A stretch of DNA of 64,000 nt from Lepisosteus oculatus. Its lineage: Eukaryota; Chordata; Actinopteri; Semionotiformes; Lepisosteidae. The translations under genes and the position numbers were made by a program. Below, in pieces: positions 1 to 64,000 of this stretch. The notes under the pieces are model-generated. The model saw nothing but the letters and a program-made list of their open reading frames with translations, was not told the DNA's origin and did no database searches. The first letter of the stretch is position 1. Every line of letters begins with the position of its first letter. The stretch lies in contig NW_027168352.1 in the NCBI RefSeq assembly GCF_040954835.1, positions 676,635 to 740,634 on the forward strand. The letters run 5' to 3'.

Positions 1-355
1 TTCACGCTACAGAAACGGCCTGTGTGAGGGGGGGCACGGGAAAAAAATAAAACCGTGTGCGTGTTTTCGGCAGAGTAAGCTCAGCGGGGAAACTCCCTGA
101 ATCTCAGGGTTGCTTCTTGAACCCAGAAAACGACCTTTTTTCTCTCTCTCGTTTTCTTAGTGTCTGGGACGTTCACGAACTCTGCCGCGTCGGTGCGATT
201 CCCAGCGGGACTTGAACATAACCCCCCCGTGGGGCCACAGCGCCCCCGTGTGGCCGAGAGGACCACCACCCTCAGGGCTGAGCTTTTACTGCCGTGTCCC
301 GCTTTTACTCTGGCGATGAAGGAGGGAATCAAGGAGGAGAATTAATATTGTGATC
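1..355. other. Unassigned sequence, no gene seen
   Basis: GC-rich, mostly unique-looking sequence, present again at 18070-18423. Short frames exist on both strands, but none has a recognisable domain. A degenerate CTCF-like string lies at 238-256. I can support no gene here. Confidence 0.5.
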
Positions 356-625
356 CACCAGTCCATCACAGGACACACACACACCCTGGACAGGACACCA
401 GTCCTTCACAGGATACCAGTCCATCACAGGACACACACACACCCTTGACAGGACACCAGTCCTTCACAGGATACAAGTCCATCACAGTACACACACACAC
501 CCTGGACAGGACACCAGTCCATCACAGGACACACACACACTCACACACCCTGGACAGGACAGCAGTCCATCACAGGACACACACACACTCACACACCCTG
601 GACAGGACACCAGTCCATCACAGGA
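356..625. repeat. CA-rich minisatellite (copy 1)
   Basis: Tandem units built from CCAGTCCATCACAGGACAC followed by a CA run and CCTGGACAGGACA. Unit length varies, roughly 38 to 52 bp, through the CA run. Apparent His/Thr-rich reading frames across it come from the repeat. Confidence 0.85.
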
Positions 626-940
626 TGTTCAGTGCCTCTCTCTAATAAAGTAGAAACAAGACATTAAACTCCGTTCAAAACAGGAGAAATCACCAGGACA
701 CCATACACCTTGCTCCGGACGATGGGAGAAGACCTGTACCTTCACGAGTCCGGGTTGTGAAAACTTCTTCTGGCAGTTCAAAACGTTTCGAAGGGACCAC
801 AGCGCAACCCTGTTTTCCATTTCTATCGTGTATTATTATACAGTCATAAGTATCTGTACTGATCACAGAGTCCCCCTCTCACTGCCAGAACTGAAGCCCA
901 GTGCAGCACGAATAATAATAATAATAATAATTAATCCATC

Positions 941-1290
941 TGGACTCTCCACTCAGAGCTCTTCCCAGGTCAGGGGGATCCAGTGGGGAGGAGAGCAGAG
1001 GGATGGAGCCAGTTCAGAGAGGGGGGGTGATTAGGAGGCCATGATGGGTCAAGACCAGGGGGGGAATCAGGCCAGGATACTGGGGTAACACCCCTACTCT
1101 TCTCCAGAAACACCCCGGGATTGTTAACGAGCACAGAGAGTCAGGACCTTGGTTTGACGTCTCATCCGAAGGACGGCGCCTGTTTACAGTCCAGTGTCCC
1201 CCGTCACTATACTGGGGCATCAAGACCCACACAGACCGCAGGGTGAGAGCGCCCCCTGCTGGCCCCACTCACACCTCTCCCAGCAGCAAC
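941..1290. repeat. Dispersed repeat with CTCF-like core (A, copy 1)
   Basis: A stretch of about 350 bp shared with three other places in the window. It includes the strings TTTGACGTCTCATCCGAAGG and CACTATACTGGGGCATCA. I believe this family is widespread in fish genomes but cannot name it. It follows an AAT trinucleotide run at 909-933, which may be the tail of another element. Confidence 0.65.
1248..1264 (-). promoter_or_regulatory. CTCF-like core motif (A, copy 1)
   Basis: AGCGCCCCCTGCTGGCC on the plus strand. Its complement has CCAGCAGGGGGCGCT, which fits the known CTCF core consensus. It sits near the right end of the dispersed repeat. The motif match is seen; binding is inference. Confidence 0.5.
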
Positions 1291-1345
1291 TTTGGGGGGG
1301 GGGAGGGAAAAAACCAAAAGCTAAACAGATTTTTTTAAAAAATTT

Positions 1346-1351
1346 TTTATT
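1346..1351 (-). terminator. AATAAA polyadenylation signal, minus strand (A, copy 1)
   Basis: TTTATT on the plus strand reads AATAAA on the minus strand. It lies downstream of the orphan terminal exon at 2025-2192 and the 31-bp minisatellite, where a 3' untranslated region would end. Confidence 0.4.
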
Positions 1352-1380
1352 GATGCTTAACAAAAGAACAAAAATTACAA

Positions 1381-1869
1381 GCTTCAGTCCAGACTGGGGT
1401 CTGGGGTCCCTCAGCTTCAGTCCAGTCCAGAATGGGGCCCCTCAGCTTCAGTCCAGTCCAGTCTGGGGCCCCTCAGCTCCAGTCCAACCTGGTGTCCCTC
1501 AGCTCCAGTGCAGTCCAGACTGGGGTCCCTCAGCTTCGGTCCAGCACAGACTGGGGTCCCTCAGCTTTGGTCCAGCACGGTCTGGGGTCCCTCAGCTTCA
1601 GTCCAGACTGGGGTCCCTCAGCTCCAGTCCAGTCCAGTCTGGTGTCTCTCAGCTCCAGTCCAGTCCAGTCTGGGGCCCCTCAGCTCCGGTGCAGTCCAGT
1701 CTGGTGTCTCTCAGCTCCGGTCCAGTCCAGTCTGGTGTCCCTAGGCTCCAGTCCAGTCCAGTCTGGTGTCCCTCAGCTCCTGTCCAGTCCAGTCTGGGGC
1801 CCCTCAGCTTCAGTGCAGTCCAGTCTGGCGTCCCTCAGCTCCAGTCCAGTCCAGTCTAGTCCAGTCCAG
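1381..1869. repeat. 31-bp minisatellite (A, copy 1)
   Basis: About 16 units of the type CAGTCCAGTCTGG / GGTCCCTCAGCTTC, with variants TTCGGTCCAGCACAG and CTCCAGTCCAGTC. Because 31 is not a multiple of three, the same Pro/Ser/Val/Gln-rich peptide appears in several frames. These long frames are repeat artefacts. Confidence 0.9.
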
Positions 1870-2024
1870 ATCTTAGCTGGCACAGAACCAGGAAAGGAAC
1901 CTGGAAAGAATATTGTTATTGCAGGTGTGAGGGACACAGACACAGACGTCACCATGACATCAAACAGCAAGAGGAGACTCCTCCTTGAATCACAGACACG
2001 ACCGGGTGGCGCCCCCCTGTCTGC

Positions 2025-2192
2025 TCACCTGCACCTCCTCTTCCTCTTCTTGTCCTTCCCAGCAGCCTGCTCCTCCTCTCCCTCGCTCTTCCTCTCCTGA
2101 CCCACGGTCTCCGCCGCCTCCATGGGCTCGTCGTGATCATCTGTCTCCACCGACACGCAGCTCAGGGAGTTTAAAAAGACGCACCAGCGATT
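2025..2192 (-). pseudogene. Orphan copy of terminal exon (A, copy 1)
   Basis: On the minus strand an acceptor-like CTCTCCTGCAG precedes an open frame of 55 codons ending in TGA. It reads NRWCVFLNSL... through an acidic middle (EGEEEQ) to a basic end (GKDKKRKRRCR). It is the diverged partner of the exon at 12680-12847. No upstream exon lies next to it, because a retrotransposon fragment occupies that side, so it is probably a non-functional partial duplicate. The frame is still open. Confidence 0.45.
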
Positions 2193-2228
2193 CTGCAGGA
2201 GAGACAGGAGAGTCACGTTAAGAGTCGG

Positions 2229-2380
2229 ACTGGACACTCCAGGACATGAACACTGCACTGAGAGAGAGAGAGGGGTTCATACAGACACATGACTGGACAC
2301 TCCAGTACATGAACACTGCACTGAGAGAGAAAGGGGTTCATACAGACACACTGACTGGACACTGACTGGACACTGGACAG
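2229..2380. repeat. 62-bp minisatellite (A, copy 1)
   Basis: About two units of GGACACTCCAGTACATGAAC, then ACTGCACTGAGAGAGAGAGG and GGTTCATACAGACACACTGA. It lies in what would be an intron next to the orphan exon. Confidence 0.85.
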
Positions 2381-2583
2381 GAGTAAAGAGAGGATCAGAG
2401 CATTACCCACCTTATTTTTCTTCTGTCTCACAGGAGGTGGTGATTGGACCTCCTCCAGCTGGAGTCCGAGGAGGGAGAGAGGGGGCAGGAGAGGGACAGC
2501 ACAGGGAGAGAAAGAGAGAGACAGGTGAGTCAAGTGTCCCAAGAGTACAGAGACTCTGCTGAAATCACACTCGCAGTGAGTGA

Positions 2584-3130
2584 CACCGACACTAACCAGC
2601 CTCAGGACAGCACTGCTAGAGCATCACAACCCAGACTCAACCACATCACAGCACAGATCAAACAGCAATATCTCACACACTGGGACACACACACACAAAC
2701 ACAACATAAACTGGAATGCTACAGAACCTTAAACAGACAATACACACTAGCTGAATATTTGACCAAAATAAAAAATAACAAACAGAAACAGACCCTGACG
2801 AAGTACAGGCTCAGTGACCACAACCTGGTCATAGAAACTGGGCGACACAGGCAGACCTGGCTGCCCAGAGAGGACAGGCTGTGCTCCCACTGCCAGCGGG
2901 GAGAAATAGAGACAGAGGTGCACTTCCTACTGCACTGTGACAGATACTCTGGGATTAGAGAAACATTCTTCCCGAAATTCAGTAATCTAATCCCAGAGTT
3001 CCCACACCTGCCAGAATCACAACGGGTCCCAATCCTACTGGGAGAGGGAGGAGGGAACTCAGTTGATCTGGCAGCCCAGTATGTGATCTCCTGTCACAGC
3101 CTGAGGAACAGTGAGTCTGTCTCCCAATAA
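2584..3130 (+). mobile_element. Non-LTR retrotransposon 3' end, truncated (copy 1)
   Basis: An open frame of about 180 codons ending in TAA at 3128-3130. It contains RLSDHNLVIETGRHRQTWLP, followed by a zinc-binding pattern C-X2-C-X9-H-X4-C at about 2882-2938 (CSHCQRGEIETEVHFLLHC). This layout is typical of the C-terminal zinc region after the reverse transcriptase of vertebrate non-LTR elements. No reverse transcriptase or endonuclease is present, so it is a 5'-truncated remnant. The frame extends upstream into block A DNA (from 2444), but that part is not element sequence. The clade cannot be settled by eye. Confidence 0.65.
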
Positions 3131-3201
3131 TGCTCCAGCCGCCTAAAGTATATGTCAATATTTTATAATATGTGTTTGTTGTAAATGTCTGTAACATGTC
3201 T

Positions 3202-4654
3202 GCTTTACGCAGAGAGTGGCGGGGGTTGGATGTCAAGGCCTGACGATACCGCATTACGCAGAGAGTGGAGGGGTGGAATGTCAGGGCCCGACGACACTGC
3301 TTTATGCAGAGAATGGAGGGGTGGGTGTCAGGGCCATACGACACTTCTTTATTCAGAGAGTGGAGGGGGTGGGATGTCAGGGCTAGATGACACTGCTTTA
3401 CACAGAGAGTGGAGAGGTGGGTGTCAAGGCTATACGACAGTGCTTTACACAGAGAGTGGTGGGGGTGGGATGTCAGGGCCATATGACACTGCTTTACACA
3501 GAGAGTGGCGGGGCTAGGATGTCAGGGCCATATGACACTGCTTTACACAGAGAGTGGTGGGGGTGGGATGTCAGGGCTTGACGACACTGCTTTATGCAGA
3601 GAGTGGAGGGGTGGGATGTCAGGGCTATACGACAGTGCTTTCGGCAGAGAGTGGTGGGGGTCTGATGTCAGGGCCATACGACACTTCTTTACGCAGGGAG
3701 TGGCAGGGGTGGGATGTCAGGGCCTGACGATACTACTTTACACAGTTAGTGGTGGGGGTGGGATGTCAGGGCCATACGACACTTCTTTACGCAGAGAGTG
3801 GCAGAGCTTGACGACACTGCTTTATGCAAAAAATGGAGGGGTGGGTGTCAGGGCTATATGACAGTGCTTTCCGCAGAGAGTGGTGGGGGTGTGATGTCAG
3901 GGCCATACAGCAGTGCTTTACACAGAGAGTGATGGGGGTGTGATGTCAGGGCCATATGACACTGCTTTACACAGAGAGTGGCGGGGGTGGGATATCAGGG
4001 CCTGACAACACAGCTTAACGCAGAGTGTGGAGGGGTGAGTGTCAGGGTTATACGGCAGTGCTTTACGCAGAGAGTGGTGGGGGTGTGATGTCAGGGCCAT
4101 ACGACAGTGCTTTACACAGAGAGTGGCGGGGGAGGGATGTCAGGGCTTGACAACACTGCTTTATGTAGAGAGTGGAGGGGAGGGTTTCAGAGCCATAAGA
4201 CACTGCTTTATGCAGAGAGTGGATGGATTGGTGTCAGGGCCATATGACACTACTTTACACAGAGAGTGGCGGGAGTGGGATGTCAGGCCCTGACGATACT
4301 ACTTTACGTAGACAGTGGCGGGGGTGGGATGTCAGGGCCTGACGACACTGCTTTATTCAGAGTGGAGGGGTGGGTGTCAGGGCTATACGACAGTGCTTAA
4401 TGCAGAGAGTGGAGGGTTGGGTGTCAGGGCTATACGACAGTGCTTTCCGCAGAGAGTGGTGGGGGTGTGATGTCAGGGCCATACGACACTTCTTTACGCA
4501 GGGAGTGGCAGGGGTGGGATGTCAGGGCCTGACGATACTTATTTACGCAGAGAGTGGCAGGGGTGGGATGTCAGGGCCTGACGACACTGCTTTATGCAGA
4601 GAATGGAGGGGTGGGTGTCAGGGCCATACGACACTTCTTTATTCAGAGAGTGGA
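3202..4654. repeat. 49-bp minisatellite (copy 1)
   Basis: About 30 units of roughly 49 bp of the type GCTTTACACAGAGAGTGG, CGGGGGTGGGATGTCAGGG, CC(A/T)(T/G)ACGACACT. It starts about 70 bp past the retrotransposon stop codon. About 22 bp of the unit match, in reverse complement, the interspersed repeat fragments at 16836-17105. Open frames across it are repeat artefacts. Confidence 0.9.
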
Positions 4655-4868
4655 GATCTAGACAAAGGGGGCAACTCTTAGTCGTATGGGCTTAGTCACA
4701 CATCGCAGCGATTAAAAAAACAAAAGAAACATATTATGTCTGTTACTAACGACTTTTTTTTCCTACATTGAAAGTCTCTTTCCCGGGTGATTTTCTAGCG
4801 CGACTGGGGCTCTTCATTTCTCCTCGGTGTCTCATCGCGGGCGGATTTGAAACAGACCACAGAAGGTG
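4655..4868. other. Spacer between two minisatellites
   Basis: About 210 bp of unique-looking sequence with A- and T-runs, repeated at 22665-22878. No gene or known element seen. Confidence 0.5.
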
Positions 4869-7521
4869 GTCACACACTATATTATTATTGAGAGACAGGC
4901 TCACTGTCTGTACCTCAGGCTGGGACAGGAGATCCCACACTGTATTATTATTATTGAGAGACAGGCTTACTCTCTGTTCCTCAAGCTGAGACAGGACATC
5001 ACATACTGTATTATTAATGATTGACAGGCTCACTGTTCCTCAGGCTGGGACAGGAGATCACACACTGTATTATTATTATTGAGAGACAAGCTCACTGTCT
5101 GTTCCTCAGGCTGGGACAGAGGATCACACACTGTATTATTATTATTTAGAGACAGGCTCACTGTCTGTTCCTCAGAGTTGGACAGGAGATCCCACACTGA
5201 ATTATTATTATAGAGAGACAGGCTCACTGTATGTTCCCCAGGCTGGGTCAGGAGCTCACACAGTATTATTATAATTATTGAGAGACAGTCTCACTGTCTG
5301 TTCCTCAGTCTGGGACAGGAGATCACACACTGTATTATTATTGAGAGACAGGCTCACTGTCTGTTCCCCAGGCTGGGACAGGACATCCCACACTGTATTA
5401 TTATAATTATTTAGAGACAGACTCACTGTCTTTTCCTCGGTCTGGGACAGATGGTCACACACTGTATTATTATTGAGACAGGCTCACTGTCTGTTCCTCA
5501 ATCTGGGACAGTAGATCACATTGTATTATTATTATTAATATTATTGAGAGTCTGGCACACTGTTCCCCAGGCTGGGACAGGAGATCCCACACTGTATTAT
5601 TATTATTTTGAGACAGGCTCACTGTTTGTTCCTCAGGCTGGGACAGGAGATCCCACACTGAATTATTATTATTTTGAGACAGGCTCACTGTTTGTTCCTC
5701 AGGCTGGGACAGGAGATCCCACACTGAATTATTATTATTGAGAGACAGGCTTACTCTCTGTTCCTCAGGCGGAGACAGGACATCACATACTGTATTATTA
5801 TTGATTGACAGGCTTATTGTTCCTCAGGCTGGGACAGGAGATCAGACACTGTATTATTATTATAGTGAGACAGGCTCACTGTATGTTCCCCAGGCTGGGA
5901 CAGGAGGTCATACATTATATTATTATTAAAGAGAGACAGGCTCACAGTATGTTCCACAAACTGAGACAGGAATTCACACTGTATTATTATTATTGAAAGA
6001 CAGACTCACTGTCTTTTCCTCAGTCTGGGACAGTTGGTCACATACTGTATTATTATTATTGAGAGACAGGCTCACTGTTCCTCATGCTGGGACAGTAGAT
6101 CACACTGTATTATTATTACTGAGAGTCTGGCTCACTGTTCCCCAGGCTGGGACAGGAGATCACACACTGTATTATTATTAGTGAGAGACAGGCTTACTCT
6201 CTGTTCCACAGGCTGAGACAGGACATCACATATTGTATTATTATTATTGACAGATAGGCTGACTGTCTGTTCCTCAGGCTGGGACAGAGGATCACACACT
6301 GTATTATTATTGAGAGACAGGCTCACTCTCTGTTCCTCAGGCTGGGACAGGAGATCACACATTGGCTTGTTATTGAGAGGCAGGCTCACTGTCTGTTCCT
6401 CAGGTTGGGACAGGAGATCACATGCTGTATTATTATTATTGAGAGACAGGCTCATTGTCTGTTTCTCAGGCTGGGACAGGAGATCACACACTGTATTATT
6501 ATTATTGACAGATAGGCTGACTGTCTGTTCCTCAGAATGGGACAAGAGATCACACACTGTATTACTATTATTGACAGATAGGCTCACTGTGTCTTCGCTT
6601 GGGCTTGAACAGAAGATCACACACTGGATTATTATTACTGAGAGAGGCTCACAGTCTGTTCCTCAGGCTGGGACAGGAAATCACACACTCTATTATTATT
6701 ATTGAGAGACAGGCTCACTGTCTGTTCCTCAGGCTAGGGTAGGATATCACACACTGTATTATTAGTATTGAGAGAAAGCCTCAGTGTTCCCCAGGCTGGG
6801 ACAGGAGATCACACATTGTATTTTTATTATTGAGAGACAGGCTCACTGTTCCTCAGGCTGGGACAGGAGTTCAAACTGTATTATTATTATTATTGAGAGA
6901 CAAGCTCACTGTTCCCCAGGCTGGGACAGGAGGCGCAATTATTATTGAGAGACAGGCTCACTGTCTGTTCCTCAGGCTGGGACAGGAGATCACAAACTGT
7001 ATTATTATTATAGAGAGACCTGCTCTTTCCTGACTGTTCCTTAGGCTGGGACAGCAGATCATAATCTGCTTTATTATTATTGAGAGACTGGCTCACTCCT
7101 GTCTGTTCCTCAGGTTGGGAAAGGAGATCAGACACTGTATTATTATTATTGAGAGACGGGCTCAGTGCTCCCCAGGCTGAGACAGGAGATCACACACTGT
7201 ATTATTATTATTGAGTATCTGGTTCACTGTTCCCCAGGCTGGGACAGGAAATCACACACTGTATTATTATTATTGAGAGACAGGCTCACTGTCTGTTCCT
7301 CAGGCTGGGGCAGGATATCACACACTGTATTATTCGTATTGAGAGACAGCCTCAGTGTTCCCCAGGCTGGGACAGGAGATCACACACTGTATTATTATTG
7401 AGAGACAGGTTCACTGTCTGTTCCTCTGGCTGGGGCAGGGAATCACACACTGTATTATTAGGATTATTAAGAGACAGGCTCGCTGTCTGCTCCACAGGCT
7501 GGGACAGGATATCACACACTG
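4869..7521. repeat. 66-bp minisatellite derived from retrotransposon 3' end (copy 1)
   Basis: About 40 units of 55 to 66 bp, of the form GAGAGACAGGCTCACTGTCT, GTTCCTCAGGCTGGGACAGG, AGATCACACACTGTATTATT plus a variable (ATT)n. The reverse complement of a unit matches the last ~50 bp of the retrotransposon fragment (about 3077-3130) with only a few differences, in inverted orientation. The minus-strand peptide VCDLLSQPEEQTVSLSLNNN, repeated in frames, is the decayed echo of the element's C-terminus (VISCHSLRNSESVSQ). Confidence 0.9.
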
Positions 7522-7979
7522 TTGTAGTGTTCTCTCACGAGGCACCAGTTCTGTAGGGGTTTGGGCATTTACTGGGACAATTATTTTTGTGGCAGTAAAT
7601 CACACAATTGATTCTTTTAATGGTCTTAGAATCCAACCATGCGACATAACTCAAACAACGCACACACAGGTACTAATACACGAGGATACATTTGTTAATA
7701 TATAGAATATGCATGCAAACCTAACAGATCTTATCGTATGGGTTATCAGAATACAAAAGATATAAATTCATTCAGTTACAAAGAGTTACACATATCAAGA
7801 GGACATAAGTTCGGTATATCATTCATTTAGACCATTTCGTAATTGAACTTGTTTACAACTTCTACATGAGATACTTAAAACAAGTACATAACCCTTAGGA
7901 ATTAAATTGATATCAACTGGTTGGGAGCAGTAATGCAATAAGGTTGAATACTCACTGCCGGTGGGTCCCTTTTCACACC
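7522..7979. other. AT-rich spacer before the tRNA cluster
   Basis: About 460 bp of AT-rich, unique-looking sequence with no gene seen, repeated at 25535-25992. Confidence 0.5.
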
Positions 7980-8052
7980 GTTTCCGTAGTGCAGCGGTTA
8001 TCACGTTCGCCTCACACGCGAAAAATCCCCGGTTTGAAACCGGACGGGAACA
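7980..8052 (+). tRNA. tRNA-Val (CAC), slightly degraded (copy 1)
   Basis: A 73-nt cloverleaf. The acceptor GTTTCCG pairs with CGGGAAC (one T-G wobble), and a standard D arm is present. The anticodon stem TTCGC/GCGAA is perfect, with loop CTCACAC and anticodon CAC at 8013-8015. The T arm is weakened by one mismatch, and the loop starts TTTGAAA instead of TTCGAAA, which alters the B box. A TTTTT pol III terminator lies at 8061-8065. The altered B box makes activity doubtful. Confidence 0.75.
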
Positions 8053-8629
8053 GCCTCCTCTTTTTGCACGCTCCTGTACTTCACAGAGGTCTTGAGCGAC
8101 CGGTCATTTGTTCCCAATGTGTTTCCGGTGCCTTCATGCACTCTTGTACCAAACGCACGTTCCTTCTGTACGCGGAGCCGATCATTTGCAATTGGGCTGT
8201 GCCGACAGACCAGGACGAGCTCTGTCGGCTCAAAAGCAGCGCAGGACCTGCAAGAACAAAAGAAAGATTAGCATCCAGCGGGGGCTTCTTAGTGAGCCCA
8301 AGATCTCATCAAGAATCGGCTCCAGCAACAGGGCTGGGCGCATTGTTCCATTCTCCGACCACTCTCGGTGTAAACAAGTCCCTCCTGGTCTCTGCTTGAA
8401 TTGCACTTTCCTGCGTTTGCTATGGTGTAACTGGGTTCCCCTGCATGGGCGAATGTGAAGAAGATCCTAAGTAAGTCATTGAAGAAAACCGAGAAGAGGT
8501 CGGAGTGGCCTCTGTCGTTCATCAACGATCCAGTCAGGCAGTACTCCTCTGCAAAGCGCAGTTCGTTCACGTCGATTGACTTTTTTTTGCCTTCATTTGT
8601 GCATGTAGTAAAAGCAGACGCCCCTATTC
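8053..8629. other. Intergenic region within the tRNA cluster
   Basis: No gene recognised. It includes a short interspersed-repeat fragment at 8313-8388 and a T8 run at 8581-8588. Repeated at 26066-26642. Confidence 0.5.
8313..8388. repeat. Fragment of interspersed repeat family (copy 1)
   Basis: CAGGGCTGGGCGCATTGTTC, then CCACTCTCGGTGTAAA and CCCTCCTGG match the order of strings in the larger fragments at 16836-17105 (CAGGGCTGGGCAGCTTGTTC, CCACTCTCTGTGTA). A diverged, short copy of the same family. Confidence 0.55.
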
Positions 8630-8701
8630 TACCGTGAACCCGACTCGAACCGGGGTTGTGGCGGCCACAACGCAAAGTACTGACCACTATACGATCACGG
8701 A
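8630..8701 (-). tRNA. tRNA-His (GTG), likely pseudogene (copy 1)
   Basis: On the minus strand the sequence follows vertebrate tRNA-His closely (GATCGTATAGTGGTCAGTAC, anticodon loop TTGTGGC with GTG at 8666-8668, T loop TTCGAGT). The terminal 1-72 pair is lost (T-T); one mismatch lies in the anticodon stem and two in the T stem. The first acceptor pair is part of the histidine identity set, so function is doubtful. A TTTT run lies just downstream (8610-8613 on the complement). Confidence 0.65.
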
Positions 8702-8900
8702 GAGATACCGAGACACACGTGGCAGGGCGGAAAAGGCTGTGCTCTCTTCGTGTGACATAATTCGGAAAAGTCCTGACGTTGCATTTCAACTGAGCCCCAG
8801 TATACATCGACCCTTCGACACTCTGAGTGACACCTCTTGCGTGTTTTCTCATATTTATGTAGTTTGCTTGCATGATGCCCGGAACAGCGGGGTTGTTCGC

Positions 8901-8972
8901 TCCCATATGGTCGAGCGGTTAGGATTCCTGGTTTTCACCCACGTGGCCTGGGTTCAACTCCCGGTATGGGAA
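8901..8972 (+). tRNA. tRNA-Glu (TTC) (copy 1)
   Basis: A 72-nt cloverleaf. Acceptor TCCCATA/TATGGGA is perfect. The anticodon loop TTTTCAC has TTC at 8934-8936; the anticodon stem has one mismatch. The T arm CTGGG/CCCGG with loop TTCAACT is sound. A TTTT terminator lies at 8981-8984. This is one of the best-preserved tRNAs of copy 1 and may be active. Confidence 0.8.
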
Positions 8973-9424
8973 CGTGTCAGTTTTGAATCCTGCTTTCCAA
9001 AAGATTAGCACCGTGTACGAAGGAGCCGCATTAAAACTACTCGAACGTGCAAAACGTGCGAGAAGAGGGGGCGCTTGTTTCCAACCGAAACTTCTCGCGT
9101 GTGAGACGAGCTGACCATCGCTGCAGGAGGTGGGAGGGTTACTCTGGTAGACAGGGCTGACCTTCGGCAATAGGATTTATACTCTCCAAGATGATATTTG
9201 CACTTTCTGGAGAGGCGATTTTCTCCACTTCAGTAGCCCGATTTCGTCGATTGCGTGGAGAGGGCTGTAGAATGTGGCGCCGCCTTTCCTGCTCCATCCA
9301 TGACAGGCGTGCTGGTCTCTGGAGAGAGAGCACGGTCCATCAGCGCACTCCAATAAAGGCACTGGAAGCAGCTGAATCGCATTGACGAAGCTCAGCGCTG
9401 GGCCGCTGGGCACCTCTTACCACC
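8973..9424. other. Intergenic region within the tRNA cluster
   Basis: Unique-looking sequence without a recognisable gene, repeated at 26986-27437. Short frames on both strands lack any domain. Confidence 0.5.
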
Positions 9425-9502
9425 GTTTCCGTAGTGTAGTGGTTATCACGTTCGCCTCACAGGCAAAAGGTCCCCGGTTCGAACCCGGTTCGGGCGGAAG
9501 CA
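9425..9502 (+). pseudogene. tRNA-Val (CAC) pseudogene (copy 1)
   Basis: The 5' half is intact (GTTTCCGTAGTGTAGTGG) and the anticodon CAC lies at 9458-9460. The anticodon stem has a mismatch (TTCGC/GCAAA), and about 5 extra bases disrupt the T arm, giving 78 nt instead of 73. The T-run downstream is only TTT. The second segmental copy at 27438-27510 is intact, so this copy has decayed or been altered since the duplication. Confidence 0.75.
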
Positions 9503-10116
9503 GACTTCTTTGGTCGCCACGCACAAAAGGGGATTGGGGATTCGCCTAGCACTGTGATCGAACAGACCCACTCACCTCTTAGTGTGGCGGGATCTGCACA
9601 GTGCATGTCACAGCGCATCCTGCTTTCACTTCAATGCGCGTCCTGATGTACCCCGGTCTCCCGCGTGACAGGTGGGGACAGGTGACAGGTCCACTACTAA
9701 CGAGGAAGACATCGCTCTCTCCGACCCCCGGCATCGTGTCCCGACCCACCGTGCTGGAAGCCGACTCGTGCTGTGATTCCTTTACGGAGCAGAAATGACA
9801 ACCGAGGAGCCGAGAGATCATTTCAGCATTTCGCGTCTGAACGGAAAACACAAACGACCAACTCGGAATGACTTGCCTTTGACGCTTATCAAAGCGTTCT
9901 TTGTGGATCGAACAGACCCACACCTCTTAGTGTGGCGGGATCTGCACAGTGCATGTCGCAGCGCTCCCTGCTTTCACTTCAATGTGCTTCCTGATGTCGA
10001 GTCGTGTGCCGTGCGGAGGCTCTGAAAGCGAGAGCAATGAAAAGGTGCACGACGCTGTGTTAGAAAACAGAGAAGTGAAAGGCAGTCCTTTCTCTAAGGA
10101 GGTGAAAGAAAAGCTA
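9503..10116. other. Intergenic region with partial 350-bp tandem unit
   Basis: GATCGAACAGACCCA and the sequence after it occur at 9556 and again at 9906, so the region is an incomplete tandem pair with a 350-bp period. No protein gene seen. A broken tRNA-Asp lies at 9651-9706. Confidence 0.6.
9651..9706 (-). pseudogene. tRNA-Asp remnant (copy 1)
   Basis: On the complement it begins TCCTCGTTAGTA and contains CCTGTCACGCGGGAGACCGG, both typical of tRNA-Asp (GTC). The D arm and part of the anticodon stem are replaced by ACCTGTCACCTG-type duplication, and the 3' acceptor half is missing. Confidence 0.7.
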
Positions 10117-10188
10117 CTCCCCGTCGGGGAATCGAACCCCGGTCTCTCGCGTGACAGGCGGGGATACTTGCCACTATACTAACGAGGA
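10117..10188 (-). tRNA. tRNA-Asp (GTC) (copy 1)
   Basis: Minus-strand cloverleaf of 72 nt: acceptor TCCTCGT/ACGGGGA, loop CTGTCAC with anticodon GTC at 10153-10155, T arm CGGGG/CCCCG with TTCGATT. One mismatch in the anticodon stem (GCGAG in place of GCGGG). A TTTT terminator follows on the minus strand (10109-10112). Otherwise canonical. Confidence 0.82.
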
Positions 10189-10204
10189 AGACATCGCACG
10201 CTCC

Positions 10205-10425
10205 GACCCCCGGCATCGTGTCCAGACCCAGCCCTGTGGTTGAAGCCGATACCCTGGCTTCTCTCCAGACACAGCTGGGTGAGTTCCTCCAGTCAGGACA
10301 GGGGGGCTCTACTGTACACAGAGGGTGGCGGGGGTGTGGAACAACTCCTTTGTTCGGGGCCTTGGGGCATTCTTGTTGTGAAAGGCGCTATATAAAAAAC
10401 GGAATTGAAATTGAATCTTACAGGT
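10205..10425. repeat. Interspersed repeat with 3' tail (copy 1)
   Basis: Contains GATACCCTGGCTTCTCTCC, CAGCTGGGTGAGTTCCTCCA and a CACAGAGGGTGGCGGGGGTG segment also found (reversed) at 16836-17105. It then has GTGAAAGGCGCTATATAAAA followed by GAATTGAAATTGAATC, the usual 3' end of many fish SINE/LINE families. The family name is not known to me. Confidence 0.6.
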
Positions 10426-10806
10426 TTGGGTTTTTCAGAGATCTTGTCAGAGATCTTGTCTGACATGCCCGTTTCAAAAACGTTCCTCACGTTCGAGCGC
10501 CGCCGGTCTGTGACGTAACGTATCCTTACACAACCATGACGGTTTCATCATGGACAGCACGAAAGCCCGAAAAGTGGTTGACCTTTTAGTTTGGCAACGC
10601 CACGATGGATCCCAGTTTTTTTTTATTTTGGAGGCCAAAGAGGACAAAAAAGGAAACGTCCGGTGTCTTGTAGCGTGAGAAGGGTTTAAATTTCGACTTA
10701 AGGAGTTGGCCATCGTTATATTTCGCGAGGTATAATACGGGGGGAAAAAGAACATTTGTATTTATCAACCTACTAGTAATACTGGGTGGATGTCACGTTC
10801 CCCAAA
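10426..10806. other. Spacer, no gene seen
   Basis: Unique-looking sequence with a short direct repeat AGATCTTGTCAG at about 10439-10463 and a T-run at 10617-10625. Repeated, with small indels, at 28801-29196. Confidence 0.5.
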
Positions 10807-11019
10807 GTTCAGTGCCTCTCTCTAATAAAGCAGAAACGCGACATTAAACTCCGTTCGAAACGGGAGAATTCACCAGGACACGATACAACTGACGTCCGGA
10901 AAAAAAAGAAAAAAAGAACTCCTATTCCCATTTGTAATGACCCGTCGTGTTTTTCCCGGTGTACGCTTCTCTTTCGGAGACCGTTTTGTTGTTTTGCTGT
11001 TGGAATAAATGCCGAGGTG

Positions 11020-11090
11020 ACCCTTCTGTGTGGAGTCTGCGTGTTCTCTCCAGCGGGTCGTTTCCTCCACCGCAGGGGCTGGTCGAAACG
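11020..11090. repeat. Fragment of a common fish repeat (copy 1)
   Basis: CTTCTGTGTGGAGTCTGCGT then GTTCTCTCC and GTTTCCTCC resemble the widely dispersed vertebrate motif TGTGGAGTTTGCATGTTCTC. In copy 2 (about 29418-29460) the first part is deleted. Family not named. Confidence 0.4.
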
Positions 11091-11381
11091 GGGTCTCCCA
11101 ATCATCACAGAAGTGTGTGTCGTTTTGGGTGGTGGTGGTGGGGGGATGCATCGGGGATACTGCGCCCCGAGGGGGTGACCTCTCACATTGCTCCGGACGA
11201 AGGGAGAAGACCTGTACCTTCCCGAGTCCGGGTTGTGAAAACTACAGCGCTACCCTGTTTTCCATTTGTATCGTGTATTATTAGACAGTCATAAGTATCT
11301 GTACTGATCACAGAGTCCCCCTCTCACTGCCAGGACTGAAGCCCAGTGCAGCACGAATAATAATAATAATAATTAATAAGT

Positions 11382-11802
11382 CTGGACCCTCCACTCAGAG
11401 CTCCTCCCAGGTCAGGGGGATCCCCTCCAGCCCCCCCAGTGTGCAGCCCCCACCTGGATGATGCTCCAGTCCGCTCAGCAGACAGCAGCTCTCAGTGGGG
11501 AGGAGAGCAGAGGGATGGAGCCAGTTCAGAGAGGGGGGGTGATTAGGAGGCCATGATGGGTCAAGACCAGGGGGGGAATCAGGCCAGGACACTGGGGTAA
11601 CACCCCTACTCTTTTCCAGAGACACCCCGGGATTGTTAATGAGCACAGAGAGTCAGGACCTCGGTTTGACGTCTCATCCGAAGGACGGCGCCTGTTTACA
11701 GTCCAGTGTCCCCCTTCACTATACTGGGGCATCAGGACCCACACAGACCGCAGGGTGAGAGCGCCCCCTGCTGGCCCCACTCACACCTCTCGCAGCAGCA
11801 AC
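11382..11802. repeat. Dispersed repeat with CTCF-like core (B, copy 1)
   Basis: Same family as 941-1290. It retains an extra ~80 bp near its left end (around 11410-11500) that the A copies lack, so this version is closer to full length. It is flanked on the left by an AAT run. Confidence 0.65.
11760..11776 (-). promoter_or_regulatory. CTCF-like core motif (B, copy 1)
   Basis: Identical 17-bp core to the one at 1248-1264, in the same orientation. It has survived in the diverged B block. Confidence 0.5.
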
Positions 11803-11860
11803 CCTGGGGGGGGGGGGGAGGGAAAAAACCAAAAGCTAAACAGATTTTTTTAAAAAACAT

Positions 11861-11866
11861 TTTATT
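11861..11866 (-). terminator. AATAAA polyadenylation signal, minus strand (B, copy 1)
   Basis: AATAAA on the minus strand within GCATCAATAAAATG. It is about 815 bp past the stop codon of the candidate terminal exon at 12680-12847. This would make the 31-bp minisatellite part of the 3' untranslated region. Confidence 0.45.
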
Positions 11867-11880
11867 GATGCTTTACAAAA

Positions 11881-12525
11881 GTCCAGTCCAGTCTGGTGTC
11901 CCTCAGCTCCAGTCCAATCCAGTCTGATATCCCTCAGCTCCAGTCCAGTGCAGTCTGGGGCCCCTCGGCCCCAGTCAAGTCCAGTCTGGGGCCCCTCAGC
12001 TTTAGTCCAGTCTGGTGTCCCTCAGCTCCAGTGCAGTCCAGACTGGGGTCCCTCAGCTTCAGTCCAGCACAGTCTCAGGTCCCTCAGGTTCGGTCCAGCA
12101 CAGACTGGGGTCCCTCAGCTCCAGTCCAGTCCAGTCTGGTGTCCCTCAGCTTCGGTCCAGTCCAGTCTGGGGTCCCTCAGCTTCAGTCCAGCACAGTCTG
12201 GGGTCCCTCAGCTTCGGTCCAGCACAGACTGGGGTCCCTCAGCTTCGGTCCAGCACAGTCTGGTGTCCCTCAGCTTTGGCCCACCACAGACTGGGGTCCC
12301 TCAGCTTCGGTCCAGCACAAACTGGGGTCCCTCAGCTTCGGTCCAGCACAGTCTGGGGTCCCTCAGCTTCAGTCCAGACTGGGGTCCCTCAGCTTCGGTC
12401 CAGCACAGTCTGGGGTCCCTCAGCTCCAGTCCAGTCCAGTCCAGGCTATTGTCCCTAGGCTCCAGTCCAGTCGTCTGGTGTCCCTCAGCTCCGGTCCACT
12501 CCAGTCCAGTCCAGTCCAGTCCAGA
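11881..12525. repeat. 31-bp minisatellite (B, copy 1)
   Basis: About 20 units of the same family as 1381-1869, lying between the polyadenylation signal and the stop codon of the candidate minus-strand terminal exon. Confidence 0.9.
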
Positions 12526-12679
12526 TCTTAGCAGGCACAGAACCAGGAAAGGAACCTGGAAAGAATATTGTTATTGCAGTTGTGAGGGACAAAGACACAG
12601 ACGTCACCATGACATCAAACAGCAAGAGGAGACTCCTCCTTGAATCACAGACACGACCGGGCGGCGCCCCCCTGTCTGC

Positions 12680-12847
12680 TCACCTGCACCTCCTCTTCCT
12701 CTTCTTGTCCTTCCCGGCAGCCTGCTCCTCCTCTCCCTCGCTCTTCCTCTCCCTCGCTACGGTCTCCGCCGCCTCCATCGGCTCGTCCTGATCTTCTGTC
12801 TCCACTGACACGCAGCTCAGGGACTTCAAAAAGACGCAACAGCGCTT
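12680..12847 (-). CDS. Candidate terminal exon of unknown gene (copy 1)
   Basis: Minus strand: a pyrimidine-rich acceptor CTGTCTCTGCTTCAG, then 55 codons and TGA at 12680-12682. The peptide begins KRCCVFLKSLSCVSVETEDQ, has an acidic stretch (MEAAE, EGEEEQ) and ends GKDKKRKRRCR, a basic tail of nuclear-localisation type. A GTGAGC donor overlaps the last codons, so it could instead be an internal 164-bp exon (12684-12847); the AATAAA at 11861-11866 favours a last exon. The phase fits the 48-bp exon at 13878-13925. I do not recognise the protein. The diverged paralogue in block A keeps the frame open, which mildly supports coding. Confidence 0.45.
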   Translation of the reverse strand, partial: KRCCVFLKSLSCVSVETEDQDEPMEAAETVARERKSEGEEEQAAGKDKKRKRRCR

Positions 12848-12885
12848 CTGAAGCAGAGACAGGAGAGTCACGTTAAGAGTCGGAC

Positions 12886-13285
12886 TGGACACTCCAGGAC
12901 ATGAACACTGCACTGAGAGAGAGAGGGGTTCATACAGACACACTGACTGGACACTCCAGTACATGAACACTGCACTGAGAGAGAGAGAGGTTCATACAAA
13001 CATACTGACTAGACACTCCAGTACATGAACACTGCACTGAGAGAGAGAGGGGTTCATACAGACACACTGACTGGACACTCCAGTACATGAACACTGCACT
13101 GAGAGAGAGAGGGGTTCACACAGACACCCTGACTGACTGGACACTCCAGTACATGAACACTGCACAGAGAGAGAGAGGTGTTCATACAGACACACTGACT
13201 GGACACTCCAGGACATGAACACTGCACTGAGAGAGAGAGGGGTTCATACAGACACCCTGACTGGACACTGACTGGACACTGGACA
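12886..13285. repeat. 62-bp minisatellite (B, copy 1)
   Basis: About six units of the 62-bp repeat, just upstream (in minus-strand sense) of the candidate terminal exon, i.e. intronic. Confidence 0.9.
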
Positions 13286-13534
13286 GGAGTAAAGAGAGGA
13301 TCAGAGCATTACCCACCTTCTTTTTCTTCTGTCTCACAGGAGGTGGTGATTGGACCTCCTCCAGCTGGAGTCCGAGGAGGGAGAGAGAGGGCAGGAGAGG
13401 GACAGCACAGGGAGAGAAAGAGAGAGACAGGTGAGTCAAGTGTCCCAAGAGCACAGAGACTCTGCTGAGATCACACTCGCAGTGAGTGAGCCTGGGTGTA
13501 GCCCACTAATACTGACCCTCTGGACACCACAGGA

Positions 13535-14494
13535 CAGAGAGGAGGAGGAGGAGAGAGACACACTGCCTGGACACCACAGGACAGAGAGGAGGAGGAGAGA
13601 GACACTGACAGACAGGGCTGAAAGAGAGAGAGACAGAGAGGCAGGGACAGACAGACAGCAGGCCGAGAGAGAGACACTGAGATCGAGGGACAGACAGACT
13701 GAGAGACAGGGCTGAAAGAGAGAGAGACAGAGAGGCAGGGACAGACAGACAGAGCAGGCCGAGAGAGACACTGACAGACAGGGCTGAAAGAGAGAGAGAC
13801 ACTGAGACCCAGGGACAGACAAGACGGTGAAACTCCACCACAGACAGGACAGGAGGCAGGGTGGGACCAGCACTGACCTCCTTCCTCTCTCCTGCCAGAG
13901 GAACTGTCTCCACCTCCTCTTCCTCCTGCAAGTCAAGAGACAGGCTGAGAGAGAGACGGGCTGGCGGGACATCGGCGAACAGAGCTGAAGGCAGAGAGCC
14001 GGTGAGACAGGCCCAGCTGGGACAACGCAGGACAGACAGAGAGACAGACAGGGAGACACACGGAGAGACACAGGGAGACAGGCCCAGCTGGGACAACGCA
14101 GGACAGACAGAGAGCAGGGAGACACAGGGAGAGAGACCCAGCTGGGACAACGCAGGACAGACAGAGAGCAGGGAGACACACGGAGAGACACAGGGAGACA
14201 GGCCCAGCTGGGACAAAGCAGGACAGACAGAGAGCAGGGAGACATGGAAAGAGAGAGGGAGAGAGACAGGGAGAGAGGGACAGACACAGAGACTCAGAAG
14301 GACAGAAAGACAGAAAGAGAGAAGTGCAGATGGACAGATGACAGAGACAGAGAAAAGGACATATGGACTGATGGACAGAAAGACAGAAAAGGACAGAAAG
14401 ACAGATGGACAGAAGGACAGATGGACTGAAGGATAGACGGACAGAAGGACAGATGGGCGGACAGACAGATGGACGGACAGACGGACAGACTCTG
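13535..14494. repeat. GACAGA-rich low-complexity intron region (copy 1)
   Basis: Purine-rich imperfect repeats of GACAGACAGAGAGCAGGGAG and CCCAGCTGGGACAACGCAGG. The candidate 48-bp exon lies inside it. The long Cys/Leu/Ser-rich minus-strand and Glu/Arg-rich plus-strand open frames here come from the repeats. Confidence 0.85.
13878..13925 (-). CDS. Candidate 48-bp acidic exon of unknown gene (copy 1)
   Basis: Minus strand: acceptor CTTGACTTGCAG, 16 codons reading EEEEVETVPLAGERKE, donor GAG|GTCAGT. The length is 3n and both ends are phase 0, so it joins in frame to the 390-bp exon upstream and to the KRCC exon downstream. The joined peptide would have an acidic patch (SDEEEEEVE). Good splice signals at both ends support it; the small size makes it uncertain. 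Confidence 0.4.
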
Positions 14495-14504
14495 CCCCAC
14501 TTGC

Positions 14505-14894
14505 CTCGTCAGACATCTCAGCCTCTCTCCTTGCCCTCCGCACCGGGGAGCCCCAGGCGGGGCCTGGCGGGGCCGGGCGGGCGATGGGGGGCAGGACGGG
14601 CGGGGGCAGGGGCAGGGGCACCGCCCCGGGCAGCAGGGGGGGCTCGAGGGGCATGGCGGGGAGGAAGGGGGGGCGGCGGGGCGGGGCGGTCAGGGGCCTG
14701 AGGGGGCCGGAGGGGGGGGGCGGTGGCGGGGAGCGGAGGGGGCTCTCGGGCGAGGAGGGGGGGGACACCGAGCGGAACGAGCCGGGCGAGCCCGAGCGGG
14801 ACGAGCCGGGCGACCCCGGGAGCTCCAGCTGCAGCTCGGCCGCCCTCTCCAGCTTCTGGACGAGCTCGGGGAAGCACGAAGACACCACGGGATT
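14505..14894 (-). CDS. Candidate 390-bp proline-rich exon of unknown gene (copy 1)
   Basis: Minus strand: acceptor TTTCCCCGCTGGACAG, then 130 codons open in phase 0, ending EAEMSDE before GAG|GCAAGT, a GC-type donor. The peptide opens with a helical-looking segment (NPVVSSCFPELVQKLERAAE), passes through a Ser/Pro region with SP sites (SPPSSPES), then a long proline-rich region (PPPPPP, LPLPPPVLPP), and closes with a basic patch (RRARRE). The 3n length and phase match the 48-bp exon. A second frame is also open for about 120 codons because of the GC bias. Gene identity is unknown. Confidence 0.45.
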
Positions 14895-14954
14895 CTGTCC
14901 AGCGGGGAAAGGGGGAGACACAACGCAGGGGGGATGAGGAGCAGAGACTACGCC

Positions 14955-15290
14955 TGGACAGGTGAGTGTGTACAGTGTGTCCAGTAAGAGTCTGGACAGG
15001 TCTCTACAGTGTGTCCAGTGAGAGTGTGGACAGGTGAGTGTGTACAGTGTGTCCAGTGAGAGTGTGGACATGTGAGAGTGGACAGTGTGTCCAGTGAGTG
15101 TGGACAGGTGAGTGTGGACAGTGTGTCCAGTGAGAGTGTGGACAGGTGAGAGTGCACAGTGTGTCCAGTGAGTGTGGACAGTGTGTCCAGTGAGAGTCTG
15201 GACAGGTGAGTGTGTCCAGTGTGTCCAGTAAGAGTCTGGACAGGCGAGTGTGTCCAGTGTGTCCAGTAAGAGTGTGGACAGGTGTGTCCA
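14955..15290. repeat. 38-bp minisatellite with splice-donor-like core (copy 1)
   Basis: Units of ACAGGTGAGTGTGTACAGTG followed by TGTCCAGTGAGAGTCTGG. Several units contain CAGGTGAGT, the ideal 5' splice site on the plus strand. It lies between the possible 37-bp exon and the 390-bp exon, i.e. in an intron of the minus-strand gene. Confidence 0.9.
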
Positions 15291-15366
15291 ACAGTAAGAA
15301 GCTGTCTTACCCTGTAACCCAGCTCAGGGGTGTTAGGGGGTGCTCTGTCTCCTCCCCAGATCTCAC

Positions 15367-15403
15367 CTTCAGCTCTGGTGAAATGCCGGACCACTAGGAG
15401 ACG
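15367..15403 (-). CDS. Possible 37-bp exon (copy 1)
   Basis: Minus strand: acceptor CTCGTTTCCAG, a 37-bp segment readable only as RLLVVRHFTRAE plus one base, and a strong donor AAG|GTGAGA. Splice signals are good on both sides. However, the phase it leaves does not fit the preferred frame of the 390-bp exon, so an unseen exon, another acceptor, or no exon at all are possible. Confidence 0.25.
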
Positions 15404-15490
15404 CTGGAAACGAGGACACAAGACAGAGGTCAGGTCCACAGAGCTCACTCAATCACTACAGCAAGCAGAGACCTCTTGGCCATCAGGACT

Positions 15491-15714
15491 GTGGGGGTCA
15501 GAGTGGGGAGCTGTAGGGTATCGGGAGTTTAGGGGTCAGTGTGGGGAGCTGTAGGGTATCGGGAGTTTAGGGGTCAGTGTGTGGGGAGCTGTAGGGTATC
15601 GGGAGTTTAGGGGTCAGTGTGGGGAGATGTAGGGTATCAGGAGTTTAGGGGTAAGTGTGGGGAGCTGTAGGGTATCGGGAGTTTAGGGGTCAGTGTGGGG
15701 AGCTGTAGGGTAGA
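15491..15714. repeat. 38-bp G-rich minisatellite with telomere-like motifs (copy 1)
   Basis: About six units of GTGGGGAGCTGTAGGGTATC plus GGGAGTTTAGGGGTCAGT. Each unit holds TAGGGT and TTTAGGGG on the same strand as the telomeric repeat found in copy 2. Confidence 0.9.
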
Positions 15715-15782
15715 TGTGGGGCACCGGGCCCACCACAGGGCGGCCGGTCCAGTCTCGCGGAAGGCGACCGGGTCAGACTTAC

Positions 15783-15851
15783 GGAAAAGCACCGGGACTT
15801 GGGCAGGGACCTCTCCCGCTGCCAGTCCGGGTTCGGCCTGACCGGTGTGAC
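15783..15851 (-). CDS. Possible 69-bp exon, copy 1 only
   Basis: Minus strand: acceptor GGCGTCTTCACAG, 23 open codons (VTPVRPNPDWQRERSLPK then SRCFS), and a consensus donor GTAAGT. It lies just past the point where copy 2 is truncated, so the second gene copy would lack it. The codon phase relative to other exons is not established. Confidence 0.25.
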
Positions 15852-15941
15852 CTGTGAAGACGCCAAACAGCCCATCTCCGAGACAGCTCTGACCACATAG
15901 CCCAGCCCAGTCGTGTCGAGACTAGGGGCCTTGGGCAGTCT

Positions 15942-16382
15942 TGACAGTGTGTCCAGTGAGAGTGTGGACAGGTGAGTGTGTACAGTGTGTCCAGTGAGAG
16001 TCTGGACAGGTGAGTGTGTACAGTGTGTCCAGTGAGAGTCTGGACAGGTGAGTCAGACCAGTGTGTCCAGTAAGAGTCTGGACAGGTGAGTCTCTACAGT
16101 GTGTCCAGTGAGAGTCTGGACAGGTGAGTGTGTACAGTGTGTCCAGTAAGAGTCTGGACAGGTGAGTCTCTACAGTGTGTCCAGTGAGAGTCTGGACAGG
16201 TGAGTGTGTACAGTGTGTCCAGTAAGAGTCTGGACAGGTGAGTCTCTAAAGTGTCTCCAGTGAGAGTCTGGACAGGTGAGTGTGTACAGTGTGTCCAGTA
16301 AGAGTCTGGACAGGTGAGTGTGTACAATGAGTCCAGTAAGAGTCTGGACAGGTGAGTCTCTACAGTGTGTCCAGGAAGAGTG
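15942..16382. repeat. 38-bp splice-donor-like minisatellite, second array, copy 1 only
   Basis: About 11 units of the same 38-bp family as 14955-15290, again with repeated CAGGTGAGT. It is separated from the first array by 650 bp and has no counterpart in copy 2, which is cut earlier. Confidence 0.9.
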
Positions 16383-16548
16383 TGGGACGTTCAGAGGCAA
16401 TCTGTGCACTCAGAAGGTCATAATGGACCTGCAGCTTGGTTTTCCTCGGACCCGCGACCCTGTCTCTTGAGCCAAGGCGTGTCCTCAGTCAAGATCACCA
16501 CTGGAAGTGTCTCTCCTTGTCTGGAGGTGTTACCGTGAGACCTGGTCT
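16383..16548. other. Spacer, no gene seen
   Basis: Unique-looking sequence between the second 38-bp array and a retroposon tail. Nothing recognised. Confidence 0.4.
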
Positions 16549-16620
16549 GTCAAGCGCTTTGCGCTGCTATGTGTGTGAAAGGTGCTCTATCAGTGAAGTT
16601 TATTATTATTATTATTATAA
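16549..16620 (+). repeat. Retroposon 3' tail with (ATT)n
   Basis: CAAGCGCTTTGCGCTGCTAT, then GTGAAAGGTGCTCTATCAG and GTTTATTATTATTATTATTA. This is the usual 3' end of CR1/L2-type LINEs and the SINEs that share their tails. Only the tail is evident. Confidence 0.6.
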
Positions 16621-16835
16621 TACAGCGAGCGCTGCTGGGGGCGGAGAGGCCAGTCGGAGGAGGGCTGGACGCTGGACGCTGGACGGCGGGCGGGAGGGGT
16701 GGACTTACGACGCCTCGCCGGGCCCGGGTCCTGCTGCGACCGCGCACGGCCGTGCGGCATCTCTGTCGGTCCATCGTCCTGCCGAGACAAGAAGAGTCAC
16801 AGAGGGGAGGGGGCGGAGCCACACAGCTGGGTGGC

Positions 16836-17105
16836 TTGTTCCCCACCCCCGCCCCCCTCTGTGTACAGAAGAGCCTCCTGTCATGACTGGAGGAGCTCAC
16901 CCAGCTGTGTCCTGAGAGAAGCCAGGGTATCAGCTTTGTTCCACACCCCCGCCACTCTCTGTGTACAGTAGACCCTCCTGTCCTGACTGGAGGAGCTCAC
17001 CCAGCTGTGTCTGGAGAGAAGCCAGGGTATCGGCTTCAACCACAGGGCTGGGCAGCTTGTTCCCCACCCCCACCACTCTCTGTGTAGAGGTGCACCTCCT
17101 CTCAA
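16836..17105. repeat. Two tandem fragments of an interspersed repeat, copy 1 only
   Basis: CCTCCTG(T)C(A/C)TGACTGGAGG, AGCTCACCCAGCTGTGTC, AGAGAAGCCAGGGTATC and CCGCCACTCTCTGTGTA occur twice in a row, about 108 bp apart. Shorter pieces lie at 8313-8388 and 10205-10425, and the 49-bp minisatellite unit contains part of it in reverse complement. Confidence 0.65.
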
Positions 17106-17339
17106 TATCTTTTTACAGCAAGATCACACCCATAAGAGTGGAGTAACAGGGAAAAAAAACAACTTATTTCTCAACTTATTTTATTTCTCGACAGCGGCAT
17201 TTTTTAACTGACTTACCGATTCACGGGGATACTTAAGGGCGAAACTGAAGCTGAAACTATTATTTGATTGAAGTTGAAGTAACCCGCGAATCTTTTTTGG
17301 AATTAACACGTGTTTAGAAAGCGATATATAATCCTTTCC

Positions 17340-17520
17340 TCCTCCTCTCTCTTCACTCCTCTGAGCTCACGGGGCTCCGGCGCCGCCCCCCGCTAGAATC
17401 CGCCGCTCTGTGACGTCAGGCGGCTCATTGTGACGCCCCCGTGACGTCGCCCCCGACGCGCTCACGGCTCGGCCGCGAAAAACAAAAATGGCCGACATTT
17501 TTCGCGGATGTTGTTTTTTT
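17340..17520. promoter_or_regulatory. CpG-rich promoter-like segment
   Basis: A GC- and CpG-dense stretch. It holds a perfect CRE palindrome TGACGTCA at 17411-17418, a half-matching TGACGTCG at 17442-17449, and AAAATGGCC at 17485-17493 (YY1-type, followed by a partial inverted copy GACATTTT). A GATATATAA string lies just upstream at about 17322. It is upstream of the minus-strand candidate exons, so it may be their promoter; a bidirectional or plus-strand role is equally open. Absent from copy 2. Confidence 0.4.
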
Positions 17521-18069
17521 TTAGGTGGACATTTTATTTTTCCAACTCTCGGCGGCCAGCCGGGTGTCCCTGTACGAACCCGGTAGTCGCCACCCCGGAC
17601 AAGCAGGGGAAACGGGTCCAGCTGTTTCTGGCCCAAGGGTTACAAAAGCTGCATTTGAATTTAAAGACAAAATCACGTCGAGGGCGCATTCAGCACCCCC
17701 ACGTCCAACACGGGTTTCCGTGGGGTGGGGTTCAGTGAAATTAGCACCCCCCCGACCCCCAAGTCAAAGAAAGACCAACCTCCACCCCCCTCTAGCGGCC
17801 AAGGGCGGAAATTTCGGGCCACGCCACGTCCAAAAAACACGGGTTCCCCCCCCCCTCCCCCTGTCCTGCGGGGAAAAGACACGGCATTTTCTTTTCCGAG
17901 CCCTGCGTGGGACCTCACGACCCCCCCCAAAAAAAACGGGCTTCGGAGACGAGGAAAACCAGGCACGTCGACCTCTCTACAACACCACCCGGCCGTTTCT
18001 GTTTCAAACCGTGGTAAAAAAATAAATACAATTTCGCCCCTCACCGACCGCCGCGCAAAAAAACACAAC
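17521..18069. other. C-rich sequence before copy 2, no gene seen
   Basis: Runs of C on the plus strand (for example 17747-17760, 17846-17862, 17922-17930) and no convincing gene or element. It forms the left flank of copy 2. Confidence 0.4.
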
Positions 18070-18423
18070 TTCACGCTACAGAAACGGCCTGTGTGAGGGG
18101 GGGCACGGGAAAAAAATAAAACCGTGTGCGTGTTTTCGGCAGAGTAAGCTCAGCGGGGAAACTCCCTGAATCTCAGGGTTGCTTCTTGAACCCCGAAAAC
18201 GACCTTTTTTCTCTCTCTCGTTTTCTTAGTGTCTGGGACGTTCACGAACTCCGCCGCGTCGGTGCGATTCCCAGCGGGACTTGAACATAACCCCCCCGTG
18301 GGGCCACAGCGCCCCCGTGTGGCCGAGAGGACCACCACCCTCAGGGCTGAGCTTTTACTGCCGTGTCCCGCTTTTACTCTGGCGATGAAGGAGGGAATCA
18401 AGGAGGAGAATTAATATTGTGAT

Positions 18424-18694
18424 CCACCAGTCCATCACAGGACACACACACACCCTGGACAGGACACCAGTCCTTCACAGGATACCAGTCCATCACAGGA
18501 CACACACACACCCTTGACAGGACACCAGTCCTTCACAGGATACAAGTCCATCACAGTACACACACACACCCTGGACAGGACACCAGTCCATCACAGGACA
18601 CACACACACTCACACACCCTGGACAGGACAGCAGTCCATCACAGGACACACACACTCTCACACACCCTGGACAGGACACCAGTCCATCACAGGA
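18424..18694. repeat. CA-rich minisatellite (copy 2)
   Basis: Counterpart of the array at 356-625 with almost the same sequence and unit number, inside the second segmental copy. Confidence 0.85.
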
Positions 18695-19009
18695 TGTTCA
18701 GTGCCTCTCTCTAATAAAGTAGAAACAAGACATTAAACTCCGTTCAAAACAGGAGAAATCACCAGGACACCATACACCTTGCTCAGGACGATGGGAGAAG
18801 ACCTGTACCTTCACGAGTCCGGGTTGTGAAAACTTCTTCTGGCAGTTCAAAACGTTTCGAAGGGACCACAGCGCAACCCTGTTTTCCATTTCTATCGTGT
18901 ATTATTATACAGTCATAAGTATCTGTACTGATCACAGAGTCCCCCTCTCACTGCCAGAACTGAAGCCCAGTGCAGCACGAATAATAATAATAATAATAAT
19001 TAATCCATC

Positions 19010-19358
19010 TGGACTCTCCACTCAGAGCTCTTCCCAGGTCAGGGGGATCCAGTGGGGAGGAGAGCAGAGGGATGTAGCCAGTTCAGAGAGGGGGGGTGAT
19101 TAGGAGGCCATGATGGGTCAAGACCAGGGGGGGAATCAGGCCAGGATACTGGGGTAACACCCCTACTCTTCTCAAGAAACACCCGGGATTGTTAACGAGC
19201 ACAGAGAGTCAGGACCTTGGTTTGACGTCTCATCCGAAGGACGGCGCCTGTTTACAGTCCAGTGTCCCCCGTCACTATACTGGGGCATCAAGACCCACAC
19301 AGACCGCAGGGTGAGAGCGCCCCCTGCTGGCCCCACTCACACCTCTCCCAGCAGCAAC
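19010..19358. repeat. Dispersed repeat with CTCF-like core (A, copy 2)
   Basis: Second-copy counterpart of 941-1290. Confidence 0.65.
19316..19332 (-). promoter_or_regulatory. CTCF-like core motif (A, copy 2)
   Basis: Identical core and orientation to 1248-1264, in the second segmental copy. Confidence 0.5.
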
Positions 19359-19416
19359 TTTGGGGGGGGGGGGGAGGGAAAAAACCAAAAGCTAAACAGA
19401 TTTTTTTAAAAAATTT

Positions 19417-19422
19417 TTTATT
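19417..19422 (-). terminator. AATAAA polyadenylation signal, minus strand (A, copy 2)
   Basis: Second-copy counterpart of 1346-1351. Confidence 0.4.
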
Positions 19423-19451
19423 GATGCTTAACAAAAGAACAAAAATTACAA

Positions 19452-19940
19452 GCTTCAGTCCAGACTGGGGTCTGGGGTCCCTCAGCTTCAGTCCAGTCCA
19501 GAATGGGGCCCCTCAGCTTCAGTCCAGTCCAGTCTGGGGCCCCTCAGCTCCAGTCCAACCTGGTGTCCCTCAGCTCCAGTGCAGTCCAGACTGGGGTCCC
19601 TCAGCTTCGGTCCAGCACAGACTGGGGTCCCTCAGCTTTGGTCCAGCACGGTCTGGGGTCCCTCAGCTTCAGTCCAGACTGGGGTCCCTCAGCTCCAGTC
19701 CAGTCCAGTCTGGTGTCTCTCAGCTCCAGTCCAGTCCAGTCTGGGGCCCCTCAGCTCCGGTGCAGTCCAGTCTGGTGTCTCTCAGCTCCGGTCCAGTCCA
19801 GTCTGGTGTCCCTAGGCTCCAGTCCAGTCCAGTCTGGTGTCCCTCAGCTCCTGTCCAGTCCAGTCTGGGGCCCCTCAGCTTCAGTGCAGTCCAGTCTGGC
19901 GTCCCTCAGCTCCAGTCCAGTCCAGTCTAGTCCAGTCCAG
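19452..19940. repeat. 31-bp minisatellite (A, copy 2)
   Basis: Second-copy counterpart of 1381-1869, with essentially the same number and order of unit variants. Confidence 0.9.
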
Positions 19941-20095
19941 ATCTTAGCTGGCACAGAACCAGGAAAGGAACCTGGAAAGAATATTGTTATTGCAGGTGTG
20001 AGGGACACAGACACAGACGTCACCATGACATCAAACAGCAAGAGGAGACTCCTCCTTGAATCACAGACACGACCGGGTGGCGCCCCCCTGTCTGC

Positions 20096-20263
20096 TCACC
20101 TGCACCTCCTCTTCCTCTTCTTGTCCTTCCCGGCAGCCTGCTCCTCCTCTCCCTCGCTCTTCCTCTCCTGACCCACGGTCTCCGCCGCCTCCATGGGCTC
20201 GTCGTGATCATCTGTCTCCACCGACACGCAGCTCAGGGAGTTTAAAAAGACGCACCAGCGATT
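20096..20263 (-). pseudogene. Orphan copy of terminal exon (A, copy 2)
   Basis: Second-copy counterpart of 2025-2192. The open frame and acceptor are kept, with the same NRWCVFLNSL start and KKRKRRCR end. The neighbouring exons are again missing. Confidence 0.45.
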
Positions 20264-20298
20264 CTGCAGCAGAGACAGGAGAGTCACATTAAGAGTCG

Positions 20299-20391
20299 GA
20301 CTGGACACTCCAGGACATGAACACTGCACTGAGAGAGAGAGAGGGGTTCATACAGACACACTGACTGGACACTGACTGGACACTGGACAGG
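20299..20391. repeat. 62-bp minisatellite remnant (A, copy 2)
   Basis: Same family as 2229-2380 with about one unit fewer. This explains part of the offset change between the segmental copies. Confidence 0.8.
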
Positions 20392-20593
20392 AGTAAAGAG
20401 AGGATCAGAGCATTACCCACCTTATTTTTCTTCTGTCTCACAGGAGGTGGTGATTGGACCTCCTCCAGCTGGAGTCCGAGGAGGGAGAGAGGGGGCAGGA
20501 GAGGGACAGCACAGGGAGAGAAAGAGAGAGACAGGTGAGTCAAGTGTCCCAAGAGTACAGAGACTCTGCTGAAATCACACTCGCAGTGAGTGA

Positions 20594-21140
20594 CACCGAC
20601 ACTAACCAGCCTCAGGACAGCACTGCTAGAGCATCACAACCCAGACTCAACCACATCACAGCACAGATCAAACAGCAATATCTCACACACTGGGACACAC
20701 ACACACAAACACAACATAAACTGGAATGCTACAGAACCTTAAACAGACAATACACACTAGCTGAATATTTGACCAAAATAAAAAATAACAAACAGAAACA
20801 GACCCTGACGAAGAACAGGCTCAGTGACCACAACCTGGTCATAGAAACTGGGCGACACAGGCAGACCTGGCTGCCCAGAGAGGACAGGCTGTGCTCCCAC
20901 TGCCAGCAGGGAGAAATAGAGACAGAGGTGCACTTCCTACTGCACTGTGACAGATACTCTGGGATTAGAGAAACATTCTTCCCGAAATTCAGTAATCTAA
21001 TCCCAGAGTTCCCACACCTGCCAGAATCACAACGGGTCCCAATCCTACTGGGAGAGGGAGGAGGGAACTCAGTTGATCTGGCAGCCCAGTATGTGATCTC
21101 CTGTCACAGCCTGAGGAACAGTGAGTCTGTCTCCCAATAA
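20594..21140 (+). mobile_element. Non-LTR retrotransposon 3' end, truncated (copy 2)
   Basis: Counterpart of 2584-3130, still open to its stop. Visible changes are TKNRLS for TKYRLS and CSHCQQG for CSHCQRG. The zinc ligands (about 20892-20948) are kept. Confidence 0.65.
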
Positions 21141-21211
21141 TGCTCCAGCCGCCTACAGTATATGTCAATATTTTATAATATGTGTTTGTTGTAAATGTCT
21201 GTAACATGTCT

Positions 21212-22664
21212 GCTTTACGCAGAGAGTGGCGGGGGTTGGATGTCAAGGCCTGACGATACCGCATTACGCAGAGAGTGGAGGGGTGGGATGTCAGGGCCCG
21301 ACGACACTGCTTTATGCAGAGAATGGAGGGGTGGGTGTCAGGGCCATACGACACTTCTTTATTCAGAGAGTGGAGGGGGTGGGATGTCAGGGCTAGATGA
21401 CACTGCTTTACACAGAGAGTGGAGAGGTGGGTGTCAAGGCTATACGACAGTGCTTTACACAGAGAGTGGTGGGGGTGGGATGTCAGGGCCATATGACACT
21501 GCTTTACACAGAGAGTGGCGGGGCTAGGATGTCAGGGCCATATGACACTGCTTTACACAGAGAGTGGTGGGGGTGGGATGTCAGGGCTTGACGACACTGC
21601 TTTATGCAGAGAGTGGAGGGGTGGGATGTCAGGGCTATACGACAGTGCTTTCGGCAGAGAGTGGTGGGGGTGTGATGTCAGGGCCATACGACACTTCTTT
21701 ACGCAGGGAGTGGCAGGGGTGGGATGTCAGGGCCTGACGATACTACTTTACACAGTTAGTGGTGGGGGTGGGATGTCAGGGCCATACGACACTTCTTTAC
21801 GCAGAGAGTGGCAGGGCTTGACGACACTGCTTTATGCAAAAAATGGAGGGGTGGGTGTCAGGGCTATATGACAGTGCTTTCCGCAGAGAGTGGTGGGGGT
21901 GTGATGTCAGGGCCATACAGCAGTGCTTTACACAGAGAGTGATGGGGGTGTGATGTCAGGGCCATATGACACTGCTTTACACAGAGAGTGGCGGGGGTGG
22001 GATATCAGGGCCTGACAACACAGCTTAACGCAGAGTGTGGAGGGGTGGGTGTCAGGGTTATACGGCAGTGCTTTACGCAGAGAGTGGTGGGGGTGTGATG
22101 TCAGGGCCATACGACAGTGCTTTACACAGAGAGTGGCGGGGGAGGGATGTCAGGGCTTGACAACACTGCTTTATGTAGAGAGTGGAGGGGAGGGTTTCAG
22201 AGCCATAAGACACTGCTTTATGCAGAGAGTGGAGGGATTGGTGTCAGGGCCATATGACACTACTTTACACAGAGAGTGGCGGGAGTGGGATGTCAGGCCC
22301 TGACGATACTACTTTACGTAGACAGTGGCGGGGGTGGGATGTCAGGGCCTGACGACACTGCTTTATTCAGAGTGGAGGGGTGGGTGTCAGGGCTATACGA
22401 CAGTGCTTAATGCAGAGAGTGGAGGGTTGGGTGTCAGGGCTATATGACAGTGCTTTCCGCAGAGAGTGGTGGGGGTGTGATGTCAGGGCCATACGACACT
22501 TCTTTACGCAGGGAGTGGCAGGGGTGGGATGTCAGGGCCTGACGATACTTATTTACGCAGAGAGTGGCAGGGGTGGGATGTCAGGGCCTGACGACACTGC
22601 TTTATGCAGAGAATGGAGGGGTGGGTGTCAGGGCCATACGACACTTCTTTATTCAGAGAGTGGA
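21212..22664. repeat. 49-bp minisatellite (copy 2)
   Basis: Counterpart of 3202-4654 with the same length and order and a handful of substitutions. Confidence 0.9.
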
Positions 22665-22878
22665 GATCTAGACAAAGGGGGCAACTCTTAGTCGTATGGG
22701 CTTAGTCACACATCGCAGCGATTAAAAAAACAAAAGAAACATATTATGTCTGTTACTAACGACTTTTTTTTCCTACATTGAAAGTCTCTTTCCCGGGTGA
22801 TTTTCTAGCGCGACTGGGGCTCTTCATTTCTCCTCGGTGTCTCATCGCGGGCGGATTTGAAACAGACCACAGAAGGTG

Positions 22879-25534
22879 GTCACACACTATATTATTATTG
22901 AGAGACAGGCTCACTGTCTGTACCTCAGGCTGGGACAGGAGATCCCACACTGTATTATTATTATTGAGAGACAGGCTTACTCTCTGTTCCTCAAGCTGAG
23001 ACAGGACATCACATACTGTATTATTAATGATTGACAGGCTCACTGTTCCTCAGGCTGGGACAGGAGATCACACACTGTATTATTATTATTGAGAGACAAG
23101 CTCACTGTCTGTTCCTCAGGCTGGGACAGAGGATCACACACTGTATTATTATTATTTAGAGACAGGCTCACTGTCTGTTCCTCAGAGTTGGACAGGAGAT
23201 CCCACACTGAATTATTATTATAGAGAGACAGGCTCACTGTATGTTCCCCAGGCTGGGTCAGGAGCTCACACAGTATTATTATAATTATTGAGAGACAGTC
23301 TCACTGTCTGTTCCTCAGTCTGGGACAGGAGATCACACACTGTATTATTATTATTGAGAGACAGGCTCACTGTCTGTTCCCCAGGCTGGGACAGGACATC
23401 CCACACTGTATTATTATAATTATTTAGAGACAGACTCACTGTCTTTTCCTCGGTCTGGGACAGATGGTCACACACTGTATTATTATTGAGACAGGCTCAC
23501 TGTCTGTTCCTCAATCTGGGACAGTAGATCACATTGTATTATTATTATTAATATTATTGAGAGTCTGGCACACTGTTCCCCAGGCTGGGACAGGAGATCC
23601 CACACTGTATTATTATTATTTTGAGACAGGCTCACTGTTTGTTCCTCAGGCTGGGACAGGAGATCCCACACTGAATTATTATTATTTTGAGACAGGCTCA
23701 CTGTTTGTTCCTCAGGCTGGGACAGGAGATCCCACACTGAATTATTATTATTGAGAGACAGGCTTACTCTCTGTTCCTCAGGCGGAGACAGGACATCACA
23801 TACTGTATTATTATTGATTGACAGGCTTATTGTTCCTCAGGCTGGGACAGGAGATCAGACACTGTATTATTATTATAGTGAGACAGGTTCACTGTATGTT
23901 CCCCAGGCTGGGACAGGAGGTCATACATTATATTATTATTAAAGAGAGACAGGCTCACAGTATGTTCCACAAACTGAGACAGGAATTCACACTGTATTAT
24001 TATTATTGAAAGACAGACTCACTGTCTTTTCCTCAGTCTGGGACAGTTGGTCACATACTGTATTATTATTATTGAGAGACAGGCTCACTGTTCCTCATGC
24101 TGGGACAGTAGATCACACTGTATTATTATTACTGAGAGTCTGGCTCACTGTTCCCCAGGCTGGGACAGGAGATCACACACTGTATTATTATTAGTGAGAG
24201 ACAGGCTTACTCTCTGTTCCACAGGCTGAGACAGGACATCACATATTGTATTATTATTATTGACAGATAGGCTGACTGTCTGTTCCTCAGGCTGGGACAG
24301 AGGATCACACACTGTATTATTATTGAGAGACAGGCTCACTCTCTGTTCCTCAGGCTGGGACAGGAGATCACACATTGGCTTGTTATTGAGAGGCAGGCTC
24401 ACTGTCTGTTCCTCAGGCTGGGACAGGAGATCACATGCTGTATTATTATTATTGAGAGACAGGCTCATTGTCTGTTTCTCAGGCTGGGACAGGAGATCAC
24501 ACACTGTATTATTATTATTGACAGATAGGCTGACTGTCTGTTCCTCAGAATGGGACAAGAGATCACACACTGTATTACTATTATTGACAGATAGGCTCAC
24601 TGTGTCTTCGCTTGGGCTTGAACAGAAGATCACACACTGGATTATTATTACTGAGAGAGGCTCACAGTCTGTTCCTCAGGCTGGGACAGGAAATCACACA
24701 CTCTATTATTATTATTGAGAGACAGGCTCACTGTCTGTTCCTCAGGCTAGGGTAGGATATCACACACTGTATTATTAGTATTGAGAGAAAGCCTCAGTGT
24801 TCCCCAGGCTGGGACAGGAGATCACACATTGTATTTTTATTATTGAGAGACAGGCTCACTGTTCCTCAGGCTGGGACAGGAGTTCAAACTGTATTATTAT
24901 TATTATTGAGAGACAAGCTCACTGTTCCCCAGGCTGGGACAGGAGGCGCAATTATTATTGAGAGACAGGCTCACTGTCTGTTCCTCAGGCTGGGACAGGA
25001 GATCACAAACTGTATTATTATTATAGAGAGACCTGCTCTTTCCTGACTGTTCCTTAGGCTGGGACAGCAGATCATAATCTGCTTTATTATTATTGAGAGA
25101 CTGGCTCACTCCTGTCTGTTCCTCAGGTTGGGAAAGGAGATCAGACACTGTATTATTATTATTGAGAGACGGGCTCAGTGCTCCCCAGGCTGAGACAGGA
25201 GATCACACACTGTATTATTATTATTGAGTATCTGGTTCACTGTTCCCCAGGCTGGGACAGGAAATCACACACTGTATTATTATTATTGAGAGACAGGCTC
25301 ACTGTCTGTTCCTCAGGCTGGGGCAGGATATCACACACTGTATTATTCGTATTGAGAGACAGCCTCAGTGTTCCCCAGGCTGGGACAGGAGATCACACAC
25401 TGTATTATTATTGAGAGACAGGTTCACTGTCTGTTCCTCTGGCTGGGGCAGGGAATCACACACTGTATTATTAGGATTATTAAGAGACAGGCTCGCTGTC
25501 TGCTCCACAGGCTGGGACAGGATATCACACACTG
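22879..25534. repeat. 66-bp minisatellite derived from retrotransposon 3' end (copy 2)
   Basis: Counterpart of 4869-7521. One ATT triplet more near 23350 accounts for the 3-bp offset change. Confidence 0.9.
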
Positions 25535-25992
25535 TTGTAGTGTTCTCTCACGAGGCACCAGTTCTGTAGGGGTTTGGGCATTTACTGGGACAATTATTTT
25601 TGTGGCAGTAAATCACACAATTGATTCTTTTAATGGTCTTAGAATCCAACCATGCGACATAACTCAAACAACGCACACACAGGTACTAATACACGAGGAT
25701 ACATTTGTTAATATATAGAATATGCATTCAAACCTAACAGATCTTATCGTCTGGGTTATCAGAATACAAAAGATATAAATTCATTCAGTTACAAAGAGTT
25801 ACACATATCAAGAGGACATAAGTTCGGTATATCATTCATTTAGACCATTTCGTAATTGAACTTGTTTACAACTTCTACATGAGATACTTAAAACAAGTAC
25901 ATAACCCTTAGGAATTAAATTGATATCAACTGGTTGGGAGCAGTAATGCAATAAGGTTGAATACTCACTGCCGGTGGGTCCCTTTTCACACC

Positions 25993-26065
25993 GTTTCCGT
26001 AGTGCAGCGGTTATCACGTTCGCCTCACACGCGAAAAATCCCCAGTTTGAAACCGGACGGGAACA
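25993..26065 (+). tRNA. tRNA-Val (CAC), degraded (copy 2)
   Basis: Counterpart of 7980-8052, anticodon at 26026-26028. It has one further G-to-A change in the T stem (CCCAG for CCCGG), so the T arm is weaker than in copy 1. Probably a pseudogene or weak gene. The T-run downstream is kept. Confidence 0.65.
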
Positions 26066-26325
26066 GCCTCCTCTTTTTGCACGCTCCTGTACTTCACAGA
26101 GGTCTTGAGCGACCGGTCATTTGTTCCCAATGTGTTTCCGGTGCCTTCATGCACTCTTGTACCAAACGCACGTTCCTTCTGTACGCGGAGCCGATCATTT
26201 GCAATTGGGCTGTGCCGACAGACCAGGACGAGCTCTGTCGGCTCAAAAGCAGCGCAGGACCTGCAAGAACAAAAGAAAGATTAGCATCCAGCGGGGGCTT
26301 CTTAGTGAGCCCAAGATCTCATCAA

Positions 26326-26401
26326 GAATCGGCTCCAGCAACAGGGCTGGGCGCACTGTTCCATTCGCCGACCACTCTCGGTGTAAACAAGTCCCTCCTG
26401 G
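26326..26401. repeat. Fragment of interspersed repeat family (copy 2)
   Basis: Counterpart of 8313-8388 with a couple of substitutions. Confidence 0.55.
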
Positions 26402-26642
26402 TCTCTGCTTGAATTGCACTTTCCTGCGTTTGCTTTGGTGTAACTGGGTTCCCATGCATGGGCGAATGTGAAGAAGATCCTAAGTAAGTCATTGAAGAAA
26501 ACCGAGAAGAGGTCGGAGTGGCCTCTGTCGTTCATCAACGATCCAGTCAGGCAGTACTCCTCTGCAAAGCGCAGTTCGTTCACGTCGATTGACTTTTTTT
26601 TGCCTTCATTTGTGCATGTAGTAAAAGCAGACGCCCCTATTC

Positions 26643-26714
26643 TACCGTGAACCCGACTCGAACCGGGGTTGTGGCGGCCACAACGCAAAGTACTGACCAC
26701 TATACGATCACGGA
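26643..26714 (-). tRNA. tRNA-His (GTG), likely pseudogene (copy 2)
   Basis: Identical counterpart of 8630-8701, anticodon at 26679-26681. The same lost 1-72 pair shows that the decay predates the segmental duplication. Confidence 0.65.
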
Positions 26715-26913
26715 GAGATACCGAGACACACGTGGCAGGGCGGAAAAGGCTGTGCTCTCTTCGTGTGACATAATTCGGAAAAGTCCTGACGTTGCATTTC
26801 AACTGAGCCCCAGTATACATCGACCCTTCGACACTCTGAGTGACACCTCTTGCGTGTTTTCTCATATTTATGTAGTTTGCTTGCATGATGCCCGGAACAG
26901 CGGGGTTGTTCGC

Positions 26914-26985
26914 TCCCATATGGTCGAGCAGTTAGGATTCCTGGTTTTCACCCACGTGGCCTGGGTTCAACTCCCGGTATAGGAA
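26914..26985 (+). tRNA. tRNA-Glu (TTC), damaged (copy 2)
   Basis: Counterpart of 8901-8972, anticodon at 26947-26949. Two changes hit functional sites: GCGGTTA became GCAGTTA in the D loop (A box), and TATGGGA became TATAGGA, breaking one acceptor pair. It is likely less functional than copy 1. Confidence 0.7.
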
Positions 26986-27437
26986 CGTGTCAGTTTTGAA
27001 TCCTGCTTTCCAAAAGATTAGCACCGTGTACGAAGGAGCCGCATTAAAACTACTCGAACGTGCAAAACGTGCGAGAAGAGGGGGCGCTTGTTTCCAACCG
27101 AAACTTCTCGCGTGTGAGACGAGCTGACCATCGCTGCAGGAGGTGGGAGGGTTACTCTGGTAGACAGGGCTGACCTTCGGCAATAGGATTTATACTCTCC
27201 AAGATGATATTTGCACTTTCTGGAGAGGCGATTTTCTCCACTTCAGTAGCCCGATTTCGTCGATTGCGTGGAGAGGGCTGTAGAATGTGGCGCCGCCTTT
27301 CCTGCTCCGTCCATGACAGGCGTGCTGGTCTCTGGAGAGAGAGCACGGTCCATCAGCGCACTCCAATAAAGGCACTGGAAGCAGCTGAATCGCATTGACG
27401 AAGCTCAGCGCTGGGCCGCTGGGCACCTCTTACCACC

Positions 27438-27510
27438 GTTTCCGTAGTGTAATGGTTATCACGTTTGCCTCACACGCAAAAGGTCCCCGGTTCGAAACTG
27501 GGCGGAAGCA
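27438..27510 (+). tRNA. tRNA-Val (CAC), intact (copy 2)
   Basis: A 73-nt cloverleaf with all stems paired. Acceptor GTTTCCG/CGGAAGC has one T-G wobble. Anticodon stem TTTGC/GCAAA is perfect around CTCACAC (anticodon CAC, 27471-27473). T stem CCCGG/CTGGG encloses a canonical TTCGAAA loop. A TTTT terminator follows at 27517-27520. This is the best tRNA-Val candidate in the window and is expected to be functional. Confidence 0.88.
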
Positions 27511-27655
27511 GACTTCTTTTGTCGCCACGCACAAAAGGGGATTGGGGATTCGCCTAGCACTGTGATCGAACAGACCCACTCACCTCTTAGTGTGGCGGGA
27601 TCTGCACAGTGCATGTCACAGCGCCTGCTGTCACTTCAATGCGCGTCCTGATGTA

Positions 27656-27724
27656 CCCCGGTCTCCCGCGTGACAGGTGGGGACAGGTGACAGGTCCACG
27701 TGACAGGTCCTATACTAACGAGGA
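27656..27724 (-). pseudogene. tRNA-Asp remnant, first unit (copy 2)
   Basis: Same broken tRNA-Asp as at 9651-9706, with an extra short direct repeat (ACGTGACAGGTCC) in the middle. Confidence 0.65.
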
Positions 27725-28018
27725 AGACATCGCTCTCTCCGACCCCCGGCATCGTGTACCCACCCACCGTGCTGGAAGCCGACTCGTGCTGTGATTCCTT
27801 TACGGAGCAGAAATGACAACCGAGGAGCCGAGAGATCATTTCAGCATTTCGCGTCTGAACGGAAAACACAAACGACCAACTCGGAATGACTTGCCTTTGA
27901 CGCTTATCAAAGCGTTCTTTGTGGATCGAACAGACCCACTCACCTCTTAGTGTGGCGGGATCTGCACAGTGCATGTCACAGCGCATCCTGCTTTCACTTC
28001 AATGCGCGTCCTGATGTA

Positions 28019-28074
28019 CCCCGGTCTCCCGCGTGACAGGTGGGGACAGGTGACAGGTCCACTACTAACGAGGA
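28019..28074 (-). pseudogene. tRNA-Asp remnant, second unit (copy 2)
   Basis: Same as 9651-9706; the third occurrence in the window. Confidence 0.65.
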
Positions 28075-28486
28075 AGACATCGCTCTCTCCGACCCCCGGC
28101 ATCGTGTCCCGACCCACCGTGCTGGAAGCCGACTCGTGCTGTGATTCCTTTACGGAGCAGAAATGACAACCGAGGAGCCGAGAGATCATTTCAGCATTTC
28201 GCGTCTGAACGGAAAACACAAACGACCAACTCGGAATGACTTGCCTTTGACGCTTATCAAAGCGTTCTTTGTGGATCGAACAGACCCACTCACCTCTTAG
28301 TGTGGCGGGATCTGCACAGTGCATGTCGCAGCGCTCCCTGCTTTCACTTCAATGTGCTTCCTGATGTCGAGTCGTGTGCCGTGCGGAGGCTCTGAAAGCG
28401 AGAGCAATGAAAAGGTGCACGACGCTGTGTTAGAAAACAGAGAAGTGAAAGGCAGTCCTTTCTCTAAGGAGGTGAAAGAAAAGCTA

Positions 28487-28558
28487 CTCCCCGTCGGGGA
28501 ATCGAACCCCGGTCTCCCGCGTGACAGGCGGGGATACTTGCCACTATACTAACGAGGA
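28487..28558 (-). tRNA. tRNA-Asp (GTC), intact (copy 2)
   Basis: Counterpart of 10117-10188 with the anticodon stem fully paired (CCCGC/GCGGG). Anticodon GTC at 28523-28525, canonical T arm. It is expected to be functional. Confidence 0.88.
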
Positions 28559-28564
28559 AGACAT

Positions 28565-28800
28565 CGCACGCTCCGACCCACGGCATCGTGTCCAGACCCA
28601 GCCCTGTCCAGCCCTGTGGTTGAAGCCGATACCCTGGCTTCTCTCAAGACACAGCTGGGTGAGTTCCTCCAGTCAGGACAGGGGGGCTCTACTGTACACA
28701 GAGGGTGGCGGGGGTGTGGAACAACTCCTTTGTTCGGGGCCTTGGGGCATTCTTGTTGTGAAAGGCGCTATATAAAAAAACGGAATTGAAATTGAATCTT
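28565..28800. repeat. Interspersed repeat with 3' tail (copy 2)
   Basis: Counterpart of 10205-10425 with a short duplication (CCAGCCCTGT twice) near its left end. Confidence 0.6.
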
Positions 28801-29766
28801 ACAGGTTTGGGTTTTTCAGAGATCTTGTCAGAGATCTTGTCTGACATGCCCGTTTCAAAAACGTAACGACACTCCTCACGTTCGAGCGCCGCCGGTCTGT
28901 GACGTAACGTATCCTTACACAACCATGATGGTTTCATCATGGACAGCACGAAAGCCCGAAAAGTGGTTGACGTTTTAGTTTGGCAACGCCACGATGGATC
29001 CCAGTTTTTTTTTTATTTTGGAGGCCAAAGAGGACAAAAAAGGAAACGTCCGGAGTCTTGTAGCGTGAGAAGGGTTTAAATTTCGACTTAAGGAGTTGGC
29101 CATCGTTATATTTCGCGAGGTATAATACGGGGGGAAAAAGAACATTTGTATTTATCAACCTACTAGTAATACTGGGTGGATGTCACGTTCCCCAAAGTTC
29201 AGTGCCTCTCTCTAATAAAGTAGAAACGCGACATTAAACTCCGTTCGAAACGGGAGAATTCACCAGGACACGATACAACTGACGTCCGGAAAAAAAAGAA
29301 AAAAAGAACTCCTATTTCCATTTGTAATGACCCGTCGTGTTTTTCCCGGTGTACGCTTCTCTTTCGGAGACCGTTTCTCTCTGGTGTTGTTTTGCTGTTG
29401 GAATAAATGCCGAGGTGACCCGTCTGCGTGTTCTCTCCAGCGGGTCGTTTCCTCCACCGCAGGGGCTGGTCGAACCGGGGTCTCCCAATCATCACAGAAG
29501 TGTGTGTCGTTTTGGGTGGTGGTGGTGGGGGGATGCATCGGGGATACTGCGCCCCGAGGGGGTGACCTCTCACATTGCTCCGGACGAAGGGAGAAGACTT
29601 GTACCTTCCCGAGTCCGGGTTGTGAAAACTACAGCGCTACCCTGTTTTCCATTTGTATCGTGTATTATTAGACAGTCATAAGTATCTGTACTGATCACAG
29701 AGTCCCCCTCTCACTGCCAGGACTGAAGCCCAGTGCAGCACGAATAACAATAATAATTAATAAGTC

Positions 29767-30186
29767 TGGACCCTCCACTCAGAGCTCCTCCCAGGTCAGG
29801 GTGATCCCCTCCAGCCCCCCCAGTGTGCAGCCCCCACCTGGATGATGCTCCAGTCCGTTCTGCACACAGCAGCTCTCAGTGGGGAGGAGAGCAGAGGGAT
29901 GGAGCCAGTTCAGAGAGGGGGGGTGATTAGGAGGCCATGATAGGTCAAGACCAGGGGGGGAATCAGGCCAGGACACTGGGGTAACACCCCTACTCTTCTC
30001 CAGAGACACCCCGGGATTGTTAATGAGCACAGAGAGTCAGGACCTCGGTTTGACGTCTCATCCGAAGGACAGCGCCTGTTTACAGTCCAGTGTCCCCCTT
30101 CACTATACTGGGGCATCAGGACCCACACAGACCGCAGGGTGAGAGCGCCCCCTGCTGGCCCCACTCACACCTCTCCCAGCAGCAAC
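29767..30186. repeat. Dispersed repeat with CTCF-like core (B, copy 2)
   Basis: Second-copy counterpart of 11382-11802. Confidence 0.65.
30144..30160 (-). promoter_or_regulatory. CTCF-like core motif (B, copy 2)
   Basis: Identical core and orientation to 11760-11776, in the second segmental copy. Confidence 0.5.
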
Positions 30187-30243
30187 CCTGGGGGGGGGGG
30201 GAGGGAAAAAACCAAAAGCTAAACAGATTTTTTTTAAAAACAT

Positions 30244-30249
30244 TTTATT
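30244..30249 (-). terminator. AATAAA polyadenylation signal, minus strand (B, copy 2)
   Basis: Second-copy counterpart of 11861-11866. Confidence 0.45.
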
Positions 30250-30263
30250 GATGCTTTACAAAA

Positions 30264-30905
30264 GTCCAGTCCAGTCTGGTGTCCCTCAGCTCCAGTCCAA
30301 TCCAGTCTGGTATCCCTCAGCTCCAGTCCAGTCCAGTCTGGGGCCCCTCGGCTCCAGTCAAGTCCAGTCTGGGGCCCCTCAGCTTTAGTCCAGTCTGGTG
30401 TCCCTCAGCTCCAGTGCAGTCCAGACTGGGGTCCCTCAGCTTCGGTCCAGCACAGTCTCGGGTCCCTCAGGTTCGGTCCAGCACAGACTGGGGTCCCTCA
30501 GCTCCAGTCCAGTCCAGTCTGGTGTCCCTCAGCTTCGGTCCAGTCCAGACTGGGGTCCCTCAGCTTCAGTCCAGCACAGTCTGGGGTCCCTCAGCTTCGG
30601 TCCAGCACAGTCTGGTGTCCCTCAGCTTTGGCCCACCACAGACTGGGGTCCCTCAGCTTCGGTCCAGCACAAACTGGGGTCCCTCAGCTTCGGTCCAGCA
30701 CAGTCTGGGGTCCCTCAGCTTCAGTCCAGACTGGGGTCCCTCAGCTTCGGTCCAGCACAGTCTGGGGTCCCTCAGCTCCAGTCCAGTCCAGTCTGGTGTC
30801 TCTCAGCTCCGGTCCAGTCCAGGCTATTGTCCCTAGGCTCCAGTCCAGTCCAGTCTGGGGTCCCTCAGCTCCGGTCCACTCCAGTCCAGTCTAGTCCAGT
30901 CCAGA
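30264..30905. repeat. 31-bp minisatellite (B, copy 2)
   Basis: Second-copy counterpart of 11881-12525. Unit order is slightly rearranged near the right end compared with copy 1. Confidence 0.9.
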
Positions 30906-31059
30906 TCTTAGCAGGCACAGAACCAGGAAAGGAACCTGGAAAGAAAATTGTTATTGCAGTTGTGAGGGACAAAGACACAGACGTCACCATGACATCAAAC
31001 AGCAAGAGGAGACTCCTCCTTGAATCACAGACACTACCGGGCGGCGCCCCCCTGTCTGC

Positions 31060-31227
31060 TCACCTGCACCTCCTCTTCCTCTTCTTGTCCTTCCCGGCAG
31101 CCTGCTCCTCCTCTCCCTCGCTCTTCCTCTCCTGAGCTACGGTCTCCGCCGCCTCCATCGGCTCGTCCTGATCTTCTGTCTCCACTGACACGCAGCTCAG
31201 GGACTTCAAAAAGACGCAACAGCGCTT
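31060..31227 (-). CDS. Candidate terminal exon of unknown gene (copy 2)
   Basis: Second-copy counterpart of 12680-12847 with the same frame, acceptor and stop. One visible change is AQERK in place of ARERK. The gene copy it belongs to lacks its 5' part, because the segment is cut at 34152. Confidence 0.4.
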   Translation of the reverse strand, partial: KRCCVFLKSLSCVSVETEDQDEPMEAAETVAQERKSEGEEEQAAGKDKKRKRRCR

Positions 31228-31264
31228 CTGAAGCAGAGACAGGAGAGTCACGTTAAGAGTCGGA

Positions 31265-31652
31265 CTGGACACTCCAGGACATGAACACTGCACTGAGAGA
31301 GAGGGGTTCATACAAACACACTGACTAGACACTCCAGGACATGAACACTGCACTGAGAGAGAGAGAGGGGTTCATACAGACACACTGACTGGACACTCCA
31401 GTACATGAACACTGCACTGAGAGAGAGAGAGGTTCATACAAACACACTGACTAGACACTCCAGTACATGAACACTGCACTGAGAGAGAGAGGGGTTCATA
31501 CAGACACACTGACTGGACACTCCAGTACATGAACACTGCACTGAGAGAGAGAGGGGTTCACACAGACACCCTGACTGACTGGACACTCCAGTACATGAAC
31601 ACTGCACAGAGAGAGAGAGGTGTTCATACAGACACCCTGACTGGACACTGGA
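31265..31652. repeat. 62-bp minisatellite (B, copy 2)
   Basis: About six units. The order of unit variants differs from 12886-13285, showing turnover since the segmental duplication. Confidence 0.9.
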
Positions 31653-31889
31653 CAGGAGTAAAGAGAGGATCAGAGCATTACCCACCTTCTTTTTCTTCTG
31701 TCTCACAGGAGGTGGTGATTGGACCTCCTCCAGCTGGAGTCCGAGGAGGGAGAGAGAGGGCAGGAGAGGGACAGCACAGGGAGAGAAAGAGAGAGACAGG
31801 TGAGTCAAGTGTCCCAAGAGCACAGAGACTCTGCTGAGATCACACTCGCAGTGAGTGAGCCTGGGTGTAGCCCACTAATACTGACCCTC

Positions 31890-32924
31890 TGGACACCACA
31901 GGACAGAGAGGAGGAGGAGAGAGACACACTGCCTGGACACCACAGGACAGAGAGGAGGAGGAGAGAGACACAGACAGACAGGGCTGAAAGAGAGAGAGAC
32001 AGAGAGGCAGGGACAGACAGACAGCAGGCCGAGAGAGAGACACTGAGATCGAGGGACAGACAGACTGAGAGACAGGGCTGAAAGAGAGAGAGACAGAGAG
32101 GCAGGGACAGACAGCAGGCCGAGAGAGACACTGACCGACAGGGCTGAAAGAGAGAGAGACACTGAGACCCAGGGACAGACAAGACGGCGAAACTCCACCA
32201 CAGACAGGACAGGAGGCAGGGTGGGACCAGCACTGACCTCCTTCCTCTCTCCTGCCAGAGGAACTGTCTCCACCTCCTCTTCCTCCTGCAAGTCAAGAGA
32301 CAGGCTGAGAGAGAGACGGGCTGGCGGGACATCGGCGAACAGAGCTGAAGGCAGAGAGCCGGTGAGACAGGCCCAGCTGGGACAACGCAGGACAGACAGA
32401 GAGACAGACAGGGAGACACACGAAGAGAAACAGGGAGAGAGACCCAGCTGGGACAATGCAGGACAGACAGAGAGCAGGGAGACACACGGAGAGACACAGG
32501 GAGACAGGCCCAGCTGGGACAACGCAGGACAGACAGAGAGCAGGGAGACACAGAGAGACACAGGGAGAGAGACCCAGCTGGGACAACGCAGGACAGACAG
32601 AGAGCAGGGAGACACACGGAGAGACACAGGGAGACAGGCCCAGCTGGGACAAAGCAGGACAGACAGAGAGCAGGGAGACATGGAAAGAGAGAGGGAGAGA
32701 GACAGGGAGAGAGGGACAGACACAGAGACTCAGACAGAAGGACAGAAAGACAGAAAGAGAGAAGTGCAGATGGACAGATGACAGAGACAGAGAAAAGGAC
32801 ATATGGACTGATGGACAGAAAGACAGAAAAAGACAGAAAGACAGATGGACAGATGGACTGAAGGATAGACGGACAGAAGGACAGATGGGCGGACAGACAG
32901 ATGGACGGACAGACGGACAGACTC
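31890..32924. repeat. GACAGA-rich low-complexity intron region (copy 2)
   Basis: Counterpart of 13535-14494, with one additional CCCAGCTGGGACAA unit and other small length changes. Confidence 0.85.
32238..32285 (-). CDS. Candidate 48-bp acidic exon of unknown gene (copy 2)
   Basis: Identical second-copy counterpart of 13878-13925, with the same splice sites and frame. Confidence 0.4.
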
Positions 32925-32936
32925 TGCCCCACTTGC

Positions 32937-33332
32937 CTCGTCAGACATCTCAGCCTCTCTCCTTGCCCTCCGCACCGGGGAGCCCCAGGCGGGGCCTGGC
33001 GGGGCCGGGCAGGCGATGGGGGGCAGGACGGGTGGGGGCAGGGGCAGGGGCACCGCCCCGGGCAGCAGGGGGGGCTCGAGGGGCATGGCGGGGAGGAAGG
33101 GGGGGCGGCGGGGCGGGGCGGGCAGGGGCCTGAGGGGGCCGGAGGGGGGGGGTGGGGGCGGGGGCGGGGAGCGGAGGGGGCTCTCGGGTGAGGAGGGGGG
33201 GGACACCGAGCGGAACGAGCCGGGCGAGCCCGAGCGGGACGAGCCGGGCGACTCCGGGAGCTCCAGCTGCAGCTCGGCCGCCCTCTCCAGCTTCTGGACG
33301 AGCTCGGGGAAGCACGAAGACACCACGGGATT
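32937..33332 (-). CDS. Candidate 396-bp proline-rich exon of unknown gene (copy 2)
   Basis: Counterpart of 14505-14894. It is 6 bp longer because the proline run has eight rather than six residues, so the frame is preserved. Other differences include ELPESPG versus ELPGSPG and PIAC versus PIAR. The same acceptor and GC donor are kept. Confidence 0.45.
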
Positions 33333-33394
33333 CTGTCCAGCGGGGAAAGGGGGAGACACAACGCAGGGGGGATGAGGAGCAGAGACTACGCCTG

Positions 33395-33732
33395 GACAGG
33401 TGAGTGTGTACAGTGTGTCCAGTAAGAGTCTGGACAGGTGAGTCTCTACAGTGTGTCCAGTGAGAGTGTGGACAGGTGAGTGTGTACAGTGTGTCCAGTG
33501 AGAGTGTGGACATGTGAGAGTGGACAGTGTGTCCAGTGAGTGTGGACAGGTGAGTGTGGACAGTGTGTCCAGTGAGAGTGTGGACAGGTGAGAGTGCACA
33601 GTGTGTCCAGTGAGTGTGGACAGTGTGTCCAGTGAGAGTCTGGACAGGTGAGTGTGTCCAGTGTGTCCAGTAAGAGTCTGGACAGGCGAGTGTGTCCAGT
33701 GTGTCCAGTAAGAGTGTGGACAGGTGTGTCCA
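33395..33732. repeat. 38-bp minisatellite with splice-donor-like core (copy 2)
   Basis: Counterpart of 14955-15290, nearly identical. Confidence 0.9.
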
Positions 33733-33808
33733 ACAGTAAGAAGCTGTCTTACCCTGTAACCCAGCTCAGGGGTGTTAGGGGGTGCTCTGTCTCCTCCCCA
33801 GATCTCAC

Positions 33809-33845
33809 CTTCAGCTCTGGTGAAATGCCGGACCACTAGGAGACG
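33809..33845 (-). CDS. Possible 37-bp exon (copy 2)
   Basis: Identical counterpart of 15367-15403, only about 300 bp from the point where copy 2 is cut by telomeric repeats. The same phase problem applies. Confidence 0.25.
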
Positions 33846-33932
33846 CTGGAAACGAGGACACAAGACAGAGGTCAGGTCCACAGAGCTCACTCAATCACTA
33901 CAGCAAGCAGAGACCTCTTGGCCATCAGGACT

Positions 33933-34152
33933 GTGGGGGTCAGAGTGGGGAGCTGTAGGGTATCGGGAGTTTAGGGGTCAGTGTGGGGAGCTGTAGGGTA
34001 TCGGGAGTTTAGGGGTCAGTGTGTGGGGAGCTGTAGGGTATCGGGAGTTTAGGGGTCAGTGTGGGGAGATGTAGGGTATCAGGAGTTTAGGGGTAAGTGT
34101 GGGGAGCTGTAGGGTATCGGGAGTTTAGGGGTCAGTGTGGGGAGCTGTAGGG
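33933..34152. repeat. 38-bp G-rich minisatellite, cut by telomeric repeats (copy 2)
   Basis: Same units as 15491-15714. The last unit stops after AGCTGTAGGG and is continued directly by TTAGGG repeats, where copy 1 has AGCTGTAGGGTAGATG. Confidence 0.9.
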
Positions 34153-34198
34153 TTAGGGTTAGGGTTAGGGTTAGGGTTAGGGTTAGGGTTAGGGTTAG
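34148..34198 (+). repeat. Telomeric repeat tract (TTAGGG)7
   Basis: TAGGG, then seven perfect TTAGGG units (34153-34194), then TTAG. The G-rich strand runs left to right, as at the right-hand end of a chromosome. The tract starts inside the 38-bp minisatellite and ends inside a satellite monomer (TTAG meets CAGTTGTCTG), with no other sequence between. It is internal, because about 30 kb of satellite follow. Confidence 0.95.
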
Positions 34199-37100
34199 TT
34201 GTCTGAAAAAACGCGTTTATTTCGGGCTGAAAAACACGTTTTGAAAAGTGTGATGTTACTGCCCCATAACTTACATGGGGTTGACCAAACTTGCAGAAAC
34301 ATGTTTATTTCTGCTGAAAAACACGTTTTGACCCTTTCTGCACACTGGGGTTAAGGGCTGAGTGTGTTGGCACTTCTGAGCCTTGCTGTTACAAGTATAT
34401 TCAGCTGTCTGAAAAAACGTGTTTATTTCGGGCTGAAAAACACGTTTTGAAAAGTGTGATGTTACTGCCTCATAACTTACATGGGGTTGTCCAAACTTGC
34501 AGAAACATGTTTATTTCTGCTGAAAAACACGTTTTGACCCTTTCTGCACACTGGGGTTAAGGGCTGAGTGTGTTGGCACTTCTGAGCCTTGCTGTTACAA
34601 GTATATTCAGCTGTCTGAAAAAACGTGTTTATTTCGGGCTGAAAAACACGTTTTGAAAAGTGTGATGTTACTGCCCCATAACTTACATGGGGTTGACCAA
34701 ACTTGCAGAAACATGTTTATTTCTGCTGAAAAACACGTTTTGACACTTTCTGTACACTGGGGTTAAGGGCTGAGTGTGTGGGCTCTTCTGAGCCTTGCTG
34801 TTACAAGGAGATTCATTTGCCTGAAAAAACGCGTTTATTTCGGGCTGAAAAACACGTTTTGAAAAGTGTGATGTTACTGCCCCATAACTTACATGGGGTT
34901 GACCAAACTTGCAGAAACATGTTTATTTCTGCTGAAAAACACGTTTTGACACTTTCTGTACACTGGGGTTAAGGGCTGAGTGTGTGGGCTCTTCTGAGCC
35001 TTGCTGTTACAAGGAGATTCAGTTGCCTGAAAAAACGCGTTTATTTCGGGCTGAAAAACACGTTTTGAAAAGTGTGATGTTACTGCCCCATAACTTACAT
35101 GGGGTTGACCAAACTTGCAGAAACATGTTTATTTCTGCTGAAAAACACGTTTTGACCCTTTCTGCACACTGGGGTTAAGGGCTGAGTGTGTTGGCTCTTC
35201 TGAGCCTTGCTGTTACAAGTAGATTCAGCTGTCTGAAAAAACGTGTTTATTTCGGGCTGAAAAACACGTTTTGAAAAGTGTGATGTTACTGCCCCATAAC
35301 TTACATGGGGTTGACCAAACTTGCAGAAACATGTTTATTTCTGCTGAAAAACACGTTTTGACACTTTCTGTACACTGGGGTTAAGGGCTGAGTGCGTGGG
35401 CTCTTCTGAGCCTTGCTGTTACAAGGAGATTCAGTTGTCTGAAAAAACGCGTTTATTTCGGGCTGAAAAACACGTTTTGAAAAGTGTGATGTTACTGCCC
35501 CATAACTTACATGGGGTTGACCAAACTTGCAGAAACATGTTTATTTCTGCTGAAAAACACGTTTTGACCCTTTCTGCACACTGGGGTTAAGGGCTGAGTG
35601 TGTTGGCACTTCTGAGCCTTGCTGTTACAAGTATATTCAGCTGTCTGAAAAAACGTGTTTATTTCGGGCTGAAAAACACGTTTTGAAAAGTGTGATGTTA
35701 CTGCCTCATAACTTACATGGGGTTGACCAAACTTGCAGAAACATGTTTATTTCTGCTGAAAAACACGTTTTGACCCTTTCTGCACACTGGGGTTAAGGGC
35801 TGAGTGTGTTGGCACTTCTGAGCCTTGCTGTTACAAGTATATTCAGCTGTCTGAAAAAACGTGTTTATTTCGGGCTGAAAAACACGTTTTGAAAAGTGTG
35901 ATGTTACTGCCCCATAACTTACATGGGGTTGACCAAACTTGCAGAAACATGTTTATTTCTGCTGAAAAACACGTTTTGACACTTTCTGTACACTGGGGTT
36001 AAGGGCTGAGTGTGTGGGCTCTTCTGAGCCTTGCTGTTACAAGGAGATTCATTTGCCTGAAAAAACGCGTTTATTTCGGGCTGAAAAACACGTTTTGAAA
36101 AGTGTGATGTTACTGCCCCATAACTTACATGGGGTTGACCAAACTTACAGAAACATGTTTATTTCTGCTGAAAAACACGTTTTGACCCTTTCTGCACACT
36201 GGGGTTAAGGGCTGAGTGTGTTGGCTCTTCTGAGCCTTGCTGTTACAAGTAGATTCAGCTATCTGAAAAAACGTATTTCGGGCTGAAAAACACGTTTTGA
36301 AAAGTGTGATGTTACTGCCCCATAACTTACATGGGGTTGACCAAACTTGCAGAAACATGTTTATTTCAGCTGAAAAACACGTTTTGACACATTCTGTACA
36401 CTGGGGTTAAGGGCTGAGTGTGTGGGCTCTTCTGAGCCTTGCTGTTACAAGGAGATTCAGTTGTCTGAAAAAACGCGTTTATTTCGGGCTGAAAAACACG
36501 TTTTGAAAAGTGTGATGTTACTGCCCCATAACTTACATGGGGTTGACCAAACTTGCAGAAACATGTTTATTTCTGCTGAAAAACACGTTTTGACCCTTTC
36601 TGCACACTGGGGTTAAGGGCTGAGTGTGTTGGCACTTCTGAGCCTTGCTGTTACAAGTAGATTCAGCTGTCTGAAAAAACGTGTTTATTTCGGGCTGAAA
36701 AACACGTTTTGAAAAGTGTGATGTTACTGCCCCATAACTTACATGGGGTTGACCAAACTTGCAGAAACATGTTTATTTCTGCTGAAAAACACGTTTTGAC
36801 AATTTCTGCACACTGGGGTTAAGGGCTGAGTGTGTGGGCTCTTTTGAGCCTTGCTGTTACAAGGAGATTCAGTTGCCTGAAAAAACGCGTTTATTTCGGG
36901 CTGAAAAACACGTTTTGAAAAGTGTGATGTTACTGCCCCATAACTTACATGGGGTTGACCAAACTTGCAGAAACATGTTTATTTCTGCTGAAAAACACGT
37001 TTTGACACTTTCTGCACACTGGGGTTAAGGGTTGAGTGTGTGGGCACTTCTGAGCCTTGCTGTTACAAGTAGATTCAGTTGCCTGAAAAAACGCGTTTAT

Positions 37101-39959
37101 TTCTGGCTGAAAAACACGTTTTGAAAAGTGTGATGTTATTGCCCCATAACTTACATGGGGTTGACCAAACTTGCAGAAACATGTTTATTTCTGCTGAAAA
37201 ACACGTTTTGACCCTTTCTGCACACTGGGGTTAAGGGCTGAGTGTGTTGGCACTTCTGAGCCTTGCTGTTACAAGTAGATTCAGCTGTCTGAAAAAACGT
37301 GTTTATTTCGGGCTGAAAAACACGTTTTGAAAAGTGTGATGTTACTGCCCCATAACTTACATGGGGTTGACCAAACTTGCAGAAACATGTTTATTTCTGC
37401 TGAAAAACACGTTTTGACCCTTTCTGCACACTGGGGTTAAGGGTTGAGTGTGTGGGCACTTCTGAGCCTTGCTGTTACAAGTAGATTCAGTTGTCTGAAA
37501 AAACGCGTTTATTTCGGGCTGAAAAACACGTTTTGAAAAGTATGATGTTACTGCCCCATAACTTACATGGGGTTGACCAAACTTACAGAAACATGTTTAT
37601 TTCTGCTGAAAAACATGTTTTGACCCTTTCAGCACACTGGGGTTAAGGGCTGAGTGTGTTGGCTCTTCTGAGCCTTGCTGTTACAAGTAGATTCAGCTGT
37701 CTGAAAAAACGTGTTTATTTCGGGCTGAAAAACACGTTTTGAAAAGTGTGATGTTACTGCCCCATAACTTACATGGGGTTGACCAAACTTGCAGAAACAT
37801 GTTTATTTCTGCTGAAAAACACGTTTTGACAATTTCTGCACACTGGGGTTAAGGGCTGAGTGTGTGGGCTCTTTTGAGCCTTGCTGTTACAAGGAGATTC
37901 AGTTGCCTGAAAAAACGCGTTTATTTCGGGCTGAAAAACACGTTTTGAAAAGTGTGATGTTACTGCCCCATAACTTACATGGGGTTGACCAAACTTGCAG
38001 AAACATGTTTATTTCTGCTGAAAAACACGTTTTGACCCTTTCTGCACACTGGGGTTAAGGGCTGAGTGTGTTGGCTCTTCTGAGCCTTGCTGTTACAAGT
38101 AGATTCAGCTGTCTGAAAAAACGTGTTTATTTCGGGCTGAAAAACACTTTTTGAAAAGTGTGATGTTACTGCCCCATAACTTACATGGGGTTGACAAAAC
38201 TTGCAGAAACATGTTTATTTCTGCAGAAAAACACGTTTTGACCCTTTCTGCACACTGGGGTTAAGGGTTGAGTGTGTGGGCACTTCTGAGCATTGCTGTT
38301 ACAAGTAGATTCAGTTGTCTGAAAAAACGCGTTTATTTCGGGCTGAAAAACACGTTTTGAAAACTGTGATGTTACTGCCCCATAACTTACATGGTGTTGA
38401 CCAAACTTGCAGAAACATGTTTATTTCTGCTGAAAAACACGTTTTGACCCTTTCTGCACACTGGGGTTAAGGGCTGAGTGTGTTGGCACTTCTGAGCCTT
38501 GCTGTTACAAGTAGATTCAGCTGTCTGAAAAAACGTATTTCGGGCTGAAAAACACGTTTTGAAAAGTGTGATGTTACTGCCCCATAACTTACATGGGGTT
38601 GACCAAACTTGCAGAAACATGTTTATTTCAGCTGAAAAACACGTTTTGACACATTCTGTACACTGGGGTTAAGGGCTGAGTGTGTGGGCTCTTCTGAGCC
38701 TTGCTGTTACAAGGAGATTCAGTTGTCTGAAAAAACGCGTTTATTTCGGGCTGAAAAACACGTTTTGAAAAGTGTGATGTTACTGCCCCATAACTTACAT
38801 GGGGTTGACCAAACTTGCAGAAACATGTTTATTTCTGCTGAAAAACACGTTTTGACCCTTTCTGCACACTGGGGTTAAGGGCTGAGTGTGTTGGCACTTC
38901 TGAGCCTTGCTGTTACAAGTAGATTCAGCTGTCTGAAAAAACGTGTTTATTTCGGGCTGAAAAACACGTTTTGAAAAGTGTGATGTTACTGCCCCATAAC
39001 TTACATGGGGTTGACCAAACTTGCAGAAACATGTTTATTTCTGCTGAAAAACACGTTTTGACAATTTCTGCACACTGGGGTTAAGGGCTGAGTGTGTGGG
39101 CTCTTTTGAGCCTTGCTGTTACAAGGAGATTCAGTTGCCTGAAAAAACGCGTTTATTTCGGGCTGAAAAACACGTTTTGAAAAGTGTGATGTTACTGCCC
39201 CATAACTTACATGGGGTTGACCAAACTTGCAGAAACATGTTTATTTCTGCTGAAAAACACGTTTTGACACTTTCTGTACACTGGGGTTAAGGGTTGAGTG
39301 TGTGGGCACTTCTGAGCCTTGCTGTTACAAGTAGATTCAGTTGCCTGAAAAAACGCGTTTATTTCTGGCTGAAAAACACGTTTTGAAAAGTGTGATGTTA
39401 TTGCCCCATAACTTACATGGGGTTGACCAAACTTGCAGAAACATGTTTATTTCTGCTGAAAAACACGTTTTGACCCTTTCTGCACACTGGGGTTAAGGGC
39501 TGAGTGTGTTGGCACTTCTGAGCCTTGCTGTTACAAGTAGATTCAGCTGTCTGAAAAAACGTGTTTATTTCGGGCTGAAAAACACGTTTTGAAAAGTGTG
39601 ATGTTACTGCCCCATAACTTACATGGGGTTGACCAAACTTGCAGAAACATGTTTATTTCTGCTGAAAAACACGTTTTGACCCTTTCTGCACACTGGGGTT
39701 AAGGGCTGAGTGTGTTGGCACTTCTGAGCCTTGCTGTTACAAGTAGATTCAGCTGTCTGAAAAAACGTGTTTATTTCGGGCTGAAAAACACGTTTTGAAA
39801 AGTGTGATGTTACTGCCCCATAACTTACATGGGGTTGACCAAACTTGCAGAAACATGTTTATTTCAGCTGAAAAACACGTTTTGACACTTTCTGTACACT
39901 GGGGTTAAGGGCTGATTGTGTGGGCTCTTCTGAGCCTTGCTGTTACAAGTAGATTCAGT

Positions 39960-42900
39960 TGTCTGAAAAAACGCGTTTATTTCGGGCTGAAAAACACGTT
40001 TTGAAAAGTATGATGTTACTGCCCCATAACTTACATGGGGTTGACCAAACTTACAGAAACATGTTTATTTCTGCTGAAAAACATGTTTTGACCCTTTCAG
40101 CACACTGGGGTTAAGGGCTGAGTGTGTTGGCTCTTCTGAGCCTTGCTGTTACAAGTATATTCAGCTGTCTGAAAAAACGTGTTTATTTCGGGCTGAAAAA
40201 CACGTTTTGAAAAGTGTGATGTTACTGCCCCATAACTTACATGGGGTTGACCAAACTTGCAGAAACATGTTTATTTCTGCTGAAAAACACGTTTTGACCC
40301 TTTCTGCACACTGGGGTTAAGGGCTGAGTGTGTTGGCACTTCTGAGCCTTGCTGTTACAAGTATATTCAGCTGTCTGAAAAAACGTGTTTATTTCGGGCT
40401 GAAAAACACGTTTTGAAAAGTGTGATGTTACTGCCCCATAACTTACATGGGGTTGACCAAACTTGCAGAAACATGTTTATTTCTGCTGAAAAACACGTTT
40501 TGACACTTTCTGTACACTGGGGTTAAGGGCTGAGTGTGTGGGCTCTTCTGAGCCTTGCTGTTACAAGGAGATTCATTTGCCTGAAAAAACGCGTTTATTT
40601 CGGGCTGAAAAACACGTTTTGAAAAGTGTGATGTTACTGCCCCATAACTTACATGGGGTTGACCAAACTTACAGAAACATGTTTATTTCTGCTGAAAAAC
40701 ACGTTTTGACCCTTTCTGCACACTGGGGTTAAGGGCTGAGTGTGTTGGCTCTTCTGAGCCTTGCTGTTACAAGTAGATTCAGCTGTCTGAAAAAACGTAT
40801 TTCGGGCTGAAAAACACGTTTTGAAAAGTGTGATGTTACTGCCCCATAACTTACATGGGGTTGACCAAACTTGCAGAAACATGTTTATTTCAGCTGAAAA
40901 AACACGTTTTGACACTTTCTGTACACTGGGGTTAAGGGCTGAGTGTGTGGGCTCTTCTGAGCCTTGCTGTTACAAGGAGATTCAGTTGTCTGAAAAAACG
41001 CGTTTATTTCGGGCTGAAAAACACGTTTTGAAAAGTGTGATGTTACTGCCCCATAACTTACATGGGGTTGACCAAACTTGCAGAAACATGTTTATTTCTG
41101 CTGAAAAACACGTTTTGACCCTTTCTGCACACTGGGGTTAAGGGCTGAGTGTGTTGGCACTTCTGAGCCTTGCTGTTACAAGTAGATTCAGCTGTCTGAA
41201 AAAACGTGTTTATTTCGGGCTGAAAAACACGTTTTGAAAAGTGTGATGTTACTGCCCCATAACTTACATGGGGTTGACCAAACTTGCAGAAACATGTTTA
41301 TTTCAGCTGAAAAACACGTTTTGACACTTTCTGTACACTGGGGTTAAGGGCTGATTGTGTGGGCTCTTCTGAGCCTTGCTGTTACAAGGAGATTCAGTTG
41401 TCTGAAAAAACGCGTTTATTTCGGGCTGAAAAACACGTTTTGAAAAGTGTGATGTTACTGCCCCATAACTTACATGGGGTTGACCAAACTTGCAGAAACA
41501 TGTTTATTTCTGCTGAAAAACACGTTTTGACCCTTTCTGCACACTGGGGTTAAGGGCTGAGTGTGTTGGCACTTCTGAGCCTTGCTGTTACAAGTAGATT
41601 CAGCTGTCTGAAAAAACGTGTTTATTTCGGGCTGAAAAACACGTTTTGAAAAGTGTGATGTTACTGCCCCATAACTTACATGGGGTTGACCAAACTTGCA
41701 GAAACATGTTTATTTCTGCTGAAAAACACGTTTTGACACTTTCTGTACACTGGGGTTAAGGGCTGAGTGTGTGGGCTCTTCTGAGCCTTGCTGTTACAAG
41801 GAGATTCAGTTGTCTGAAAAAACGCTTTTATTTCGGGCTGAAAAACACGTTTTGAAAAGTGTGATGTTACTGCCCCATAACTTACATGGGGTTGACCAAA
41901 CTTGCAGAAACATGTTTATTTCTGCTGAAAAACACGTTTTGACACTTTCTGTACACTGGGGTTAAGGGCTGAGTGCGTGGGCTCTTCTGAGCCTTGCTGT
42001 TACGAGGAGATTCAGTTGTCTGAAAAAACGCGTTTATTTCGGGCTGAAAAACACGTTTTGAAAAGTGTGATGTTACTGCCCCATAACTTACATGGGGTTG
42101 ACCAAACTTGCAGAAACATGTTTATTTCTGCTGAAAAACACGTTTTGACCCTTTCTGCACACTGGGGTTAAGGGCTGAGTGTGTTGGCACTTCTGAGCCT
42201 TGCTGTTACAAGTATATTCAGCTGTCTGAAAAAACGTGTTTATTTCGGGCTGAAAAACACGTTTTGAAAAGTGTGATGTTACTGCCTCATAACTTACATG
42301 GGGTTGACCAAACTTGCAGAAACATGTTTATTTCTGCTGAAAAACACGTTTTGACCCTTTCTGCACACTGGGGTTAAGGGCTGAGTGTGTTGGCACTTCT
42401 GAGCCTTGCTGTTACAAGGAGATTCAGTTGTCTGAAAAAACGCTTTTATTTCGGGCTGAAAAACACGTTTTGAAAAGTGTGATGTTACTGCCCCATAACT
42501 TACATGGGGTTGACCAAACTTGCAGAAACATGTTTATTTCTGCTGAAAAACACGTTTTGACACTTTCTGTACACTGGGGTTAAGGGCTGAGTGCGTGGGC
42601 TCTTCTGAGCCTTGCTGTTACAAGGAGATTCAGTTGTCTGAAAAAACGCGTTTATTTCGGGCTGAAAAACACGTTTTGAAAAGTGTGATGTTACTGCCCC
42701 ATAACTTACATGGGGTTGACCAAACTTGCAGAAACATGTTTATTTCTGCTGAAAAACACGTTTTGACCCTTTCTGCACACTGGGGTTAAGGGCTGAGTGT
42801 GTTGGCACTTCTGAGCCTTGCTGTTACAAGTATATTCAGCTGTCTGAAAAAACGTGTTTATTTCGGGCTGAAAAACACGTTTTGAAAAGTGTGATGTTAC

Positions 42901-44690
42901 TGCCTCATAACTTACATGGGGTTGACCAAACTTGCAGAAACATGTTTATTTCTGCTGAAAAACACGTTTTGACCCTTTCTGCACACTGGGGTTAAGGGCT
43001 GAGTGTGTTGGCACTTCTGAGCCTTGCTGTTACAAGTATATTCAGCTGTCTGAAAAAACGTGTTTATTTCGGGCTGAAAAACACGTTTTGAAAAGTGTGA
43101 TGTTACTGCCCCATAACTTACATGGGGTTGACCAAACTTGCAGAAACATGTTTATTTCTGCTGAAAAACACGTTTTGACACTTTCTGTACACTGGGGTTA
43201 AGGGCTGAGTGTGTGGGCTCTTCTGAGCCTTGCTGTTACAAGGAGATTCATTTGCCTGAAAAAACGCGTTTATTTCGGGCTGAAAAACACGTTTTGAAAA
43301 GTGTGATGTTACTGCCCCATAACTTACATGGGGTTGACCAAACTTACAGAAACATGTTTATTTCTGCTGAAAAACACGTTTTGACCCTTTCTGCACACTG
43401 GGGTTAAGGGCTGAGTGTGTTGGCTCTTCTGAGCCTTGCTGTTACAAGTAGATTCAGCTGTCTGAAAAAACGTATTTCGGGCTGAAAAACACGTTTTGAA
43501 AAGTGTGATGTTACTGCCCCATAACTTACATGGGGTTGACCAAACTTGCAGAAACATGTTTATTTCAGCTGAAAAACACGTTTTGACACATTCTGTACAC
43601 TGGGGTTAAGGGCTGAGTGTGTGGGCTCTTCTGAGCCTTGCTGTTACAAGGAGATTCAGTTGTCTGAAAAAACGCGTTTATTTCGGGCTGAAAAACACGT
43701 TTTGAAAAGTGTGATGTTACTGCCCCATAACTTACATGGGGTTGACCAAACTTGCAGAAACATGTTTATTTCTGCTGAAAAACACGTTTTGACCCTTTCT
43801 GCACACTGGGGTTAAGGGCTGAGTGTGTTGGCACTTCTGAGCCTTGCTGTTACAAGTAGATTCAGCTGTCTGAAAAAACGTGTTTATTTCGGGCTGAAAA
43901 ACACGTTTTGAAAAGTGTGATGTTACTGCCCCATAACTTACATGGGGTTGACCAAACTTGCAGAAACATGTTTATTTCTGCTGAAAAACACGTTTTGACA
44001 ATTTCTGCACACTGGGGTTAAGGGCTGAGTGTGTGGGCTCTTTTGAGCCTTGCTGTTACAAGGAGATTCAGTTGCCTGAAAAAACGCGTTTATTTCGGGC
44101 TGAAAAACACGTTTTGAAAAGTGTGATGTTACTGCCCCATAACTTACATGGGGTTGACCAAACTTGCAGAAACATGTTTATTTCTGCTGAAAAACACGTT
44201 TTGACACTTTCTGTACACTGGGGTTAAGGGTTGAGTGTGTGGGCACTTCTGAGCCTTGCTGTTACAAGTAGATTCAGTTGCCTGAAAAAACGCGTTTATT
44301 TCTGGCTGAAAAACACGTTTTGAAAAGTGTGATGTTATTGCCCCATAACTTACATGGGGTTGACCAAACTTGCAGAAACATGTTTATTTCTGCTGAAAAA
44401 CACGTTTTGACCCTTTCTGCACACTGGGGTTAAGGGCTGAGTGTGTTGGCACTTCTGAGCCTTGCTGTTACAAGTAGATTCAGCTGTCTGAAAAAACGTG
44501 TTTATTTCGGGCTGAAAAACACGTTTTGAAAAGTGTGATGTTACTGCCCCATAACTTACATGGGGTTGACCAAACTTGCAGAAACATGTTTATTTCTGCT
44601 GAAAAACACGTTTTGACCCTTTCTGCACACTGGGGTTAAGGGTTGAGTGTGTGGGCACTTCTGAGCCTTGCTGTTACAAGTAGATTCAGT
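39960..44690. repeat. Higher-order satellite unit, 4731 bp (first)
   Basis: This block of 23 monomers recurs at an offset of 4731 bp with its series of variants, including two monomers with a 4-bp deletion and one with an extra A (40895-40900 and 45626-45631). 4731 equals 23 x 206 minus 7. The limits given are approximate. Confidence 0.8.
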
Positions 44691-47600
44691 TGTCTGAAAA
44701 AACGCGTTTATTTCGGGCTGAAAAACACGTTTTGAAAAGTATGATGTTACTGCCCCATAACTTACATGGGGTTGACCAAACTTACAGAAACATGTTTATT
44801 TCTGCTGAAAAACATGTTTTGACCCTTTCAGCACACTGGGGTTAAGGGCTGAGTGTGTTGGCTCTTCTGAGCCTTGCTGTTACAAGTATATTCAGCTGTC
44901 TGAAAAAACGTGTTTATTTCGGGCTGAAAAACACGTTTTGAAAAGTGTGATGTTACTGCCCCATAACTTACATGGGGTTGACCAAACTTGCAGAAACATG
45001 TTTATTTCTGCTGAAAAACACGTTTTGACCCTTTCTGCACACTGGGGTTAAGGGCTGAGTGTGTTGGCACTTCTGAGCCTTGCTGTTACAAGTATATTCA
45101 GCTGTCTGAAAAAACGTGTTTATTTCGGGCTGAAAAACACGTTTTGAAAAGTGTGATGTTACTGCCCCATAACTTACATGGGGTTGACCAAACTTGCAGA
45201 AACATGTTTATTTCTGCTGAAAAACACGTTTTGACACTTTCTGTACACTGGGGTTAAGGGCTGAGTGTGTGGGCTCTTCTGAGCCTTGCTGTTACAAGGA
45301 GATTCATTTGCCTGAAAAAACGCGTTTATTTCGGGCTGAAAAACACGTTTTGAAAAGTGTGATGTTACTGCCCCATAACTTACATGGGGTTGACCAAACT
45401 TACAGAAACATGTTTATTTCTGCTGAAAAACACGTTTTGACCCTTTCTGCACACTGGGGTTAAGGGCTGAGTGTGTTGGCTCTTCTGAGCCTTGCTGTTA
45501 CAAGTAGATTCAGCTGTCTGAAAAAACGTATTTCGGGCTGAAAAACACGTTTTGAAAAGTGTGATGTTACTGCCCCATAACTTACATGGGGTTGACCAAA
45601 CTTGCAGAAACATGTTTATTTCAGCTGAAAAAACACGTTTTGACACTTTCTGTACACTGGGGTTAAGGGCTGAGTGTGTGGGCTCTTCTGAGCCTTGCTG
45701 TTACAAGGAGATTCAGTTGTCTGAAAAAACGCGTTTATTTCGGGCTGAAAAACACGTTTTGAAAAGTGTGATGTTACTGCCCCATAACTTACATGGGGTT
45801 GACCAAACTTGCAGAAACATGTTTATTTCTGCTGAAAAACACGTTTTGACCCTTTCTGCACACTGGGGTTAAGGGCTGAGTGTGTTGGCACTTCTGAGCC
45901 TTGCTGTTACAAGTAGATTCAGCTGTCTGAAAAAACGTGTTTATTTCGGGCTGAAAAACACGTTTTGAAAAGTGTGATGTTACTGCCCCATAACTTACAT
46001 GGGGTTGACCAAACTTGCAGAAACATGTTTATTTCAGCTGAAAAACACGTTTTGACACTTTCTGTACACTGGGGTTAAGGGCTGATTGTGTGGGCTCTTC
46101 TGAGCCTTGCTGTTACAAGGAGATTCAGTTGTCTGAAAAAACGCGTTTATTTCGGGCTGAAAAACACGTTTTGAAAAGTGTGATGTTACTGCCCCATAAC
46201 TTACATGGGGTTGACCAAACTTGCAGAAACATGTTTATTTCTGCTGAAAAACACGTTTTGACCCTTTCTGCACACTGGGGTTAAGGGCTGAGTGTGTTGG
46301 CACTTCTGAGCCTTGCTGTTACAAGTAGATTCAGCTGTCTGAAAAAACGTGTTTATTTCGGGCTGAAAAACACGTTTTGAAAAGTGTGATGTTACTGCCC
46401 CATAACTTACATGGGGTTGACCAAACTTGCAGAAACATGTTTATTTCTGCTGAAAAACACGTTTTGACACTTTCTGTACACTGGGGTTAAGGGCTGAGTG
46501 TGTGGGCTCTTCTGAGCCTTGCTGTTACAAGGAGATTCAGTTGTCTGAAAAAACGCTTTTATTTCGGGCTGAAAAACACGTTTTGAAAAGTGTGATGTTA
46601 CTGCCCCATAACTTACATGGGGTTGACCAAACTTGCAGAAACATGTTTATTTCTGCTGAAAAACACGTTTTGACACTTTCTGTACACTGGGGTTAAGGGC
46701 TGAGTGCGTGGGCTCTTCTGAGCCTTGCTGTTACGAGGAGATTCAGTTGTCTGAAAAAACGCGTTTATTTCGGGCTGAAAAACACGTTTTGAAAAGTGTG
46801 ATGTTACTGCCCCATAACTTACATGGGGTTGACCAAACTTGCAGAAACATGTTTATTTCTGCTGAAAAACACGTTTTGACCCTTTCTGCACACTGGGGTT
46901 AAGGGCTGAGTGTGTTGGCACTTCTGAGCCTTGCTGTTACAAGTATATTCAGCTGTCTGAAAAAACGTGTTTATTTCGGGCTGAAAAACACGTTTTGAAA
47001 AGTGTGATGTTACTGCCTCATAACTTACATGGGGTTGACCAAACTTGCAGAAACATGTTTATTTCTGCTGAAAAACACGTTTTGACCCTTTCTGCACACT
47101 GGGGTTAAGGGCTGAGTGTGTTGGCACTTCTGAGCCTTGCTGTTACAAGGAGATTCAGTTGTCTGAAAAAACGCTTTTATTTCGGGCTGAAAAACACGTT
47201 TTGAAAAGTGTGATGTTACTGCCCCATAACTTACATGGGGTTGACCAAACTTGCAGAAACATGTTTATTTCTGCTGAAAAACACGTTTTGACACTTTCTG
47301 TACACTGGGGTTAAGGGCTGAGTGCGTGGGCTCTTCTGAGCCTTGCTGTTACAAGGAGATTCAGTTGTCTGAAAAAACGCGTTTATTTCGGGCTGAAAAA
47401 CACGTTTTGAAAAGTGTGATGTTACTGCCCCATAACTTACATGGGGTTGACCAAACTTGCAGAAACATGTTTATTTCTGCTGAAAAACACGTTTTGACCC
47501 TTTCTGCACACTGGGGTTAAGGGCTGAGTGTGTTGGCACTTCTGAGCCTTGCTGTTACAAGTATATTCAGCTGTCTGAAAAAACGTGTTTATTTCGGGCT

Positions 47601-49421
47601 GAAAAACACGTTTTGAAAAGTGTGATGTTACTGCCTCATAACTTACATGGGGTTGACCAAACTTGCAGAAACATGTTTATTTCTGCTGAAAAACACGTTT
47701 TGACCCTTTCTGCACACTGGGGTTAAGGGCTGAGTGTGTTGGCACTTCTGAGCCTTGCTGTTACAAGTATATTCAGCTGTCTGAAAAAACGTGTTTATTT
47801 CGGGCTGAAAAACACGTTTTGAAAAGTGTGATGTTACTGCCCCATAACTTACATGGGGTTGACCAAACTTGCAGAAACATGTTTATTTCTGCTGAAAAAC
47901 ACGTTTTGACACTTTCTGTACACTGGGGTTAAGGGCTGAGTGTGTGGGCTCTTCTGAGCCTTGCTGTTACAAGGAGATTCATTTGCCTGAAAAAACGCGT
48001 TTATTTCGGGCTGAAAAACACGTTTTGAAAAGTGTGATGTTACTGCCCCATAACTTACATGGGGTTGACCAAACTTACAGAAACATGTTTATTTCTGCTG
48101 AAAAACACGTTTTGACCCTTTCTGCACACTGGGGTTAAGGGCTGAGTGTGTTGGCTCTTCTGAGCCTTGCTGTTACAAGTAGATTCAGCTGTCTGAAAAA
48201 ACGTATTTCGGGCTGAAAAACACGTTTTGAAAAGTGTGATGTTACTGCCCCATAACTTACATGGGGTTGACCAAACTTGCAGAAACATGTTTATTTCAGC
48301 TGAAAAACACGTTTTGACACATTCTGTACACTGGGGTTAAGGGCTGAGTGTGTGGGCTCTTCTGAGCCTTGCTGTTACAAGGAGATTCAGTTGTCTGAAA
48401 AAACGCGTTTATTTCGGGCTGAAAAACACGTTTTGAAAAGTGTGATGTTACTGCCCCATAACTTACATGGGGTTGACCAAACTTGCAGAAACATGTTTAT
48501 TTCTGCTGAAAAACACGTTTTGACCCTTTCTGCACACTGGGGTTAAGGGCTGAGTGTGTTGGCACTTCTGAGCCTTGCTGTTACAAGTAGATTCAGCTGT
48601 CTGAAAAAACGTGTTTATTTCGGGCTGAAAAACACGTTTTGAAAAGTGTGATGTTACTGCCCCATAACTTACATGGGGTTGACCAAACTTGCAGAAACAT
48701 GTTTATTTCTGCTGAAAAACACGTTTTGACAATTTCTGCACACTGGGGTTAAGGGCTGAGTGTGTGGGCTCTTTTGAGCCTTGCTGTTACAAGGAGATTC
48801 AGTTGCCTGAAAAAACGCGTTTATTTCGGGCTGAAAAACACGTTTTGAAAAGTGTGATGTTACTGCCCCATAACTTACATGGGGTTGACCAAACTTGCAG
48901 AAACATGTTTATTTCTGCTGAAAAACACGTTTTGACACTTTCTGTACACTGGGGTTAAGGGTTGAGTGTGTGGGCACTTCTGAGCCTTGCTGTTACAAGT
49001 AGATTCAGTTGCCTGAAAAAACGCGTTTATTTCTGGCTGAAAAACACGTTTTGAAAAGTGTGATGTTATTGCCCCATAACTTACATGGGGTTGACCAAAC
49101 TTGCAGAAACATGTTTATTTCTGCTGAAAAACACGTTTTGACCCTTTCTGCACACTGGGGTTAAGGGCTGAGTGTGTTGGCACTTCTGAGCCTTGCTGTT
49201 ACAAGTAGATTCAGCTGTCTGAAAAAACGTGTTTATTTCGGGCTGAAAAACACGTTTTGAAAAGTGTGATGTTACTGCCCCATAACTTACATGGGGTTGA
49301 CCAAACTTGCAGAAACATGTTTATTTCTGCTGAAAAACACGTTTTGACCCTTTCTGCACACTGGGGTTAAGGGTTGAGTGTGTGGGCACTTCTGAGCCTT
49401 GCTGTTACAAGTAGATTCAGT
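44691..49421. repeat. Higher-order satellite unit, 4731 bp (second)
   Basis: Second copy of the 23-monomer block. The match with the previous block extends to about 49611 and then ends (TAGATT for TATATT, GACAATTTC for GACCCTTTC). Confidence 0.8.
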
Positions 49422-52400
49422 TGTCTGAAAAAACGCGTTTATTTCGGGCTGAAAAACACGTTTTGAAAAGTATGATGTTACTGCCCCATAACTTACATGG
49501 GGTTGACCAAACTTACAGAAACATGTTTATTTCTGCTGAAAAACATGTTTTGACCCTTTCAGCACACTGGGGTTAAGGGCTGAGTGTGTTGGCTCTTCTG
49601 AGCCTTGCTGTTACAAGTAGATTCAGCTGTCTGAAAAAACGTGTTTATTTCGGGCTGAAAAACACGTTTTGAAAAGTGTGATGTTACTGCCCCATAACTT
49701 ACATGGGGTTGACCAAACTTGCAGAAACATGTTTATTTCTGCTGAAAAACACGTTTTGACAATTTCTGCACACTGGGGTTAAGGGCTGAGTGTGTGGGCT
49801 CTTTTGAGCCTTGCTGTTACAAGGAGATTCAGTTGCATGAAAAAACGCGTTTATTTCGGGCTGAAAAACACGTTTTGAAAAGTGTGATGTTACTGCCCCA
49901 TAACTTACATGGGGTTGACCAAACTTGCAGAAACATGTTTATTTCTGCTGAAAAACACGTTTTGACCCTTTCTGCACACTGGGGTTAAGGGCTGAGTGTG
50001 TTGGCTCTTCTGAGCCTTGCTGTTACAAGTAGATTCAGCTGTCTGAAAAAACGTGTTTATTTCGGGCTGAAAAACACTTTTTGAAAAGTGTGATGTTACT
50101 GCCCCATAACTTACATGGGGTTGACAAAACTTGCAGAAACATGTTTATTTCTGCAGAAAAACACGTTTTGACCCTTTCTGCACACTGGGGTTAAGGGTTG
50201 AGTGTGTGGGCACTTCTGAGCATTGCTGTTACAAGTAGATTCAGTTGTCTGAAAAAACGCGTTTATTTCGGGCTGAAAAACACGTTTTGAAAACTGTGAT
50301 GTTACTGCCCCATAACTTACATGGTGTTGACCAAACTTGCAGAAACATGTTTATTTCTGCTGAAAAACACGTTTTGACCCTTTCTGCACACTGGGGTTAA
50401 GGGCTGAGTGTGTTGGCACTTCTGAGCCTTGCTGTTACAAGTAGATTCAGCTGTCTGAAAAAACGTATTTCGGGCTGAAAAACACGTTTTGAAAAGTGTG
50501 ATGTTACTGCCCCATAACTTACATGGGGTTGACCAAACTTGCAGAAACATGTTTATTTCAGCTGAAAAACACGTTTTGACACATTCTGTACACTGGGGTT
50601 AAGGGCTGAGTGTGTGGGCTCTTCTGAGCCTTGCTGTTACAAGGAGATTCAGTTGTCTGAAAAAACGCGTTTATTTCGGGCTGAAAAACACGTTTTGAAA
50701 AGTGTGATGTTACTGCCCCATAACTTACATGGGGTTGACCAAACTTGCAGAAACATGTTTATTTCTGCTGAAAAACACGTTTTGACCCTTTCTGCACACT
50801 GGGGTTAAGGGCTGAGTGTGTTGGCACTTCTGAGCCTTGCTGTTACAAGTAGATTCAGCTGTCTGAAAAAACGTGTTTATTTCGGGCTGAAAAACACGTT
50901 TTGAAAAGTGTGATGTTACTGCCCCATAACTTACATGGGGTTGACCAAACTTGCAGAAACATGTTTATTTCTGCTGAAAAACACGTTTTGACAATTTCTG
51001 CACACTGGGGTTAAGGGCTGAGTGTGTGGGCTCTTTTGAGCCTTGCTGTTACAAGGAGATTCAGTTGCCTGAAAAAACGCGTTTATTTCGGGCTGAAAAA
51101 CACGTTTTGAAAAGTGTGATGTTACTGCCCCATAACTTACATGGGGTTGACCAAACTTGCAGAAACATGTTTATTTCTGCTGAAAAACACGTTTTGACAC
51201 TTTCTGTACACTGGGGTTAAGGGTTGAGTGTGTGGGCACTTCTGAGCCTTGCTGTTACAAGTAGATTCAGTTGCCTGAAAAAACGCGTTTATTTCTGGCT
51301 GAAAAACACGTTTTGAAAAGTGTGATGTTATTGCCCCATAACTTACATGGGGTTGACCAAACTTGCAGAAACATGTTTATTTCTGCTGAAAAACACGTTT
51401 TGACCCTTTCTGCACACTGGGGTTAAGGGCTGAGTGTGTTGGCACTTCTGAGCCTTGCTGTTACAAGTAGATTCAGCTGTCTGAAAAAACGTGTTTATTT
51501 CGGGCTGAAAAACACGTTTTGAAAAGTGAGATGTTACTGCCCCATAACTTACATGGGGTTGACCAAACTTGCAGAAACATGTTTATTTCTGCTGAAAAAC
51601 ACGTTTTGACCCTTTCTGCACACTGGGGTTAAGGGTTGAGTGTGTGGGCACTTCTGAGCCTTGCTGTTACAAGTAGATTCAGTTGTCTGAAAAAACGCGT
51701 TTATTTCGGGCTGAAAAACACGTTTTGAAAAGTATGATGTTACTGCCCCATAACTTACATGGGGTTGACCAAACTTACAGAAACATGTTTATTTCTGCTG
51801 AAAAACATGTTTTGACCCTTTCAGCACACTGGGGTTAAGGGCTGAGTGTGTTGGCTCTTCTGAGCCTTGCTGTTACAAGTATATTCAGCTGTCTGAAAAA
51901 ACGTGTTTATTTCGGGCTGAAAAACACGTTTTGAAAAGTGTGATGTTACTGCCCCATAACTTACATGGGGTTGACCAAACTTGCAGAAACATGTTTATTT
52001 CTGCTGAAAAACACGTTTTGACCCTTTCTGCACACTGGGGTTAAGGGCTGAGTGTGTTGGCACTTCTGAGCCTTGCTGTTACAAGTATATTCAGCTGTCT
52101 GAAAAAACGTGTTTATTTCGGGCTGAAAAACACGTTTTGAAAAGTGTGATGTTACTGCCCCATAACTTACATGGGGTTGACCAAACTTGCAGAAACATGT
52201 TTATTTCTGCTGAAAAACACGTTTTGACACTTTCTGTACACTGGGGTTAAGGGCTGAGTGTGTGGGCTCTTCTGAGCCTTGCTGTTACAAGGAGATTCAT
52301 TTGCCTGAAAAAACGCGTTTATTTCGGGCTGAAAAACACGTTTTGAAAAGTGTGATGTTACTGCCCCATAACTTACATGGGGTTGACCAAACTTACAGAA

Positions 52401-55400
52401 ACATGTTTATTTCTGCTGAAAAACACGTTTTGACCCTTTCTGCACACTGGGGTTAAGGGCTGAGTGTGTTGGCTCTTCTGAGCCTTGCTGTTACAAGTAG
52501 ATTCAGCTGTCTGAAAAAACGTATTTCGGGCTGAAAAACACGTTTTGAAAAGTGTGATGTTACTGCCCCATAACTTACATGGGGTTGACCAAACTTGCAG
52601 AAACATGTTTATTTCAGCTGAAAAACACGTTTTGACACTTTCTGTACACTGGGGTTAAGGGCTGAGTGTGTGGGCTCTTCTGAGCCTTGCTGTTACAAGG
52701 AGATTCAGTTGTCTGAAAAAACGCGTTTATTTCGGGCTGAAAAACACGTTTTGAAAAGTGTGATGTTACTGCCCCATAACTTACATGGGGTTGACCAAAC
52801 TTGCAGAAACATGTTTATTTCTGCTGAAAAACACGTTTTGACCCTTTCTGCACACTGGGGTTAAGGGCTGAGTGTGTTGGCACTTCTGAGCCTTGCTGTT
52901 ACAAGTAGATTCAGCTGTCTGAAAAAACGTGTTTATTTCGGGCTGAAAAACACGTTTTGAAAAGTGTGATGTTACTGCCCCATAACTTACATGGGGTTGA
53001 CCAAACTTGCAGAAACATGTTTATTTCAGCTGAAAAACACGTTTTGACACTTTCTGTACACTGGGGTTAAGGGCTGAGTGTGTGGGCTCTTCTGAGCCTT
53101 GCTGTTACAAGGAGATTCAGTTGTCTGAAAAAACGCGTTTATTTCGGGCTGAAAAACACGTTTTGAAAAGTGTGATGTTACTGCCCCATAACTTACATGG
53201 GGTTGACCAAACTTGCAGAAACATGTTTATTTCTGCTGAAAAACACGTTTTGACCCTTTCTGCACACTGGGGTTAAGGGCTGAGTGTGTTGGCACTTCTG
53301 AGCCTTGCTGTTACAAGTAGATTCAGCTGTCTGAAAAAACGTGTTTATTTCGGGCTGAAAAACACGTTTTGAAAAGTGTGATGTTACTGCCCCATAACTT
53401 ACATGGGGTTGACCAAACTTGCAGAAACATGTTTATTTCTGCTGAAAAACACGTTTTGACACTTTCTGTACACTGGGGTTAAGGGCTGAGTGTGTGGGCT
53501 CTTCTGAGCCTTGCTGTTACAAGGAGATTCAGTTGTCTGAAAAAACGCTTTTATTTCGGGCTGAAAAACACGTTTTGAAAAGTGTGATGTTACTGCCCCA
53601 TAACTTACATGGGGTTGACCAAACTTGCAGAAACATGTTTATTTCTGCTGAAAAACACGTTTTGACACTTTCTGTACACTGGGGTTAAGGGCTGAGTGCG
53701 TGGGCTCTTCTGAGCCTTGCTGTTACAAGGAGATTCAGTTGTCTGAAAAAACGCGTTTATTTCGGGCTGAAAAACACGTTTTGAAAAGTGTGATGTTACT
53801 GCCCCATAACTTACATGGGGTTGACCAAACTTGCAGAAACATGTTTATTTCTGCTGAAAAACACGTTTTGACCCTTTCTGCACACTGGGGTTAAGGGCTG
53901 AGTGTGTTGGCACTTCTGAGCCTTGCTGTTACAAGTATATTCAGCTGTCTGAAAAAACGTGTTTATTTCGGGCTGAAAAACACGTTTTGAAAAGTGTGAT
54001 GTTACTGCCTCATAACTTACATGGGGTTGACCAAACTTGCAGAAACATGTTTATTTCTGCTGAAAAACACGTTTTGACCCTTTCTGCACACTGGGGTTAA
54101 GGGCTGAGTGTGTTGGCACTTCTGAGCCTTGCTGTTACAAGTATATTCAGCTGTCTGAAAAAACGTGTTTATTTCGGGCTGAAAAACACGTTTTGAAAAG
54201 TGTGATGTTACTGCCCCATAACTTACATGGGGTTGACCAAACTTGCAGAAACATGTTTATTTCTGCTGAAAAACACGTTTTGACACTTTCTGTACACTGG
54301 GGTTAAGGGCTGAGTGTGTGGGCTCTTCTGAGCCTTGCTGTTACAAGGAGATTCATTTGCCTGAAAAAACGCGTTTATTTCGGGCTGAAAAACACGTTTT
54401 GAAAAGTGTGATGTTACTGCCCCATAACTTACATGGGGTTGACCAAACTTACAGAAACATGTTTATTTCTGCTGAAAAACACGTTTTGACCCTTTCTGCA
54501 CACTGGGGTTAAGGGCTGAGTGTGTTGGCTCTTCTGAGCCTTGCTGTTACAAGTAGATTCAGCTGTCTGAAAAAACGTATTTCGGGCTGAAAAACACGTT
54601 TTGAAAAGTGTGATGTTACTGCCCCATAACTTACATGGGGTTGACCAAACTTGCAGAAACATGTTTATTTCAGCTGAAAAACACGTTTTGACACATTCTG
54701 TACACTGGGGTTAAGGGCTGAGTGTGTGGGCTCTTCTGAGCCTTGCTGTTACAAGGAGATTCAGTTGTCTGAAAAAACGCGTTTATTTCGGGCTGAAAAA
54801 CACGTTTTGAAAAGTGTGATGTTACTGCCCCATAACTTACATGGGGTTGACCAAACTTGCAGAAACATGTTTATTTCTGCTGAAAAACACGTTTTGACCC
54901 TTTCTGCACACTGGGGTTAAGGGCTGAGTGTGTTGGCACTTCTGAGCCTTGCTGTTACAAGTAGATTCAGCTGTCTGAAAAAACGTGTTTATTTCGGGCT
55001 GAAAAACACGTTTTGAAAAGTGTGATGTTACTGCCCCATAACTTACATGGGGTTGACCAAACTTGCAGAAACATGTTTATTTCTGCTGAAAAACACGTTT
55101 TGACAATTTCTGCACACTGGGGTTAAGGGCTGAGTGTGTGGGCTCTTTTGAGCCTTGCTGTTACAAGGAGATTCAGTTGCCTGAAAAAACGCGTTTATTT
55201 CGGGCTGAAAAACACGTTTTGAAAAGTGTGATGTTACTGCCCCATAACTTACATGGGGTTGACCAAACTTGCAGAAACATGTTTATTTCTGCTGAAAAAC
55301 ACGTTTTGACACTTTCTGTACACTGGGGTTAAGGGTTGAGTGTGTGGGCACTTCTGAGCCTTGCTGTTACAAGTAGATTCAGTTGCCTGAAAAAACGCGT

Positions 55401-55844
55401 TTATTTCTGGCTGAAAAACACGTTTTGAAAAGTGTGATGTTATTGCCCCATAACTTACATGGGGTTGACCAAACTTGCAGAAACATGTTTATTTCTGCTG
55501 AAAAACACGTTTTGACCCTTTCTGCACACTGGGGTTAAGGGCTGAGTGTGTTGGCACTTCTGAGCCTTGCTGTTACAAGTAGATTCAGCTGTCTGAAAAA
55601 ACGTGTTTATTTCGGGCTGAAAAACACGTTTTGAAAAGTGTGATGTTACTGCCCCATAACTTACATGGGGTTGACCAAACTTGCAGAAACATGTTTATTT
55701 CTGCTGAAAAACACGTTTTGACCCTTTCTGCACACTGGGGTTAAGGGTTGAGTGTGTGGGCACTTCTGAGCCTTGCTGTTACAAGTAGATTCAGTTGTCT
55801 GAAAAAACGCGTTTATTTCGGGCTGAAAAACACGTTTTGAAAAG

Positions 55845-58800
55845 TATGATGTTACTGCCCCATAACTTACATGGGGTTGACCAAACTTACAGAAACATGT
55901 TTATTTCTGCTGAAAAACATGTTTTGACCCTTTCAGCACACTGGGGTTAAGGGCTGAGTGTGTTGGCTCTTCTGAGCCTTGCTGTTACAAGTAGATTCAG
56001 CTGTCTGAAAAAACGTGTTTATTTCGGGCTGAAAAACACGTTTTGAAAAGTGTGATGTTACTGCCCCATAACTTACATGGGGTTGACCAAACTTGCAGAA
56101 ACATGTTTATTTCTGCTGAAAAACACGTTTTGACAATTTCTGCACACTGGGGTTAAGGGCTGAGTGTGTGGGCTCTTTTGAGCCTTGCTGTTACAAGGAG
56201 ATTCAGTTGCCTGAAAAAACGCGTTTATTTCGGGCTGAAAAACACGTTTTGAAAAGTGTGATGTTACTGCCCCATAACTTACATGGGGTTGACCAAACTT
56301 GCAGAAACATGTTTATTTCTGCTGAAAAACACGTTTTGACCCTTTATGCACACTGGGGTTAAGGGCTGAGTGTGTTGGCTCTTCTGAGCCTTGCTGTTAC
56401 AAGTAGATTCAGCTGTCTGAAAAAACGTGTTTATTTCGGGCTGAAAAACACTTTTTGAAAAGTGTGATGTTACTGCCCCATAACTTACATGGGGTTGACA
56501 AAACTTGCAGAAACATGTTTATTTCTGCAGAAAAACACGTTTTGACCCTTTCTGCACACTGGGGTTAAGGGTTGAGTGTGTGGGCACTTCTGAGCATTGC
56601 TGTTACAAGTAGATTCAGTTGTCTGAAAAAACGCGTTTATTTCGGGCTGAAAAACACGTTTTGAAAACTGTGATGTTACTGCCCCATAACTTACATGGTG
56701 TTGACCAAACTTGCAGAAACATGTTTATTTCTGCTGAAAAACACGTTTTGACCCTTTCTGCACACTGGGGTTAAGGGCTGAGTGTGTTGGCACTTCTGAG
56801 CCTTGCTGTTACAAGTAGATTCAGCTGTCTGAAAAAACGTGTTTATTTCGGGCTGAAAAACACGTTTTGAAAAGTGTGATGTTACTGCCCCATAACTTAC
56901 ATGGGGTTGACCAAACTTGCAGAAACATGTTTATTTCTGCTGAAAAACACGTTTTGACCCTTTCTGCACACTGGGGTTAAGGGCTGAGTGTGTTGGCACT
57001 TCTGAGCCTTGCTGTTACAAGTAGATTCAGCTGTCTGAAAAAACGTGTTTATTTCGGGCTGAAAAACACGTTTTGAAAAGTGTGATGTTACTGCCCCATA
57101 ACTTACATGGGGTTGACCAAACTTGCAGAAACATGTTTATTTCTGCTGAAAAACACGTTTTGACCCTTTCTGCACACTGGGGTTAAGGGCTGAGTGTGTT
57201 GGCACTTCTGAGCCTTGCTGTTACAAGTAGATTCAGCTGTCTGAAAAAACGTGTTTATTTCGGGCTGAAAAACACGTTTTGAAAAGTGTGATGTTACTGC
57301 CCCATAACTTACATGGGGTTGACCAAACTTGCAGAAACATGTTTATTTCAGCTGAAAAACACGTTTTGACACTTTCTGTACACTGGGGTTAAGGGCTGAG
57401 TGTGTGGGCTCTTCTGAGCCTTGCTGTTACAAGGAGATTCAGTTGTCTGAAAAAACGCGTTTATTTCGGGCTGAAAAACACGTTTTGAAAAGTGTGATGT
57501 TACTGCCCCATAACTTACATGGGGTTGACCAAACTTGCAGAAACATGTTTATTTCTGCTGAAAAACACGTTTTGACCCTTTCTGCACACTGGGGTTAAGG
57601 GTTGAGTGTGTGGGCATTTCTGAGCCTTGCTGTTACAAGTAGATTCAGTTGTCTGAAAAAACGCGTTTATTTCGGGCTGAAAAACACGTTTTGAAAAGTG
57701 TGATGTTACTGCCCCATAACTTACATGGGGTTGACCAAACTTGCAGAAACATGTTTATTTCTGCTGAAAAACACGTTTTGACCCTTTCTGCACACTGGGG
57801 TTAAGGGCTGAGTGTGTTGGCACTTCTGAGCCTTGCTGTTACAAGTAGATTCAGCTGTCTGAAAAAACGCGTTTATTTCGGGCTGAAAAACACGTTTTGA
57901 AAACTGTGATGTTACTGCCCCATAACTTACATGGTGTTGACCAAACTTGCAGAAACATGTTTATTTCTGCTGAAAAACACGTTTTGACCCTTTCTGCACA
58001 CTGGGGTTAAGGGCTGAGTGTGTTGGCACTTCTGAGCCTTGCTGTTACAAGTAGATTCAGCTGTCTGAAAAAACGTGTTTATTTCGGGCTGAAAAACACG
58101 TTTTGAAAAGTGTGATGTTACTGCCCCATAACTTACATGGGGTTGACCAAACTTGCAGAAACATGTTTATTTCTGCTGAAAAACACGTTTTGACCCTTTC
58201 TGCACACTGGGGTTAAGGGCTGAGTGTGTTGGCACTTCTGAGCCTTGCTGTTACAAGTAGATTCAGCTGTCTGAAAAAACGTGTTTATTTCGGGCTGAAA
58301 AACACGTTTTGAAAAGTGTGATGTTACTGCCCCATAACTTACATGGGGTTGACCAAACTTGCAGAAACATGTTTATTTCTGCTGAAAAACACGTTTTGAC
58401 CCTTTCTGCACACTGGGGTTAAGGGCTGAGTGTGTTGGCACTTCTGAGCCTTGCTGTTACAAGTAGATTCAGCTGTCTGAAAAAACGTGTTTATTTCGGG
58501 CTGAAAAACACGTTTTGAAAAGTGTGATGTTACTGCCCCATAACTTACATGGGGTTGACCAAACTTGCAGAAACATGTTTATTTCAGCTGAAAAACACGT
58601 TTTGACACTTTCTGTACACTGGGGTTAAGGGCTGAGTGTGTGGGCTCTTCTGAGCCTTGCTGTTACAAGGAGATTCAGTTGTCTGAAAAAACGCGTTTAT
58701 TTCGGGCTGAAAAACACGTTTTGAAAAGTGTGATGTTACTGCCCCATAACTTACATGGGGTTGACCAAACTTGCAGAAACATGTTTATTTCTGCTGAAAA

Positions 58801-61800
58801 ACACGTTTTGACCCTTTCTGCACACTGGGGTTAAGGGTTGAGTGTGTGGGCATTTCTGAGCCTTGCTGTTACAAGTAGATTCAGTTGTCTGAAAAAACGC
58901 GTTTATTTCGGGCTGAAAAACACGTTTTGAAAAGTGTGATGTTACTGCCCCATAACTTACATGGGGTTGACCAAACTTGCAGAAACATGTTTATTTCTGC
59001 TGAAAAACACGTTTTGACCCTTTCTGCACACTGGGGTTAAGGGCTGAGTGTGTTGGCACTTCTGAGCCTTGCTGTTACAAGTAGATTCAGCTGTCTGAAA
59101 AAACGCGTTTATTTCGGGCTGAAAAACACGTTTTGAAAAGTGTGATGTTACTGCCCCATAACTTACATGGGGTTGACCAAACTTGCAGAAACATGTTTAT
59201 TTCTGCTGAAAAACACGTTTTGACAATTTCTGCACACTGGGGTTAAGGGCTGAGTGTGTGGGCTCTTTTGAGCCTTGCTGTTACAAGGAGATTCAGTTGC
59301 CTGAAAAAACGCGTTTATTTCGGGCTGAAAAACACGTTTTGAAAAGTGTGATGTTACTGCCCCATAACTTACATGGGGTTGACCAAACTTGCAGAAACAT
59401 GTTTATTTCTGCTGAAAAACACGTTTTGACACTTTCTGTACACTGGGGTTAAGGGTTGAGTGTGTGGGCACTTCTGAGCCTTGCTGTTACAAGTAGATTC
59501 AGTTGCCTGAAAAAACGCGTTTATTTCTGGCTGAAAAACACGTTTTGAAAAGTGTGACGTTATTGCCCCATAACTTACATGGGGTTGACCAAACTTGCAG
59601 AAACATGTTTATTTCTGCTGAAAAACACGTTTTGACCCTTTCTGCACACTGGGGTTAAGGGCTGAGTGTGTTGGCACTTCTGAGCCTTGCTGTTACAAGT
59701 AGATTCAGCTGTCTGAAAAAACGTGTTTATTTCGGGCTGAAAAACACGTTTTGAAAAGTGTGATGTTACTGCCCCATAACTTACATGGGGTTGACCAAAC
59801 TTGCAGAAACATGTTTATTTCTGCTGAAAAACACGTTTTGACCCTTTCTGCACACTGGGGTTAAGGGTTGAGTGTGTGGGCACTTCTGAGCCTTGCTGTT
59901 ACAAGTAGATTCAGTTGTCTGAAAAAACGCGTTTATTTCGGGCTGAAAAACACGTTTTGAAAAGTATGATGTTACTGCCCCATAACTTACATGGGGTTGA
60001 CCAAACTTACAGAAACATGTTTATTTCTGCTGAAAAACATGTTTTGACCCTTTCAGCACACTGGGGTTAAGGGCTGAGTGTGTTGGCTCTTCTGAGCCTT
60101 GCTGTTACAAGTAGATTCAGCTGTCTGAAAAAACGTGTTTATTTCGGGCTGAAAAACACGTTTTGAAAAGTGTGATGTTACTGCCCCATAACTTACATGG
60201 GGTTGACCAAACTTGCAGAAACATGTTTATTTCTGCTGAAAAACACGTTTTGACAATTTCTGCACACTGGGGTTAAGGGCTGAGTGTGTGGGCTCTTTTG
60301 AGCCTTGCTGTTACAAGGAGATTCAGTTGCCTGAAAAAACGCGTTTATTTCGGGCTGAAAAACACGTTTTGAAAAGTGTGATGTTACTGCCCCATAACTT
60401 ACATGGGGTTGACCAAACTTGCAGAAACATGTTTATTTCTGCTGAAAAACACGTTTTGACCCTTTCTGCACACTGGGGTTAAGGGCTGAGTGTGTTGGCT
60501 CTTCTGAGCCTTGCTGTTACAAGTAGATTCAGCTGTCTGAAAAAACGTGTTTATTTCGGGCTGAAAAACACTTTTTGAAAAGTGTGATGTTACTGCCCCA
60601 TAACTTACATGGGGTTGACAAAACTTGCAGAAACATGTTTATTTCTGCAGAAAAACACGTTTTGACCCTTTCTGCACACTGGGGTTAAGGGTTGAGTGTG
60701 TGGGCACTTCTGAGCATTGCTGTTACAAGTAGATTCAGTTGTCTGAAAAAACGCGTTTATTTCGGGCTGAAAAACACGTTTTGAAAACTGTGATGTTACT
60801 GCCCCATAACTTACATGGTGTTGACCAAACTTGCAGAAACATGTTTATTTCTGCTGAAAAACACGTTTTGACCCTTTCTGCACACTGGGGTTAAGGGCTG
60901 AGTGTGTTGGCACTTCTGAGCCTTGCTGTTACAAGTAGATTCAGCTGTCTGAAAAAACGTGTTTATTTCGGGCTGAAAAACACGTTTTGAAAAGTGTGAT
61001 GTTACTGCCCCATAACTTACATGGGGTTGACCAAACTTGCAGAAACATGTTTATTTCTGCTGAAAAACACGTTTTGACCCTTTCTGCACACTGGGGTTAA
61101 GGGCTGAGTGTGTTGGCACTTCTGAGCCTTGCTGTTACAAGTAGATTCAGCTGTCTGAAAAAACGTGTTTATTTCGGGCTGAAAAACACGTTTTGAAAAG
61201 TGTGATGTTACTGCCCCATAACTTACATGGGGTTGACCAAACTTGCAGAAACATGTTTATTTCTGCTGAAAAACACGTTTTGACCCTTTCTGCACACTGG
61301 GGTTAAGGGCTGAGTGTGTTGGCACTTCTGAGCCTTGCTGTTACAAGTAGATTCAGCTGTCTGAAAAAACGTGTTTATTTCGGGCTGAAAAACACGTTTT
61401 GAAAAGTGTGATGTTACTGCCCCATAACTTACATGGGGTTGACCAAACTTGCAGAAACATGTTTATTTCAGCTGAAAAACACGTTTTGACACTTTCTGTA
61501 CACTGGGGTTAAGGGCTGAGTGTGTGGGCTCTTCTGAGCCTTGCTGTTACAAGGAGATTCAGTTGTCTGAAAAAACGCGTTTATTTCGGGCTGAAAAACA
61601 CGTTTTGAAAAGTGTGATGTTACTGCCCCATAACTTACATGGGGTTGACCAAACTTGCAGAAACATGTTTATTTCTGCTGAAAAACACGTTTTGACCCTT
61701 TCTGCACACTGGGGTTAAGGGTTGAGTGTGTGGGCATTTCTGAGCCTTGCTGTTACAAGTAGATTCAGCTGTCTGAAAAAACGCGTTTATTTCGGGCTGA

Positions 61801-63878
61801 AAAACACGTTTTGAAAACTGTGATGTTACTGCCCCATAACTTACATGGTGTTGACCAAACTTGCAGAAACATGTTTATTTCTGCTGAAAAACACGTTTTG
61901 ACCCTTTCTGCACACTGGGGTTAAGGGCTGAGTGTGTTGGCACTTCTGAGCCTTGCTGTTACAAGTAGATTCAGCTGTCTGAAAAAACGTGTTTATTTCG
62001 GGCTGAAAAACACGTTTTGAAAAGTGTGATGTTACTGCCCCATAACTTACATGGGGTTGACCAAACTTGCAGAAACATGTTTATTTCTGCTGAAAAACAC
62101 GTTTTGACCCTTTCTGCACACTGGGGTTAAGGGCTGAGTGTGTTGGCACTTCTGAGCCTTGCTGTTACAAGTAGATTCAGCTGTCTGAAAAAACGTGTTT
62201 ATTTCGGGCTGAAAAACACGTTTTGAAAAGTGTGATGTTACTGCCCCATAACTTACATGGGGTTGACCAAACTTGCAGAAACATGTTTATTTCTGCTGAA
62301 AAACACGTTTTGACCCTTTCTGCACACTGGGGTTAAGGGCTGAGTGTGTTGGCACTTCTGAGCCTTGCTGTTACAAGTAGATTCAGCTGTCTGAAAAAAC
62401 GTGTTTATTTCGGGCTGAAAAACACGTTTTGAAAAGTGTGATGTTACTGCCCCATAACTTACATGGGGTTGACCAAACTTGCAGAAACATGTTTATTTCA
62501 GCTGAAAAACACGTTTTGACACTTTCTGTACACTGGGGTTAAGGGCTGAGTGTGTGGGCTCTTCTGAGCCTTGCTGTTACAAGGAGATTCAGTTGTCTGA
62601 AAAAACGCGTTTATTTCGGGCTGAAAAACACGTTTTGAAAAGTGTGATGTTACTGCCCCATAACTTACATGGGGTTGACCAAACTTGCAGAAACATGTTT
62701 ATTTCTGCTGAAAAACACGTTTTGACCCTTTCTGCACACTGGGGTTAAGGGTTGAGTGTGTGGGCATTTCTGAGCCTTGCTGTTACAAGTAGATTCAGTT
62801 GTCTGAAAAAACGCGTTTATTTCGGGCTGAAAAACACGTTTTGAAAAGTGTGATGTTACTGCCCCATAACTTACATGGGGTTGACCAAACTTGCAGAAAC
62901 ATGTTTATTTCTGCTGAAAAACACGTTTTGACCCTTTCTGCACACTGGGGTTAAGGGCTGAGTGTGTTGGCACTTCTGAGCCTTGCTGTTACAAGTAGAT
63001 TCAGCTGTCTGAAAAAACGCGTTTATTTCGGGCTGAAAAACACGTTTTGAAAAGTGTGATGTTACTGCCCCATAACTTACATGGGGTTGACCAAACTTGC
63101 AGAAACATGTTTATTTCTGCTGAAAAACACGTTTTGACAATTTCTGCACACTGGGGTTAAGGGCTGAGTGTGTGGGCTCTTTTGAGCCTTGCTGTTACAA
63201 GGAGATTCAGTTGCCTGAAAAAACGCGTTTATTTCGGGCTGAAAAACACGTTTTGAAAAGTGTGATGTTACTGCCCCATAACTTACATGGGGTTGACCAA
63301 ACTTGCAGAAACATGTTTATTTCTGCTGAAAAACACGTTTTGACACTTTCTGTACACTGGGGTTAAGGGTTGAGTGTGTGGGCACTTCTGAGCCTTGCTG
63401 TTACAAGTAGATTCAGTTGCCTGAAAAAACGCGTTTATTTCTGGCTGAAAAACACGTTTTGAAAAGTGTGACGTTATTGCCCCATAACTTACATGGGGTT
63501 GACCAAACTTGCAGAAACATGTTTATTTCTGCTGAAAAACACGTTTTGACCCTTTCTGCACACTGGGGTTAAGGGCTGAGTGTGTTGGCACTTCTGAGCC
63601 TTGCTGTTACAAGTAGATTCAGCTGTCTGAAAAAACGTGTTTATTTCGGGCTGAAAAACACGTTTTGAAAAGTGTGATGTTACTGCCCCATAACTTACAT
63701 GGGGTTGACCAAACTTGCAGAAACATGTTTATTTCTGCTGAAAAACACGTTTTGACCCTTTCTGCACACTGGGGTTAAGGGTTGAGTGTGTGGGCACTTC
63801 TGAGCCTTGCTGTTACAAGTAGATTCAGTTGTCTGAAAAAACGCGTTTATTTCGGGCTGAAAAACACGTTTTGAAAAG
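55845..63878. repeat. Higher-order satellite units of 20 and 19 monomers
   Basis: The GTATGATG marker lies at 55845, 59965 and 63879, i.e. intervals of 4120 bp (20 monomers) and 3914 bp (19 monomers). Other variant monomers keep the same spacing. The shorter block lacks one monomer. This part differs in composition from the 4731-bp blocks to the left. Confidence 0.75.
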
Positions 63879-64000
63879 TATGATGTTACTGCCCCATAAC
63901 TTACATGGGGTTGACCAAACTTACAGAAACATGTTTATTTCTGCTGAAAAACATGTTTTGACCCTTTCAGCACACTGGGGTTAAGGGCTGAGTGTGTTGG

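Follow-up and report, generated by a model that had tools for sequence, protein, structure and literature searches.

A short telomeric tract between a tandem segment and a 206-bp satellite in Lepisosteus oculatus: a possible repaired breakpoint

At one point in the genome of Lepisosteus oculatus, the last copy of a tandemly repeated segment gives way to seven perfect TTAGGG units, and these pass directly into an array of a 206-bp satellite. The preferred explanation, to which we would give roughly an even chance, is that this is a short interstitial telomeric tract marking a rearrangement breakpoint, where a broken end was extended by telomerase and then ligated to satellite DNA. The junction lies inside the window (the whole stretch of 64,000 nucleotides that was analysed), which occupies the final 64 kb of contig C732 (740,634 bp), the end of the window being the end of the contig. 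The tract is therefore internal in its present position, with 34.1 kb of window DNA to its left and 29.8 kb of satellite to its right. The features of the window are collected in Table 1.

Table 1. Features on either side of the telomeric junction, in window coordinates.
Feature	Position	Strand	Basis
Copy 1 of the ∼18-kb tandem segment, intact where copy 2 breaks off	1..18069	+	self-comparison
38-bp minisatellite of copy 1, followed by AGATGTGGGG as the unbroken continuation	15482..15711	+	TRF, end words, alignment
Copy 2 of the segment, without a counterpart of copy 1 positions 15712-18069	18070..34153	+	self-comparison, alignment
38-bp minisatellite of copy 2; its units repeatedly carry TAGGGT, the last of these being the seed	33924..34153	+	TRF
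Six-base seed TAGGGT, common to minisatellite and telomere repeat	34148..34153	+	sequence reading
Telomeric tract, (TTAGGG)7 then TTAG	34153..34198	+	sequence reading
AG common to tract and satellite; the satellite has TTCAGTTGTCTG or TTCAGCTGTCTG in its units	34197..34198	+	sequence reading
206-bp satellite array, to the contig end	34199..64000	+	TRF, contig extent, unit identity

Read directly from the window, the junction at the end of copy 2 is GGGGAGCTGTAGGGTTAGGGTTAGGG. Copies 1 and 2 share an identical run of 712 nt up to GAGCTGTAGGGT, ending at 15711 and 34153 respectively, and the very next base differs. In copy 2 there follow (TTAGGG)7 at 34153-34194, with all seven repeats perfect, and a last TTAG to 34198, after which the satellite starts at 34199 with TTGTCTGAAAAAACG, without a spacer or extra bases after the tract. 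TRF calls the same repeat at 34148-34198 (period 6, 8.5 copies, 100% match). When the TTAG/TTGTCTG join is set against the satellite's own TTCAGTTGTCTG, AG appears as an overlap of ∼2 bp. The first-pass annotation had described copy 2 as following copy 1, switching to seven TTAGGG units and then directly to the 206-bp satellite, and this reading agrees with it. The tract itself is the signal, since TTAGGG as a single word is no commoner in the window than chance would give (19 observed vs 26.8 expected). Matches to TTAGGGTTAGGG number six, all on the + strand and all within the tract, against a shuffle mean of 0.02.

The 17-mer TTAGGGTTAGTTGTCTG, which spans tract and satellite, has a single match in the 1,200,105,466-bp genome, at the window junction; this count concerns the exact tract-satellite join, at one point of the satellite unit, and the backwards control pattern also has one genome match, by chance. 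In its exact form the boundary is not one of many dispersed ones, the condition that the first-pass annotation had named as refuting its reading. An approximate junction search (up to 3 mismatches) returned 13,106 matches; the ∼100 listed are ordinary satellite variants, and the window's own exact match is not among them. Telomeric DNA as such is plentiful in the genome, with 8176 + 10253 overlapping (TTAGGG)5 matches, those listed all being on contig C1. The satellite consensus contains a near-telomeric word, GGGGTTAAGGG.

To the left of the junction, self-comparison aligns positions 1-2301 with 18070-20373 (99.4%), 2291-9997 with 20299-28017 (99.2%) and 9553-15711 with 27920-34153 (95.2%), the start of the window not being the natural start of a unit. 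A further copy (copy 0) is present in the DNA directly before the window (L010-L012), so that the segment earlier called duplicated is indeed repeated in tandem, but at least triplicated (copies 0, 1 and 2). At the switch point, which is the end of the minisatellite, copies 0 and 1 both read AGATGTGGGG, and the continuation in the alignment is AGATGTGGGGCACC; as had been proposed, copy 1 represents the unbroken locus, since it continues past the minisatellite in this way, as does copy 0. The same 38-bp minisatellite was read at eight loci on contig C14 (L001-L008), several of which overlap the same arrays and which come from a set in which 40 of 156 candidates were scored. At the minisatellite end these continue with AGATG, or with TGATG in L006. 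Because unbroken continuations are seen in copies 0 and 1 and at the C14 loci, the break in copy 2 falls on the last TAGGGT of its minisatellite. The earlier placement of the break in the minisatellite at TAGGGT is thus retained as to the motif found at the switch, but this point is the natural end of the minisatellite, not its middle. An empty counterpart lacking the repeats is present for the left side only, and these counterparts are paralogues, not an orthologue. The tract is not an insertion between the two halves of an older sequence, since on its right stands the 206-bp satellite in place of the rest of the segment. No pair of adjacent TTAGGG units occurs in copies 0 and 1, at the eight C14 loci, or in the C732 pieces outside the window (L009-L012, L014-L054). 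The C14 copy L006 reads GTAGGGTTGATG at the minisatellite end, from position 1543 on, one base nearer to the telomere repeat than the others. The listed minisatellite matches on C14 span 3.0 to 47.9 Mb of a contig of 60.0 Mb (vs 37.6 Mb for C13 and 34.3 Mb for C15), and both sampled ends of C14 are satellite.

On the + strand to the left of the junction, 34,136 positions were counted, of which 50 (0.15%) offer six or more nucleotides in register with the telomere repeat and 2.3% offer four, which makes a random break at such a seed unlikely. This test was chosen after the sequence had been seen, and the minisatellite is locally rich in such words: of 13 occurrences of TAGGGT left of the junction copy, 11 lie in the two minisatellites. 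A six-nucleotide match is less surprising within the minisatellite, because this is itself G-rich and telomere-like.

The satellite array to the right was called by TRF at 34200-64000 (144.8 copies, 96% match). Its units average 97.9% identity to the consensus, both figures being derived from 116 of 130 anchor intervals (the 14 dropped were double-length, with a mutated anchor). There is no decay at the edge, the first unit having 99.5% identity to the consensus and the first 15 ranging over 95.6-100%. The beginning of contig C732 carries this satellite too, equally oriented: it fills the first 10 kb and was present in 18 of the 20 samples taken, each of 400 bases. All 18 samples from 15 to 500 kb are satellite, those at 550 and 600 kb are not, and among 20 finer samples those at 503 and 506 kb are satellite while the 18 from 509 kb on are without a window match. 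These two like-oriented satellite blocks enclose an island of ∼202 kb (C732:508352-710832, with window 1-34198 as its right part), the last part of which is a tandem array of the ∼18-kb units. ARAGORN predicts ten tRNA genes in the window, five of which pass the Rfam gathering score, and types called in the array are Val, His, Glu, Val and Asp. Each of six further island pieces, picked for their tRNA-like look, has at least one tRNA gene, and L010 has two U1 matches and one 5S match. At the left edge of the island (C732:508,351) the satellite gives way at once to other DNA and no telomeric repeat intervenes, so that the telomeric scar is found at the right edge only; nine whole satellite units at the left edge have 95.2-100% identity. 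The undecayed edges of both arrays would suit a junction of fairly recent origin, or homogenisation that is still going on. That the island was inserted cleanly within a single satellite unit was considered and rejected, because the satellite breaks off at consensus position ∼74 on the left edge and resumes at ∼200 of 206 on the right. The rearrangement may be internal to one satellite block, since the same satellite occurs in the same orientation ∼202 kb leftward.

Elsewhere, the satellite family occurs inside contig C1 (52.18-52.35 Mb of 78.9 Mb, among the matches listed). Twenty contig starts were sampled, of which four are satellite (C14, C15, C17, C20), 13 are N, one is telomeric and two are other sequence; of 15 contig ends, two are satellite (C13, C14), five telomeric and eight other. 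In this sample, its inner position on C1 and its end positions on other contigs make the satellite a candidate for the centromere repeat. Inspection by eye showed another repeat family to be shared by the ends of C3, C6 and C9 and the start of C4 (L118, L121, L124, L058), while C10, C20 and C15 end in TTAAG or AAAGT repeats; given these other repeat families, the subtelomeres there differ from the window satellite. No paper on the 206-bp satellite or on the junction locus was recognised in a literature search.

A telomere capping the left-hand DNA would show its G strand as TTAGGG on the + strand, read rightward. This is how the tract is oriented, and the extended end is therefore that of the island, with the satellite as the partner. 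A plausible course would begin with a double-strand break in the end of the copy 2 minisatellite, or resection to it, exposing a 3' end ...GTAGGGT. Telomerase, the probable maker of the tract, would pair with TAGGGT and add about seven repeats. The extended end would then be ligated to a broken end of the 206-bp satellite with the ∼2 bp overlap, and the remainder of copy 2 would be lost. In this favoured course, repeat addition and joining would have been one repair event. The first-pass annotation had proposed telomerase healing followed by later joining or fusion. For healing there are the TAGGGT seed, the orientation, the unbroken paralogues and the lack of a spacer, but a life as a chromosome terminus does not follow from them; for joining there is the direct contact with satellite, but not a chromosome fusion, as a perfect tract of 46 bp in one orientation fits one-step telomerase-assisted end joining equally well. 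The earlier proposal is thus supported in part.

The closest known likeness is to the short interstitial telomeric sequences (s-ITS) left at double-strand-break repair. According to Nergadze et al. 2007 (PMC2246262), 8 of 47 insertions in mouse and 11 of 63 in rat had at least four in-register nucleotides, against an expectation of at most 0.39%, and the matches reached up to eight nucleotides. Among insertions that were informative, across four species, 67-80% had at least one in-register base, and flanking DNA had been deleted at 65 of 130 loci in rodents and 13 of 25 in primates. The features shared with these are the few perfect TTAGGG units, the in-register seed at the 3' end of the break, the comparison with an empty copy and the loss of flanking sequence. 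The loci of that paper are, however, insertions in pre-existing sequence, whereas at this junction unrelated satellite has taken the place of one flank. The junction therefore marks a rearrangement breakpoint, and an end exchange or deletion must be added to the s-ITS model. Chromosome healing, with its neotelomeres, shares the repeats at a broken end, the short telomere-like seed and the correct orientation, but the end is not at present terminal and its tract is only 46 bp. The ITS classes used for these comparisons come from a vertebrate survey (PMC8537989). TERC-ITS as characterised in it also have telomeric repeats at a break, but here minisatellite and satellite account for both flanks to the base. 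A flank derived from telomerase RNA was accordingly rejected, there being no spare bases on either side; this was judged by the absence of unassigned bases beside the tract. Fusion ITS likewise place telomeric DNA internally, but the tract has a single orientation and no head-to-head TTAGGG/CCCTAA array, and a head-to-head telomere fusion is excluded by all six TTAGGGTTAGGG matches lying on the + strand. A telomere that once capped the satellite, as at a mouse-like telocentric end, was also rejected, as it would read CCCTAA into the satellite where TTAGGG is seen. The tract resembles heterochromatic ITS in adjoining satellite in what may be pericentromeric heterochromatin, but its 46 bp form no extended block.

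Four other accounts of the junction have to be weighed. True chromosome healing would have given the island a neotelomere that later shortened to about seven repeats and joined a telomere-free satellite end. The same seed, orientation and perfect repeats would result, and the presence of satellite at the starts of C14, C15, C17 and C20 and the ends of C13 and C14 makes satellite near chromosome ends plausible. This sequence of events is nevertheless unlikely: it requires two events and near-complete telomere loss, lacks a head-to-head CCCTAA partner, and sits poorly with the same satellite in the same orientation beyond the other side of the island. A healed terminus with later fusion is thus possible but not required, as it needs an extra event that has no separate evidence. 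Joining by microhomology would mean that a piece of telomere, or of some other interstitial tract, was taken up or copied at TAGGGT without telomerase acting at the break. It could draw on overlaps of 6 nt on the left and 2 nt on the right and on the abundance of telomeric DNA noted above. Filler of this origin may be inserted either way round and is often accompanied by extra bases, but the tract has the one orientation expected of telomerase and no extra bases, and such an origin is distinctly improbable.

That the contig was mis-joined at repeats is suggested by its ending in satellite and by the place of C732 (740,634 bp) in the contig list, where its neighbours measure 39,287 and 38,740 bp, an odd position for its size. 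The window and the C732 pieces checked contain no N, however, and a tract of 46 bp, being far below long-read length, should not by itself cause a mis-join; an assembly artefact is considered quite unlikely. Growth by slippage would start from a minisatellite variant already reading TAGGGTTAGGG, with the satellite joining the end of the tract by chance. One-base steps toward TTAGGG do occur, since the C14 copy L006 has GAGCTGTAGGGTTGATG at the same point, but neither copies 0 and 1 nor the eight C14 loci (several of them overlapping) hold the two-unit run that slippage would lead one to look for, and a satellite breakpoint at the tract end would be a coincidence. The probability left to slippage is very slight.

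A telomerase-extended break joined to satellite, the reading preferred here, looks like a telomeric break scar of a known kind in an informative setting. The locus is a near-ideal single-locus record, with an unbroken paralogue 18 kb away, the 712-nt identity, a visible seed and the satellite as captured partner. It is conceivable, although a long shot, that the TAGGGT-bearing minisatellite, which has many copies on the large C14 and here adjoins a centromere-like satellite, is a recurrent break-and-heal site and that the satellite repeatedly captures telomerase-primed ends, cutting out or sealing gene-bearing islands in pericentromeric arrays. Gars are the sister lineage to teleosts, and if the minisatellite were such a repeated site, it would link telomere-like minisatellites, break repair and the growth of satellite blocks in the gar lineage.
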